Shown: one piece after another, positions 1-54,587 of the stretch
How the letters are laid out: the number at the start of each line of letters is the position of its first letter
How positions within the stretch are numbered: the first letter of the stretch is position 1
Assembly: GCA_003163855.1 (NCBI GenBank)
Contig: PLRJ01000091.1
Coordinates: 1 to 54,587, forward strand
Source of the DNA: Bryobacterales bacterium
GTDB lineage: Bacteria; Acidobacteriota; Terriglobia; Bryobacterales; Bryobacteraceae
Direction of reading: 5' to 3'
DNA length: 54,587 nt
Translations under genes and position numbers: made by a program
Notes under the pieces: generated by a model
Database searches by the model: none
The model's input: the letters and a program-made list of their open reading frames with translations, nothing else
Told to the model about the DNA's origin: nothing

Positions 1-1281
1 AAACTTGCCGCCGTCATCACGGTATACCGGAAATATTCACACGCGCAGCATATCTGCGACCGCTTTCTCGACGGCTATGGCTGGCGCGGCGATTATCACT
101 ACCCGGAAATGGATCTGGTTTCGCTCTACGTCGATCAGGTCGGCAGCGATGACTTGAGCCGCGAACGCGCTGCCCGCCATCCTGGGATGACCATCTATCC
201 CACCATCGAGCAGGCACTTACTCGCGGAACTGGCAAACTGGCTGTCGATGGAGTCATCCTCGTAGGCGAGCACGGCAACTATCCCAAAAACGAGAAGGGT
301 CAGACGAAGTATCCTCGCTACGAATTCTTTCAACAGATCACTTCCGTCTACCGCTCCAGCCAGCGCAGCGTCCCACTCTTCAGTGACAAGCACCTTTCCT
401 GGAACTGGGACTGGGCGCAGGAGATGGCCGCCACCTCTAAATCCCTGAACTTCGGCTTTATGGCTGGCTCTTCCCTCCCAGTCACATGGCGTATACCCTC
501 TGTCGAGATGCCCATGGGCACTCAGATTCGCGAAGCTCTCTGTATCTGCTACGGCGGAGTCGATAGTTACGATTTTCACGGCTACGAGACCGTTCAGTGC
601 ATGGTGGAACGCCGCAAAGGAGCCGAAACGGGCGTGCGCTCCATGCAGGCTTTTCATGGCGATCAGTTCTGGAAGGCCCACGCCGCCGGCGTCTGGTCGA
701 AAGATCTCTTCGACGCCGCCCTGTGCCGCAGTCATACCCTCGGTCAAGCCCGCCCTGGCTTTAACGACCGGTTCCCCACCACCGCGGAAATGCGTGAATT
801 AGTGAAAGATCCCTACGCGTTCAACTACGAACACCTCGATGGCACCCGCTGCACCGTCCTTCTGATGAATGGCCTCGTACGCGACTTCAACTTCGCCGCC
901 CGTCTCGATAACCCTTCCAAAATATTCTCCACCCAGATGTACTTGCCCATGCCCGACGGTCGCACCACTCTCGCTACCTTCTTCAGTCCGCTCGCCTTCA
1001 ACATGGAAACACTTTTCAAAACCGGCAAATCGCCTTACCCTCTTGCGCGAACCCTGCTCACAACTGGCCTCACCGCTGCAGGAGTCGAGAGCCTGCACCA
1101 GGATCAATCTCGCATTCAAACTCCGCATCTCTCAGTCGCCTATAAAACCCCATCCGAATCATTCTTTGAGAGCGCAAAGGGCGCGGCTGCGCACCGCCAG
1201 GGAGGACAGGAAGTCGCTAGCTCTTCCGGCGGTGCGCTTGACACCGCGCCCGTTTTGCGCGTTTTTCCAGAGAGGTCATGA
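1..1281 (+). CDS. Unknown-function protein, 5'-truncated, paralogue of the next gene
   Basis: The frame is open from base 1 to the stop at 1279-1281, so the true start lies before the window. Upstream of the first ATG (109) the translation (KLAAVITVYRKYSHAQHICDR) still matches the paralogue downstream (LAIVTTVYRYLSHGQHIGDR), which shows that the gene is cut rather than starting at 109. Shared blocks include SLYVDQ, GEHGxYPxNxKGQ, FMAGSSLPVTWR, MVERRxGxETGVRS and a LPYxLxRTLLTTG-like end. The product is probably exported like its paralogue, but its N-terminus is not visible. The last 37 or so codons run through a structured repeat (1171-1266), giving a C-terminal tail that the paralogue lacks. 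The stop overlaps the next ATG by 4 bases. I do not recognise a named domain; function unknown. Confidence 0.8.
   Translation, partial: KLAAVITVYRKYSHAQHICDRFLDGYGWRGDYHYPEMDLVSLYVDQVGSDDLSRERAARHPGMTIYPTIEQALTRGTGKLAVDGVILVGEHGNYPKNEKGQTKYPRYEFFQQITSVYRSSQRSVPLFSDKHLSWNWDWAQEMAATSKSLNFGFMAGSSLPVTWRIPSVEMPMGTQIREALCICYGGVDSYDFHGYETVQCMVERRKGAETGVRSMQAFHGDQFWKAHAAGVWSKDLFDAALCRSHTLGQARPGFNDRFPTTAEMRELVKDPYAFNYEHLDGTRCTVLLMNGLVRDFNFAARLDNPSKIFSTQMYLPMPDGRTTLATFFSPLAFNMETLFKTGKSPYPLARTLLTTGLTAAGVESLHQDQSRIQTPHLSVAYKTPSESFFESAKGAAAHRQGGQEVASSSGGALDTAPVLRVFPERS
1171..1266 (+). repeat. Nested-dyad intergenic repeat, copy 1
   Basis: This ~95-base element is about 85% identical by eye to 3268-3365. 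Outer arms GCGCAAAGGGCGCGG and CCGCGCCCGTTTTGCGC pair, inner arms GCGCACCGCC and GGCGGTGCGC pair perfectly, and GGAAG/CTTCC pair near the centre, so the whole element can fold into one long hairpin. It resembles REP/BIME-type elements in design. This copy is entirely inside the 3' end of the first gene's reading frame. Confidence 0.75.
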
Positions 1282-2519
1282 TGCTTACCAGACGAGAATT
1301 TCTAGGCACTTCCGCGCTGCTGCCGCTTGCCGCCTCGCTTTCACTCGAAGGCCAGCCCGGTAAACCGCTTCGCCTCGCCATCGTGACAACCGTCTACCGC
1401 TATCTCAGTCACGGTCAGCACATCGGCGACCGCTTTCTGGTCGGTTATCCCATCGATGGCGAATGGCACAAACCCAACATCCAGGTCGTCTCGCTATACG
1501 TCGATCAAAAGCCTGAAGGCGACCTGAGCGCTGAACGAGCCGCTGAATTCGGCTTCAAAGTCTATCCCACCGTCGCCGAAGCCATCTGCTGCGGCGGATC
1601 AACCCTCGCCTGCGACGCCATCCTGATCGTCGGCGAACACGGCGACTATCCCAGCAACGATAAAGGTCAAAAGCTTTATCCGCGTTTCGAATTCTTTGAG
1701 CAGTGCCGGGAAGTGTTCGAGAAGAGCGGCCGCTCCGTCCCTTTATACAGCGACAAGCACCTCTCTTACAGCTTCGAAAAAGCCCAAAAAATGGTGCAAA
1801 CATCGAGGGGCATGCGCTTTCCCATGATGGCTGGCTCCTCGCTGCCTGTTACCTGGCGCTTGCCTGAAGTCGCCATCCCTCTCGGCGCGAAAATCGAGGA
1901 AGCCTTAATGATCGGAGTCGGCGGCTCCGACGCCATGGATTTCCACGCTCTCGAAGCCATGCAGTGCATGGTGGAGCGCCGTGCTGGTGGGGAAACTGGC
2001 GTGCGCTCTGTTCAACTGCTCGATGGCGATGCCTTCTGGACTGCCGAAGAAAAAGGTGTCTGGTCAAAACAGTTGCTCCGCTCAGCTTTGTCCCGCAGCG
2101 ACACACCCCTCGGACTTACCGTAACCGATGGCCGCACCCAGGATCTCAGTGCCCCTGGCGTTTTGCAGTCACTCGTCAAGAAACCCGCCGCCTACCTTAT
2201 CGAATACCGGGACGGCCTCCGGGCCAATATGCTGATGCTCGATGGCGCCCTGAAAGATTTCAACTTCGCCGCCCGCTTGAGTGACTCCTCGCTAGTCTCC
2301 ACTCAGTTCCTCCTCACACCTGAACCCAACGTCACTTACTCGGCTCGCCTCGTCTCTAAGATCGAGCACATGTACGTGACCGGCCACGAACCCTATCCAG
2401 TGGAGCGAACTCTTCTCACCAGCGGCATGCTCGAGAGTTGTCTCACCTCGCGGCAGCAGCAGTCCCGCCGCCTGGAGACTCCTCACCTAAACGTCAAGTA
2501 TGCTGTTACAGAATCTTAA
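1278..2519 (+). CDS. Tat-exported protein of unknown function, paralogue of preceding gene
   Basis: The 413-residue product starts with a twin-arginine signal (LTRREFLG followed by a hydrophobic Leu/Ala stretch), so it is probably exported folded. The mature part is homologous along its whole length to the truncated gene before it, with conserved blocks such as SLYVDQ, GEHGDYPSNDKGQ, YSDKHLSY, MAGSSLPVTWR and MVERRAGGETGVRS. The start ATG (1278 or 1281, two in a row) follows GAGAGG and overlaps the previous stop as ATGA, indicating translational coupling. The 3' end overlaps the creatininase-family gene by 20 bases. I know no assigned function; the neighbourhood suggests a role in breakdown of a secreted or environmental substrate, but that is inference only. 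Confidence 0.85.
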   Translation: MMLTRREFLGTSALLPLAASLSLEGQPGKPLRLAIVTTVYRYLSHGQHIGDRFLVGYPIDGEWHKPNIQVVSLYVDQKPEGDLSAERAAEFGFKVYPTVAEAICCGGSTLACDAILIVGEHGDYPSNDKGQKLYPRFEFFEQCREVFEKSGRSVPLYSDKHLSYSFEKAQKMVQTSRGMRFPMMAGSSLPVTWRLPEVAIPLGAKIEEALMIGVGGSDAMDFHALEAMQCMVERRAGGETGVRSVQLLDGDAFWTAEEKGVWSKQLLRSALSRSDTPLGLTVTDGRTQDLSAPGVLQSLVKKPAAYLIEYRDGLRANMLMLDGALKDFNFAARLSDSSLVSTQFLLTPEPNVTYSARLVSKIEHMYVTGHEPYPVERTLLTSGMLESCLTSRQQQSRRLETPHLNVKYAVTES

Positions 2520-3306
2520 ATGGCCCGATCTGAAAGCGATCTCCGGCCGCACCTTTGTTGTGCCTCTTGGTTCGCTCGAACAGCACGGCCATCACTTGCC
2601 TTTGTTCACAGACACCTATATAGTCTCGGAGGTCGCCAGCAGAGTCGAAGCCGATCTCACTGACTCTATCGTCCTCTTGCCGACGCAATGGCTCGGTCAC
2701 TCACCCCATCACCGTCACTTCGGTTGCGTCAGCCTTGATTTCTTCCCTTACGTGCAGATGATCTGTGGCCTCTGCCGCTCACTCGTCGCTATAGGTGCCC
2801 GCAAGATTCTACTCCTTAATGGCCACGGTGGCAACGATACTCCCTGCAGAGCCGCCCAGCGCGAATTGAAATCGGAGTTTGCATCTCTGTCCGACCTCTA
2901 TATCGTCTACGCCGCCTACTGGAACCTCGCAGCAACCCAATTCAACCAGATCCGTACGTCGCCACAAGGAGGCATGGGCCACGCCTGCGAGATGGAAACC
3001 TCCATCATGCTAACCTCCCACTCCAATCTGGTAGACATGACCAAAGCCAAGACCGACGGTCCCGGCCCGCACATGGGTTATCGCTTGAACGACATGCTCT
3101 ATCCCATGCCCTTCTCACTCATCAATGAGTTCAACGAGATGTCTACCAGCGGTGTAATAGGAATGCCCGAGCAGGCAACCTCGGAAAAAGGCGAGCAGTT
3201 TCTCGAAGCCGCCAAGGCCGCCGTCATCAAGATGATTGAAGAAATGCAAGGCTGGAACTTCCATCAAAGCGCAAAGGGCGCGGATGCGCGCCGCCAAGGA
3301 AGATAG
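2500..3306 (+). CDS. Creatininase-family amidohydrolase
   Basis: The 268-residue protein has the family's metal-binding signatures in order: GSLEQHGHHLPLFTDT near residues 23-38 (Glu, His and Asp ligands), NGHGGNDTP near 107-115, and GHACEMETS near 160-168 (Glu ligand). Family members hydrolyse cyclic or linear amides such as creatinine or formamide intermediates using two divalent metals; the substrate here cannot be read from sequence. It overlaps the preceding gene by 20 bases, so the three genes form one transcription unit. Its last 12 codons (SAKGADARRQGR) come from the second copy of the nested-dyad repeat, so the native C-terminus was probably changed by insertion of that element. Confidence 0.85.
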   Translation: MLLQNLKWPDLKAISGRTFVVPLGSLEQHGHHLPLFTDTYIVSEVASRVEADLTDSIVLLPTQWLGHSPHHRHFGCVSLDFFPYVQMICGLCRSLVAIGARKILLLNGHGGNDTPCRAAQRELKSEFASLSDLYIVYAAYWNLAATQFNQIRTSPQGGMGHACEMETSIMLTSHSNLVDMTKAKTDGPGPHMGYRLNDMLYPMPFSLINEFNEMSTSGVIGMPEQATSEKGEQFLEAAKAAVIKMIEEMQGWNFHQSAKGADARRQGR

Positions 3307-3365
3307 GAACTCGCTAGCCTTTTCGGCGGGGCGCTTGACACCGCGCCCGTCTTGCGCGTCTTTCT
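3268..3365 (+). repeat. Nested-dyad intergenic repeat, copy 2
   Basis: This is the second copy of the element at 1171-1266, with the same outer arms (GCGCAAAGGGCGCGG / CCGCGCCCGTCTTGCGC) and inner arms GCGCGCCGCC / GGCGGGGCGC with one mismatch. It carries the creatininase-family stop codon inside it and fills the gap to the convergent amidohydrolase gene, so it may also act as a transcription terminator between the two. It is in the same orientation and the same reading phase as copy 1. Confidence 0.75.
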
Positions 3366-3370
3366 TGGAT

Positions 3371-4903
3371 CTATTCAGCCGTAGGCGGCGTCGAGTGCCG
3401 CGCCTTCTTGGCCTCTTCCACCATCTGACGAACCTGCGCGGAAAGCGTCGGCACATAGTAGGTATACCCATCTTTGATGGTCCACTCGATACCGCCCGTA
3501 TGAACCTCGTGCCCATCCTTGATCGCTGAAATGCCGGTCGGATACAGCACCTTCATGTTCTCCAGCGGATTGCCATTCACCACAATCAGGTCCGCCATGT
3601 ATCCGGCCCGCACTCCGCCTATCTTGCCTTCCATTCCCAGAATCTTGGCGTTGTTCCCGGTCACATGCTCAATCACTTTAATAGGATTGAACCCCGCTTC
3701 CTCATGCAGTTCCAACTCACGCAGCAGCCCGAATCCATAGATCTGATAAATGAAACCCGCATCGTCTCCCGCACCGATAGTTCCACCCATCCGCTCGAAG
3801 TCCCGCAGAGCCGCCATCCAGATCCGGTAGTTCTCTTTCCAGAACACCTCATCATTTGAAGTCCATCCCAGAAAGTAAGAACCATGGTTGCGAGGATTCG
3901 GACGGAAGTACTCTTCCAGCGTGGGATGAAGATACTCTTTGAACCAGGGCTGGTTCTGCGCCCGCTGCAAATCTCTGCTGGCCTCATAAATATCCAGTGT
4001 CGGCACCCACGCAACGTGTGCATCCACCATCCCCTTCAGAACCTCCTGGAGTTTCTTAGGATCGGCTTCCCGCCACAGATGCCCCGCATAGCGAAAGCGG
4101 TCGGTCTCATTGTTGTAGTTGAAGTTCGCTGGGAAGTTCTGCACTCCATCCGGAATCGCCGCGTCTGGAATGCCATACCAGTGCTCAATGCTGCGTGTGC
4201 CGAAGTGAATGTCATCCCACGCGGTTGTCTCCTCGACACCTACATGGTGCGCAATCGGAAGACCCAACTTGTGCGCTTCATCTTCCGCTGCCTCCATCAC
4301 GTTTCGATAAATGCCGGTAAACTTAACGCCGTCCGCGCCCATTTCCTTATACTCACGAATTCGCGCACGCGCCTCCTCCGGATTCGTCGGCACCGGCGCC
4401 TGCGCGCTGAACATCGGATACACAAGGACGCGCGGCGCCTGCACTGTCCCGGCCGCGCTCTGCGCCCGCAACGCCAGCGTCTTCTTTGTGTCGCTGCCCA
4501 CGTCGCGTATTGTCGTGATACCGCACGAAAGCCAGATCTTTAGTTCGTAATCCAGCGGCTGCGGAATTCCGCCGCGTTCGTCCTGCGTATGCGCGTGCGC
4601 ATTAATCAATCCGGGCAGAACATACTTGCCAGTCGCGTCAATTTCAGCGTCCGCCGGCAAACGCTTCGCGCGCCCGCTCTGCACCGCCACCGGATCCAGC
4701 GGAACCACCGCAACAATGCGGTTGTTCTCAATCAGGATGTCTTTCGGTCCCGATGCCGGCGTGCCGTTGCCATCGATGATCATGGCGTTGCGAATAGCCA
4801 GCCGTGCGTAGCGCTCGCCGTTTACCGGCGCTTTCGTCTGGGCAGACAGCGCCCCGATGGCAATCGTCAATACCGCCACATACCGTTTCAGCATGGGAAC
4901 CAT
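3371..4903 (-). CDS. Exported amidohydrolase (imidazolonepropionase-like)
   Basis: The 510-residue protein begins with a signal peptide (YVAVLTIAIGALSAQ) and has an amidohydrolase-superfamily TIM barrel. Visible metal ligands are the HAH of NAHAHTQDE, the Lys of GVKFTG, the His of PIAHHVG, the His of RSIEHWYG and the Asp of GAGDDAGF, consistent with a binuclear centre. The small beta-sandwich typical of the family is split between the N-terminus (AMIIDGNGTP) and the C-terminus (GYMADLIVVNGNPLENM). Secreted relatives cleave cyclic amides or dipeptides such as proline-containing ones; the substrate is not predictable. It is convergent with the creatininase gene, and the ArsC-like gene on the same strand ends 1 base upstream of its start. 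Confidence 0.88.
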   Translation of the reverse strand: MVPMLKRYVAVLTIAIGALSAQTKAPVNGERYARLAIRNAMIIDGNGTPASGPKDILIENNRIVAVVPLDPVAVQSGRAKRLPADAEIDATGKYVLPGLINAHAHTQDERGGIPQPLDYELKIWLSCGITTIRDVGSDTKKTLALRAQSAAGTVQAPRVLVYPMFSAQAPVPTNPEEARARIREYKEMGADGVKFTGIYRNVMEAAEDEAHKLGLPIAHHVGVEETTAWDDIHFGTRSIEHWYGIPDAAIPDGVQNFPANFNYNNETDRFRYAGHLWREADPKKLQEVLKGMVDAHVAWVPTLDIYEASRDLQRAQNQPWFKEYLHPTLEEYFRPNPRNHGSYFLGWTSNDEVFWKENYRIWMAALRDFERMGGTIGAGDDAGFIYQIYGFGLLRELELHEEAGFNPIKVIEHVTGNNAKILGMEGKIGGVRAGYMADLIVVNGNPLENMKVLYPTGISAIKDGHEVHTGGIEWTIKDGYTYYVPTLSAQVRQMVEEAKKARHSTPPTAE

Positions 4904-4904
4904 T

Positions 4905-5255
4905 CTAGCCCGTAAGCATTGCTTTCCATGCCTCAGGATCGTTCCCGATGGCGATTTTGTTTGCTCCCCGCACTAGCGGCAGCAGCAGCAGGTTCGGCTC
5001 ACGCTCAATGCGCGCAAGCAGTTCAGCCTCGGAAAGCTTCAGGTACTTCATCCCGGAATCGAGGTATGCCTTTGAGTTCTGATCCAGCAACCCGGCCAGC
5101 GTAAAGCGTTGGATGAATCGCTTGATCTCGGCCGGCGCCATCGGCTTCTGCTTTAGATCGATTGAGTGCGCCGAAACCCCGCGTTCCTTAAAGAAACGCT
5201 CCGCAGCCCGCGTTGCCTGCGAGCTTTTAACCCCGAAGATTTGAACATTGGTCAA
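4905..5255 (-). CDS. ArsC/Spx-like thioredoxin-fold protein lacking the catalytic Cys
   Basis: I chose the TTG at 5255, giving 116 residues starting MTNVQIFGVK, because ArsC-family proteins begin just before the first beta strand; the longer frame to 5312 adds a non-homologous stretch. The fold is seen in TRAAERFFKERG, the IDLKQKPMAPAEI linker and PLVRGANKIAIGNDPEAW, the last matching the family's P-L-V-R motif. The position after the first strand that normally holds the redox Cys (K-C-x-x-T-R) reads K-S-S-Q-A-T-R here, so arsenate reduction by the usual mechanism is unlikely. It sits head to head with the yihY-like gene and directly upstream of the amidohydrolase gene on the same strand. Confidence 0.75.
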   Translation of the reverse strand: MTNVQIFGVKSSQATRAAERFFKERGVSAHSIDLKQKPMAPAEIKRFIQRFTLAGLLDQNSKAYLDSGMKYLKLSEAELLARIEREPNLLLLPLVRGANKIAIGNDPEAWKAMLTG

Positions 5256-5294
5256 AGTCCAGTTTATTCCGCTATTATCGTGGTTGAAGCAGCT

Positions 5295-6236
5295 ATGCCG
5301 GAGAGGGCACAAGTCATTTCGGAAGCTGGATCGACGGCAGCCGAACGAACCATCATCATCGAGCCAGGTTTTTGGGCCAAAAACCGCTGGCTTCTGCGAT
5401 GCGCGTTTCTGGCCGCCTACGAAGACAATTGTTTTGGCATAGCCAAGGGCGCGGCGTATTCATTCCTGCTTTCCTTGTTCCCAATCCTCACCACCATGGC
5501 GGCGCTGCTGTTTGAAGTGAACGCCGAATCAGTTGTGCATGTCATTGCCCGGTTCGCGCGCGAAGTTCTGCCGCCGGGCACCGAAGATCTGGTCGTATCG
5601 CGTTTACACGAGCACGGCGGAGGTGTTTCGCTCCCGGTCTTTTCAGTTTTACTTTCGTTGTGGGCCGGTTCCGGCGCCATGGCCAGCTTGCTCGAGGGAT
5701 TCCAAGCCGCCTATCGCATCCCGTCCGGTCGGCCCATGCTGAAGCAGCGCGCCATGGCCATTTTCCTGGTTTTGATTGCCGCCGTTCCCTCAGTCCTGGC
5801 TTCCTGCTTGATCCTGTTTGGCAATCGCATTGAAGACGCACTCATTCACAACATCGCTGACATCAGCGCGCCGCTCCACTTTGCCTGGCGCATGGCTCGC
5901 TATATAGTGGCCTTCGCTACTGTCACATTTGTAACCGCGATGCTCTACTATTTCGGACCCAACCACCGCCCTGAACTCCGGCATACAAACAAGATCGGTT
6001 CGCGATTCGCGCGCGTCTGGCCCGGCGCCCTGCTCGCCACGTCTTTATGGCTGCTGGCAACGGCTGGTTTCGCCTGGTACGTCCATCATCTGGCAAACTA
6101 CAACATTTTCTACGGCAGCATGGGCACTGTTGTCATTTTGCTCATCTGGCTGTATCTGCTGGCGTGCATCACGCTTTTGGGATGTGAGTTCAACGCCGAG
6201 CGCGAGCGCATGGATTCGCTCTCCATCTTGAGTTAA
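5295..6236 (+). CDS. YihY/BrkB-family inner membrane protein
   Basis: I take the ATG at 5295 (313 residues, MPERAQVIS), because the longer frame from 5166 would run through the divergent ArsC-like gene. The protein has the family layout of a cytosolic N-terminus and about six membrane segments, including GIAKGAAYSFLLSLFPILTTMAALL, AIFLVLIAAVPSVLASCLILF, YIVAFATVTFVTAMLYYF and the last helix IYLLACITLLGCEFNAER. The family's hallmark motifs AYSFLLSLFPIL and YGSMGTVVILLIWLYL are present. Its role is not established; the old names (RNase BN, virulence factor BrkB) are not safe to transfer. It lies 23 bases upstream of uvrB on the same strand and may be cotranscribed with it. Confidence 0.85.
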   Translation: MPERAQVISEAGSTAAERTIIIEPGFWAKNRWLLRCAFLAAYEDNCFGIAKGAAYSFLLSLFPILTTMAALLFEVNAESVVHVIARFAREVLPPGTEDLVVSRLHEHGGGVSLPVFSVLLSLWAGSGAMASLLEGFQAAYRIPSGRPMLKQRAMAIFLVLIAAVPSVLASCLILFGNRIEDALIHNIADISAPLHFAWRMARYIVAFATVTFVTAMLYYFGPNHRPELRHTNKIGSRFARVWPGALLATSLWLLATAGFAWYVHHLANYNIFYGSMGTVVILLIWLYLLACITLLGCEFNAERERMDSLSILS

Positions 6237-6259
6237 AGCGACTTCCCTATACTTAGGGC

Positions 6260-8278
6260 GTGCCTTTCAAGTTAGGGATTGACTACACGCCGAAGGGCGA
6301 CCAAGCCGTCGCCATTGAGCAACTCACCCGCGGAATCGCCGACGGCGAGAATCACCAGGTACTGCTGGGTGTCACGGGTTCCGGCAAGACTTTCACCATG
6401 GCCAAGGTAATTGAGGCTACCAACCGTCCTGCTCTGGTACTGGCGCACAACAAGACACTTGCGGCCCAGCTCTATCACGAATTCAAAACGTTCTTCCCTG
6501 CCAACGCTGTCGAATATTTCGTCAGCTATTACGATTACTACCAGCCCGAAGCCTACATACCTTCCGGCGACATTTACATCGAGAAAGAAGCGACAATCAA
6601 CGACGAACTGGACAAGCTGCGATTGTCCGCCACCCGCTCTCTCTTCGAGCGGCGCGACTGCATCATTGTCGCCAGCGTCAGTTGCATTTACGGTTTAGGA
6701 TCGCCGGAAGCTTATTACGGAATGCTGCTGATGCTGGAAAAGGGTCAGCACATCAGCCGCAAGGAAATCACCCAGAAGTTAGTTGAAATTCTCTACGTCC
6801 GTAACGATCACGACTTCCGGCGCGGTACTTTCCGCGTGCGCGGCGACGTCATCGAGCTATACCCTACTTACGACGACAACGCTTATCGCATTGAACTATG
6901 GGGTGACGAGGTTGAGTCGCTGAGCCAGATCGATCCTCTAGCCGGTCAGGTGAAGCAGACTTACCTGCGCCTGCCTATTTACCCGAAGACTCACTACGTC
7001 ATGGATGCTCCTACGCGCCAGCAAGCCATGCAGAGCATCGAAAATGAACTGCAGTGGTGGCGCAAGGAATTGGAAGACAGCGGAAAACTGATTGAAGCGC
7101 AGCGCCTTCACCAGCGCACCATGTTTGACCTGGAAATGATCAAAGAGATCGGCTATTGTCATGGAATTGAGAATTATTCGCGGCATTTCTCCGGACGTCT
7201 ACCCGGAGAAGCGCCGCCAACTCTGCTGGATTACCTGCCGAACGACGCACTGATGTTCATTGACGAGAGCCACCAGACCATGCCGCAGCTGCAGGGCATG
7301 TATCACGGCGACCGGTCGCGCAAAGATGTGCTGGTGAATTACGGCTTCCGCCTACCCAGCGCGCGCGACAACCGTCCGCTGACGTTCGAGGAATTTGAAA
7401 ATCGCGTCAACCAGCTTGTTTACGTTTCCGCCACACCTGGCCCGTACGAACTGACGAAGGCGTGCGGCGTGGTCGTGGAACAGATTATTCGGCCCACTGG
7501 ACTCATCGATCCGCCCATTGAAGTCCGGCCCATCAAAGGCCAGGTAGATAATCTCCTCCACGAAATAAGGCTGCGGGTAGAACGTAATGAGCGCGTTTTA
7601 GTAACAACTCTTACTAAACGCATGTCCGAAGACTTAGCCGAATACTATACAGAAGTTGGCGTAAAGTGCGCCTACTTACACTCGGAAGTAAGTACGCTCG
7701 ATCGGATCAAGATACTGCGCGATTTACGCCGCGGACACTTCGACGCACTCATCGGGGTGAACTTACTGCGTGAAGGACTCGATCTGCCCGAGGTCTCCCT
7801 GGTTGCTATTCTCGATGCCGACAAGGAAGGCTTCCTGCGCTCAAGCGGTTCGCTCATCCAAACGATCGGCCGCGCAGCCAGAAATCTCAATGGGGTAGCG
7901 GTCTTATACGCCGATGTCATCACCGCAAGCATGGACCGTGCTATGAAAGAAACAGAACGTCGGCGCATCATCCAGCGCGCTTATAACGAGGCGAATAACA
8001 TTACGCCGCAGTCAATTATCAAGCCGTTGGATATGAGCTTGGTCGCCATTGCGGAAGCTGACTACGTAACTGTTCCTTTGGAGGAGGAAGAAGAGACGGG
8101 AGTCGAATTGACCGCCGAGCAGCGGGACAAACTGATTGCAGAGTTAGAAACGAAGATGCGAGAAGCGGCGAAAGCTTTTGAGTTTGAGAAGGCAGCGCAA
8201 TTCCGCGACCGTATGAGGGCATTGAAAACAAGCGGAATTTATGAAGAAGCTTCGGGCCGGTCTGGTAGTAGAGGGTAA
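6260..8278 (+). CDS. uvrB: UvrABC system protein B (excinuclease helicase subunit)
   Basis: The 672-residue protein has the normal UvrB length and parts: Walker A GVTGSGKT near residue 38, the beta-hairpin [12 protein letters not shown] that inserts between DNA strands, the DESH Walker B box in [11 protein letters not shown], helicase motif VI in QTIGRAARN, and a C-terminal UVR motif ([18 protein letters not shown]) that contacts UvrC. It verifies damage delivered by UvrA and recruits UvrC in nucleotide excision repair. The start is GTG at 6260. The 3' end overlaps the DUF2520-like gene by 38 bases. Identification is firm. Confidence 0.98.
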
Positions 8279-9011
8279 TTCCACATCATCGTCGATCCTT
8301 CGTCTTGCCAGCGTCGCAGAGGAACTGGGCCCCGTAAAATCAGGCAGCCTGCAAGTGGCTCGTCGAGTCTCCAATTTCCTGCGCGCAGGTTATGCCGTCA
8401 CATCCTATCAGGACTTGGCGGCGGCGCGCATCATTCTTATTAAGGTCCCAGATGTTTCCATTCCGCGCATTGTTCAAGAAATCTGCGCATCGGAACTTGA
8501 TCTAACCCAGGTCTCGTTCATCCTGTGCGAGACCTGGATGCGGACAGAGGTGCTGCAGCCACTGCGCGAGCGCGGCGCCTTTATCGCGAGCATCGTGGCA
8601 ACCACAGAAGGCAAACGAGTCTGCTTTGCCGTGGAGGGCGATCTTACAGCTGTAAGGCAGATGCGCCGTCTGGTGGAGCGCAGCGAAGTGAAGACGGTCG
8701 AGCTGCGCTCTGGCGCCAAGCATCTGCTATTCGCAGCTATGGTGCTTTTGACAGCTATCCCATTGCCAATCCTGATGGCAGCGCAGCAGGCACTCAGAGA
8801 CAGCGGACTTTCCGGAAACCAACTGGCTGCAATGCTGGAGGATCTGGCTAGCGGCACGCTCGCCAGCTTCCTTCGCGCTCCTAAGCTTGCTACCGCGGAT
8901 CTTCTCACCGGCTGTCCGAAGGAGGATGCCGATGCCTATTTTCTTCGTTTGAGCCTCACGCATCCAGATCTTGCTGACCGGCTGAAAGGCCTGCTGGCGC
9001 TCACCGGCTAG
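8241..9011 (+). CDS. DUF2520-like Rossmann-fold protein (ProC-related)
   Basis: The 256-residue protein shows the two-part layout of DUF2520 proteins, which resemble pyrroline-5-carboxylate and F420-dependent NADP reductases. The N-terminal nucleotide-fold half carries [17 protein letters not shown] and [20 protein letters not shown], and the helical C-terminal half opens with VCFAVEGD and [29 protein letters not shown]. The usual glycine-rich dinucleotide loop is poorly kept at the N-terminus, so cofactor binding is uncertain. It starts inside uvrB (38-base overlap), so translation is probably coupled to uvrB, although no functional link is known. No biochemical role can be named. Confidence 0.6.
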
Positions 9012-9279
9012 CCTGCATATATCGCAAATCGTTTTCTGTGGACCACGTGGCCGGCGACTCCCTATTGCCACGTGCGCAATCCAGTTCTTCGTACAAAGCC
9101 TTTGCTGCAGCGCCAAACCTTAAATCCGAAGGTCAATTGGTTACACTCTGTCATAGCGAAGGGCATCCTCGCTTGGCGCTAAGCTGTAGCGGAAACTCAG
9201 TTATGCCATGAATTCGGCCCTTTGCCAACGATCGGTGAGAAATTCGGGCTAGCGGTCTGCCAAACTCATAGGTTACAGA

Positions 9280-10269
9280 ATGCAAAAAAGGTATCACTGG
9301 AAGCTGAAGCAACGCGAAGTAGTTTTATTTGAAAAGACGTTGCTTATGGGCATTCTGAATGTCACTCCCGACTCGTTTTCAGATGGCGGCCTGTACAACG
9401 AGCCGGAGAAAGCGCTCGCGCGGGCACTCGAAATGGAAGCGGAAGGCGCGGACATCCTGGATATTGGTGCCGAAACTACCAAGCCAGGGTCTGCGCGTAT
9501 ATCGGAAGCTGAAGAACTGCGGCGTCTCATCCCGGTCTTGAAAAAACTGAAAGGCATGCTGACCATTCCGATATCGGTTGATACCTATAAGGCTGCTGTA
9601 GCCGAGAAGGCACTGGAGCATGGCGCGGAAATTATCAACGATCCTAGCGGCTTGTTGCACGATCAGCAATTGGCAAAGGCAGTTACAAAGCACGATGCCG
9701 GCCTGATCATCAACCACATGCGCGGCACTCCTGAAACTTGGTCCAGGCTTCCTCCGATCAAAGACCTAATGCGTTCCCTGCATGGCGATCTCGAGGCGGC
9801 CGCAAACCGGGCACGACAAGCCGGCGTGCTGAAGCACCAGATTGTTTTGGACCCCGGCCTTGGATTTGGTAAGCGCCGCGAACAGAATGCCGAGATCATT
9901 GCCAAACTCGGAGCCCTGCGCACGTTGGACTTTCCCCTTCTGCTGGGGCCTTCTCGCAAAGCCTTCTTACAAAAAGAGCAAGCCGTTGAAGTTGAGTTCG
10001 CAACGGCCGCTGCAGTAGCTGCATGTGTGTTGAACGGCGCGTATATCGTCCGCGTTCATAGCGTCAAGCAGATGCGCAGCGCCATTGACATCGCCGACAT
10101 GATCAGGCAAGCAAGCGTGGTGGAAGAGGAGCAGCCGGCTGATGAACCGCGCACCCGCACTCTCCCCAGGCAAGATGAGCCCGCCCCACGAAAACGTCCG
10201 CCGCTCAGACGTGCTGGCACCCCGGACAGTAGTGCGTCCCCCGCTGGCCCAGAACGATTCGGCAAATAG
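9280..10269 (+). CDS. folP: Dihydropteroate synthase
   Basis: DHPS joins 6-hydroxymethyl-7,8-dihydropterin diphosphate to p-aminobenzoate in folate synthesis. The diagnostic motifs appear in order: LLMGILNVTPDSFSDGG, GADILDIGAETTKPGS, IINDPSG, HMRGTPETW, LDPGLGFGKRREQN, LLGPSRKAFL and the final VRVHSVK. The catalytic TIM barrel ends near residue 275. The remaining 50 or so residues are a Glu/Pro/Arg-rich tail of low complexity that is not part of the family fold. The last 65 bases lie antisense to the 3' end of mutM. A weak ribosome-binding site precedes the ATG at 9280. Confidence 0.95.
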   Translation: MQKRYHWKLKQREVVLFEKTLLMGILNVTPDSFSDGGLYNEPEKALARALEMEAEGADILDIGAETTKPGSARISEAEELRRLIPVLKKLKGMLTIPISVDTYKAAVAEKALEHGAEIINDPSGLLHDQQLAKAVTKHDAGLIINHMRGTPETWSRLPPIKDLMRSLHGDLEAAANRARQAGVLKHQIVLDPGLGFGKRREQNAEIIAKLGALRTLDFPLLLGPSRKAFLQKEQAVEVEFATAAAVAACVLNGAYIVRVHSVKQMRSAIDIADMIRQASVVEEEQPADEPRTRTLPRQDEPAPRKRPPLRRAGTPDSSASPAGPERFGK

Positions 10270-10996
10270 CTTTGCCACAGCGCGGACACGCTTCTCCGGC
10301 CCGGCCGTAAACGTTGTGCTGCTGCTGATAACTGCCGCAGGCCCCGTCCGCATCCACATAATTCGATATCGACGAACCGCGATGCAGCACCGCCAGTTTC
10401 AGGATGGCAAGCACCTGATCATGAAGCCGTTGCGCGCGCTTTCGCGAAAGCTTGCTGGCTCGCGCTTTCGGATGAATGGCCGAAGCGAACAGGGCTTCAT
10501 CGGCATAGATGTTACCCACGCCTCCAATAAACGCTTGATTCAGCAGCACGGTCTTAATGCTGCCGCTACGCCGCTTTAACCGGCTTAGAAATTCCTCGAA
10601 GGTAACGGTAAGCGCATCCGGACCAACTTTTTGCCGTTCCTCGGGAAGTTCGGGGTAAAACTCAAATCGCCCGAACTGCCTAACATCGTCGTAAATCAAA
10701 GTGCCGTCTTCAAGGCCCAAAATCGCGCGCGCATATTTCGTGCGGATCCCGTTCCAAAGCAGCTTGCCAGTCATGCCAAGGTGAATGTAGAGAACTCCGC
10801 CATCCAGTTCGAAGAATACTTGTTTGCCATGGCGGCGCACATCCTTGATTTGGCGACCCATTAGTGCCTGCTCGGTGGAACGATGCTCGCCGCGCGTAAC
10901 GCGCCTGGAGTTCACTTCAGCCGAGAGTATTCGCTTGCCGAGCACGTAAGGCCGGATGGAACGGACGACAGTTTCGACTTCAGGTAGTTCTGGCAA
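10205..10996 (-). CDS. mutM: Formamidopyrimidine-DNA glycosylase
   Basis: The 263-residue protein starts PELPEVETVVRSI after a TTG codon, giving the catalytic Pro2 and Glu3 once the initiator Met is removed. KLLW and HLGMTGK mark the N-terminal domain, GGVGNIYADEALF the helix-two-turn-helix, and CPRCGK...YCPGC the C-terminal zinc finger. It excises 8-oxoguanine and formamidopyrimidines and nicks the site. The TTG start is only 5 bases after the Rieske stop, with no good ribosome-binding site, so it probably relies on coupled translation. Its 3' end overlaps folP on the opposite strand, and the zinc finger codons fall close to or in that overlap. Confidence 0.96.
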   Translation of the reverse strand: MPELPEVETVVRSIRPYVLGKRILSAEVNSRRVTRGEHRSTEQALMGRQIKDVRRHGKQVFFELDGGVLYIHLGMTGKLLWNGIRTKYARAILGLEDGTLIYDDVRQFGRFEFYPELPEERQKVGPDALTVTFEEFLSRLKRRSGSIKTVLLNQAFIGGVGNIYADEALFASAIHPKARASKLSRKRAQRLHDQVLAILKLAVLHRGSSISNYVDADGACGSYQQQHNVYGRAGEACPRCGKAICRIVLGQRGTHYCPGCQHV

Positions 10997-11001
10997 AGGA
11001 A

Positions 11002-11307
11002 TTAAGGGAGTTCGACAAAGACCTGATCGCCCTGTAGATGAACTGGATACGTTTTTAGGTGTTCATCCTCACCCACCTGGCACGCACCAGTACAAGCATC
11101 GAATTCCCACCCGTGCCAGGGACACACCAGCGTGGAACCGTGCAGCGCCCCTTGTCCCAGGGGACCTCCTTCATGCGGGCAAATACCGTCAACGCAGTGG
11201 AACTTGCCGCCCACATTGCACACCGCGTAAACGGCATCACCGACTTCAAGCTCCGTTACAGAACCAGGAGGAATTTCAGAAAGAGACTTAACCTTAACCA
11301 AGGGCAT
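11002..11307 (-). CDS. Rieske [2Fe-2S] ferredoxin-like protein
   Basis: The 101-residue protein is a single soluble Rieske domain. The cluster ligands are visible as C-P-H (GICPHEGGPLGQG) and C-P-W-H-G-W (LVCPWHGWEFD), the arrangement of non-haem dioxygenase ferredoxins and of NirD-like proteins. The length fits a stand-alone electron carrier. No dioxygenase partner gene is nearby; it is cotranscribed with mutM (5-base gap), so its physiological partner is unknown. It is divergent from the tRNA-Thr gene 78 bases away. Confidence 0.9.
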   Translation of the reverse strand: MPLVKVKSLSEIPPGSVTELEVGDAVYAVCNVGGKFHCVDGICPHEGGPLGQGALHGSTLVCPWHGWEFDACTGACQVGEDEHLKTYPVHLQGDQVFVELP

Positions 11308-11385
11308 GCTTCTAACATAGCCGCATACAAAATTCCTGCCCCCACCACCGCCCCCTCACCTGCTAAAATCGTAGTAACGCTCGAA

Positions 11386-11461
11386 GCCACCCTAGCTCAG
11401 TTGGTAGAGCATCTCATTCGTAATGAGAGGGTCGTCAGTTCGATTCTGACGGGTGGCTCCA
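11386..11461 (+). tRNA. tRNA-Thr (CGT anticodon)
   Basis: A complete 76-base cloverleaf with encoded CCA. The acceptor arms GCCACCC and GGGTGGC pair perfectly. The anticodon stem TCTCA/TGAGA holds the loop TTCGTAA with anticodon CGT, which reads ACG. The T arm carries GTTCGATTC. The 3' end lies 4 bases from the stop codon of the convergent hybrid kinase gene. I see no integrated element or duplicated tRNA end nearby. Confidence 0.95.
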
Positions 11462-11465
11462 TCAC

Positions 11466-14267
11466 TTATCGTGAGGTAAAACGCTGGATCGCTGGCTTTA
11501 CATCCTCAAACGCCGCGTCCAACTTCTGCAGGAGAGCGAAAGCTTCCACTTCATCGCCGTTCATGCCTAATTGCTCTCCAGTCGCGGCGAGCTTTTGCAT
11601 CGTTGTGCAACCGACATTTGCGGCCGAACCCTTAATGGCATGAGCAGCCAGCATCGCTGCTTGAACGTCGGAATCGGCAATGGCCTTGGCAAGAGCGGCC
11701 AGTTGCTGGGGCATGCTATCGACAAAAGCTCCAGCGACGCGTTCCGCGAGGCTTTGATCGTCCATAAGCCGATCGATTAAAGCATCTGGGTCGAACGCAC
11801 ATTCTTTCAGCACAGCTTCGGCCGGCAATGGAACGACTGCATTGGCGAGCGTTTCCTTGGCGGTCTGCACATCCGCCAGCGCTTGCAGCAAGAGTACGGC
11901 CCGGACTGGTTTCGTTACATAACCGTCCATCCCGGCTGCCAGGCACTTTTCTTCGTAGCCGGCCAAGGCATGCGCTGTCATCGCAATCACTGGCATGTGA
12001 GCGCCGGTGTGTCGCTCGCTCTCTCTAATTGCCGCAGTTGCCTGAAAACCGTCCATCAGCGGCATTTGTATGTCCATCAGCACCACATCGAAGTCATGCA
12101 CGGCAAGCAATGGGCCCACCTCGGCGCCGTTGTTGGCAACTTCCACGGTATGACCAGCCTTTTGCAGTATGCCGCAAGCAACAAGCTGATTAACCCTATC
12201 GTCTTCGGCTAAAAGGATGTGGAGTTTTCGGTCTCCTGTTTTGTCCTTGGGCGCAGACGGCGTTGTATTCGCTTGCTTAGATTTGGCGTGTTCGTCAGCT
12301 ATCGGTACAAGCTTGGCAGGTTCCCTTCGCCCGAGAGCGGAGGAAACGGCAGCGCGCAATTCGGAGCGCCGAACCGGCTTAGTCAAATAAGCCGCCACCC
12401 CTAGTTCTCGAGCACGTGCGAAATCGCCCAGGTGTTCACCTGAAGTGAGCATCAGAACATGTTTGGCGCCGGACCCAGTCCCGCGCATTTCTTCCGCCAA
12501 CGCAAAGCCATCCATTTCCGGCATGTGGATATCGGTCAGAACAATGTCGAAAGGATGGACACTATCCGTTTGCCGCCTGATAAGATCCAGGGCTTCGCGC
12601 GCACCGCAGGCCATTTCCGGGCGCATCCCCCAGGTACGCAAGAGTTCCTCGAGAATGCGGCGATTTGTTGCATTATCGTCAACGACCAGTACGGATATGC
12701 CTTCAAGCGAGACATTGTCCTGTCGCAGGCATTCCTCGTCCTTTTCTGAGACGACCCCGACCGAGGCGGTAAATTTGAAACGGCTGCCCTTGCCAGGTTC
12801 GCTCTCCAATTCGATTCCGCCACCCATCGCCTTGGCCAAGCGCTCGGATATAGTCAGGCCAAGCCCAGTTCCACCAAACTTGCGGGTAGTAGACCCATCA
12901 GCCTGGGAGAAAGCTTGAAAGATGAGCTTTTGCTTGTCCGGAGGAATCCCGATGCCAGTGTCTGCTACTACAAAGTCAAGGAATAAACGGTCACCCTGCT
13001 GCTCTCCGCGGCTAACGTCCACAGTGACTTCGCCAGCGTTTGTGAACTTAATCGCATTACCCACCAGATTGGTAAGAATCTGGCGGATTCGTGTGGCGTC
13101 ACCTAACGCGAAGCTTGGCACGTCAGGCCGCAAACCGCCAATAAGATCGAGCCCTTTAGCGTGCGCCGAGACTGCCAGGGTCTTAATTGTTTCTTCCACC
13201 AAGTCGCAAACATTGAACCGCGCGGAATCGAGTTCCAGCCGGCCAGCCTCGATTTTGGAGAAATCGAGGATGTCGTTGATCACCGCCAGCATCAGATCGG
13301 CCGACATGCCGACAGTTTCCAGGTAGCCGCGCTGAGTTTCATCGAGCTCAGTTTCAAGCACCAGATTCGTCATGCCAATCACGCCGTTCATGGGCGTACG
13401 GATCTCGTGGCTCATGTTGGCGAGGAATTCACTTTTAGCGCGGCTGGCTGCCTCGGCATTTTCTTTGGCTAACAACAACCCGGCGTTCGATTCGATCAGT
13501 TCGGCGGTACGCGCTTTGACCTCCTGTTCCAGATGGTCGCGGTGGAGCAGCAATTCCTTGTCCCGGCGCTCGATTTCCGACAGCATTTCATTGAACACTT
13601 CGGTGAGTTGGCCGAGATCGTCGTCCGCGATCTTAATGGCACGGGTGGAATATTTCTTCTCACGCGAGACGACTTTTGCGGCTTGTCCTAAGTGAGCTAT
13701 CGGGTCGAGAATCACCCCTTGCAGCCGCGATGCCAGCACGAGACCGAGAAGCCACGCTGCCGCGAGAATGGCAGCGACGATGTACGCAAACCGCCGTAGC
13801 GTCGTGTTGAGCTGATCCAGGTCGGATTCCAAGTAGACCGTGCCAAGTTTCGACCCGCCCAACACAATGCTCTTAAAAGCAATCAACCGGTTGGGTTCAA
13901 ACCAGACGCCATCAGCCATGTTGGAAGGCATTGCGGAAGGCGGCGCGGCGGCTCGGCGGTAACTGGCTAGCGTGCGGCCTCCGGCAGTTAGGATTCTAGC
14001 CGCGACAATTTGGCGCTTCACGCTCAGCGAGGACAGAATTTCGTCCCCCACCTTAGAGTCTTCAAAGCTTAGCGCGGCGGTACTATTGGCGCCTACCATT
14101 TCGGCCATCACCGCTAAATCGTTCCGCATGGAATCCCGCTCAGCGACGCGAACATACACCAGAACCGCCACGCAGGCGCACAGGAGAGCTGCCGTAACGG
14201 TGGCCATGATGATCAGCCGTAGCTTGGGTTTAACGTTCAGGTTGCGGTATTTCGTTGCAAGGCTCAT
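11466..14267 (-). CDS. CHASE8-HAMP hybrid sensor histidine kinase with two receivers and HPt
   Basis: The 933-residue membrane kinase has a BarA-like layout. It has a transmembrane helix near residues 17-38, then a periplasmic CHASE8-type domain ([18 protein letters not shown]), a second helix near 160-180, HAMP and a coiled coil. These lead to HisKA with phosphoacceptor His287 ([16 protein letters not shown]), the HATPase ([14 protein letters not shown]), receiver 1 ([10 protein letters not shown]), receiver 2 ([10 protein letters not shown]) and a C-terminal HPt ([12 protein letters not shown]). CHASE8 is also the periplasmic domain of the diguanylate cyclase YfiN, which YfiR inhibits. A YfiR-like gene lies 43 bases upstream in the same operon, so the same kind of control is likely here with a kinase as output (inference). 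Confidence 0.92.
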
Positions 14268-14310
14268 GGCGTCATTAATTCCACTACATCCTGGCTGACT
14301 TCTTGGCGGT

Positions 14311-14925
14311 TCATTTCTTATTGGCTTGTGCCAGGCTCAATAATTTGGCGCTGATACGCAGTCCGGCATGTTTGGCGGCCGTTTCGCTAATATCGATTCG
14401 GACTTTACTTTCTTCCACTCGAAACTCGATCACTCCGCCGCCAGCGATGAAACCTTCGGACTCTCCGACTGTCAGCACGCTGTATCCCTTTATCGCCTCC
14501 AGAAGCGCGCGCACACGCTTTCTCTCGGCAACGCTTATGAAGACGATTTGGCACTGCCGCGCCTGCTGCGGCTCCTGGATTTCCTGCAGCATCAACGACC
14601 GGCCATCAACTACAATTTGCCGGGCCGCTGCATCCAGCGCCGGCGTAAAAGGATTCGCCCCGAATACGCAAATAGACATCGGATCGGCCGGAGTCTTGAA
14701 GGCTTGTGCGGGCCATTCGACGAACTTGGCAAAATTGAGCAGGAACGCCCCCTTAACGTGATACTCTTCAGCCGGTGAATCAGCCGCCCAACCCTGGCTT
14801 AGATCTGAGGCGAGCACCAGCAGAACTCCACAGTAAATGCGGGCAAAGCACTGCGCCACAGCCCGGCAGTTTCTTGTCCGCGTTGACCAATCGCCGCTTG
14901 GCTCTCGGGCTAGCTTGGTGCCCAT
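14311..14925 (-). CDS. YfiR-family (DUF4154) periplasmic protein
   Basis: The 204-residue protein has a hydrophobic export segment ([18 protein letters not shown]) and then the DUF4154 pattern: [61 protein letters not shown] spread over the domain, and a closing SAKLLSLA. YfiR of Pseudomonas is a periplasmic inhibitor of the CHASE8 protein YfiN. Here it lies between a TonB-dependent receptor gene (18 bases upstream) and a CHASE8 hybrid kinase gene (43 bases downstream), so it probably links an outer membrane event to kinase activity. The start at 14925 is the longest; a later start is possible because the first 25 or so residues are not signal-like. Confidence 0.85.
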
Positions 14926-14943
14926 AGTTCGTTTCGACGCATC

Positions 14944-16989
14944 TCACTTAATCTGCTTCTGCCACACTTCGACGCCAAAAAGAACTGTTCTGCCGCGAAT
15001 CACCGGAATTGTGTTCGCCGTATTGGATCCCAAAGCCGGCAGCCACAGGGGCTGATTCAAAAGGTTGTCGCCGTTGAGGAACAAAGCAATTCCACGAGCA
15101 TCATTCTTGATCCAACGCTTTGTCACATCGTATCGAGCATGCGTGCTTATAGAAGGAAACGCTACTGCCGGCGGGTTAAGTGGCGATAGAAAGCCTGCAA
15201 TCTGACCCTGGTAAGCGTCGAACACGCTGAGGGTGCATCCGTTCGCCGAAAGATAACTGACCCCGGCCTTGCCCACCAGGTTTGGACTGGGCGACAAATT
15301 TTTGGCTCCGGGTCCGCTGTCGTTCACCTGGTAGAGGACCGATCCTGTAAGAAACCAGTCGCGCTTCAGGTAATACTTGCCCTCGGCTTCTCCGCCCTGG
15401 AAATGAATAGGCTCGGGATAGTTGTAATATCGCGCAGGGAAGACGGCGCCGTTCTGGATGATGAGATCGGTTTGCCTGCTTTCGAAGTAGTCCACGCTCA
15501 TTTGAAGCCGATTATTCTGATAGGTCACCTGGGCGTCAAGCGTGCCCACCTTCTCCGGCGTCAGATCCGGATTCCCTTTCAGCCCAGGATGATTGAGTAA
15601 GGTTTCGTCCAGGCTGGGAGCGTTATAGGCGCTGCCGTAGAGTAGCTTCATCGTTATGTGGTCCGACGGATTCCAGACTACGCCGACTCGAGGAACAGCA
15701 TTGATCGAAATGGCGCCTATCTTATTTAATTGAACGCCCCCAATTAGTTTTATGTCGTCGGTCAGCTTATGCTCATACTGAACGTATCCTTCGCCGGCGT
15801 TGCGGCTTCCCTTGGCGTCGATCAGGTTTGGCTTCACGCCGAAAAATGTCTCTACACCATCAATGTGGTTATAGACAGTTCCGAAGGTCAGGCGGTCATT
15901 CTCGGAGAAGGTAATGAAGTTGGTCCATTCCAGGTCTGCTTCGTAGGAGTCTCGATGAATGGTCGGGTAATCCGGAGCATCCATAACCGAACGCGTGTAG
16001 GTGTAATTGAAAGCCATCTGCCACTTGGCGCCGGCCTGAAGCGTATATCCCAGATCAGTAAATCCCCGTTTTAAGCGCGTATCTCCCACAATTCCCCTGA
16101 CAAAGGAAGACGATTCCTGTCCGGTGTAGGAAGACATGAAGCTGAGGCCCTTGAAGTTAATTCCCAGGTAGCCGCCAACTCCGTCGTCTCGCAGGGTATC
16201 GTCTTGCGTGGTCACCGTTCCCGCAACGCCCAGTGCTTTTTCGGTGATATTCCAGCGTGGCCACGCGTGGAATTGGCCGCCCTCCACAATGTTAAAGTCG
16301 CCGCGTTGAAACAGCAGGTTCTCTGTTACTGACTCTTCACCAGCGGCGCCATCTGCCGCGCTCACGTGAAACTCGTTGGCCTCGGCCTTCTTCGTGATCA
16401 GATTGATCACGCCGGCGAAAGCATCCGATCCATATAACACCGAACCCGGTCCCTTGACCACTTCAATTCGCTCCAGAGTATTGATGGGAAACGACTCAAG
16501 GATGTCGCTGCTCACCCCACCCTCTAGAATTTCGCGAACCGGGCGGCCATTGATAAGGATAAGAATGTGCCCGGCGTTCGCGCGAGTCTGATCGCCCCGT
16601 ATCGTGATCAGGCTGCTATCTCCCAGGAAAGTGCTGCTGATGCTTAAGCCGGCCACGCGCTCTAGCACCTCCAGCAGCGTGGTGCCGCCGAAGCGTTGTA
16701 ACTCGTCTTGTGTCACCACGGACACAACGCCCGCTGCGTCGGAAAGTTTTTCGGAAAATTTAGATGCTGTCGTGACCTTCGTATTAAAAAGAGAGTCCAA
16801 GTCCATTGCGTAGGGATCGGCAGGAGTGCCCTGCGCAGCAGGGACAGGTTGCGGCGGCTGTTGCGCGAAAAGCAATGGCATAAAAAGCCCGATCATACCT
16901 GGGCCTAAAAGAAGAATTTTACGGATCGCTGGAAGGCATTGGCGAAATGTGCCGGCTCCAGGAAGAGTAGTCTGTTGAATTACTTGCAC
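14944..16989 (-). CDS. TonB-dependent outer membrane receptor
   Basis: The 681-residue protein starts at a GTG (16989). After an export signal and a Gln/Pro-rich stretch comes the segment MDLDSLFNTKVTTASKFSEK, typical of receptors of this subgroup. The plug domain (VVSVVTQDELQRFGG to EVVKGPGSVLYGSDAFAGVINLITKK) spans about residues 70-190, followed by a beta-barrel rich in alternating aromatic strands to the end. No N-terminal secretin-like signalling domain is visible, so it should not signal through an anti-sigma factor. It heads an operon with YfiR-like and CHASE8-kinase genes. The ligand is unknown; relatives of this plug type transport siderophores, corrinoids or sugars. Confidence 0.9.
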   Translation of the reverse strand: MQVIQQTTLPGAGTFRQCLPAIRKILLLGPGMIGLFMPLLFAQQPPQPVPAAQGTPADPYAMDLDSLFNTKVTTASKFSEKLSDAAGVVSVVTQDELQRFGGTTLLEVLERVAGLSISSTFLGDSSLITIRGDQTRANAGHILILINGRPVREILEGGVSSDILESFPINTLERIEVVKGPGSVLYGSDAFAGVINLITKKAEANEFHVSAADGAAGEESVTENLLFQRGDFNIVEGGQFHAWPRWNITEKALGVAGTVTTQDDTLRDDGVGGYLGINFKGLSFMSSYTGQESSSFVRGIVGDTRLKRGFTDLGYTLQAGAKWQMAFNYTYTRSVMDAPDYPTIHRDSYEADLEWTNFITFSENDRLTFGTVYNHIDGVETFFGVKPNLIDAKGSRNAGEGYVQYEHKLTDDIKLIGGVQLNKIGAISINAVPRVGVVWNPSDHITMKLLYGSAYNAPSLDETLLNHPGLKGNPDLTPEKVGTLDAQVTYQNNRLQMSVDYFESRQTDLIIQNGAVFPARYYNYPEPIHFQGGEAEGKYYLKRDWFLTGSVLYQVNDSGPGAKNLSPSPNLVGKAGVSYLSANGCTLSVFDAYQGQIAGFLSPLNPPAVAFPSISTHARYDVTKRWIKNDARGIALFLNGDNLLNQPLWLPALGSNTANTIPVIRGRTVLFGVEVWQKQIK

Positions 16990-17170
16990 GTTTTTATATC
17001 GGCTGAAGACGATTTCTTCACTAGGGTGTCAGTCCTGACGCCGTCACAGGCCGCTATCAGCGCGTATGAGTGCATCCCTCAAAAAGCTAGTAGTAATTCT
17101 ACTGATTTAGATAGATACTTATATTAGGTATGTAGTAGGTTGTCTCGCCCGCCGATGAAAGTGGGGTAGA

Positions 17171-19399
17171 ATGACGCTTCCATTTAAAGGCTGGACGCGA
17201 AGATACGCCGACCGAGGGCCAATTAGCAATCGGCGGTCCCGGTTGTTTGTAGGATTCGCGGTCACCCTGGTCTTAATTTCAGTTCATATCCTGGTTCTCT
17301 CCAACTTCGGCCCGGCGGCGCAACGACCGTTTTATTCCTCTGTCGTTATGCTGCTGGAGGCGGCTGCGGCGATTATTTTCGCTGCCGGCGCCATGCGCCG
17401 TTCGGAAACCGCCGGACGTTATTTCTGGCGGATGATGACGCTTTCATTCTGTATTTACTTCGTAGCGCAGTTGCTGGCCACGCTACAGGTCCCAGTGTTG
17501 CCGGATCCCCTTTTTCTGGCCTCCACGCTGCCGTTCGGCATGGCGCTCTTCCTCGAGCCAAACCACGAAACGACACGTTTTGACTTGCTTCATTGGGCGG
17601 ATCTGCTTCAGTCTGTGCTGTTGTGGATAACCCTGTACGTATACTTCACGCCGTCTGGTATGGCGCCAACTTTTTACGGGCCATTGTGGAATCGAAGTCT
17701 CTTCGGCGATTCGCTAATTGTTCTAACATTCCTGTTGCGCGGAAGGCTGACCGGGTCGGCCACCATTCGCGGTCTATTTCTGCCGATGTCTATTTATTGC
17801 GTGGCGGCAATTCCGGCCGATATCTATTGCAGCCTGCCGCCGGTACCGCGTCCGGGAGAGTGGTTTGACTTGGTATGGGGTGCCGTCTCCCTGTTGCCGG
17901 TGCCGATTGCCTGCAACTGGCAAGGCAAAGAGGAGAGTGCCCCGGCGATGGGGCTGCGGCCGATGCACTTTGCCTTCGAGCAATTCTTTCCGCTGCTGTA
18001 TCCGGCGCTGATCATGATGGCGCTGGGCCGGATCGCGCACTATTATCCAACTGCCGCCGCCGTCATCGGAATCGGTTCCTTTAGCTGCTTCAGTTGCCGC
18101 CTTCTTATTACGCAGAGACGGCTGCGCCTAAGCGAGGCGGGACTGCGCAGAGCCAAACTTGATGCCGATGTGGCCAACCGCGCCAAGAGCGAATTCCTGG
18201 CAAATATGAGCCACGAAATCCGCACGCCCATGAACGGCGTGATCGGCATGACGCATCTGCTGCTGGGCACTCCGTTGGATGATGCTCAGCAGGGCCAAGT
18301 GGAGACGATCCGCTCCAGCGGGCAGGCCCTCCTTGGCATCATCAACGACATTCTCGACTTCTCGAAGATCGAGGCGGGGAAAATCGAGCTGGAAGAGGTC
18401 GACTTCAACCTGCGCACCCTCATCGACGAAACATTAGAATTGGTGGCGGATACAGCGGCCAAGAAAGGGCTCACGCTTGGCGTGAAAGTGGACCCCGATG
18501 TCCCGCTCTCGTTAGTCAGCGACTCTGGCCGGCTGCGCCAGATTCTGCTCAATCTGCTTTCGAACGCGGTCAAGTTCACGCAGCAAGGCTCGGTGCGCAT
18601 CGCCGTGGCGCGCATCCCGTGCGACCAAGTTCCACCATGGCAGGATTGCCTGAATCTCCAATTTTCTGTGAGCGATAGCGGCATTGGACTTTCCCCCGAA
18701 CAACAGGCCAGACTTTTTCAGCCTTTCACCCAGGCAGACGTGTCGACGACGCGGCGTTTTGGGGGCACCGGCTTAGGGCTGAGCATTGTCCGCCGCCTGG
18801 TGGAACTGATGGGCGGCGAAATCGGCGTCTCCAGCGTTCAGGGGCAAGGCACCGACTTCACATTCAACATCGTGGTACGGCCTGGAACCGAAAGGCCGCT
18901 CCCAGAAACGCAGGCGCCTGAGGCTGCCGGTACTCCCCGTCTGCGCTCGAACAGTATCACTCTGCTGCAGAACCTTTTCGCCAACAGCCGCGCGCGCATT
19001 CTGGTGGCTGATGATGTGGCTACAAATCAAAAAGTCGCCGTCGGCATTTTGAACCTGCTTGGATTGAAGGCGGATGCGGTGGCCAATGGCGAGGAGGCGC
19101 TGGCGGCGCTGGAAAGCATCCCTTACGACCTGATTTTGATGGATGTGCAAATGCCCGTGATGGACGGGCTGGAGGCAACTCGCCGGATCCGCGCGTCGCC
19201 AAGCGCCGGAACTCGCCAACTACCGATCATCGCGCTCACCGCCGGCGCCATGCTGGGAGAACGCGAGAACTGTCTTCAGGCGGGCATGGACGACTTTCTT
19301 CCCAAGCCAGTAGCCCCGCAGGCGTTGGCTCGGTGTTTGGAGAAGTGGCTGGTCGCCCCTCAGCGCGCCGCTTCACTGGAACAGGTAGGGCGGCCCTAG
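17171..19399 (+). CDS. Multi-pass membrane hybrid histidine kinase with receiver
   Basis: The 742-residue protein has an N-terminal half of roughly eight to ten hydrophobic helices (for example [19 protein letters not shown] near 25-45, and [20 protein letters not shown]). This half matches no named sensor domain that I recognise. HisKA follows with His348 ([16 protein letters not shown]), then the HATPase ([20 protein letters not shown]) and a C-terminal receiver ([27 protein letters not shown]). There is no HPt, so phosphotransfer to a separate HPt protein is expected. The catalytic core closely resembles that of the 1099-residue kinase at 48.4 kb. It is divergent from the TonB receptor operon with 181 bases between. 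The ATG follows a GTGGGG ribosome-binding site. Confidence 0.9.
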
Positions 19400-19551
19400 G
19401 CGAATCATAGTCCCGCGTGAGCCTTCCGCGCGGAGTTCGTGAGCCCTGGATTTTCCAGGTCCTGGGTTCGGTAGCGCGTGAGGTTGCTGCAGATGCGTCG
19501 TCGCCAGGCAGGAAGATGGTGCTTGGCTGAATGCGGCAAACCAATGTGCGC

Positions 19552-22500
19552 CTAGCGGATCACTTTTACGTCATTCGGCCGGGCCTCATCCATTTCCCAA
19601 AAAAACTTCCCATAAGGCTTCTCGCGCGGCCATACTTCATTCAGCGTGTCCGCCGCATAGAGTCTTCCGCCCTTCATCACATAAGCAATATTGGCGGTTT
19701 GATGAATATCTTCAAGTGGATTGCCATTCAATACCACCAAATCGGCGATCTTGCCAATCTCTAACGAACCGATGTCTTTATCGATGCCGATCATCTTTGC
19801 GCCGTCAAGGGTTGCCACTCGCAAAGCCTCTAACGGTTTCATCGCGCTGGCAACCATCCAGACCTCCCAATGATCGCCAATTCCATGCATTTGACCATGT
19901 GCGCCGATCGCACCATAACCTCCGGCCGCGATAATGTCCGCCATTCCCTGCGCCAGCATCGGGAATGTGTAATCGGTTGCCGGGCGTTCTTCTGTTCGCC
20001 TCGCATGCACCTCTAACTTTTGCCAGGGCAAGAAATGCTTCAGTTTTGCCGATTGCCAGAGCTCGTTGTTTTGTAAGAAGTAGCCGTCGTTCCACGGTCC
20101 GGGTCCGCCTACAATAAGCGTTGCGGAATAGTAGGCGCCGGCGCGTCCGAGGAATTCCGAAGCGTCCCGGTAAAGCGGCAAATTAGGAATCGAATGCTCC
20201 CATCCCGTCTGCCCGTCCATCACCATTGTCAAAATATAAAAGAGATCGCTGCCTTCGGCTGTCACCATCACGCCGCCTTCCTGGCGCGCAATTTCAGAGA
20301 TCCACTGGCGTTGGCGGCGCTCCGGCTGCAGATATTGTTTAATCGAGACGGCGCCGTATGATTTCAGGCGGCGAATCTCCTGCCGCGTCTGTTCTAGACT
20401 CTTGATCTCATTTTGATGCGGACCGTCGCCCGCATAAAGCGGGTCGCCCGTTGTGAATACGCGAGGCCCCACGATCTCTCCCGCCTCTACCATTTCAGCC
20501 TGCGGGAAAATATTTTGTGAAAATGAACCCGGATCAAGCGTCGTGGTAACGCCGTAAGCCAGAACAGCCGCCATTTCGTAGTCGTGCTGGGGAAGTATGC
20601 CGCTCGGATCTCGATGATTGTGAGTGTGCATGTCCACCAGACCTGGAATCACCGTTTTTCCGGACATGTCCACACGTTTTGCGCCTGCGGGAATCTCGAC
20701 GGATCTACTACGCCCCAGCGCCGTTATGCGGCCGTCGGTGATCACCATGTCGGCTTTCTCAATCACCAAGTCGCCGGCCATCGTGATAACACGCGCTCCG
20801 GTCAATGCGATCGCGCCTGAAACTTTTGCGCGCGGCACCTCAAGCTGGATCGATTGAACGCTGGTTTTGTGGGTTGCGATTTCGTAAACGAAAGATTTGT
20901 TAGCGCTGCCAAAACTGAGCGTAGTTCCATCCAGCCAACGCGGGAAATCGCCGCCGGTTTCTGAAACCGTGGTGACCGGCAACCCGGCACTTGCCTCCCG
21001 CCGGATGTCAACCGGTTTGCCGCCAACGGAAGGAAGCGGAGCTAGATAGATGTTGTCGCCTTCCTCAAAGGCGACCCAACGCCCGTCCGGCGAAGCCACC
21101 GCTTCGTCGGCAAACGCAAATGTCGCATGCACGCGCGGGTCTTCACCGTTTAGACGGACCGATCGCAGCTCAGTATGCGAGGCTTTTCCTTCCCCGGTAA
21201 TTTCCGGATAGAATACCCGGCCTTCTAATCCAATCGACGGCGACACAATAAAGCGGCGGTGTGGAATTCGCCCTCCCGGCGGATTGACGGCGACAATGCG
21301 TTTGACGGGACCACCGTTTGCCGGCACAAGGCAGAGATCGTACCAGGTATTATCAGTGAACATTTCGCCGCGCAGACTTGCACCTGAAGAACGCACCACT
21401 ACAATGCCGCTGCCATCGGCCGTCCAAACCGGATTTTGGTACTCCGCGGCCTCGCTCGTTAGCTGTTGAGGTGTGCCGCCGCCAGCCGGAATTTTGTAAA
21501 GTTGGCCGCGCGTTTCGTCTGTCCAACCTGTGAATGCGATACTCCGGCTGTCGGGCGACCAGGCTGGAGCGTATTCGTGAGAACTGAAGGAAGGCGTAGT
21601 CAATCGCCGCGGCGCGCCGTCCGGCAAATCCATGACATAGATCCTGCCCACCGCCTGAAACGCTAAATGCTTTCTATCTGGAGAAACGGTCTGCCAGCGC
21701 GCGAATTTCACGTTCAGCGGCTTGCTGTCGTCAATGCGGAAGGGTGCGTAAACCTGTTCGGAAATCGTTCGTGATACGCGGGCTCTAAAGGCAATGGTTT
21801 CGACGTTACCTGAAGAGACGTCTAGCTTCCGTAGCTTGCCGCCCTGCGCAATATAAAGCATCCGGCCGTCAGGTCCCCAACAATAGCCGGGGAGATAACC
21901 ACCAAAGCTGCTCGCATGCTCCAGCATGTCGCGATCCAGCGCATCAAGCACCAGACGTTCACGACCCGTTTCGAGATCGCGGATCCAAAGTGCCGCGCGC
22001 GGCCCCAACTGGCGGCCCTTATAAGAAATGGTTCCAGAGGCCAGACGGCGCACAAAAGCGAGATAGCGGCCGTCGGGAGAAATTCGCGGGCTAAATCCGC
22101 CGCCGGTGGAAAGCTTGGCGTCTCCTCCCGGGCCGCGCTCGGACCCGTCAGTAATTTTCAGGATCCCGCCGTTCTTTAAATCGAGACGGCGAAGCTGAAC
22201 TTTTCCGCGTGCCGGATCGGTAATACCATTCACATCAATCGAAAAATACAGATAACGCCCGTCGGCGCTGACCACCGGATCGTTCGCTCCCGGCAGCTCG
22301 GCGGACTTGGTGAGTTGCACTCCTTTGCCGCCGCTGGTGTGATACATCCAGATTTCTCGCGCGTTCTGCTCGTCTGTGGAGCTGCGCCGCGCAACCACAA
22401 AGTTCCCATCGGGGAGCCAGGCCGGAGTGGCAAGACGCAAATGCAGATTTTGTTCAATCACGTGCGGGTTGCTCCCATCGATGTCCATGACCCACAAATT

Positions 22501-22830
22501 GTTTTGGCCGCCGCGATCGGAGATGAACGCAATATGCTTGCCATCCGGCGAAACAGCAGGTTGAATGTTGAGGGCCACGCCCGTTTTCCCGGTAATGAGA
22601 CGAGCTTCACCGCCGCTGACGGGCACTGAATAAATTTCACCCAACAAATCGAAAAACAATGTCTTGCCATCGGGTGTCACGCTGACCGACATCCAGGTTC
22701 CTTCATCGGTTTCAAAATCGATCGCGCGCGTCTTCCCGTGAGCTTGGGTCACATCCCAATCCGCCCGTGGAGACGACTGCGCCTGTAGCGCGGAATAGAG
22801 GATCAGGTAAGCTAACAGAATTCGAATCAA
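19552..22830 (-). CDS. Exported beta-propeller (TolB/tricorn-like) amidohydrolase
   Basis: The 1092-residue protein has a signal peptide (ILLAYLILYSALQAQ), then a long N-terminal region with repeated TolB/PD40 blades (SPDGKHIAFISDRGG, SPDSRSIAFTGWTD, SPDGRYLAFVRRL and others) to about residue 660. A C-terminal amidohydrolase follows, with GLVDMHTHNHRDPSG, VSIKQYLQPERR, TGWEHSIPNLPL and GAIGAHGQMHG. Proteins of this architecture are common in acidobacteria and are thought to act on peptides or cyclic amides in the periplasm or outside the cell. It lies 28 bases downstream of the S9 peptidase gene on the same strand, suggesting joint peptide processing (inference). It is convergent with the hybrid kinase gene. 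Confidence 0.9.
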   Translation of the reverse strand: MIRILLAYLILYSALQAQSSPRADWDVTQAHGKTRAIDFETDEGTWMSVSVTPDGKTLFFDLLGEIYSVPVSGGEARLITGKTGVALNIQPAVSPDGKHIAFISDRGGQNNLWVMDIDGSNPHVIEQNLHLRLATPAWLPDGNFVVARRSSTDEQNAREIWMYHTSGGKGVQLTKSAELPGANDPVVSADGRYLYFSIDVNGITDPARGKVQLRRLDLKNGGILKITDGSERGPGGDAKLSTGGGFSPRISPDGRYLAFVRRLASGTISYKGRQLGPRAALWIRDLETGRERLVLDALDRDMLEHASSFGGYLPGYCWGPDGRMLYIAQGGKLRKLDVSSGNVETIAFRARVSRTISEQVYAPFRIDDSKPLNVKFARWQTVSPDRKHLAFQAVGRIYVMDLPDGAPRRLTTPSFSSHEYAPAWSPDSRSIAFTGWTDETRGQLYKIPAGGGTPQQLTSEAAEYQNPVWTADGSGIVVVRSSGASLRGEMFTDNTWYDLCLVPANGGPVKRIVAVNPPGGRIPHRRFIVSPSIGLEGRVFYPEITGEGKASHTELRSVRLNGEDPRVHATFAFADEAVASPDGRWVAFEEGDNIYLAPLPSVGGKPVDIRREASAGLPVTTVSETGGDFPRWLDGTTLSFGSANKSFVYEIATHKTSVQSIQLEVPRAKVSGAIALTGARVITMAGDLVIEKADMVITDGRITALGRSRSVEIPAGAKRVDMSGKTVIPGLVDMHTHNHRDPSGILPQHDYEMAAVLAYGVTTTLDPGSFSQNIFPQAEMVEAGEIVGPRVFTTGDPLYAGDGPHQNEIKSLEQTRQEIRRLKSYGAVSIKQYLQPERRQRQWISEIARQEGGVMVTAEGSDLFYILTMVMDGQTGWEHSIPNLPLYRDASEFLGRAGAYYSATLIVGGPGPWNDGYFLQNNELWQSAKLKHFLPWQKLEVHARRTEERPATDYTFPMLAQGMADIIAAGGYGAIGAHGQMHGIGDHWEVWMVASAMKPLEALRVATLDGAKMIGIDKDIGSLEIGKIADLVVLNGNPLEDIHQTANIAYVMKGGRLYAADTLNEVWPREKPYGKFFWEMDEARPNDVKVIR

Positions 22831-22858
22831 GGGCGCTCCGTCTAAAAAGTGATAATGA

Positions 22859-24811
22859 CTATTTGAATTGTTCAGAAAACCAGTCCGCCCAGTGGCGGTC
22901 TACATCGCGCGCGCGGTACGGGTCTGCTGGAACGTGGCCGGGTACTGGATAAAGACGCATTTTCACTTCTTGCCCGCGCTCTTGCAAAGCATGGAAGAGT
23001 TTGTAGGATTGAGTGACGGGGACTCGCATATCGCGCGTATCCGAAATCATAAGCAGCGGCGTCTTCATCTGGTCGACATACGTGATGGGCGACTGTTCCT
23101 TGATCAATGCAAGATCTTTTGGCGTACTGAGGGTGTCTGAGAACGCTCGTGTATATAACCGTAGATCGTTCAGATTGTAATCATCCGACAGGTCGATGAC
23201 CGCGGCCCCGGCCATCGCCGCCTTCCAGCCCTGATAATGGCCGATCAGCCACGTGGTCATGTAGCCGCCGTAAGACCATCCGGAGACTCCAATGCGGCTT
23301 ACGTCAACATAAGGTCTCTTCTTGATCTCGGCCAGGCCAAGCATAACGTCGCGGCCGGGGCCGGCTCCATGATCACGATAAACAGCCGAAAACAAGGCGT
23401 TTCCGGCGTTATCGCTTCCGCGGTAATTGGGCTCGAAAATGATCCATCCACGCGCCGCAAACATCTGCGAGCGCTCTGAGAAAGTTTCCCGCGATGAACC
23501 CCACGGCCCCCCGTGAATGTTGAGCAACAAGGGATATTTTTTCCCAGGATCGAAATCCGGCGGGAAAGTCAGCACGCCCGATAAAGGCAGGCCGTCATCG
23601 CTTTTCCACGATAGCCACTCCATCCGTCCCAGGTTCATCCTCGCAACTTCCGCGTGAAAATTGGTGAGGCGAACCGGCTCCGCTTGTTGGTTCTTCAACA
23701 CATACAATTCGGGGGGCCGGTTCGGCTCTGTCCCGACAAAAGCGGCTTGTCCGTCGCGCGTAAAGTCGAGTTCTCCCAGGCCCGAGATAGAAACCTTCCC
23801 AAGCTGCCACCGTTTTGTTGCGCCGTCCAGTCCGATACTCCATAAGGCGCTTCCGGCTCCGTCAGGCGCCGTGGCAATGAGGCTCTTCGAATCCACTGTC
23901 CACAATCCACGTGAGAGGTTGCGATCAATGGCCGCCGACACCCGTGTAAATTTGCCGCCGCTAGCAGCCAGGATCAGTAATTCTGATTGATTCTTTACCT
24001 GACCGTCAATCGGACAACTGACCAGGAGCCAACGCCCATCGGGCGAAAACGACGGCTGCGAACAATGCCGCTGTTGAAGCTCCGCGATAGGCACAGGTTG
24101 TACCGGTGTCGGTTGACCGCCGGCGGCTTCAATCGTCTCGATGGAACGCTTATCGGAATCCCGAGTGCCGGAAGAAGGTTGCGAGACAAAGACGATTCGC
24201 TCTCCCGCCGGAGACCACGCCAGGTTATTTCCGGAAACGGACCAGTGACCCGATGTCAGCCGGCGAGTTGTCCCTTCGCCCAGGCTCACAATCCATAAGT
24301 GCGAAGGCTGTGTCCCCGCTTGCATCAGATAGTCATTGGCTTCTACCTCGAAGGAGTCATTGTATTTTTCACGCGTGGGAGCCTCATCCGGCGAAATATA
24401 AGCCAGAGCCTTGCCATCAGGCCGCCAGGCAAAGGCCTGGACGCCGGTCGGCGCATGAGTGACTTGTTCCGCCTCGCCGCCCTCGGTCTCTAAGATAAAA
24501 ACTTGCGATTGACCGGAAACCTCAGCTAAGAATGCTAGACGATCTCCGGAGGGCGACCAACGCGGAAAGCGAGCGCTGTTTCGTTGATGGGTTACATTCC
24601 GCACGCGCCCTGTCGCAAGTTCTACTTGAACTAGCTCTGAATCCCATCGGTCATCTACATAGTTAGGCTGGCTCAGCACTAAGACCACGCTCTTGCCATC
24701 TGGCGAAATATGCGGATCGGTGAGTCTGTCGATCTTGGCGTAGTGCTCGATGTCGAACGTCTGTGCACCGGCGATTGCTGCTATTGCTAACAAGAGGCCG
24801 AACCGTTTCAT
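22859..24811 (-). CDS. Exported S9-family (prolyl oligopeptidase-type) serine peptidase
   Basis: The 650-residue protein begins with a signal peptide (FGLLLAIAAIAGAQ). An N-terminal beta-propeller with TolB-like blades (SPDGKSVVLVLSQPN, SPSGDRLAFLAEV) precedes a C-terminal alpha/beta hydrolase domain. The catalytic triad is visible: Ser in GVSGWSYGGYM, Asp in SDTRDMRVP and His in PVPGHVPAD, and the oxyanion region is NIHGGPWG. The order and spacing fit acylaminoacyl-peptidase or dipeptidyl-peptidase IV relatives. It is the first gene of a two-gene unit with the propeller-amidohydrolase 28 bases downstream. Both would work in the envelope. Confidence 0.93.
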   Translation of the reverse strand: MKRFGLLLAIAAIAGAQTFDIEHYAKIDRLTDPHISPDGKSVVLVLSQPNYVDDRWDSELVQVELATGRVRNVTHQRNSARFPRWSPSGDRLAFLAEVSGQSQVFILETEGGEAEQVTHAPTGVQAFAWRPDGKALAYISPDEAPTREKYNDSFEVEANDYLMQAGTQPSHLWIVSLGEGTTRRLTSGHWSVSGNNLAWSPAGERIVFVSQPSSGTRDSDKRSIETIEAAGGQPTPVQPVPIAELQQRHCSQPSFSPDGRWLLVSCPIDGQVKNQSELLILAASGGKFTRVSAAIDRNLSRGLWTVDSKSLIATAPDGAGSALWSIGLDGATKRWQLGKVSISGLGELDFTRDGQAAFVGTEPNRPPELYVLKNQQAEPVRLTNFHAEVARMNLGRMEWLSWKSDDGLPLSGVLTFPPDFDPGKKYPLLLNIHGGPWGSSRETFSERSQMFAARGWIIFEPNYRGSDNAGNALFSAVYRDHGAGPGRDVMLGLAEIKKRPYVDVSRIGVSGWSYGGYMTTWLIGHYQGWKAAMAGAAVIDLSDDYNLNDLRLYTRAFSDTLSTPKDLALIKEQSPITYVDQMKTPLLMISDTRDMRVPVTQSYKLFHALQERGQEVKMRLYPVPGHVPADPYRARDVDRHWADWFSEQFK

Positions 24812-25072
24812 AACGGTGAAGTGTAGCAGACAGAACGCCGCCGGAGTGAATCAATCAGCTGCTGCAGTCAGCCGCATGGACACACCACGAGGCGTTCAGT
24901 GAACCGCATCGATTCGACCTGCGCTGACTGACTGGCGTCAAGAAGGAGTCCGCCTTTGCATACTATTTTGCTCGCGGCGCACGGATTTCGTCCCGCATGC
25001 GCCCGGATCTGCAATTGAAGGCAGCGAGCTCCCCGGCCATGGATTTTACCCTGCTGGCAGGTCAAGATAGTG

Positions 25073-26668
25073 TTACCGCCAACCGGCGCCAGCGGTTGGA
25101 TCCAAAAACGGCAGATCGACTGTTATGGGAGCATGATCAGAAACCCCATCTGGCACAGCACCGTTAAGCTCTCGCATGGTCACCGGGAAATGCGGCGCAA
25201 ATTCATAGCTCATGCCCTCGCCGCTTGACTGCCGGATCAATGGCTTCACAAAAAACCAGTCCAGCTTATATCGCCCCACTAAGCCACCAAAGTCACGTTT
25301 CAGAATAAATGTCGGCTCAAACCCCTTCGCCGCGCGCTGGTTGCTGTTTGCCAGAGTTCTACTCCGATTGTGCAGGTTTCTTTCCGTTTCGCCGCGGAAG
25401 TCAAAAGTCCCCTGGTCTGTAAATCGAAATCGCTCGATATGCCGGAAGAGGATCGATTCCTTATTGCTGCCGACAACGGGAAGATGGACGGACGTCGGGT
25501 CCAGATAATTCTTGAAGTATTTTACCGGCGTTAAGGCCGCCAAGGGCAGAGCAGCGGGTGTTCCCCACTTTAATGCCTGCGTCACCCAAAACTCATAGTT
25601 CTTTAGGCGCAGAAGGATCTCACGGCGAATCGACGTCGGAGTGCCGTCAAATCCAGTTGTGTTTAAGTCGCCGGCCATGATTACCGGGTGCGTTATCTCC
25701 TTAATCTGAGAGAGCAGCGCATCCATTTGCCTGGCGCGACACTCCGGAGTGCATTTGTTTTCAAGATGCACATTGACCACGGTGGCCAAACCTTCCGGCA
25801 GGTCTGGGATTCGCACGTTGGCGACAAGGGCCATACGGCCACCTTGCCGCACCTCGCGTTCAATGCGCTCAAGAAACACTTGGTTTGCGGCGAGGCGCTT
25901 ACCTTTTTCCAGTGCCGAGATGGCAGCTTTCTCCGCTTTGTACCAGTCGTGGCAGACGGGAAGCCGGATGATCCTGGCGCTGTCAATCGGATATCGGCTA
26001 AGAATGGCGTTCCCGTGCAGGCCCAGATAGCGGGCCGGATCGGGCTGCAACTCCTGTTTCAGTTCTCCGGCGAGAATTGGATCGTCAATCTGGACCTTCT
26101 CGATTCCCAGGTCTTCCAGCCGGTCCACCTCAACGAACTCAACTCCAAATACATAGTTCATACCCAGAGCGTGTGCAAGTTCCCGGGCAATCTCGCGATA
26201 GTCGGTTCGTTTCATTCCCAGGTCTACTTCGTTGAGCACCACCACGTCAGAGTCGCGCAGCCGCCTCACTTGCTCCATTACTTGTGCCTGCCTGCGGGCG
26301 TCCAGGCTGCCACGCTGCAGGGCGCTTTGCAGGAAGCCATCAGGATCGGCGAAGGCGAGCTTTATGAGGTCGAGATTTATTCCTCGTGCAATGTTCCAGG
26401 AGGCAACACGAAGAACCGGCCCTATTCCTTCCACGGCAGGCCGATGGGGCTGGATGGCCGCCAAAGCGAATTTATTGTCCACGAATGGAGTTGTCAGAAG
26501 CCGTTCAAGTTTCGCGGCCAGCGGCGCTGCCGGTTCTTCGGTGTCCGACAGCTTTAACAGCTCATCGAAAGTCAGGAGATCGGGCCTATCTGCGGGATCG
26601 GGTCCTTGCAGCCTCGCAAGAAGCGACGGCACAACAAACCACAGAATCAAGAATACTTTTCCACTCAT
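25073..26668 (-). CDS. Endonuclease/exonuclease/phosphatase-fold protein
   Basis: The 531-residue protein has a hydrophobic N-terminus (VFLILWFVVPSLLA), probably a signal peptide. The EEP fold is recognised from ASWNIARG (Asn ligand), VVLNEVDLGM (Glu ligand), VNVHLENKC, IMAGDLNTTGFDGTP (catalytic Asp and Asn) and the closing SDHAPITVDL (Asp-His). Members cleave phosphodiesters or phosphomonoesters (DNase, sphingomyelinase and inositol phosphatase types); the substrate is not predictable. It is 8 bases downstream of the antiporter gene and probably the last gene of the operon that starts at 29.8 kb. Confidence 0.85.
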   Translation of the reverse strand: MSGKVFLILWFVVPSLLARLQGPDPADRPDLLTFDELLKLSDTEEPAAPLAAKLERLLTTPFVDNKFALAAIQPHRPAVEGIGPVLRVASWNIARGINLDLIKLAFADPDGFLQSALQRGSLDARRQAQVMEQVRRLRDSDVVVLNEVDLGMKRTDYREIARELAHALGMNYVFGVEFVEVDRLEDLGIEKVQIDDPILAGELKQELQPDPARYLGLHGNAILSRYPIDSARIIRLPVCHDWYKAEKAAISALEKGKRLAANQVFLERIEREVRQGGRMALVANVRIPDLPEGLATVVNVHLENKCTPECRARQMDALLSQIKEITHPVIMAGDLNTTGFDGTPTSIRREILLRLKNYEFWVTQALKWGTPAALPLAALTPVKYFKNYLDPTSVHLPVVGSNKESILFRHIERFRFTDQGTFDFRGETERNLHNRSRTLANSNQRAAKGFEPTFILKRDFGGLVGRYKLDWFFVKPLIRQSSGEGMSYEFAPHFPVTMRELNGAVPDGVSDHAPITVDLPFLDPTAGAGWR

Positions 26669-26676
26669 AGGTCACT

Positions 26677-28299
26677 CTAAATCTGGTGCTTCGTTGCAGC
26701 GACGAATCGAGCCTCACTCAGATCGAGCTCGTTCTCAATCTCGCGCAACGATTCGTCGGTGATCCGGCCCTCGTCTCGCATACATAAAGCGGCGTGGCGT
26801 TCAACCCCCAACAACGTGCGCGAGAGGTCCAGATACCGGAAGTGTTGCTCCGCATCGGTCCTGTTTTGTTCCTGGCTCACTCCACTTACGCTAGCGAGGC
26901 GCTGCTTGTAGTGCTGAGCCAAATCGTCGTATACCTGAACAAACTCCGATGAATCGCCCACACGCATATCCTCCAGACGTGCCTGCGCGGCTTCCAGCAC
27001 TAGCCTGCGCGCTTCCAGTGCTTCGCGTCTTGGGCCGGACTTTTCCGCAAGACCTAGCAGCCTCACAAGCGGAGAAAGTGTCAGCCCCTGCAACACAAGC
27101 GTCACGACAATAACGAAGAACGTCAAGAATATGATCAGGTCCCGATGCGGAAACGGCTTTCCATTGGCGATGGTGTCTGGAAGAGACATGGCAGCTGCCA
27201 GTGCAATCACTCCTCTCATTCCCGTCCAGCCGACCACAAACATCTGACCAAGTCCAGGACGCCTTTCATCCTGGTGAAGCAGCCGAGTACGGATGAAGTA
27301 AGCCAGATAGGCGCCAGGAAACGTCCAGAACATGCGCAGCAGGATAAGGAAGAGGCTGAATAAAACACCATACAAAATGAGGCGCCACGTGGTTACACCG
27401 CTCACGCCTGCAAGCACAGAGGGAAGCTGCAAGCCAATTAAGATGAAGACGAAACCATTCAGAGTGAACGTCAGCAGATCCCACACGGCGCGGGATTGAA
27501 GCCGCACCGAGGGAGAAAAGAATTGTGAACTCTTCCGGCCGAGATAGAGACCCGCAGCCACCACCGCAAGCACTCCCGATGCATGCACTGCCTCCGCCGT
27601 TAAATAGGCTGCATAAGAAACCAAAATGCTGAGGGCGATTTCAATGGGGCCGTCGTCAATCTGATTTTCCACCCATTCCACAATGCGCGCCAGTATCAGC
27701 CCGATTCCGACACCGCTGAAAGAAAGATAGGCCAGACGCAAAACCCCGGAACCAACGGTTGGAGTTTGACCGTTCACCACCATGATGATGGCGAACTCAA
27801 GCGACAGCAAGCCGGTCGCATCGTTCAGCAGGCTCTCACCTTCCAGCAGGTCTACGATACGCTTCGGCAACCCGATACGTTTTGCAATAGAGGTTGCTGC
27901 AATAGCGTCCGTCGTGCATACCGTGGCCCCCAAAACGCACCCGACACGCCAGTCAAAATCGGAGAAGAGCCAGGGACCGGCAACGGCGACGCATACTACC
28001 GTGAAACCGGCCAATCCAAACGCCAGCATCCCGATACTAACGAAGTTGTGCGAGAAATCGCGCCAGGACGTCACCGATGCAGCGGCATACAACAAGGGAG
28101 GCAGCACGACGAGGAAAATCAAGTCCGGTTCCAAAGTGATTCTGGGTATTCCCGGCACGAAGCCGATGATCAAACCCGCGATCACCAGGACGATCGGATA
28201 CGGTGTCTTAAACCGCCGGGCAAGCGCAGAGAACGCCGCAACGAACAACAGCAGGAGGAGAACAATCAGCTGTGCACCGTGAATGTTCGCCGTCGACAT
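26677..28299 (-). CDS. Na+/H+ antiporter, CPA1 family
   Basis: I chose the ATG at 28299 (540 residues, MSTANIHGAQ) because it follows a strong GGAAGGAG site and leads straight into the first helix; the longer frame to 28383 would overlap the upstream regulator. About twelve membrane helices are visible, with CPA1 signatures such as LVIAGLIIGFVPGIP, LPPLLYAAA, GATVCTTDAIAATSIAK (the ion-binding Asp region), LLEGESLLNDATGL and GWTGMRGVIALAAA. The last 120 residues form a charged helical cytosolic tail. It exchanges cytosolic Na+ or K+ for H+ (or the reverse) in pH and salt balance. It is 31 bases downstream of the sigma-54 activator gene. Confidence 0.93.
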   Translation of the reverse strand: MSTANIHGAQLIVLLLLLFVAAFSALARRFKTPYPIVLVIAGLIIGFVPGIPRITLEPDLIFLVVLPPLLYAAASVTSWRDFSHNFVSIGMLAFGLAGFTVVCVAVAGPWLFSDFDWRVGCVLGATVCTTDAIAATSIAKRIGLPKRIVDLLEGESLLNDATGLLSLEFAIIMVVNGQTPTVGSGVLRLAYLSFSGVGIGLILARIVEWVENQIDDGPIEIALSILVSYAAYLTAEAVHASGVLAVVAAGLYLGRKSSQFFSPSVRLQSRAVWDLLTFTLNGFVFILIGLQLPSVLAGVSGVTTWRLILYGVLFSLFLILLRMFWTFPGAYLAYFIRTRLLHQDERRPGLGQMFVVGWTGMRGVIALAAAMSLPDTIANGKPFPHRDLIIFLTFFVIVVTLVLQGLTLSPLVRLLGLAEKSGPRREALEARRLVLEAAQARLEDMRVGDSSEFVQVYDDLAQHYKQRLASVSGVSQEQNRTDAEQHFRYLDLSRTLLGVERHAALCMRDEGRITDESLREIENELDLSEARFVAATKHQI

Positions 28300-28330
28300 C
28301 GATACTCCTTCCTGGATTTCCCGGCCTTTT

Positions 28331-29434
28331 TCATGCTGATGTGAAAGCCTGATGCCGGCCCGTGCTTCTTTCCCGCAAATCATCCGCTGCGGATTCGATG
28401 CCGAGCCGCCGCATTTTAGAAAGCAGGGTCGTGCGCGCGATTCCCAGGCGTGCTGCCGCTCCGTATTTCCCTCCGACGACCCACTTCGTGTCGTTCAGGA
28501 CTTGAAGGATATGGGCGCGTGTAGCATCTTCAAGGGTCTTGCCTTCGCGAGGAAGGCCGCCTCTCTGACGCTGAAGCTGGACTGCCGGCATTTCAAATAC
28601 CGGGCCGCGAGAGACAATCACGCCGTGCTCAATAAAATTTTGAAGCTCGCGCACATTGCCCGGCCATTCATAAGCGAGCATGGCGTCCATAGTCTCTGCC
28701 GGGATATCATTCACCACCTTGTTCATCCGCTCGGCAAACTTAGCAAGGAAACGTTGAGCCAACAGGGGAATATCGTCTGCCCGGTCGCGCAGGGGCGGTA
28801 GAGAAATCGGGAATACGCTTAGACGATAGAACAAATCGGCACGAAACTCTTTTTGCTCCACCATCCGCCACAGATCGCGATTTGTTGCCGCTACCACGCG
28901 AACGTTCACACGAGAGGTTCGCGTGCTGCCCAGGCGCTCAAACGTCTGCTCCTGCAAAACACGAAGTAATTTCGCCTGAAGATCCAAGGGCATGTCGCCA
29001 ATCTCGTCCAGGAAGAGTGTGCCCCCATTCGCCATTTCGAAGCGGCCAATGCGCTGCGTCATCGCCCCTGTAAATGCGCCGCGCTCATGGCCGAACAGTT
29101 CACTTTCCAGCAAGCCGCCAGGGATGGCCGCGCAGTTTAATGTCACAAGCGCAGAATTCTGCCGGCGGCTCAGACGGTGGATCGCTTGCGCGAAGAGTTC
29201 CTTCCCGGTTCCGGTCTCCCCCTGAATCAGAACTGTCGAATCGGTGGGCGCCACAACGTTTATCTGGTCCAGCACTGATCTGATGGCTCGGCTGCTGCCA
29301 ACAATTTCATGCTGCCCATGTTCAGGCTGACCCGTTCTTGCCGTGGGAAATGGCCGTAAGTCATGCCGCTTGTCAATCCAACCCGTTGCACCTGACAGCG
29401 CGCTATCCGCGGTAATGGTAGAAGCATTTAGCAT
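28331..29434 (-). CDS. Sigma-54-dependent transcriptional activator without sensor domain
   Basis: The 367-residue protein is a bacterial enhancer-binding protein. The AAA+ domain has Walker A GETGTGKE (residues 72-79), the sigma-54 contact loop GAFTGA (119-124), and Walker B in GGTLFLDEIGD (137-147) with its arginine-rich sensor region. A Fis-type helix-turn-helix closes it (YGAAARLGIARTTLLSKMRRLGI, about 325-347). Only about 45 residues precede the AAA+ domain, so there is no receiver, GAF or PAS input, as in PspF. Its start overlaps the small upstream gene by 7 bases, and that gene is a candidate for its control. Five sigma-54-type promoters at 32.5-41 kb are its likely targets. Confidence 0.93.
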   Translation of the reverse strand: MLNASTITADSALSGATGWIDKRHDLRPFPTARTGQPEHGQHEIVGSSRAIRSVLDQINVVAPTDSTVLIQGETGTGKELFAQAIHRLSRRQNSALVTLNCAAIPGGLLESELFGHERGAFTGAMTQRIGRFEMANGGTLFLDEIGDMPLDLQAKLLRVLQEQTFERLGSTRTSRVNVRVVAATNRDLWRMVEQKEFRADLFYRLSVFPISLPPLRDRADDIPLLAQRFLAKFAERMNKVVNDIPAETMDAMLAYEWPGNVRELQNFIEHGVIVSRGPVFEMPAVQLQRQRGGLPREGKTLEDATRAHILQVLNDTKWVVGGKYGAAARLGIARTTLLSKMRRLGIESAADDLRERSTGRHQAFTSA

Positions 29435-29793
29435 CGTTTTGCTCCTGTAGAGGTGAAACCCTGGTTACTCAGTTCTGACCGCTCTTGCAAGAAGGTCTGC
29501 AGCGTTAAGTCATCCGCCAATTGAGCTAAGGTCTGAATTGTTATCTGGCGGAAGGCCTTGGCATTGTTGCTGCCCATCCAGTCTGTCGTTTCAAGGCGTC
29601 GTATCCAAAGATCCGCCGCTCTCTGGACCTTGTCGGTTCCAAACACTTCCTTTACCGCGAACAGAAATGCCCCGAGTTCTCTCAACGCCGCGTTGGCAAT
29701 TTGCGTTGCATTCAGTGTTGTTCTGGTTAGCACAGTGATGTCGCCTATCTGACAGCTGAGGCGATGGTATGAGTGACTGTCGGCAGTCGTCAT
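29428..29793 (-). CDS. Small protein of unknown function, coupled to the sigma-54 activator
   Basis: The 121-residue product has no signal peptide or membrane segment and reads as mostly helical (LNATQIANAALRELGAFLFA, AFRQITIQTLAQLADDL). I recognise no family. A strong GGGAAGGG site precedes the ATG, and the stop overlaps the activator start in ATGCTAA, so the two are translated together. Because the activator has no sensor domain, this protein could be its partner or inhibitor, as PspA is for PspF, but nothing in its sequence resembles PspA. It is the first gene of a unit that runs on through activator, antiporter and EEP protein. Confidence 0.7.
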   Translation of the reverse strand: MTTADSHSYHRLSCQIGDITVLTRTTLNATQIANAALRELGAFLFAVKEVFGTDKVQRAADLWIRRLETTDWMGSNNAKAFRQITIQTLAQLADDLTLQTFLQERSELSNQGFTSTGAKRC

Positions 29794-29957
29794 TTATCGT
29801 TTTACCCTTCCCTTTCGTTTTCTTCAGTAACGCTCATCTGCTAGAGATCGTAAGCTGACAAAGGCCTTGAATGAAATCCTCTTTTGGTAGGAGACAGCTA
29901 CTCAGTTCTGTGTCAGAGCGACTTCATCTCATGGAAACTGAGCTGAAACGCCGCTAC

Positions 29958-29988
29958 GCGGCCACGGCGTGTTGTGAGCCGTGGTCGC
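29958..29988 (-). terminator. Possible terminator hairpin after the response regulator operon
   Basis: Arms GCGGCCACGGC and GCCGTGGTCGC (11 pairs with one G-T) enclose a 9-base loop in the 219-base gap. It lies just downstream of the receiver-only gene on the minus strand, but no long T tract follows, so termination is uncertain. Confidence 0.4.
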
Positions 29989-30012
29989 GCAGGTTCTTAT
30001 GCAACTAACGTT

Positions 30013-30423
30013 TTACTGCTGAATTGCGGATTGAAGCGCCTTGAAGAGAGCTTCGCGGCGAACAGGCTTGCCGAGCAGATCGATTGCTCCCCGCTTGAGA
30101 GCACGCTGCCGCGAGGAATCGTCAGAGTGAGCGGTGATAAAAATAATGGGAATCCCGCGTTTCTCGATATTCAAGTGATTTTGAAGGTCGAACCCGCTCA
30201 TCCCGGGCAGGACGACATCCAGTATCAGGCAATCGGTGTCATTCAGGCGATCGGAAGCTAGGAATTCTTCGGCTGATGCAAAAGCCTCAACATCGAATCG
30301 CACGGACCTCATCAGGCCTTTTAATGCCTCACGGATCGAACTATCGTCATCGACAATAGATATTCGTCGGGGTCGCGTGCTTGCCAGTGCCGCATCGACG
30401 GCACTCTGATCCACAGTCTTCAT
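30013..30423 (-). CDS. Single-domain response regulator (receiver only)
   Basis: The 136-residue protein is one receiver domain of FixJ type: acidic pocket IVDDDSS (residues 23-29), phosphoacceptor Asp69 in LILDVVLPGMSG, Thr in FITAHSD and Lys in LLGKPVRR. There is no output domain, so it works as a phosphate sink or through protein contact. It lies 58 bases downstream of the FixJ-like regulator and behind its kinase, so it probably takes phosphate from the same kinase. Confidence 0.9.
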   Translation of the reverse strand: MKTVDQSAVDAALASTRPRRISIVDDDSSIREALKGLMRSVRFDVEAFASAEEFLASDRLNDTDCLILDVVLPGMSGFDLQNHLNIEKRGIPIIFITAHSDDSSRQRALKRGAIDLLGKPVRREALFKALQSAIQQ

Positions 30424-30481
30424 CCAGTCTCATACTAATGGGTTTCAGGACCGGAATCGATACTACCTTGGTAGCAGATCA

Positions 30482-31111
30482 CTACTTATTCTTCGTCAGA
30501 AAAGGCTTCAGTTGTTCGAACATCCTGACTAAATCGGCCAGAGACGCTGCCTCCATCTTTTGCATAACGTGGCCGCGGTGGGTTTTTATGGTCAACTCAC
30601 TGGTGCCCAGTTCGGCGCCCACCTGCTTATTAAGCAGTCCGGCGGCAACCAATTCCAGTACTTCCTTTTCGCGCGCCGTCAGCGAATTGTACTTGACACG
30701 AAGTTCCTCCGTCTGCGCGCGTCCGCTCCACGCCGCCCGGTCCTTCGCAATCGCCTCCTGAATTGCGTCCAGCAGTTCTTGACCACGGAAGGGTTTGGTA
30801 AGGAACTCAACCGCCCCGGCCTTCATGGCTCGCACGGACATGGGAACATCCGCGTGGCCCGTAATAAAAATAATTGGAATTTCGACGTTGGCCGCTGCCA
30901 AGTCCCTCTGAAATTCCAGCCCGCTCACGTCAGGTAGCCTCACATCAAGAATAAGGCAGGCTGGCGCCTTGGGGCGCTCGGCGCTCAGAAAGTCGCGCGT
31001 CGAACCGAAGGTCTCGGCGCGCAGACCCACAGAGGCAATCAGTTTTTTGACGGATTCGCGAACCGCTTCGTCGTCATCAATGACAAAAACAATGGGATCG
31101 GCGTTTTTCAC
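30482..31111 (-). CDS. FixJ-type response regulator (receiver plus LuxR HTH)
   Basis: The 209-residue protein has a receiver with VIDDDEA, phosphoacceptor Asp56 (LILDVRLPDVSG), FITGHAD and FLTKPFRG. A LuxR-type helix-turn-helix follows (LTAREKEVLELVAAGLLNKQ and SELTIKTHRGHVMQKM). It should bind DNA when phosphorylated by the kinase encoded just upstream, whose stop it overlaps by 4 bases. Relatives respond to oxygen or nutrients; the signal here is unknown. Confidence 0.93.
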   Translation of the reverse strand: MKNADPIVFVIDDDEAVRESVKKLIASVGLRAETFGSTRDFLSAERPKAPACLILDVRLPDVSGLEFQRDLAAANVEIPIIFITGHADVPMSVRAMKAGAVEFLTKPFRGQELLDAIQEAIAKDRAAWSGRAQTEELRVKYNSLTAREKEVLELVAAGLLNKQVGAELGTSELTIKTHRGHVMQKMEAASLADLVRMFEQLKPFLTKNK

Positions 31112-32307
31112 GGCGCGCTTTCAAGATCAGCAGGCAGCGTGAATTGAAGCGTCACACCGTAATCGCTATTCGCGCTGGCCCACAACCGTCCGCCATGAGC
31201 CTCGATGATTGAACGGCTAATGGATAAGCCCATGCCCGTTCCCTGAGCCTTAGTCGTAAAGAACGCGTCGAATATCCTCTTCACATCCTTTGAGTTGATT
31301 CCAATACCAGAGTCCCGTACCGAAATTAGAATGCAATCCGGGTCCTGCATCTCCGACCGAATCAGCAGACGCCGAGGCCTGTCGGCGATGACGCTCATAG
31401 CCTCGATGCCATTCTGAATCAGATTTACCATAACCTGCTGCAACTGGGTTCGGTCTCCTAAGGCAGGAGGCAGATCCATCAACAGGTCGGTTTCTATCGT
31501 AACCTCGCTTCTGGATGCCTCGGTCTGCATAATCGCCCCCACCTCACGGATAAGATCATTTACCTGCACGCTGGTCTTTTCTGGCGTGGCTTTGGTAAAC
31601 ATGGCCCGGATTTTTCGGACTATTTCGCTTGCGCGTGTCCCCTGGTGAGCGATGCTATCGACTGCGGCGCGAGCCTCCTCCAGATTAGGAGGTTCGCTGG
31701 AAAGCCATATCAGACAGGCATCGGCATTCGTCACTACTGCTGCAAGCGGTTGGTTCACTTCGTGCGAGATGGATGCCGCCAGTTCACCTAACGCACTCAG
31801 TCTGGTCACATGCGCAAGTTCCGCCTGCGCCTCGTAATACGCATCTTGTGCGCGCCTCCGCTCGGCCATCTCCGCTAAGAGTTGATCATTACTTCGCCTA
31901 AGGTCGGCGGTGCGTTCGTCCACTCTCATTTGAAGTTCGTTACGTGCCTGTTTGAGTTCGGCTTCCGCTTGCTTGCGCCACGAACTGAACCAGCCGACAA
32001 TGACGGCCGATGCGGCAAACTCAACAAACACTGGCAGAGACTGCCTGTCGACGGCAAATGAATGAATGGGAGGCGTGAAGAAATAAGCCACAGCCAAGGT
32101 GCTCAAAACGACCGCAAAACCGCCCGACCACTTTCCGCCGAACCAGGAACTGGTAACTACTGCTGTGTAGAAAAAGATATATCCGGCTGTCGACACCACC
32201 CCTTGCAATAGGAGAGTGACCGTTAGCGCGGCTGCCACAAGAGCAACGCCGAGGCCGCAGCGAAACAGCACGGAAGCTAGCGGGCGTGGACCGGGAACTG
32301 AGGGCAT
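31108..32307 (-). CDS. DUF4118 membrane sensor histidine kinase
   Basis: The 399-residue protein has three to four membrane helices in a DUF4118 (KdpD-like) sensor region up to about residue 108 (for example GYIFFYTAVVTSSWFGGKWSG). A coiled coil leads into a FixL/DctB-type HisKA with His182 (SISHEVNQPLAAV). The HATPase shows NLIQNGIEAM, VRDSGIGI and GTGMGLSISRSIIEAHGG. There is no PAS domain, so it cannot sense oxygen in the way FixL does. It is the first gene of a kinase, FixJ-like regulator and receiver unit, placed between the sigma-54 activator operon and the sortase operon, from which it diverges. Confidence 0.92.
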   Translation of the reverse strand: MPSVPGPRPLASVLFRCGLGVALVAAALTVTLLLQGVVSTAGYIFFYTAVVTSSWFGGKWSGGFAVVLSTLAVAYFFTPPIHSFAVDRQSLPVFVEFAASAVIVGWFSSWRKQAEAELKQARNELQMRVDERTADLRRSNDQLLAEMAERRRAQDAYYEAQAELAHVTRLSALGELAASISHEVNQPLAAVVTNADACLIWLSSEPPNLEEARAAVDSIAHQGTRASEIVRKIRAMFTKATPEKTSVQVNDLIREVGAIMQTEASRSEVTIETDLLMDLPPALGDRTQLQQVMVNLIQNGIEAMSVIADRPRRLLIRSEMQDPDCILISVRDSGIGINSKDVKRIFDAFFTTKAQGTGMGLSISRSIIEAHGGRLWASANSDYGVTLQFTLPADLESAP

Positions 32308-32390
32308 GGTTTCCTAACAGCGCTTTATTGAGATTACCTCGATGCGGAAATGATCGGCGCATGCTTCTGTCGCGACGTATAGCCATCAGC

Positions 32391-32410
32391 GCGTCGCACA
32401 GTTTCGTCGC
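32391..32410 (+). promoter_or_regulatory. Candidate activator-binding dyad (UAS 1)
   Basis: GCGTCG-N8-CGTCGC is an imperfect dyad ending 103 bases before the -24 element at 32514. Near-identical sites lie at 34771 and 36448 at the same distance from their own -24 elements. The centre CACAGTTT is also largely conserved. This fits a binding site for a sigma-54 activator. Confidence 0.65.
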
Positions 32411-32513
32411 GCCCACTACGCTCCTCGTGCCGTTTTCGTTGTTAGCCCTCGTAACGGCTCCTAAAGTACTGAAGGCACGAGGTGAACGCTGGACTGCCGC
32501 CGAAGGTTCGTCC

Positions 32514-32528
32514 TGGTATGCAAAATGC
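32514..32528 (+). promoter_or_regulatory. Sigma-54-type promoter for the sortase operon
   Basis: TGGTATGCAAAATGC has the GG-N10-GC layout of -24/-12 promoters (consensus TGGCAC-N5-TTGC). It sits 70 bases before the ATG at 32599, with no competing gene between. The dyad at 32391 lies at the usual activator distance. Confidence 0.65.
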
Positions 32529-32598
32529 CTCTAGAAAATCGTCAAGGCGATGACGATATCGTGACCGCCGGACAAGAGCTTTTTCAAAGGACAAAACA

Positions 32599-33309
32599 AT
32601 GAGCACCTTCTTAATCAAAACGATGGCGTTGGCTGGTCTTGCAGCATTCGCCTTCCTGCCCGGCGCCAAGGCCGACCAGCAGAATCAGAAAACCGTATTT
32701 ACATTTAGCGGCCCGGTCGAAGTCCCGGGCCAGGTACTGCCGGCTGGAACTTATGTGTTCAAGCTGGCCAACACCCATAGCCGTCACCTTGTTCAGGTGT
32801 TCAGCAAGGACGAAACCCGTTTGGTCAGCACGTTCATCGCGATACCCAATTACCGGCTTAACGCTTCAGACCAAACGATTATCAAGTTCGATGAACGCGC
32901 AGCCGGTTCGCCGCAAGCCATCAAGGAGTGGTTCTATCCCGGCAGGAATCACGGCCACGAATTCGTCTATCCAAAGACAGAGGCCATTACTTTAGCAAAA
33001 GCAAACAACACTCCGGTTCCATTTATGCCGAACGATCTCGCTCCTGACACCTTGACGCAAGACGCCAACCTGAATGGACCAGGGGTCGAAGCCTTGAATG
33101 CGGCGCCTGTCATGGCGGAAACACCGAATGGCAGCGAAGTCGAGATTGGGACAGTTTTCATGGTGACTGCTGGCCATGGCGACGGACCTGCCGAATTACC
33201 CGCGGAACTGCCCACGACCGCAACGTCGTTGCCTCTGATGGTTCTCATTGGCTCGCTGTCGCTGTTTGGCGCCGTCGGTCTTCGGATCGCTGCCCCCCGT
33301 AAGGGCTGA
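32599..33309 (+). CDS. Exported protein with a C-terminal sortase-sorting signal (LPTTA)
   Basis: The 236-residue protein starts with a signal peptide (MALAGLAAFAFLPGAKA). The domain that follows (FTFSGPVEVPGQVLPAGTY, EWFYPGRNHGHEFVYP) has no name known to me. The C-terminus is a classical three-part sorting signal: LPTTA at residues 204-208, a hydrophobic stretch (LPLMVLIGSLSLFGAVGL) and a basic end (RK). LPxTA is the recognition type of class D sortases, and a class D-like sortase gene starts 41 bases downstream, so this is very probably its dedicated substrate. The region before the motif repeats PAEL. The ATG follows AAAGGAC. A sigma-54-type promoter lies 70 bases upstream. Confidence 0.8.
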   Translation: MSTFLIKTMALAGLAAFAFLPGAKADQQNQKTVFTFSGPVEVPGQVLPAGTYVFKLANTHSRHLVQVFSKDETRLVSTFIAIPNYRLNASDQTIIKFDERAAGSPQAIKEWFYPGRNHGHEFVYPKTEAITLAKANNTPVPFMPNDLAPDTLTQDANLNGPGVEALNAAPVMAETPNGSEVEIGTVFMVTAGHGDGPAELPAELPTTATSLPLMVLIGSLSLFGAVGLRIAAPRKG

Positions 33310-33350
33310 ACGGACACGCCGGACTTCGTACGTTGCCGAGAGGTGCGCGG

Positions 33351-33941
33351 ATGAAAACCCTGAGCAACATTCTCGCCCTGGTGGGCCTGCTGGCTTTGGC
33401 CTACTGGGCTGCAATGGCTGGTAGTGCCCACCTTTACCAAGCCCGCGAGTCACTTCGCTTTGCCGGTAAATCGCGCAACGGCACTGATGTGACCCGGGCC
33501 TCCTCACCACCGGAACCTGTGCAGGGTACAAAGCGCGTGTACCCTGCCACCGGAGCCGTCTTTGGAAAACTGACAATCCCTCGGTTAGGGCTTTCGATGA
33601 TCGTTCTTGAGGGTGCCGGCAAAAGTGAGTTGAAGTTGGGTCCTGGGCACATACCTGGCACTTCCTTGCCGGGCGAGGGCGGTAACGTTGGCGTGGCCGG
33701 CCATCGAGACACTTTTTTCCGGCCTCTGCGCTTCATCCGTAGCGGTGACGCCATCAACCTGATCTCCGAGGGCGAGGAATATCGCTATCAAGTTGTCTCC
33801 ACTGAAATCGTCGAACCAGGCGATGTTCGAGTGCTCTATCCAAATGGACAAGAGACTCTGACGCTGGTTACCTGCTACCCATTTGATTTCGTGGGAGCCG
33901 CGCCTAAGAGGTTCATTATTCGAGCCACTAAGTCGGTTTAA
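33351..33941 (+). CDS. Class D-like sortase
   Basis: I take the ATG at 33351 (196 residues, MKTLSNILAL) over the TTG at 33333, because it follows GAGAGG and begins the membrane anchor (ILALVGLLALAYWAAMAG). The catalytic residues are all present: His118 in VAGHRDTFF, Cys175 in TLVTCYPFDF and Arg187 in APKRFIIRA. KLTIPRLGLSMIVLEG and GPGHIPGTSLPGEGGNVG are the usual N-terminal strand and loop motifs. It should cleave the LPTTA signal of the preceding product. It is followed by an isochorismatase-like gene 21 bases on, in one sigma-54-type operon. Confidence 0.92.
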   Translation: MKTLSNILALVGLLALAYWAAMAGSAHLYQARESLRFAGKSRNGTDVTRASSPPEPVQGTKRVYPATGAVFGKLTIPRLGLSMIVLEGAGKSELKLGPGHIPGTSLPGEGGNVGVAGHRDTFFRPLRFIRSGDAINLISEGEEYRYQVVSTEIVEPGDVRVLYPNGQETLTLVTCYPFDFVGAAPKRFIIRATKSV

Positions 33942-33962
33942 AGAAACGCAAAGGAGAATTCT

Positions 33963-34658
33963 ATGATCGGACAGAACAAACCGAAACACAATTCAAATAG
34001 CGCATTGATCGCGATACAAGACGGGATCAGCCAGGCCAGCACCTTGATAAACCCCATGGATGCTGCTCTTGTGCTGTTAAATCATCAAATGGGACTGCTT
34101 CAAACCGTGAAGGATATCAGCATAACCGAATTGCGTGCCAACACCACTATGCTGGCAAAGCTGGCGACTTTGATGAACCTGCCTGTCATAACAACAGCGT
34201 CGGTCCTGGATGGTCCGCTTGTGCCGGAAGTTCACCATGCTGCACCGCATGCTTGCCATGTGCCTCTGAAGGCTGAACTCAATGCCTGGGATAACGATAG
34301 GTTCATCGAAGCGATACGCAAGACTGGTAGGAGGACTTTGATCATGGCCGGCGTTTGGACCAGTGTCTGCGTCATGTTCCCGGCACTCGAGGCAAAAGCC
34401 GCTGGCTTCAAAGTCTATGCCGTCACGGATGCCTCCGGGGACACAAGCGAGATGGCATCTAGAACTAGCTTCGCCCGTCTCTGCCAGGCGGGTGTTGTTC
34501 CGACCACTGCTAATGGTCTCTTATGCGAACTCCAGCGAACCTGGAACTGGTCTGAAAACAAACAATTCGGGAAGCTCTACAAAATGGTTCAACCGAGCCG
34601 GCCAGTGTCCAAAGTGTCGCCGGTCCTCGATTGGCAAGCGGCGCGCTTACACTACTGA
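33963..34658 (+). CDS. Isochorismatase-family hydrolase, YcaC-like, with altered catalytic Asp
   Basis: The 231-residue protein matches the YcaC-type cysteine hydrolases. The catalytic Cys is in GVWTSVCVMFPAL, and NAWDNDRFIEAI and TDASGDTSE are family blocks. At the first strand the usual catalytic Asp (L-V-D-H-Q in YcaC) reads L-L-N-H-Q, an Asp to Asn change that would be expected to lower or alter activity. The N-terminus has about 30 extra polar residues without a signal peptide. A strong AAAGGAG site precedes the ATG. It is the last gene of the sortase operon, before a strong terminator. A role in sortase function is not known. Confidence 0.85.
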   Translation: MIGQNKPKHNSNSALIAIQDGISQASTLINPMDAALVLLNHQMGLLQTVKDISITELRANTTMLAKLATLMNLPVITTASVLDGPLVPEVHHAAPHACHVPLKAELNAWDNDRFIEAIRKTGRRTLIMAGVWTSVCVMFPALEAKAAGFKVYAVTDASGDTSEMASRTSFARLCQAGVVPTTANGLLCELQRTWNWSENKQFGKLYKMVQPSRPVSKVSPVLDWQAARLHY

Positions 34659-34685
34659 ACTCTATCTTGTTAAGTTCGGTAGTCG

Positions 34686-34718
34686 ATGGGCCAACCTGTT
34701 CAAAGCAGGTTGGCCCAT
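34686..34718 (+). terminator. Strong terminator hairpin of the sortase operon
   Basis: ATGGGCCAACCTG and CAGGTTGGCCCAT form a perfect 13-pair stem with a 7-base loop, followed by TTGCTTTT. It lies 28 bases after the isochorismatase-like stop. Confidence 0.85.
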
Positions 34719-34770
34719 TTGCTTTTGCGGCCCGCTCATGAATCTGCTCTGGTGACAGATGCCGGTCATC

Positions 34771-34790
34771 GAGTCGCACACTTTCGTCTC
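34771..34790 (+). promoter_or_regulatory. Candidate activator-binding dyad (UAS 2)
   Basis: GAGTCG-N8-CGTCTC ends 104 bases before the -24 element at 34895. Compared with the other two sites, C to A in the left arm is matched by G to T in the right arm, so the pairing is kept. This supports a real dyad rather than chance similarity. Confidence 0.65.
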
Positions 34791-34894
34791 AGGAGTGCTC
34801 CATTCCATCTCAACTGAGTTTCAGCTAGCTCGTTAAAGCCTCTAACTTATTGAATACGCGTTACGACTCTGCTTCAAGAGTGTTCCTCGCGTTT

Positions 34895-34909
34895 TGGAGA
34901 GACGATTGC
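34895..34909 (+). promoter_or_regulatory. Sigma-54-type promoter for the Pro/Gly-rich and BON genes
   Basis: TGGAGAGACGATTGC has GG-N10-GC spacing and a full TTGC at -12. It lies 54 bases before the ATG at 34949, and its upstream dyad is at 34771. Confidence 0.7.
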
Positions 34910-34948
34910 CCTTTCTCCTGTAGACGATGTTCGAAATAGGAGACGATC

Positions 34949-35722
34949 ATGACTAAACAGACGGTTCTGTGCGCGGCAGTGCTGGTGTTTCTGATGCAAT
35001 CGCTACAAGCAAATCCAGTCCCGCGCCAAGCCACTATTACCGGTGGGCCGTCCGACAGCGGAAGATGCACTGTCGAGGTCAACATTGACGGCGCGGCGGA
35101 AGTGGAAGTCTCCGGCGACCACGGCGTATTGACCACGCTGTCGGGCCAGACTGCAACTTGGCGCAGATTCCAATGCAGCGAGCCCCTGCCAGGTAACCCG
35201 ATTGATTTCCGATTGATTGCTACCTATGGAAGGGGCGCCATACGACTGCGCCAGGATCCCCGCAACGCGGGGGGCCGGGCAGTTATTCACCTGAGTGACT
35301 CAAAAGGCGGTCGCGCCGGCTACACCTTCGATCTTTGGTGGCGTCGGGCGGGGAATGGCGGCTGGGCACCTGGCCCCAGACCCCAACCGCCAGGTCATTG
35401 GCCGCGGCCAGGTGGCGGAGGCGGATGGGTGCCCCCTGGGCCGCCACAACCACCGCCGGGTCAATGGCCCGGTTCTGGCTCGTTCCCACTGGCGAGAGCA
35501 ATTCAAATTTGTCAGGATTCCGTGACCGGCCGGCTTGTTCGTGACGGCTATCCATACGTCACGTTCGAGCACACGATTCCAAACGGCTATCCGGACCGCC
35601 GCGATTCGATCAGCGGCACCGTAAGCGGCAGACGGAGGTTTGAGACTGCCAGATTTGCGTTCTCCTGCTCCATTGACATCACTTCTGAAAGGGTTCGCTG
35701 GTTTGACGTGCGGCCCTATTAG
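34949..35722 (+). CDS. Exported Pro/Gly-rich-linker protein of unknown function
   Basis: The 257-residue protein has a signal peptide (LCAAVLVFLMQSLQA). An N-terminal beta-rich domain (CTVEVNIDGAAEVEVSGDHG) is followed by a low-complexity linker near residues 130-185, built from Pro, Gly and Trp repeats (GPRPQPPGHW, GGGGGWVPPG, PPPGQWPG). The C-terminal domain has two Cys residues (IQICQDSV, AFSCSIDI) that may form a disulphide. I recognise no family. The ATG follows AGGAGACGATC. It lies 36 bases upstream of the BON-domain gene, and both follow one sigma-54-type promoter. An envelope or surface location is inferred. Confidence 0.75.
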   Translation: MTKQTVLCAAVLVFLMQSLQANPVPRQATITGGPSDSGRCTVEVNIDGAAEVEVSGDHGVLTTLSGQTATWRRFQCSEPLPGNPIDFRLIATYGRGAIRLRQDPRNAGGRAVIHLSDSKGGRAGYTFDLWWRRAGNGGWAPGPRPQPPGHWPRPGGGGGWVPPGPPQPPPGQWPGSGSFPLARAIQICQDSVTGRLVRDGYPYVTFEHTIPNGYPDRRDSISGTVSGRRRFETARFAFSCSIDITSERVRWFDVRPY

Positions 35723-35758
35723 CCGCACGTAGGTTTTATTCACAAAAAGGAGATCAAC

Positions 35759-36337
35759 ATGATCAAATACATTTGCACAATCGCAGTACTGACTGCGGGA
35801 ATGGCCTTCGCGCAGAATAATCAGGCGTCGGCGCGTATCAACAATGAAGTTCGCCACCAGTTGGCAATACTGCCGTATAACGGAGTCTTTGACAACCTGA
35901 AGTTCCACGTGGACGGTAATGTAGTAACTCTTCTCGGCCAGGCGTCGCGGCCCACTTTGAAGAGCAACGCCGAAAGGATTGTCAGGCGGATCGAGGGAGT
36001 AACGACTGTCGTCAACGAGATAGAAGTGCTACCCCTTTCCCCGAATGACGATCGTATCCGGGCGGCCGTATATACCCAGCTGTACCGAACGCCGGCGCTC
36101 CAGAAGTACACCTCTAATCGGACTGAACCTCTCCTGCGTAACAGTCTGTCGAACCGCATCAGTATTACGAATGACCCACCCATTGGCTATCACGCGATAC
36201 ACATCATCGTAAAGAATGGCAGCGTGACTCTGGAAGGTGCTGTGGCGGCAAGAGGCGACAGGGACATCGCAAATATCAAAGCAAACACGGTGTCAGGTGT
36301 CTTCTCGGTAACTAACAACCTGCGGGTCGACGGCTAA
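35759..36337 (+). CDS. Exported protein with two BON domains
   Basis: The 192-residue protein has a signal peptide (IAVLTAGMAFAQ) and two BON (OsmY-like) modules. The first is around FDNLKFHVDGNVVTLLGQ to RIEGVTTVVNEIEVL (residues 40-95), and the second around YHAIHIIVKNGSVTLEGAVA to VSGVFSVTNNLRV (145-190). BON domains bind phospholipid, and OsmY-type proteins are periplasmic and induced by osmotic or envelope stress. It has a GGAG ribosome-binding site and lies 36 bases after the Pro/Gly-rich gene. A strong terminator follows. Confidence 0.9.
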   Translation: MIKYICTIAVLTAGMAFAQNNQASARINNEVRHQLAILPYNGVFDNLKFHVDGNVVTLLGQASRPTLKSNAERIVRRIEGVTTVVNEIEVLPLSPNDDRIRAAVYTQLYRTPALQKYTSNRTEPLLRNSLSNRISITNDPPIGYHAIHIIVKNGSVTLEGAVAARGDRDIANIKANTVSGVFSVTNNLRVDG

Positions 36338-36372
36338 GTTTCGCCTGAGCTTTTTCACTCGCAAAGTGGTTC

Positions 36373-36402
36373 AAAGGGTGCGCACATTGTTGCGCACCCT
36401 TT
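36373..36402 (+). terminator. Strong terminator after the BON gene
   Basis: AAAGGGTGCGCA and TGCGCACCCTTT form a perfect 12-pair stem with loop CATTGT, followed by TCATTTG. The A/T ends could serve both strands. Confidence 0.85.
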
Positions 36403-36447
36403 TCATTTGTCGACCGCGGGCGAACTCGATGACGATGTGTAGTCGTC

Positions 36448-36467
36448 GCGTCGCAGAGTTACGGCGC
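36448..36467 (+). promoter_or_regulatory. Candidate activator-binding dyad (UAS 3)
   Basis: GCGTCG-N8-CGGCGC ends 104 bases before the -24 element at 36572, the same distance as for the other two sites. The centre CAGAGTTA resembles CACAGTTT and CACACTTT. Confidence 0.6.
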
Positions 36468-36571
36468 AAGGGGCAGTCTTCGGGCCTCGCGCATCCTCAG
36501 CAATTCTTCTCATCGCTGTCAAGTTACAGATAAGACAAGCCTGGACTAAGGCAACGCTCCTTGCATGCCCG

Positions 36572-36586
36572 TGGAACAAGAATTGC
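36572..36586 (+). promoter_or_regulatory. Sigma-54-type promoter for carbonic anhydrase and SulP genes
   Basis: TGGAACAAGAATTGC has GG-N10-GC spacing with TTGC at -12. It lies 94 bases before the carbonic anhydrase ATG. Confidence 0.7.
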
Positions 36587-36665
36587 GCTCGTCATCTCGG
36601 CATGTTAGGCCGATCCCGGATAGGAACTGTGATCAGGATTGACGGCCCCAAAAGGAGATTATCGT

Positions 36666-37310
36666 ATGCAAAAACTTATCAACGGATTTCATCAATTCCG
36701 AACCACTGTTTTTCCCAGAGAGCGGCAGCTCTTTCGTTCTTTGGCCCATCATCAGCAGCCGGAGGTGCTGTTCATTACCTGTGCGGACTCGAGAGTAGTG
36801 CCGCATATGATTACGCAATCGCGACCGGGCGATCTCTTCGTATGCAGGACGGTAGGAAACCAGATACCGCAGGAAAGGGAGATGGATGACGCGGTTTCGT
36901 CCGCAATCGAATATGCAGTTGAGGCATTAGGCGTTAAACACATCGTCGTATGTGGCCACTCAGACTGTGGCGCCATGAAGGCGCTGCTAAGGCCCGAGCG
37001 AGTGGCGAAGTTGCCAGCAACAGCCGCCTGGCTAAGGCATGCCTCGGCGGCGAAATCATTGGTGATGCACCAACATCAAGACGCCAACGAAAACGCTGTG
37101 CTGCGTCTGCTGGAAGAAGAGAATGTGCTGGTGCAGGTGGAGAATTTGAAGACTCACGCTTCGGTGGCATCCCGGCTGCGGAATGGCGACCTGCAATTGC
37201 ATGCATGGTTTTATGAAATTGCTTCAGGTGAGATCTTGACTTACAACCTGGACGAGGAATGCTTTTCCCCGCTGGCTATGGCCAAAACGCAACTGGGAGG
37301 TGCCGCATGA
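36666..37310 (+). CDS. Beta-class carbonic anhydrase
   Basis: I start at the ATG at 36666 (214 residues, MQKLINGFHQ), which follows AAAGGAG; the longer frame to 36639 has no support. Zinc ligands and the Asp-Arg dyad are seen in FITCADSRVVP (Cys, Asp, Arg) and VVCGHSDCGAMKAL (His, Cys). PGDLFVCRTVGN and DDAVSSAIEYAVEALG are further family blocks. It interconverts CO2 and bicarbonate in the cytosol. The stop overlaps the SulP start as ATGA, so the enzyme and transporter are made together. This pairing implies bicarbonate uptake or pH control, apparently under sigma-54. Confidence 0.95.
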   Translation: MQKLINGFHQFRTTVFPRERQLFRSLAHHQQPEVLFITCADSRVVPHMITQSRPGDLFVCRTVGNQIPQEREMDDAVSSAIEYAVEALGVKHIVVCGHSDCGAMKALLRPERVAKLPATAAWLRHASAAKSLVMHQHQDANENAVLRLLEEENVLVQVENLKTHASVASRLRNGDLQLHAWFYEIASGEILTYNLDEECFSPLAMAKTQLGGAA

Positions 37311-38842
37311 ACTTCCTGAAGTCAACACTCAGCGGCTTGGCGAACGACGCCATTGCCTCAGTTGTAGTTTTCCTGGTGGCGCTGCCGCTGTGTATGGGAA
37401 TTGCCATTGCATCGGGTTTGCCTCCGGCACTCGGGCTGGCAACAGGAATTATCGGAGGTGTGGTGGTGGGCTCCATCTCGGGCTCGCCACTGCAGGTGAG
37501 TGGGCCCGCCGCCGGACTTGCAGTGATCGTATTTGAGGCAGTGCGCGAGTTCGGAGTAGCGGGCATGGGACTGATTTTTGTAGCCGCGGGCGTGCTGCAG
37601 TTTTTCGCCGGCCGCTGGAAGCTAGGACAGTGGTTTCGCGCCATTTCCCCGGCGGTTGTGTACGGGATGCTGGCTGGAATCGGGATCTTGATTGTGGCCG
37701 GCCAGTTCCATTTGATGGTCGACGACAAGTCAAAGTCTTCGGGATTGGAGAATTTGCTCCTCATTCCAGAATCCCTCTATAAGGCATTATTCCCGCCCGA
37801 GGGCACACAGCATCATCTCGCCGCGGCCATAGGTTTGCTGACGCTGCTGGCTATTCTGCTCTGGAACAAGTTTCGGCCAAACTCGCTAAAAGTGATCCCA
37901 GGGACTTTGGTGGGAGTGGTGCTCGCGACCGTGGTCACGGCAATTTTCCAGTTGGACATCAAGCACGTCCCAATTCCAACTGATATCTGGAGCGTCTTCA
38001 CTCTCCCTTCTGTGGAGGGGCTTTCGAGGTTGATCACTCCCTGGGCGTTGGTCACAGTAGTGACCGTCGCGGTAATCGCCAGTGCCGAAACGCTCCTCTC
38101 GGCCGCGGCTGTGGATCGAATGCACAATGGCGTAAGAACGGACTATGACAAGGAATTGACCGCCCAAGGTATTGGGAACATCTTGTGCGGATTGATTGGG
38201 GCGCCGCCTATGACCGGGGTAATTGTGCGCAGTTCCGCGAACGTGCAGGCAGGCGCCAGGAGCCGGGCTTCCGCAGTAATGCATGGAGTGTGGCTGCTAA
38301 TGCTGGTACTCTTGTTCCCTTCGCTTCTGCGGCTGATTCCAATGGCAAGCCTGGCCGGCGTTCTGGTGTTTACCGGTATCAAGCTGGTAAATGTGGAGCA
38401 TTTGCGAAAGCTAAATACCTACGGGCGGATGCCGGTTGTAATCTATGCGGCTACCGTTCTCGGCATCGTTACCGTCGACCTGCTGACGGGAGTGTTGATC
38501 GGGTTGGCTTTGACAACGGCGAAGTTGGTTTGGAAAGCAACCAGGCTGGAGATCGAGGCATTGATTGACGCCGATACAAATCATGCCGATTTGCACGTGC
38601 GGGGTCTGGCGACATTCGTTAGACTGCCGTATCTACTGAAAGTGCTGGACAGTATACCTCCGAGTTATCAGGTACACATCCACACTGAGCACTTGTATTA
38701 CATAGACCACACCTGTTTGGATGTGCTGAAAGCGTCGGCCGAGCAGCGGGCGGCGCAGGGAGGTTGCCTGATTGTTCATTGGGAACAACTGCAAAAACGG
38801 TTTCATCTGGACAGCTTGACAGTGTCCGTGGAAAAGTCCTAA
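37307..38842 (+). CDS. SulP-family anion (probable bicarbonate) transporter
   Basis: The true start is the ATG at 37307 (511 residues, MNFLKSTLSG), overlapping the carbonic anhydrase stop and preceded by GGGAGG. The family motifs are LPLCMGIAIASGLPP, GSPLQVSGPAAGLAV, GNILCGLIGAPPMTGVIVRSS and ASLAGVLVFTGIKLV, across ten or more helices. The C-terminal 100 residues form a STAS-like domain (ATFVRLPYLLKVLDSIP, YYIDHTCLDVL). SulP proteins carry sulphate or bicarbonate; fused or adjacent carbonic anhydrase marks the bicarbonate type (BicA-like). A hairpin that may terminate transcription follows at 38880. Confidence 0.92.
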   Translation: MNFLKSTLSGLANDAIASVVVFLVALPLCMGIAIASGLPPALGLATGIIGGVVVGSISGSPLQVSGPAAGLAVIVFEAVREFGVAGMGLIFVAAGVLQFFAGRWKLGQWFRAISPAVVYGMLAGIGILIVAGQFHLMVDDKSKSSGLENLLLIPESLYKALFPPEGTQHHLAAAIGLLTLLAILLWNKFRPNSLKVIPGTLVGVVLATVVTAIFQLDIKHVPIPTDIWSVFTLPSVEGLSRLITPWALVTVVTVAVIASAETLLSAAAVDRMHNGVRTDYDKELTAQGIGNILCGLIGAPPMTGVIVRSSANVQAGARSRASAVMHGVWLLMLVLLFPSLLRLIPMASLAGVLVFTGIKLVNVEHLRKLNTYGRMPVVIYAATVLGIVTVDLLTGVLIGLALTTAKLVWKATRLEIEALIDADTNHADLHVRGLATFVRLPYLLKVLDSIPPSYQVHIHTEHLYYIDHTCLDVLKASAEQRAAQGGCLIVHWEQLQKRFHLDSLTVSVEKS

Positions 38843-39271
38843 GCAAGTATTTCGAAAAAGCAATTGGCGTCTTCCGAGGGCGGTGGAAAGTTCGATTTCC
38901 ACCGCTCTTACCTGTTCTACTGCACGGCCGCGTCCGTTCGCATTGCCCAGCCGCGTATCAAGGGCCATAAGAAGAAGCAGTATCGGCTGGCCCGTTGCCG
39001 TAGGAACAAACGAACTTGGAGTTTGCGAACCTTCCCGCTCAAACTAAGCCGTCTCCGGCGATAGTGTGGCGCGCCTTAATACGTCCAGTCACAATCTGTA
39101 CTTTGACATCAACGCAGGTTCGTCCCATGCAGAGGAGCGAAGAACCGCGCAGCCTATTGTCGCCGGATGAGTAGGAGCGAAGCTGGTTGATCAGAGCGAA
39201 GCCGAACAAATACATTTCCATCGAGGTGGCGCGATGACCCGGCCGCCGGGGCGAATCATCGCGCTTCCGTA
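38843..39271. other. Gene-free stretch between SulP and epoxide hydrolase genes
   Basis: This 429-base gap lies between two convergent genes. It contains one hairpin (38880-38905). Two short open frames (38864-39064 plus, 39039-39221 minus) lack ribosome-binding sites and recognisable products. I see no promoter, repeat or RNA gene. Confidence 0.5.
38880..38905 (+). terminator. Possible terminator after the SulP gene
   Basis: GCGGTGGAAA and TTTCCACCGC form a perfect 10-pair stem with loop GTTCGA, followed by TCTTACCTGTTCT. The T run is broken, so it is moderate as a terminator. Confidence 0.6.
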
Positions 39272-40594
39272 TTAGCGCAGGGAACGGAACGCCGCGCGAA
39301 GTTCGCGGGCAAAAAGTTCCGGCTGTTCCCAGGCTGCGAAATGGCCACCCTTATCAACTTCGTGGAAATAGATCAGATGTGGATAGGCACGCTCGGTCCA
39401 GCTTTTCGGTGCACGGTAGATCTCACCGGGAAAAACGGTAACAGCCACCGGGATTGAGATCTCCGAAGTCTTCTGTGCTTCGGCGCTGAAGTTGTTATTG
39501 TTGTTCTCCCAGTAGAGTCGCGCGGAAGAGACAGCACTGTTTGTCAGCCAGTAAAGCGTAATGTCATCCAGCATTTCATCCCTGGTGAGTGACCGTTCGG
39601 GCTCGCCATCGCTATAGGTCCATTGGGCGAACTTGTCATACATCCAGGCGGCCAGGCCAACGGGCGAGTCACTCAGTCCATACCCAACGGTTTGTGGCCG
39701 AGTCACCATCATTGCGCCATATCCAGCGTTCTTGCTGAAGAATGTGTTCAAAGATTCGAACGCGGCCTTCTCCTGCTCGGACAGTCCGGACGGCGCTGGG
39801 CCACCATTGCCCAGAGCTTTTGCCAGTTCGGCCGGTACGGTCGCGGGCATGTTCACGTGGATTCCGGCCAGACCTTGCGGTGCCTGCCGCGCCATGGCGC
39901 CGGCAATTACAGAACCCCAATCACCCCCCTGAGACACGTAGCGCTTGTATCCCAACCGATTCATCAGTTCTGCCCATGCGTGCGCAATTCGGTCGGGGCC
40001 CCAACCCGTAGTCTGCGGTCTGGAAGAAAAGCCATAGCCGGGCATGGATGGAATAACAACGTCAAATGCATCTTTCGCTGCTCCGCCGTAAGCAGTTGGA
40101 TCGGTAAGCGGCCCAATTGCCTTCACAATCTCTAGTGGTGAGCCTGGCCAGCCGTGGGTAATGAGCAGCGGCAAAGCATTAGGATGCCGCGAGCGGACGT
40201 GGATGAACTGAATATCCTGTCCGTCGATAGTGGTGACGAACATGGGAAGTCCGTTCAGCTTCGTTTCGATTTTGCGCCAATTGTAGTCCGTGCCCCAGTA
40301 CTTCACCAGACCCTGAAGCTTCTCAAGCTTGACTCCTTGCGATTGATCGGCCACTGTTTCTTTGTCGGGCCATCTTGTTGCCGCAATGCGCATTCGTAAG
40401 TCGGTGAGTTGTTCTTCGGCAACATGGATCTGGAAGGGGCGAATCTCGGAAGTCCGGCCGCTTGCTTCCTTGGCATTCGACCCGTTGCGCGCTGCGCTGC
40501 TGCCCTCGTCTGAAAGGTTCTGGGCATAGCTGGGAAATGCAATTACCGCCAACACCAGTGCTGCCTTGCAGGATGTTTCTTCGAATTTGTTCAT
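39272..40594 (-). CDS. Exported epoxide hydrolase (EHN domain), paralogue 1
   Basis: The 440-residue protein has a signal peptide (AALVLAVIAFPSYAQ). The N-terminal EHN domain (RPFQIHVAEEQLTDLRMRI, WGTDYNWRKIETKLN) is followed by an alpha/beta hydrolase fold. The oxyanion motif is THGWPGS, the Asp nucleophile is in SQGGDWGSVIA and the His base is in [15 protein letters not shown]. This is the juvenile-hormone/microsomal epoxide hydrolase class, which opens epoxides to diols. It is highly similar to the divergent gene at 40974, so the pair arose by duplication. A sigma-54-type promoter precedes it at 40653-40667. The periplasmic substrate is unknown. Confidence 0.92.
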   Translation of the reverse strand: MNKFEETSCKAALVLAVIAFPSYAQNLSDEGSSAARNGSNAKEASGRTSEIRPFQIHVAEEQLTDLRMRIAATRWPDKETVADQSQGVKLEKLQGLVKYWGTDYNWRKIETKLNGLPMFVTTIDGQDIQFIHVRSRHPNALPLLITHGWPGSPLEIVKAIGPLTDPTAYGGAAKDAFDVVIPSMPGYGFSSRPQTTGWGPDRIAHAWAELMNRLGYKRYVSQGGDWGSVIAGAMARQAPQGLAGIHVNMPATVPAELAKALGNGGPAPSGLSEQEKAAFESLNTFFSKNAGYGAMMVTRPQTVGYGLSDSPVGLAAWMYDKFAQWTYSDGEPERSLTRDEMLDDITLYWLTNSAVSSARLYWENNNNNFSAEAQKTSEISIPVAVTVFPGEIYRAPKSWTERAYPHLIYFHEVDKGGHFAAWEQPELFARELRAAFRSLR

Positions 40595-40652
40595 AAGTGA
40601 TTCCTTTTCTGAAGCGAACGTATTTTTGATTCGCTAGTCAGGAAGAATAAGG

Positions 40653-40667
40653 GCAATTGTGGCTCCA
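40653..40667 (-). promoter_or_regulatory. Sigma-54-type promoter for epoxide hydrolase 1
   Basis: Read on the minus strand, TGGAGCCACAATTGC has GG-N10-GC spacing and TTGC at -12. It ends 58 bases before the start codon at 40594. Confidence 0.65.
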
Positions 40668-40823
40668 AATACACGCCAAAAGGCTCATATTGCAATCCAT
40701 GCCGGTCTTCAACAGGTTAGAGCCACTAACCCAAACGGCCAGGTGAATTGGCAGCCGCCGGGAGATCAGAGGGTGCGGTCAGCAAGGCAGCATCTTCGAC
40801 ACTTCGCGAACAACTTCGACACT

Positions 40824-40844
40824 TTGAGACGTGCGATCGCTCAA
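40824..40844. promoter_or_regulatory. Candidate shared activator site in the epoxide hydrolase gap
   Basis: TTGAG and CTCAA bracket this 21-base imperfect dyad, which includes the half-site GAGACG, the reverse complement of the right arm of UAS 2. Just upstream, CTTCGACACTT occurs twice (40793-40803, 40813-40823), resembling the CACACTTT centre of the other sites. Weaker evidence than the three aligned dyads. Confidence 0.4.
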
Positions 40845-40910
40845 GTACGACTCACCGTAAAGCGTTGATATCCGGACTGGATACGGGCGCCCGCGCGCTC
40901 CACACACCGT

Positions 40911-40925
40911 TGGCCTTTGGCTTGC
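40911..40925 (+). promoter_or_regulatory. Sigma-54-type promoter for epoxide hydrolase 2
   Basis: TGGCCTTTGGCTTGC is followed by A, the best match to TGGCAC-N5-TTGCA in the window. It lies 49 bases before the ATG at 40974. Confidence 0.75.
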
Positions 40926-40973
40926 ACTTAATTGGCGCGACATCCAGCTAGTCAATTCGAAAGGACTTACATC

Positions 40974-42287
40974 ATGCACGCCATACCGCGCTCGCCAATC
41001 AAACTCATCAACTTGTTCTCTTCCTTGTCGACATGTGCACTTGGACTCGGCTTGCTCGCCGCATCGGGCCGTGCGCAAAGCACGCCGCCAACAAATGCCG
41101 CAAACTTCGACAAGCAAGAAATACGCCCGTTCCATATCAACGTACCGGATGCTGCTCTCGCAGACCTCCGCTGCCGCATCGCCGCGACCCAGTGGCCCGA
41201 TCGGGAAATCGTCAACGACTCAACGCAAGGCGTGCAGCTTGCAACCATGCGGAAACTAGCTTTGTATTGGAAGACTGATTATGACTGGCGCAAGGTGGAG
41301 GCGAGGCTAAACGCCTTGCCGCAATTCGTCACCACGATCGATGGTGTTGACATTCATTTCATTCACGTTCGTTCAAAGCACCCCAACGCTCTGCCGCTAA
41401 TAGTCACTCACGGTTGGCCCGGATCCATCATTGAGCAACTGAAGATCATCGGCCCGCTCACCGATCCCGCTGTCCATGGAGCAGCACCAGAAGATGCCTT
41501 CGATGTCGTCATTCCTTCGCTGCCCGGCTATGGGTTCTCCGGCAAGCCCGCCGAGACTGGCTGGGACCCCATCCGCATTGCCCGTGCCTGGATCGTGCTG
41601 ATGAAGCGTCTTGGATATACCCGATTTGTCGCGCAAGGCGGCGATTGGGGGAACGCTGTTACAGAGCAGATGGCACTGCTGGCGCCTCCTGAACTAATCG
41701 GTATTCATACAAATATGCCCGCGACGGTCCCAGACGACGTTGCCAAAGCTCTCCAGTTCGGCCAGCCACCGCCGGCCAGTCTCTCAGCCGAGGAGCGCGG
41801 CGCTTGGGACCAGCTCGATTTCTTCTATAAGCACGGCCTGGGCTATGCGCTCGAGATGGCAAACCGTCCTCAGACACTATATGGAATTGCGGATTCACCG
41901 GTCGGCTTAGCCGCCTGGATGCTCGACCACGACGCTCGCAGTCAGGCGCTCATCGCAAGTGTTTTTCAGGGTCAGGCCAAGAGTCCGACGCGAGACGACA
42001 TCCTCGACAATGTCACGCTCTACTGGCTGACGAATACCGCTGTATCGTCGGCACGTCTCTATTGGGAAAGCAAGCTTGCCTTTTTCGCTCCGAAGGGTGT
42101 ACCGGTCCCGACTGCGGTCAGCGTTTTTCCAGATGAGATCTACGCAGCCCCACGGAGTTGGACAGAAAGAGCCTATCCGAAACTGATTTACTACAACCGC
42201 CTGCCGAAAGGTGGCCATTTTGCGGCTTGGGAACAGCCGGAACTCTTTAGCCAGGAGATCCGGGCTGCGTTCCGGTCGCTTCGCTAA
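40974..42287 (+). CDS. Exported epoxide hydrolase (EHN domain), paralogue 2
   Basis: I start at the ATG at 40974 (437 residues, [10 protein letters not shown]), which follows GAAAGGAC; the longer frame from 40932 has no site. The signal peptide is [21 protein letters not shown] ([19 protein letters not shown]) and hydrolase motifs [16 protein letters not shown] (nucleophile Asp) and [15 protein letters not shown] match paralogue 1 closely along the whole length. It probably opens an epoxide in the periplasm. A cytochrome P460 gene follows 68 bases downstream and may be cotranscribed. Both copies keep complete catalytic residues, so neither looks like a pseudogene. Confidence 0.92.
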
Positions 42288-42355
42288 ACCACAAGGGTAC
42301 GGCGCGCAAAACGCACGCCGTCTTCTTACGCCAAGCTTTAACCAAAGGGAAAGAT

Positions 42356-42910
42356 ATGAAAGATTTTCGCACCTGGAGCAAGATAGTGCTAAAAGGGATC
42401 GCGCCTCTTGTCGGTGCTGTGATAACGGTGGCTGCCTTTGCGGCTTTTTCGTTCACCGCATCTGGACACGCGACGAAAGAGGCCGCTCCCATCTCCGGAG
42501 TCAGAGTTCCACCCGGGTACCGCGACTGGAAGCTGATATCCGTGGCCCACGAAGAGGGCAATCTCAACGATCTTCGCGCCATTCTGGGCAACGACATAGC
42601 AATCAAAGCTTACCGGAGCGGGAAGCTTCCGTTCCCGGACGGCACAATCATTGCACGCCTCGCCTGGACTCATGTGCCATCGGAAGAAAACAACCGAGCC
42701 TTTGGCCGCATACAATCATTTGTGACCGGCTCCGGCACCAACATTCAGTTTATGGTTAAGGACGCAAGAAAGTACGCCGCGACAGGCGGCTGGGGTTATG
42801 CTCAATTCAAAGACGGCAAACCAGCGGATGAGGGATTGCACAAAACCTGCTTCCCGTGCCACGAGCCCGCCAAATCCCGCGACTTCGTCTTTACGCAGTA
42901 CGCACCGTAA
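42356..42910 (+). CDS. Cytochrome P460-family haem protein
   Basis: The 184-residue protein has one N-terminal membrane or signal helix (IAPLVGAVITVAAFAAFSF). The P460 fold follows, with VPPGYRDWKLISVAHEEG, ILGNDIAIKAYRSGKLPFPDGTII split over the core, GTNIQFMVKDARKYAATGGWGYAQF, and the c-type haem site CFPCH near the C-terminus. Known P460 proteins oxidise hydroxylamine or detoxify NO, but many relatives have no known role. The ATG follows AAAGGGAAAG. It lies 68 bases after epoxide hydrolase 2, so a shared transcript with it is plausible. Confidence 0.88.
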   Translation: MKDFRTWSKIVLKGIAPLVGAVITVAAFAAFSFTASGHATKEAAPISGVRVPPGYRDWKLISVAHEEGNLNDLRAILGNDIAIKAYRSGKLPFPDGTIIARLAWTHVPSEENNRAFGRIQSFVTGSGTNIQFMVKDARKYAATGGWGYAQFKDGKPADEGLHKTCFPCHEPAKSRDFVFTQYAP

Positions 42911-42994
42911 TACCGGCCGGCACGCTTGACGCGCAGCCTTCTGGCAACAGCTAGCCTTTGTTAGACTGGCTCCTGTTTCGTATCCATTTAAGCC

Positions 42995-45478
42995 TTGAAA
43001 ATCACACGAGTCGAGACAATCCGCATCGATGAGTTTCCGCAGTTACTTTGGGTGCGCGTCCATACAGACGCCGGACTAATCGGACTGGGGGAAACCTTTT
43101 TCTTTCCAACAGCGGTAGAGTCCTACATACACGACAACGTGGCGCACGAGTTGCTGGGCCGTGATCCCTTGGCCATTGACGCCATATCGCGCGACATGGT
43201 CACCTATGTAGGCTTCCGTTCCACCGGCGCCGAGAGTCGCGCGTCTTCCGCAATTGATCTTGCCTTGTGGGACTTGTTCGGCAAAGCAACCGGCCAGCCG
43301 GTGGTTCAATTGCTTGGCGGCTGGACTCGTAATGAAATCCGCACCTACAACACGTGCGCCGGTTCTTCGTATATGCGCCGCTCCCAGACGCAATCCACAC
43401 GGAACTGGGGAATTGATGCGAACGCCAATCAAAATAAGGTAACCGGCTTCGACGATCTCAACGATTTTCTTCATCGAGCAGATGAACTGGCCGAGTCGCT
43501 GCTTTCCGAAGGCATCACCGCCCTGAAGATTTGGCCATTCGATCTTGCCGCCGAGGCGAATCACGGCCATCATATTTCAAGTGCTGAATTGCGCGCCGCT
43601 CTCGCTCCCTTTGAAAAGATTCGCAAGCGAGTGGGCGACCGTATGGACATCATGGTGGAGTTCCATTCTCTTTGGAGCTTGCTCCCCGCCATGAAAATCG
43701 CGCAAGCCCTTGCACCCTTTGGAACTTACTGGCACGAAGATCCAATCAAGATGAACAGCCTCTCCAGTTTGAAGCGCTATGCCGAAGTTTCTCCGGCACC
43801 CATCTGCGCATCCGAAACACTGGGCAGCCGTTGGGCATTTCGTGATCTGTTGGAGACCGGGGCTGCCGGAATCATCATGCTCGATCTGGGCTGGTGCGGC
43901 GGATTGTCCGAAGCAAGGAAGATCGCATCCATGGCTGAAGCCTGGCACTTGCCGGTCGCGCCGCATGATTGCACCGGACCTGTCGTTTTTGCCGCCTCGG
44001 TCCACCTTTCGCTCAATGCTCCCAATGCCCTCGTGCAGGAATCCGTTCGCGCCTTCTACAACGGCTGGTATAAAGAGGTGGCGGCCGGGTTGCCCCAGGT
44101 GACGAATGGGTACGTCACCATTTCGAAATCACCGGGACTTGGATGCGAGTTGCTGCCGGATATCGACCAGCGTTTCACCGTGCTGCCGGATCTCGGAAGC
44201 ATAATGCCCGCGCCAGTCCGTGATCTTCACCGTTGGCGGATGGCAATCTTATTAGGCATTGGAGTATTGGTCAATTACATCGACCGCGTCAACATCTCTG
44301 TTTCTTTCGATGCCTTGCATTCTGACTTTGGACTTTCCACCGTAGGATTTGGCTATTTACTAGGTGCATTCAATTGGACATATGCCCTGTTGCAGCTTCC
44401 GGTAGGCGTGCTTCTGGACCGCTTCGGCGTAAGAAAGATAGGAATACTTGGGGCTTTGTTATGGAGCCTTGCCAGTTTTGGCGCGGCTATCTCGCCCGGC
44501 GTGGGCGTCCTCTTCGCAATGCGTTTGCTGCTAGGCCTGGGTGAAGCTCCCACTTTTCCCGCCAACGCCAAGGCCATCGACCAATGGTTCCCTCGCTCCG
44601 AACGCGGCTTGCCGACAGCCATCTTCGATGCCGCGGCCAAGTTCGGACCAGCCGTCGGTGTGCCCCTTGTCGGGATAGTATTGATTCATTTCGGATGGCG
44701 GTGGAGCTTCGCCGCTTCCGGCGCATTGAGCTTTCTGTATTTTGGAGCGTTTGTTCTGTTTTATCAGGACAATCCATCCGCATCGCATGCGGACTCACAC
44801 CCGGGTGTAACGCGGAATGGAGCGCCCTTAACTTACCTTTTACGCCAAGGCAAAGTCATTGGGCTCGTAACAGGATTCTTTGGCTATAACTACTGCTTTT
44901 ATCTGCTGCTATTTTGGCTGCCAACGTATTTTTCCACTCTGCATCTCGATCCAATCCATTCAGCCTTCTACTCCGCAGTGCCATGGCTCTTCGCCACTCT
45001 GACTGATCTATGGATCGGCGGTCTGCTGGTGGATCACCTGATTCGACGCGGGTTTGACCAGACCAAGGTTAGGCTCAGCACGCTCATCGGAGGAACACTA
45101 GGCGGATTGTGCATAGCTGGCGCCATTCTCACACAGAGTTCTATCGTGGCCGTTGTCTGGTTGAGTCTTTCTTTAGGTGGATTATCCGCCGCCGCCCCGG
45201 TCGGTTGGTCGCTGCCGGCGCTGATCGCGCCCAGAGGCAGCGTCGGCAAGGTAAGCAGCATTCTGAACACAGGCAATCAATTGTCTGGAATTGTCGCTCC
45301 CGTCGTGACTGGTTACATCCTGGCTTGGACCCATTCATTTGCGGCAGCCTTTGGCGTTGCCGCTTGTTTGCTTGTGGCCGGAGTCTTTGCTTATCTGTAT
45401 TTATTACGCTCCATTGAACCGGTTCCGGAGCCTCCGGTTTATGCACCGGCACGTCACGGTGGGACTACATGGCACTAA
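42995..45478 (+). CDS. Fusion: enolase-superfamily dehydratase plus MFS sugar-acid transporter
   Basis: One open frame of 827 residues (TTG start at 42995) encodes two full proteins. Residues 1-400 are a mandelate racemase/muconate lactonising enzyme-type dehydratase: ALKIWPFD, MVEFHSLW, YWHEDPI, ICASETLG and APHDCTGP supply the metal ligands and the His-Asp pair expected of galactonate dehydratase relatives. Residues 415-815 are a twelve-helix MFS transporter of the anion:cation symporter type (NYIDRVNISVS, LDRFGVRKIG, GLGEAPTFPANAKAI). There is no stop between them. An in-frame ATG at 44204 behind GGAAG could also make the transporter alone. A coupled uptake and dehydration of a sugar acid is inferred. 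Confidence 0.85.
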   Translation: MKITRVETIRIDEFPQLLWVRVHTDAGLIGLGETFFFPTAVESYIHDNVAHELLGRDPLAIDAISRDMVTYVGFRSTGAESRASSAIDLALWDLFGKATGQPVVQLLGGWTRNEIRTYNTCAGSSYMRRSQTQSTRNWGIDANANQNKVTGFDDLNDFLHRADELAESLLSEGITALKIWPFDLAAEANHGHHISSAELRAALAPFEKIRKRVGDRMDIMVEFHSLWSLLPAMKIAQALAPFGTYWHEDPIKMNSLSSLKRYAEVSPAPICASETLGSRWAFRDLLETGAAGIIMLDLGWCGGLSEARKIASMAEAWHLPVAPHDCTGPVVFAASVHLSLNAPNALVQESVRAFYNGWYKEVAAGLPQVTNGYVTISKSPGLGCELLPDIDQRFTVLPDLGSIMPAPVRDLHRWRMAILLGIGVLVNYIDRVNISVSFDALHSDFGLSTVGFGYLLGAFNWTYALLQLPVGVLLDRFGVRKIGILGALLWSLASFGAAISPGVGVLFAMRLLLGLGEAPTFPANAKAIDQWFPRSERGLPTAIFDAAAKFGPAVGVPLVGIVLIHFGWRWSFAASGALSFLYFGAFVLFYQDNPSASHADSHPGVTRNGAPLTYLLRQGKVIGLVTGFFGYNYCFYLLLFWLPTYFSTLHLDPIHSAFYSAVPWLFATLTDLWIGGLLVDHLIRRGFDQTKVRLSTLIGGTLGGLCIAGAILTQSSIVAVVWLSLSLGGLSAAAPVGWSLPALIAPRGSVGKVSSILNTGNQLSGIVAPVVTGYILAWTHSFAAAFGVAACLLVAGVFAYLYLLRSIEPVPEPPVYAPARHGGTTWH

Positions 45479-46007
45479 AAAGGAGCCTCTGCTTCACCCT
45501 TGGCAAGGCGGTTCCAGCAGCCTTATGCCAAACGACGCGGCAAATCCAACGGCTTGCCGCAGTTGTTCGGGCCAGACCGGTGTGTCTGGGTTCCAGTCTC
45601 CCAACGCCGCGCCGCTTGCATCGTTTGGGCGTGCGCGTCGACAGTGGACGTCAGCAGCACTGCCGGCGCTTGGCCGGACCCACCGAAGGCTTCCACAAAA
45701 GCGAGTCCCCCCGCCGCGACCAATTACTGGTCCCCTACCTCAACCATTGTTTCGCCTACGCTCTGTCCGCGCCTCGCTCGCTGGGAACTGCCTCGCTGCA
45801 TGCACGCTCGTAACTCGGCGCTGCAGCCTTCCGCCACAAACCCAATTTGATCTCACTTGCGAGGCAATCAGGAGTTTTCGAAGAAGGTCCCGCAAAGGGA
45901 AATCGGCACGCTACGAATGAACCAAATCCGATCGGATGACCGGCTCGCCATTTCAGAGCGGAACCCTCTACGTCTCCCGAAACAATTGCCGCCTGTAAGC
46001 ACGCCGT
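45479..46007. other. Gene-free stretch with repeat copy A
   Basis: This 529-base gap lies between two convergent genes (MFS fusion and chemoreceptor). Several overlapping frames are open in 45.34-45.92 kb, but none has a ribosome-binding site or a recognisable product, so they probably reflect GC-rich composition or a decayed gene. Repeat copy A occupies 45795-45882. No terminator or promoter is evident. Confidence 0.5.
45795..45882 (+). repeat. Direct repeat copy A, downstream side of the chemoreceptor gene
   Basis: This 88-base segment matches 48137-48232 in the same orientation. The core GCGCTGCAGCCTTCCGCCAC and the following AAACCCAATTTGATC are identical. Flanking parts (GCTGCATxCACGCTxGTAACTC, TCACTTGCGAGG, CAGGAxTTTTCGAA) differ by a few bases or short gaps. 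Confidence 0.8.
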
Positions 46008-48053
46008 TCAATGGCCGAAAAACTGCTCCTCCAGAGTGGCAATAGCCTTATCTACCTCGCGGACGGAAGAGCCCAGAGCCACCACTTGAGAGCGCAAGTC
46101 AACAGCATAGGCTGAACTCTGCTGGGCCGCTGCCGCCGACTGGGAGCTGGCTTGTTGAATCTGTTCCACGGCCTTAAGAACCTCGCCCATGCTCTCTGCC
46201 TGGCTCACAGATACCCCTGAAACGTCAACCGCAAGGACGCGAATCCGGTCAGCATTCTGATGCATCGGGGTCAATGAGGAAACCAGGTTCTGGACATAAG
46301 CGCTGCCCCTGTCCATTTCCTGTCGTGCACCGTCGATGACTGTACGAGTCTCTAGAGCGGCGGCTGCGGCCTTTCCGGCAAGCTCCCTCACTTCCGCTGC
46401 AATAAAGGCAAAGGAGCGCCCCGCATCTCCCGCGTTTGCCGCCTCTACCGCGGCGTTCAAAGCAACAATATTCGTCGCAAAACTGATGTCGTTGATAGTG
46501 TCGATGATGCTCAGGGCTCTTTCGTTATTCGCGAGCATGTCCTGCATAGCCTCGTCGACGTTCTTCAGAACTTTACGTGTCTTCTGAAGAATAACGTCCG
46601 ATTCCTGGGAAAGAGTTCGCATCTGCTCAGCCGCCTTTGAGTTCTGGCGCGCCGTCACCGTTACCGAACCGGTCGCGGCGGATGTTTCTTCCGCGGCGGA
46701 CGCCTGTACTTGCGTTGCCCGGCTTAATTGCTCCGCTGCCGTCTCCATATTGTCGGAGTGTTTCCCGATAGACTGGATGGCATCGCCGGCTTGCTTTGAA
46801 CTGCCATCCAATCTTGTCAAAACTTTCCGAACTTGTTCCGCAAGCTCTCCGGTGAGACGCCTCCAGATTGCCAGCGAGACGAAAACGGTCACCAGCGCGA
46901 GAAACAACGGGACGTAGTCGCTCAAGCGGAAGAGATGTTTCAGCTTCGTCGAGGTCGCCAGGAACTCCGTCTCCGGCTGCTGAATGCCAAGGATCCAGTC
47001 CCACGCCGGAAAGTAAACGAACCTCACCAGCATTTTCTGAGAAGCCTTTCCTGCTTCTGGCAGCTTCCAATAGCTAATTTCAGAGATTTGCCCTTCGCTC
47101 GTTGTCCTGGCGACGTTGCACAGTTGCTGCACATACAGTGTGTTCTGGCCATCGCGATAATCCCAGGCAACATGGTCTTTCAGCGACGCGTCGCCCGAAT
47201 AGACGAATAGGCCGTGCGCATTCGCCGCGGTATGCAGCACAAACATGTCCACCTGGCTGCTGTCAGCCCAATTATCCTTGAACTGCACCAACTGGTCACG
47301 CAACTGAGCTTCCGGCAAACCGGTATAGATCATGCCGACAACCGAACCCTTCGCGTCCCTCATTGGTTGGTAAGCCGCCATGTACCAGCTGTCCACTACA
47401 AAAGCCCGTCCCAGGTACGTCTCGCCATTCAGAACTTTGCCGATGACCGGATTTCTCTTTCCTTCCTTGTCGAACGCGGGAATATAGGTCCCTATGGCCC
47501 TGCTCCCATCGGCTTTTCGGATCGTTGTGGAGACACGGAGCATGTCACCCGCCGTATTCATGCGCTGAAAGACCGTCGCCGAGGTCTTGTAAAGAGACTG
47601 CACCTCGTCTACCAGCGGCGCTTCATGCTTGAAGTCTAAGACGGGCTGGATTGACAGATCGCCCACTTTCATCAGCGGCAGTTGCAGTTGCCGGGTTTCC
47701 GAAGTCAACTGATTCTTTGCTGTCCAGGCTAAATTCCTGGACGAGTCGAAATGCACCGTCCCTGTTCTCTCTAAGACGACCTTGGCACCCTCCAGCGCGC
47801 TGGAAATGTGCTGCTCGTACAGCCTGCACGCCCCCAGCAGAGACAAGATGATGTGGTCCTTATCCTGGTTTGCCAGGCGCGAATACTCATCCAGAGCGGC
47901 GGAGCCAGCAATAGCATTTACCATCCAAACCACGCAGATTATTGCAAAAACCGGAATGATCGCGAGTCCGATGCCGCGCTTCAGGACGCGCGACTGAAGG
48001 TCTTTAGCCTCGAATATCTGTTTCCAATTCTTCTGCCTTACCACCTGCGCCAT
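46008..48053 (-). CDS. Methyl-accepting chemotaxis protein with Cache-type sensor
   Basis: I choose the ATG at 48053 (681 residues, MAQVVRQKNW), preceded by GGAAG at 7 bases. A first helix (GIGLAIIPVFAIICVVWMV) leads to a periplasmic double-Cache sensor (IQPVLDFKHEAPLVDEV, VVDSWYMAAYQPMRDAKG, GMIYTGLPEAQL), then a second helix (YVPLFLALVTVFVSLAIW). No clear HAMP follows. The cytosolic signalling hairpin contains INDISFATNIVALNAAVEAA and GRSFAFIAAEVRELAGKAA. The C-terminus EEQFFGH lacks a CheR-binding pentapeptide. It reports ligand binding to CheA/CheW, but no che genes are in the window. It is flanked on both sides by direct repeats. Confidence 0.92.
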   Translation of the reverse strand: MAQVVRQKNWKQIFEAKDLQSRVLKRGIGLAIIPVFAIICVVWMVNAIAGSAALDEYSRLANQDKDHIILSLLGACRLYEQHISSALEGAKVVLERTGTVHFDSSRNLAWTAKNQLTSETRQLQLPLMKVGDLSIQPVLDFKHEAPLVDEVQSLYKTSATVFQRMNTAGDMLRVSTTIRKADGSRAIGTYIPAFDKEGKRNPVIGKVLNGETYLGRAFVVDSWYMAAYQPMRDAKGSVVGMIYTGLPEAQLRDQLVQFKDNWADSSQVDMFVLHTAANAHGLFVYSGDASLKDHVAWDYRDGQNTLYVQQLCNVARTTSEGQISEISYWKLPEAGKASQKMLVRFVYFPAWDWILGIQQPETEFLATSTKLKHLFRLSDYVPLFLALVTVFVSLAIWRRLTGELAEQVRKVLTRLDGSSKQAGDAIQSIGKHSDNMETAAEQLSRATQVQASAAEETSAATGSVTVTARQNSKAAEQMRTLSQESDVILQKTRKVLKNVDEAMQDMLANNERALSIIDTINDISFATNIVALNAAVEAANAGDAGRSFAFIAAEVRELAGKAAAAALETRTVIDGARQEMDRGSAYVQNLVSSLTPMHQNADRIRVLAVDVSGVSVSQAESMGEVLKAVEQIQQASSQSAAAAQQSSAYAVDLRSQVVALGSSVREVDKAIATLEEQFFGH

Positions 48054-48136
48054 CAACAGTCTTCCGTCCTCACAAGTCAATCGGTAAAACAAGCGGCCGG
48101 CATTAACAAGAGCCGGGAAGATTTTGCCGAGTTACG

Positions 48137-48232
48137 CTGCATTCACGCTGGTAACTCCGCGCTGCAGCCTTCCGCCACAAACCCAATTTGATCCATCACT
48201 TGCGAGGAAAAAAGAACCAGGAATTTTCGAAA
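48137..48232 (+). repeat. Direct repeat copy B, upstream side of the chemoreceptor gene
   Basis: Second copy of the repeat at 45795-45882, in the same orientation, 96 bases because of an A-rich insertion after CTTGCGAGG. It lies 84 bases upstream of the chemoreceptor start. The two copies bracket a 2.25-kb segment that contains only the chemoreceptor. Confidence 0.8.
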
Positions 48233-48303
48233 GACTAGTAGTGTTCCTGGCTTGCACATGCTCATTTAGTCCTAATACTTAAGCCCGGCTTCATGATTCG
48301 CCG

Positions 48304-48315
48304 ATAAGTACTTAT
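48304..48315. promoter_or_regulatory. 12-base palindrome before the GAF/PAS hybrid kinase gene
   Basis: ATAAGTACTTAT is a perfect palindrome 40 bases before the ATG. A similar TACTTATA lies about 50 bases before the hybrid kinase start at 17171. It may be an operator or part of a -10 region. Confidence 0.35.
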
Positions 48316-48355
48316 AACCGCAGTGTCTATTGACGATCCATGAGGTGATCAACGC

Positions 48356-51300
48356 ATGCATGCCCAAATAGCAGAAAACGAACCAGAACGTCTTGCGGCG
48401 CTTTACCGATACGCTGTACTTGATACACCTTCGGAACCTAGTTTCGACCTTATTACCAGTCTGGCGGCATCGGTTTTTGCCACTCCCATTGCCCTTATCA
48501 CCCTGGTTGATCCCGACCGGCAGTTCTTCAAAAGTCACTATGGCCTTGCTGCCACCGAGACTCCGCGCTCCGATGCGTTCTGCGCGCACGCCATTCTGAA
48601 GAGTGAAGTTCTGGTTGTACCCGACGCCAGATCCGATGTGCGCTTCGCCGACAACCCGCTGGTACTGGACGACCCTAATATCCGCTTCTATGCCGGTGCG
48701 CCTCTGGAAACCCACGATGGTTACCGCCTGGGCACGCTTTGTGTCATTGACCACAAACCACGCTTACCGGAACCGAGCCAGATCAATGCCTTGCAGGCGC
48801 TGGCTAAACAAGTGGTGGAGTTGCTTGAGTTCCATCGCGCCAGACGTGAATTGATGGCTGTGCGCCAGGAACTGCTGGCCCGTTCGCGTGAACTGAACCA
48901 GACCGAGGCGCGTTTTCGCGCCTTCATGGAATTCAGCCCCTGCGCCGCGTACATCAAAGATTCCTCCGGCCGGCTGATGTTCGTGAACCAGCATTGTGAA
49001 GACTTATGGCACCTGACGCCGGGCCAATGGTTGGGCAAAACCGCCGCAGACCTCTGGCCGCCTGATATGGCCGCTCGCGTCCAGAAGGTGGATGAGGAAA
49101 TCCTGGCCACCGGCAAATCCGCCCAGATGACGGAATCCATTCTCTTTCCTGATGGAGTTCTCCGCCATTTCTTTCTACACAAGTTTAGTTTCCCCAGCGG
49201 CTTGGGCGAAATGGCGCTGGGCGGCTATGCCCTTGACATCAGTGAGCGGCTTGCAAGCGAAGAGAACCTGCGCGCTTCGGAGCGCCGCTATCGCGAACTT
49301 TTCGAGCGCAATCCGCTGCCCAGCAAGATCTATCGCACTTCCGACCTTCAGATTCTCGATGTCAACCAGGCCGCCATCACCCATTACGGCTGGTCGCGCG
49401 AGGAGTTCCTCGGTTTAAAGATCAGTTCCATCCGCGTCGAGGAGCAGGGTCGCAATTCTGAAACCGGACTTAACTCCGGCTTTTCTCCCTCCCACCCTAT
49501 ACTCCATCGCCGCAAGGACGGCAGCGAAATCTGGGTTGAGCTTTCCAGCATAGAAATCGAAGTGGATGGATGCCAGGCGCGTCTCTGCATGGCCAACGAC
49601 GTCACCGATCGGGTTGAATCCCACAGCCATCTGGAAAACCTGGTCGCCCGGCGCACAGCCGAACTGCGCCAAAGCGAAGCGCGCTGGCGCGGCCTGGTCG
49701 AGGCTCTCCCCCAATTCGTCTGGTCCACCACACCGGATGGTTCCTGCGATTACATCAGCAACGAATGGGCTGAATATACCGGCGTCCCTCTTGCCGGCTT
49801 GCTTGGCAATGGCTGGCTGAAAACGTTGCATCCGGACGATCAAGCCCGCCTCCATGCCGATTGCGCCGAATCCCTGGCTGCGGGCCAAAGGTGCGACATG
49901 GAATACAGAATAAGAGCCAGAGACGGATCCTATCGCTGGTTCATGTCACGCGCGCGCCCCGTCTTTGCCGTTCCCAACGGACCGATTATTCAATGGCTCG
50001 GAACCAGCACGGACATCGATGACAAGAAACGCAGCGAAGAAAGACTCGAGTCCGCAGTGGCCGAACGCACACTCGCCCTGGAAGAAGCGCGCCAGCAAGC
50101 CGAGTCGGCCGCCCGCGCCAAAACCGACTTCCTGGCCGTCGTGAGTCATGAACTTCGCACACCGCTCAACGGGGTCCTTGGCATGGCTCATTTGCTCGAG
50201 GATGTGCAGTTCACCACGGAGCAACGCGGCTATCTCAACGCTATCCACTCCAACGGCCAATCCTTACTCAATCTAATCAATGAAATTCTGGACTTCTCCA
50301 AGATCGAGGCGGGCAAAATGGAACTCGCCCGCGAGGAGTTCACGCTTCGCTCTGTTCTGGAGGAATCGCTGGACGCCGTCTGGCCCGCGGCCACGGCCAA
50401 AGGTGTGCGGTTGATGCTCCGGCTGGCCTATGATCTTCCCTTGCGTGTCATTGGCGATCCCGATCGCTTACGCCAGATCCTCCTGAATCTCATGTCGAAT
50501 GCCGTGAAGTTTACTGAGCAAGGCGAGGTTGAACTTTCGGTCGTAGGCGAGCGCGCCACAAACGGACCGCTACGGTTGCATTTCAGCGTAAAAGATACCG
50601 GCATCGGTCTCTCCTCGGAGCAGTTGGCCCGGCTGTTCCAACCCTTTACTCAGGCAGACAGCACCAATTCCCGCCGCTTTGGCGGCACTGGCCTCGGTTT
50701 ATCAATCGTCAAGCGAATGCTCGAACTGATGGGCGGAAACATAGGCGTCTCCTCCGAGCCTGGCAAAGGATCGACTTTCTGGTTCGACCTATGCCTTGAA
50801 GCGGGTGGCGTCGCGCCCGCCGCGCCGTCTCCTGGCGCTTTGGAGGCGCCGGACAAGCCTGGTTTGCGCGGCCTCTTTGCTCAGCGCCAAGTCCGCATCC
50901 TCTTGGCCGACGACAATCTGAGCAACCAGCAAGTGGCGCTTGGCATCCTCAAAATGTTCGGCCTTACTGCCGACGTAGTGGATGATGGTGCGCGCGCGCT
51001 GGCAGCCTTGGAAGTCACCCCTTATGACCTTGTGTTGATGGATGTGCGCATGCCCCGAACCGACGGCCTGCAAGCTACCCGGCACATTCGCAAAGCCGAG
51101 CAAGCCTTGAACAAGCGCCGCCTTCCCGTGATTGCCATGACGGCCAGCGCCATGCCCCGCGATGTCGAGGTGTGCCGCGATGCAGGCATGGACGATTTCG
51201 TATCAAAACCATTCCTCCCCCAAACGCTGGCCGACGTATTGACAAAGTGGCTTCCGGCCGCCCCACTCGCCTGCCCGGCGGAAACAAATCGGCCGCTAAA

Positions 51301-51655
51301 CTTGCAACAGGCTTTACCGCTCTTTGACGTCACCTCTCTCCTGAAACGTCTAATGGGCAATAAGTCATTGGCAAAAATGATTCTTGATGGTTTTCTTTCC
51401 GACATGCCCGGCCAACTCCAATCGCTAAAAAATTACCTGCAGAATGGAAATACCAAACAAGTTGCGGACCAGGCGCACATGATCAAGGGCGCCGCCGCCG
51501 CCGTCAGCGCCGAAGCCATGCGCTGCATTGCCCTTAAAATGGAGATGGCGGCAGAGGCCGGTGATCTGACAACAGGTCGGGAGTGCATGGTCAATCTCGC
51601 CACCCAGTTCGACCTGTTACACAAAGCCATAGGAGCAACAAGCCTCGAATGCTGA
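48356..51655 (+). CDS. Soluble GAF-PAS-PAS-PAS hybrid histidine kinase with receiver and HPt
   Basis: The 1099-residue protein has no membrane segment. Domains in order are: GAF (about 20-165; PIALITLVDPDRQFFKS, FYAGAPLETHDGYRLGTLCV), three PAS modules (about 190-305, 310-420, 440-565; the last with ending RWFMSRARPV), and HisKA with His598 (VVSHELRTPLNGVLGM). They are followed by HATPase ([20 protein letters not shown]), receiver (LADDNLSNQQ, MDVRMPRTDG, SKPF) and HPt (AHMIKGAAAAVSAEAM). The HPt lets it complete a phosphorelay alone or pass phosphate to the HPt-receiver protein encoded next. Its catalytic core is close to that of the 742-residue kinase. Confidence 0.93.
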   Translation: MHAQIAENEPERLAALYRYAVLDTPSEPSFDLITSLAASVFATPIALITLVDPDRQFFKSHYGLAATETPRSDAFCAHAILKSEVLVVPDARSDVRFADNPLVLDDPNIRFYAGAPLETHDGYRLGTLCVIDHKPRLPEPSQINALQALAKQVVELLEFHRARRELMAVRQELLARSRELNQTEARFRAFMEFSPCAAYIKDSSGRLMFVNQHCEDLWHLTPGQWLGKTAADLWPPDMAARVQKVDEEILATGKSAQMTESILFPDGVLRHFFLHKFSFPSGLGEMALGGYALDISERLASEENLRASERRYRELFERNPLPSKIYRTSDLQILDVNQAAITHYGWSREEFLGLKISSIRVEEQGRNSETGLNSGFSPSHPILHRRKDGSEIWVELSSIEIEVDGCQARLCMANDVTDRVESHSHLENLVARRTAELRQSEARWRGLVEALPQFVWSTTPDGSCDYISNEWAEYTGVPLAGLLGNGWLKTLHPDDQARLHADCAESLAAGQRCDMEYRIRARDGSYRWFMSRARPVFAVPNGPIIQWLGTSTDIDDKKRSEERLESAVAERTLALEEARQQAESAARAKTDFLAVVSHELRTPLNGVLGMAHLLEDVQFTTEQRGYLNAIHSNGQSLLNLINEILDFSKIEAGKMELAREEFTLRSVLEESLDAVWPAATAKGVRLMLRLAYDLPLRVIGDPDRLRQILLNLMSNAVKFTEQGEVELSVVGERATNGPLRLHFSVKDTGIGLSSEQLARLFQPFTQADSTNSRRFGGTGLGLSIVKRMLELMGGNIGVSSEPGKGSTFWFDLCLEAGGVAPAAPSPGALEAPDKPGLRGLFAQRQVRILLADDNLSNQQVALGILKMFGLTADVVDDGARALAALEVTPYDLVLMDVRMPRTDGLQATRHIRKAEQALNKRRLPVIAMTASAMPRDVEVCRDAGMDDFVSKPFLPQTLADVLTKWLPAAPLACPAETNRPLNLQQALPLFDVTSLLKRLMGNKSLAKMILDGFLSDMPGQLQSLKNYLQNGNTKQVADQAHMIKGAAAAVSAEAMRCIALKMEMAAEAGDLTTGRECMVNLATQFDLLHKAIGATSLEC

Positions 51656-51804
51656 GCCTTTTAAAAACTCCCTAGCCGCGTGGGATTAGTACCCCGTCAG
51701 CCACGGTTCCTCCGATAACTCCTATCCTTCCCATGACTTTGGCCGAAGAGTTGATTTGATGCTGGTTTTACTGAATAACCTGCATGACAAACGAAAGAGG
51801 AAAC

Positions 51805-52689
51805 ATGTTCGCCGAGATTAGTGGTTTAGATCGGGAGGAAATTAGAGCACTGGTGGCCGAGTGTCGCGACAAGCTTGAGCTTGTAGACATCGATCTTATG
51901 TCGTTGGGCAAAGGCCAGACCAGTGAGCTCAAGGAAGTCATCAACCGCGTATTTCGCGTCTTTCACAGCGTGAAGGCTGCCGCCGGCTATCTTCAGCACG
52001 AACCGTTGAAAGAACTGAGTCATATCACAGAGACGCTTCTGGACCGGGTTCGCGAGGGCGGCCTGCAACTTTCAAGCAACCATGTGGACGTGCTTCTGTC
52101 GGCTGCCGACCGGATGAGGCTCATGGTCGCAACCGATGAGCTGTCGACCGGCGTAGACTTCAGTCGCGAACGCCAGGCGCTGGCAGAAATTCTGCAACCC
52201 AGCGATAACTCGGTTGACGCCGAGATGGCTGAAGCCTCCAGTGAGCCGCCAGCAAGGAGGCTAGTACCGGCGCCAGTTGCGCCGCAACTGAAGGTCCTGA
52301 TTGTTGAAGACGATTTTACTTCCCGGCTCACTTTGCAGAGCCTGCTGCCGGCCCACAGCGAATTCCACATAGCCGTCAATGGCATGGAAGCCGTAAAAGC
52401 CTTTACCGCCGCTAAACAGTCGGGAAAAGGCTACGACCTGATCTGCATGGACATAAATATGCCGGAGATGGACGGGCAAGCCGCCCTGAAATCCATTCGG
52501 GAGATCGAAGCCAAGGAAGGCATTTTCAGAGACCGGGTCAGGATCTTCATGACGACCTCCAAAGTGGATCTCAAAACGGTTCGGGCCTCGTTTGAAGACA
52601 TCTGTGACGCCTACATTATTAAACCGGTCGACGGCAACGAATTACAAGCGCAACTGACAAGCTTCCAGCTGCTTCCGTCGGCTGGTTAA
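51805..52689 (+). CDS. HPt-receiver phosphorelay protein
   Basis: I start at the ATG at 51805 (294 residues, MFAEISGLDR), which follows AGAGGAAAC; an in-frame ATG at 51784 lacks such a site. The N-terminal HPt/CheA-P1-like domain carries the phosphoacceptor His54 in FRVFHSVKAAAGYL. After an Ala/Pro-rich linker, the C-terminal receiver has IVEDDFT, MDINMPEMDG, FMTTSKV and YIIKPVDG. There is no output domain. It lies 149 bases downstream of the large hybrid kinase and very likely exchanges phosphate with it; it could also connect to the nearby chemoreceptor, which is speculative. Confidence 0.88.
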   Translation: MFAEISGLDREEIRALVAECRDKLELVDIDLMSLGKGQTSELKEVINRVFRVFHSVKAAAGYLQHEPLKELSHITETLLDRVREGGLQLSSNHVDVLLSAADRMRLMVATDELSTGVDFSRERQALAEILQPSDNSVDAEMAEASSEPPARRLVPAPVAPQLKVLIVEDDFTSRLTLQSLLPAHSEFHIAVNGMEAVKAFTAAKQSGKGYDLICMDINMPEMDGQAALKSIREIEAKEGIFRDRVRIFMTTSKVDLKTVRASFEDICDAYIIKPVDGNELQAQLTSFQLLPSAG

Positions 52690-52755
52690 AACGCAAAGGG
52701 CGCGCCGCAAGCGTGCCTTCGGCTGGGCTGCCGCGTGGGTGGAAGCCCTCAATCC

Positions 52756-52775
52756 AGGCCACCGCCTGGTGGCCT
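52756..52775. terminator. Weak hairpin between convergent genes
   Basis: AGGCCACC and GGTGGCCT pair perfectly around GCCT between the convergent HPt-receiver and cupin genes. No T tract follows, so the function is uncertain. Confidence 0.35.
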
Positions 52776-52804
52776 CTCCCTTGCTGAGAAGTCCCCCGTG
52801 CCTC

Positions 52805-53314
52805 CTAGGCCTCTACAAACTCCGTCTTGTATTTGGCAGCCAGTGCTTGCGCCTTAGCTTTGAACGCCTCTGCGGTCGCTGCGTCAGGCTTTGGAGGCAC
52901 TGTGGTTATGGTTGGCACCTCGACCCCCAGTTCCCTGAACATCCCCTCCTGCCCCGCCGGCGAACATATGCACAAGAGGCGTGCCGGCTGCGCAGAGTTG
53001 TTCCGGAACTGATGCGGAGCGTTGGCGGGAATCTGAATCACTTGTCCCGCTCGCAGCAAAACCTTCGCGCCGCGGAACGTCGCTTCAATTTCACCTTCCA
53101 GCACGGTAAAAGACTCTTCACAATCGTGCCGGTGGGCTGGCGGCCCGCCACCAGGCCGCACGTACATATCGATCAGCGAATAGCGCCCGGCCGTGTCCTC
53201 GCCGCTCACCAGAATGGTGTACGTGTTTCCGACCAGACTTAGATGGACTGCGCTGGCATCCTCCGCGGAAGCCAGTTTCATCTGGCGATTGAGATCATCA
53301 GCTGGAATATTCAT
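52805..53314 (-). CDS. Cupin-domain protein
   Basis: The 169-residue protein has one cupin barrel. Motif 1 is GGPPAHRHDCEESFTVLEGE (metal ligands His, His, Glu) and motif 2 is ANAPHQFRNNS (His). The last 40 residues are a helical tail (AEAFKAKAQALAAKYKTE). It has no signal peptide. Such proteins bind a metal and small molecules or act as dioxygenases or isomerases, so no substrate can be given. Its ATG directly follows the stop of the DUF4267 gene, and both are divergent from a TetR gene that probably controls them. Confidence 0.88.
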   Translation of the reverse strand: MNIPADDLNRQMKLASAEDASAVHLSLVGNTYTILVSGEDTAGRYSLIDMYVRPGGGPPAHRHDCEESFTVLEGEIEATFRGAKVLLRAGQVIQIPANAPHQFRNNSAQPARLLCICSPAGQEGMFRELGVEVPTITTVPPKPDAATAEAFKAKAQALAAKYKTEFVEA

Positions 53315-53728
53315 TTACTTAGTCTCCTTTTTCAGAAGAAACGCGGCAACAATCATCATATAAAGCGCGGTTCCCCAGTGAATGTAAATCGGCGGCGCAA
53401 AGCCAAGATGCCGAAGTATGACCAGTCCATCGCCAAGCGGGATGAAAATCGCCAGGGCGAACACGATTGCGGTCGTGCGCCGGTCGCCCATCCAGAGGAA
53501 CGTCAGGACTGCCACGCCTGAAAAAATGTCGCGAATCCCCTTGACCCACATAAAAGGAAAGGCGGCGGGATCGTGGATGGGAATCCCGTAGGCAGTTGAG
53601 GCGCCAACCGGGTTAAGTATGAAGTTGATGCCGATGCCGATGATTGCTGCCGGTATCACCAGAGTGCACCAAAACAGCAGCGAATTCCTTCTCAAGGTCG
53701 AACTTTGCGGGCTTGCAGTCATATTCAT
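53315..53728 (-). CDS. DUF4267-family small membrane protein
   Basis: I choose the ATG at 53728 (137 residues, MNMTASPQSS), which follows AAAAGGAAA. Four membrane helices are visible (LLFWCTLVIPAAIIGIGINF, DIFSGVAVLTFLWM, AIVFALAIFIPLGDGLVIL, ALYMMIVAAFLL), with the family's NPxGAS-AYGIP motif after helix 1 and an IRD at helix 2. Members are often found with TetR regulators; their role is unknown. The gene is the first of a two-gene unit with the cupin gene. Confidence 0.85.
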   Translation of the reverse strand: MNMTASPQSSTLRRNSLLFWCTLVIPAAIIGIGINFILNPVGASTAYGIPIHDPAAFPFMWVKGIRDIFSGVAVLTFLWMGDRRTTAIVFALAIFIPLGDGLVILRHLGFAPPIYIHWGTALYMMIVAAFLLKKETK

Positions 53729-53746
53729 GTGTTTTCCTTTTTTCAG

Positions 53747-53763
53747 TGCTAGAAAATCTAGCA
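53747..53763. promoter_or_regulatory. Candidate TetR operator
   Basis: TGCTAGA-AAA-TCTAGCA is a perfect 7+7 inverted repeat in the gap between the DUF4267/cupin unit and the TetR gene, 18 bases upstream of the DUF4267 start codon. Its size and place fit an operator for the divergent TetR-family protein. Confidence 0.6.
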
Positions 53764-53828
53764 ACGATAGAAAAGATGCGTGCAATTTACATAAGTTTCA
53801 GCCATCTGCAATTTTTTCCTAGCGCTGC

Positions 53829-53834
53829 TATAAT
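53829..53834 (+). promoter_or_regulatory. Possible -10 box of the TetR gene
   Basis: TATAAT lies 9 bases before the ATG at 53844, so transcription from it would start at or next to the start codon and give a leaderless message. The -35 region is weak and no ribosome-binding site is seen. Confidence 0.45.
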
Positions 53835-53843
53835 TGCTACCAA

Positions 53844-54434
53844 ATGGCATTGACGGTCGCAGCCAGCCGGCTTGCGGAACGGAAACTGCGTGACAATCAG
53901 GCCCGCAGGGCTCAAATCGTCAGTGCCGCGCGCCGCATTGCCGAGCTCGAAGGCTGGTCTAACGTAACCGTTCGGCGGCTGTCCGACGAAATTTCCTACA
54001 GCCAGCCTGTCTTGTACTCCCATTTCGCCAGCCGCGAAGAAATTCTCGCCGCGGTTGCTATCGAAGGTTTCCAGGAACTGGGCCTGGCGTTGGAGAAGGC
54101 TCGGAAACCGGCTAAACGTGCCAATGCCATCGAGTCGGTCGCCGCCGCCTATCTGCAGTTCGCCGCTTCTTCACCGGCACTGTACGAAGTGATGTTTTCG
54201 CTCGGGCTCAGCGTACCGTTCGATGACGCCGCTACTCCTCCGCAGATGCACTTCGCGTTTTCCCAACTCCTGGAGTTGTTTAACGTGCACGGCTCGAAGT
54301 CGGCGGTACTCTCGGAACTGTTTTGGGGGAGCCTTCACGGTATAGCCGAGCTCACCAGAACCAGGCGCTTTCCGCCCAGCCGTCAGAAACAGCGCATCGC
54401 GACGCTGGTCGAGCTCTTCACTTTCAAAAGCTGA
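53844..54434 (+). CDS. TetR-family transcriptional regulator
   Basis: The 196-residue protein has a typical TetR N-terminus: ARRAQIVSAARRIAELEGWSNVTVRRLSDEI and SQPVLYSHFASREEILAAV together form the helix-turn-helix (about 20-70). A helical ligand-binding domain with SPALYEVMFSLGL and ELFWGSLHGIAELTR completes it. It probably represses the divergent DUF4267/cupin unit and itself through the palindrome at 53747. The inducer is unknown. About 150 bases follow its stop before the window ends, with no visible gene. Confidence 0.9.
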   Translation: MALTVAASRLAERKLRDNQARRAQIVSAARRIAELEGWSNVTVRRLSDEISYSQPVLYSHFASREEILAAVAIEGFQELGLALEKARKPAKRANAIESVAAAYLQFAASSPALYEVMFSLGLSVPFDDAATPPQMHFAFSQLLELFNVHGSKSAVLSELFWGSLHGIAELTRTRRFPPSRQKQRIATLVELFTFKS

Positions 54435-54587
54435 GTAGCACAACTTCATGGCCCGCTACAAGAGTAGAATCGAGCATTGACAAGTGGCCTGGCGCCGGCG
54501 CGCCCTGAACCCAGGTCTCTTGCACCCAACCGCATGGCTCCCTCATAGGTCGCTCGACAACGCGGGTTGAACTAAACCGCTTCGCGG

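Follow-up and report, generated by a model that had tools for sequence, protein, structure and literature searches.

Three sigma-54 promoters in the 54,587-nucleotide stretch of DNA analysed here (the window) are each preceded by what looks like a 39-bp composite operator, TGAC-N8-GTCA-N4-GTCG-N8-CGNC, which most probably acts as a tandem enhancer for the activator encoded at 28331-29434 and would drive an envelope and ion-balance regulon by looping assisted by IHF or HU. The original prediction had placed a 20-bp dyad before each promoter, and all three dyads were found on the plus strand, ending 103, 104 and 104 bases before the -24 element when the gap is counted to the T of TGG (counting to GG adds one base to each). 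This dyad seems to form the part of a tandem operator nearer the promoter, the other part being a weaker dyad with its centre 20 bp further upstream. The layout of the three promoter regions is as follows.

32372..32410, plus strand: operator 1, with upstream half GCGACG... and the dyad 32391-32410, before the LPxTA/sortase operon
32462..32474, minus strand: IHF-like box 1, CTTCAGTACTTTA, 39 nt above TGG
32514..32528, plus strand: sigma-54 -24/-12 element 1, TGGTATGCAAAATGC
34752..34790, plus strand: operator 2, including the dyad 34771-34790
34843..34855, minus strand: IHF-like box 2, ATTCAATAAGTTA, 39 nt above TGG
34895..34909, plus strand: sigma-54 element 2, TGGAGAGACGATTGC
36429..36467, plus strand: operator 3, including the dyad 36448-36467
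36520..36532, minus strand: IHF-like box 3, TATCTGTAACTTG, 39 nt above TGG
36572..36586, plus strand: sigma-54 element 3, TGGAACAAGAATTGC

The sigma-54 signature GG-N10-GC (as TGG-N9-TGC) lies downstream of the dyad at all three window promoters and at all 10 sites compared across genomes, its presence at sites h1, h2, k1 and k2 being built into the search design. RpoN is encoded in the same genome (PF04552, 196.9 bits, above cut-off). A second type of sigma-54-like promoter occurs nearby, at 40667/40911. Between operator and promoter, a match to the IHF consensus used, WATCAR-N4-TTR, begins at the same place, 39 bases above TGG, in each of the three window promoters, and this shared position was reached in none of 3000 shuffles; taken singly, the boxes are non-significant (0.32, 0.12 and 0.09 of shuffles). 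At a phased position no IHF-like box was found at h2 or k2, and the box is tied with others in g2 and k3. The genome carries four genes of the family shared by HU and IHF.

How might such an arrangement work? We hypothesize that each of the three dyads makes up the promoter-proximal half of a 39-bp enhancer, that activator dimers bind the two dyads of each enhancer on the same DNA face, their centres being two helical turns apart, and that the bound activator contacts sigma-54 RNA polymerase at -24/-12 by looping. An IHF- or HU-like protein would bend the DNA at the box 39 bases above the promoter, and the fixed spacing would hold enhancer, bend and promoter in helical register.

The tandem structure is apparent when the 10 operators are compared, with dyad symmetry of 0.70 at the main centre and 0.46 at the upstream centre. 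The upstream TGAC arm retains three or four of its four bases in seven of the 10 sites and the GTCA arm does so in five; the upstream half is missing from h1, h2 and k1. Across the family, the composite pattern is matched in 169 of 237 genomes, with control columns that look alike (unsummed), and the tandem pattern, by our own count, gives 30 matches in 25 of the 237 genomes, compared with 37 for the control. Both patterns are thus as common as their controls, and sequence alone cannot pick out the sites.

For the 20-bp motif, the loose pattern GNGTCG-N8-CGNCNC has four matches in the window against 0.98 expected, and three of 100 shuffles reach four, so that the excess is only marginal. For the three upstream regions of 200 bases, the best summed pairwise 20-mer identity is 48 of 60, with the dyad centre conserved as well as the arms. 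None of 300 shuffles reached this value, the maximum being 41 when any offset was allowed and 34 when offsets had to match within one base. A tightened pattern, built from the three window sites themselves, gives three matches with at most one mismatch in the genome (89% complete), all at these promoters and all without mismatch, compared with seven for the same pattern read backwards. With at most two mismatches the genome yields 51 matches against 77 in the control, which is background level. In a class-wide search of 399 genomes, 19 genomes were matched, and the organism's own genome was the only one with three matches. Of the two checks named in the original prediction, the genome-wide one bears it out only in part: the loose motif is at background, but the copies at the regulon's sigma-54 promoters are beyond chance. 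Since the motif lacks genome-wide enrichment, its peculiarity lies in the placing of exact copies at these three promoters, and the main test became co-location and recovery in relatives.

In locus L033, from another species of the same genus, a matrix made from the three window sites alone was run over 20 kb, and its top two matches (21.5 and 19.9) are the sigma-54 promoters of the homologous LPxTA and pro257 operons, the latter containing the BON gene. A third match (L033:7621, 18.0) was rejected, as by eye it resembles a terminator hairpin downstream of the BON gene. Two other genera with the same activator have weaker copies ahead of sigma-54 elements, in front of the LPxTA gene in L138 and of the BON gene in L302. 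The intergenic regions of orthologues thus bear out the original prediction, and selection on the element is supported by this recurrence before homologous operons together with a similarity and matched offset beyond shuffles. Compensatory change had also been advanced as evidence for a selected dyad. It holds for sites 1 and 2, but positions 2 and 19 are complementary in just six of the 10 sites, and the argument was dropped because a protein site requires no base pairing and pairing is lost in the other four. Dyad position 4 is T in all 10 sites, and the position that would pair with it has T, G or A.

Could GC-rich 20-mers have come to match by accident? The marginal loose pattern and the background counts of its looser versions speak for this reading, but the shuffle tests, the recovery in L033 and the matched IHF-like box make it barely credible. 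In our view chance can be dismissed for the window trio and for both L033 sites, a judgement that does not extend to h1, h2 and k1 when each is taken by itself. Similarly, the three promoter regions might be recent duplicates that inherited motif and spacing unselected, and the spacers of sites 1 and 2 do show a weak gapped similarity (0.02 of shuffles). That similarity, however, takes in the common IHF-like box, neither of the other pairs exceeds chance (0.49 and 0.23 of shuffles), ungapped identities are 0.20, 0.24 and 0.31, and in L033 the element is kept and the spacers are not. Recent duplication is for these reasons very improbable.

The sites that we regard as convincing lie in four genomes of the family. 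In G526 the 9.8-kb contig with the activator gene carries two of four composite matches (P ~3e-6, assuming 1.5 matches per genome), and in G336 the activator contig carries one of three (P ~0.009). A 39-bp matrix built on the window and L033 sites ranks site k3 first in the 3.1-kb locus taken around k2; k3 is followed after 48 bases by a sigma-54 element and lies ahead of a BON gene. Over 5.5 million positions four other stretches score above k3, of which at least three come from loci that had been chosen by motif search. Selection was uneven in that k2, which overlaps two open reading frames, was kept for the antiporter gene behind it, though such overlap disqualified other matches. Six of these were set aside for overlapping open reading frames fully or partly (G000:C23, G000:C188, G012:C25, G012:C390, G336:C208 and G526:C186), and two for having no convincing gene downstream (G000:C126 and G526:C364). 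Scans found no dyad with sigma-54 element before the LPxTA gene at any of the four LPxTA paralogue loci elsewhere in the genome and, among the more distant LPxTA-sortase loci (L086-L104), no convincing operator. The EH1/EH2 intergenic region is without an operator of the 39-bp type.

The gaps from operator to promoter across genomes are 48, 80, 92-94 and 103-104 bases. The constant spacing of the original prediction thus holds at 103-104 within this genome, but elsewhere it ranges from 48 to 103 in near-helical steps. For the 10 sites the phasing gives R 0.76 at 10.5 bp (p 0.0014), or p 0.0067 with the window trio treated as one value, and the best-fitting period is closer to 11-11.5 than to 10.5 bp. 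Steps of about one helical turn support the earlier proposal of one activator working from one face of the helix.

The genes and terminators of the cluster are listed below.

26677..28383, minus strand: Na+/H+ antiporter, the next gene after the activator
28331..29434, minus strand: sigma-54 activator (bEBP), AAA+ with GAFTGA and Fis-type HTH, no receiver domain
29428..29793, minus strand: small protein, 121 aa, no family assigned
30013..30423, minus strand: stand-alone receiver domain protein
30482..31111, minus strand: LuxR/FixJ-type response regulator
31108..32307, minus strand: histidine kinase with DUF4118 sensor
32599..33309, plus strand: secreted protein, 236 aa, with C-terminal LPTTA-type sorting signal, called from sequence; homologues found
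33354..33941, plus strand: class D-like sortase (PF04203)
33963..34658, plus strand: YcaC-like isochorismatase-fold hydrolase, below YcaC cut-off
34685..34719, plus strand: intrinsic-terminator-like hairpin, 16-bp stem, behind operon 1
34949..35722, plus strand: pro257, secreted proline/glycine-rich protein, no family matched; homologue in L033
35759..36337, plus strand: BON-domain protein (PF04972)
36373..36402, plus strand: intrinsic-terminator-like hairpin, 12-bp stem, behind operon 2
36666..37310, plus strand: beta-carbonic anhydrase (PF00484)
37259..38842, plus strand: SulP family transporter (PF00916)

The sortase is named class D-like only, since it falls below both NCBIfam cut-offs (SrtD, 139.6 against 140; class D, 125.5 against 165). 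Profile searches matched no family for the LPxTA protein, and homologues of the BON protein occur in L033 (53% over 191 aa) and in L302 (39% over 186 aa). The output would be an envelope and ion-balance regulon comprising the LPxTA surface protein and sortase, the BON protein, and the carbonic anhydrase and SulP transporter. The FixLJ-like kinase and regulator, with the stand-alone receiver of the cluster, probably set when the activator works.

A further question is which protein reads the operators. The local activator is the likely reader, as judged from co-occurrence. It scores 246.5 bits against PF00158 and 20.9 bits against PF02954, slightly below the cut-off of 22, and its recognition helix is identical across the four genomes bearing sites, bar one I-to-L change in one of them. 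G004 encodes an activator 71% identical, yet has no operator match; the helix of that activator is different, and 79% of the genome is covered. Alternatively, another sigma-54 activator of the same genome could read the operators, the local one being a bystander. A first look gave 28 candidate activators in the genome (eight scored), and the second promoter type nearby would fit such a reading. The convincing sites, however, all come from the four family genomes that encode orthologues of both the local activator and the local kinase; in three cases, the window, G012 and G526, they share a contig with both genes. This leaves the alternative quite unlikely. Composite matches were viewed singly only in those four genomes and in G004, where there were none; the activator and kinase searches covered all 237 family genomes, and for the kinase the named genomes are those among the best 80 of 587 relatives.

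A somewhat less unlikely alternative, though still an improbable one, is that the LuxR/FixJ-type regulator (30482-31111) reads the operator, activating or repressing, and that the sigma-54 activator is recruited elsewhere or acts from solution. This regulator is encoded within the cluster and has been kept along with it (81% identity in L033), and its helix differs slightly but consistently between two cluster groups (RG versus RA). Against this, L142 and L145 have an orthologous regulator with nearly the same helix (SELTVKTHRAHVMEK versus SELTIKTHRGHVMQK), while their sigma-54 promoters carry a different repeat, CTGA...TCAG (by eye), and their activator helix is clearly different. Moreover, a tandem dyad 48 to 104 bases above a sigma-54 element is in the usual place of an enhancer. 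These observations favor the local sigma-54 activator as reader. We would suggest, with considerable reserve, that it forms a split sigma-54 response regulator in which an activator without receiver is controlled in trans by the adjoining stand-alone receiver, runs a sortase surface-protein regulon in a Gram-negative (acidobacterium-like) lineage, and keeps its register over 48 to 104 bases with spacers changing by whole turns.

With this locus, a sortase/LPxTA system of a Gram-negative lineage gains a candidate activator and operator, as PEP-CTERM did with PrsK/PrsR. The gaps of 48, 80, 92-94 and 103-104 bases form a natural series in which enhancer phasing was seemingly kept while distance changed, so that native promoters could be used to test the classic question of enhancer geometry. 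No sigma-54/sortase regulon of Acidobacteria was found in the literature searched, which excluded most subscription journals.

The regulon and operator are, on good support, new, while the kind of bacterial gene switch is already known. The upstream activating sequences of NtrC and NifA are inverted repeats about 100 bases above sigma-54 promoters, with consensus TGT-N10-ACA and TGCACC-N5-GGTGCA, and neither consensus occurs in any of the 10 operators. PspF is an example of a bEBP without a regulatory domain; the activator here resembles such proteins in having AAA+ plus HTH only, but the same cluster encodes a stand-alone receiver and a two-component pair. That some bEBPs are without an R domain is noted in PMC7175178. 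For DVU2894/FlrA, PMC4641369 gives an inverted repeat, GTCA-N6-TGAC, predicted by comparison as the activator site; the likeness lies in the inverted repeat and in its prediction by comparison, but the arm order is opposite and the spacing other (here TGAC-N8-GTCA and GTCG-N8-CGNC), and GTCA-N6-TGAC is found in none of the 10 operators. NorR and CbrB bind several subsites above a sigma-54 promoter, those of CbrB on the same DNA face with centres 20-25 bp apart, as described in PMC6296734. According to that account, NorR uses three sites, in contrast to two dyads here, and the CbrB subsites are non-palindromic with variable spacing, whereas here two dyads of different sequence lie 20 bp apart. 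In the PrsK/PrsR system of PEP-CTERM Proteobacteria, as presented in PMC1569441, a conserved motif averaging 63 bases (32-92) above the sigma-54 element precedes surface-protein genes of a sorting system, and its candidate reader is a Fis-type sigma-54 activator with a kinase. Our system is alike in its motif before a sigma-54 element, its surface-protein sorting genes and its pairing of kinase with Fis-type activator. It differs from that description in three respects: the PrsK/PrsR motif ends in TTTACA, which occurs in none of the 10 operators; PrsR has its own receiver domain and the activator at 28331-29434 is without one, scoring 325.4 bits against PEP_resp_reg, below the cut-off of 502.6; and the sorting enzyme there is EpsH, whereas here it is a true sortase (PMC1569441).

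Each of the three 20-bp dyads is followed by a sigma-54 element (TGG-N9-TGC) and then, 54 to 94 bases past the TGG, by the start of a gene, and the coordinates and spacings agree with the original prediction, which had placed three such 20-mers at set distances before sigma-54 elements. The sites, the operons behind them and the terminator-like hairpins of preceding operons are as follows:

32391-32410, plus strand: site 1, before operon 1 (LPxTA protein, sortase and YcaC-like hydrolase)
34685-34719: terminator-like hairpin of the preceding operon, 16 pairs, upstream of site 2
34771-34790, plus strand: site 2, before operon 2 (pro257 and BON protein)
36373-36402: terminator-like hairpin of the preceding operon, 12 pairs, upstream of site 3
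36448-36467, plus strand: site 3, before operon 3 (carbonic anhydrase and SulP)

The region's hairpin total of nine is not above that of shuffles (mean 7.4), and these two have the longest stems among the nine. The loose dyad pattern has four matches in the window against 0.98 expected and is by itself weak evidence against chance. The likeness of the whole 20-mer, centre included, is strong evidence against chance: summed identities across the three sites are 48/60, a value reached by none of 300 shuffles (maxima 41 at any offset and 34 at matched offset). Genome-wide enrichment of the motif had also been envisaged; at up to two mismatches it does not rise above background, and at no more than one mismatch the tightened pattern finds only the window's three sites in their own genome (control, 7).

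The cluster also occurs, in a different gene order, in the same-genus genome G012 (locus L033). There, the two top scores of a matrix made solely from the window's three sites (21.5 and 19.9; third match 18.0) fall at sigma-54 promoters. These two precede the homologous LPxTA gene and pro257-BON, with gaps (dyad end to the T of TGG) of 94 and 92 bases, bearing out in L033 the expectation that the motif is conserved upstream of orthologous operons. Of the 237 family genomes, G012, G336 and G526 carry kinase orthologues of nearly full length; the activators of these three show 71-74% identity, and their recognition helix is the window's except for one I-to-L change. Five genomes were searched with a composite pattern in which the dyad core is followed, after 78-108 bases, by TGG-N9-TGC: G526 has four matches (two on its 9.8-kb activator contig), G336 three (k1, k2 and one set aside) and G004 none. 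Because the pattern is common family-wide (169 of 237 genomes match), composite matches count only through co-location with the activator. The candidate sites are:

h1, G526 activator contig: gap 80, before an LPxTA gene
h2, G526 activator contig: gap 103, before an SDR gene
k1, G336 activator contig: gap 92, before a gene for a secreted protein that matches no Pfam family
k2, G336: gap 93, before a sodium/proton-exchanger-family gene, overlapping reading frames

Of these, h1, h2 and k1 are weaker candidates than the other sites. The top count noted in the family-wide table of 237 genomes is eight composite matches, in G478.

Alignment of the window and L033 sites shows that the dyad is preceded, at a distance of exactly 19 bases, by a further block (GYGAC or ATGAC), and we propose a 39-bp tandem operator that includes both. 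A 39-bp matrix from these five sites was run on several loci, and in the 3.1-kb locus fetched around k2 it ranks a new site, k3, first (13.8; k2, 11.8). Its sequence is TGAC-N8-GTCA-N4-GTCG-N8-CGGC, two dyads whose centres are separated by 20 bp. After a gap of 48 bases comes TGGAGGCATGATTGC, and the BON gene downstream is a homologue of the one in the window (39% over 186 aa). Over the 5.5 million positions of all loci gathered, four unrelated stretches outscore k3 (up to 20.9), at least three of them from loci chosen by motif searches; the case for k3 therefore depends on its place (3-kb locus, sigma-54 element, BON gene) as much as on its score. The GTCG and CG-N-C arms are present in all ten sites, for h1, h2, k1 and k2 by search design, and the TGAC arm has three or four matching bases in seven of the ten. 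The tandem pattern has 30 matches in 25 of the 237 genomes (control, 37), and seven of the 30, G012:C348 being one, fall in the four activator genomes.

The top 39-bp-matrix score outside known sites, 20.9, is at L330 (G353:C586:3890-3925); in L175 the matrix reaches 11.3. An identical 36-base tandem-type element occurs in L175 (12007-12045), close to a sigma-54-like site, and at G471:C402:10354-10389, on a contig carrying related kinase and activator genes. Between two epoxide-hydrolase genes of the window (40594-40932) lie two divergent sigma-54-like elements:

40667, minus strand: sigma-54-like element, TGGAGCCACAATTGC
40911, plus strand: sigma-54-like element, TGGCCTTTGGCTTGC

The operator is absent from this intergenic region, in which TTCGACACTT occurs twice, at 40795 and 40815, 20 bases apart. 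In L175 an epoxide-hydrolase gene, preceded by a sigma-54-like element that has a similar CGACACTTCGAG stretch, lies close to a related activator cluster.

The gaps of the ten sites (103, 104, 104, 94, 92, 80, 103, 92, 93 and 48) are phased at 10.5 bp with R = 0.76 (p 0.0014), in statistics that include orthologous promoters, which are not fully independent, and the candidate sites h1, h2, k1 and k2. At 10 bp p is 0.03, at 11 bp R is 0.90, and a scan of periods from 9.8 to 12 bp gives a corrected p of 0.0008. Treating the window trio as a single value gives p 0.0067 at 10.5 bp. With k3 left out, p is 0.0007 at 10.5 bp for nine sites set against the composite search's narrower permitted range, and 0.02 for promoters grouped into five values.

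The IHF consensus is WATCAA-N4-TTR, with a wider form WATCAR-N4-TTR. In a scan with the former, the top box of each window promoter is on the minus strand and starts 39 bases above the TGG; the summed score of 21/27 beats all 500 shuffles, and nine promoters jointly give p 0.002. The wider form, selected after that result, gives 23/27, and 30/36 with the L033 LPxTA promoter added (0/3000 shuffles each). One by one, the window boxes are not significant (0.32, 0.12 and 0.09 of shuffles), and their weight lies in the common position, not in single scores. Among relatives, the box lies at 38 for k1 and 27 for h1; for g2, a relative's promoter (28), and k3 (15) it is tied with other positions, and h2 and k2 have none at a phased position. 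The window's own genome encodes RpoN and four HU/IHF-family genes.

Which protein reads the operator? Two are considered, the activator and the LuxR-type regulator. Loci L142 and L145 carry orthologous kinase-regulator-receiver-activator genes together with sortase genes, and their sigma-54 promoters have, by eye, a different repeat, CTGA...TCAG. Because the activator helix there is clearly different from the window's and the regulator helix is nearly unchanged, the operator appears to track the activator, and we infer that the activator binds it. The CTGA...TCAG repeat, a tandem repeat common to sigma-54-like promoters at L142 15410 and L145 7610, 13514 and 14850 and lying nearer the promoter, is perhaps the sister operator of a sister activator. 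A 121-aa protein (29428-29793), encoded in the window between the genes for the stand-alone receiver and the activator, has no Pfam or NCBIfam match and a partial L033 match (54% over 65 aa).

On family knowledge alone, the DUF4118 kinase, antiporters, carbonic anhydrase, SulP and BON suggest that the regulon is an envelope or ion/pH stress response. Of the known sites tested, those of NifA and NtrC, that of NorR (PMC6296734) and the FlrA-like type (PMC4641369), none matches the operators of the ten sites. The proposed system resembles the PEP-CTERM motif 1/motif 2 system (PMC1569441) in its way of working but does not belong to it: the operators are without TTTACA, and the activator scores 325.4 against a cut-off of 502.6.
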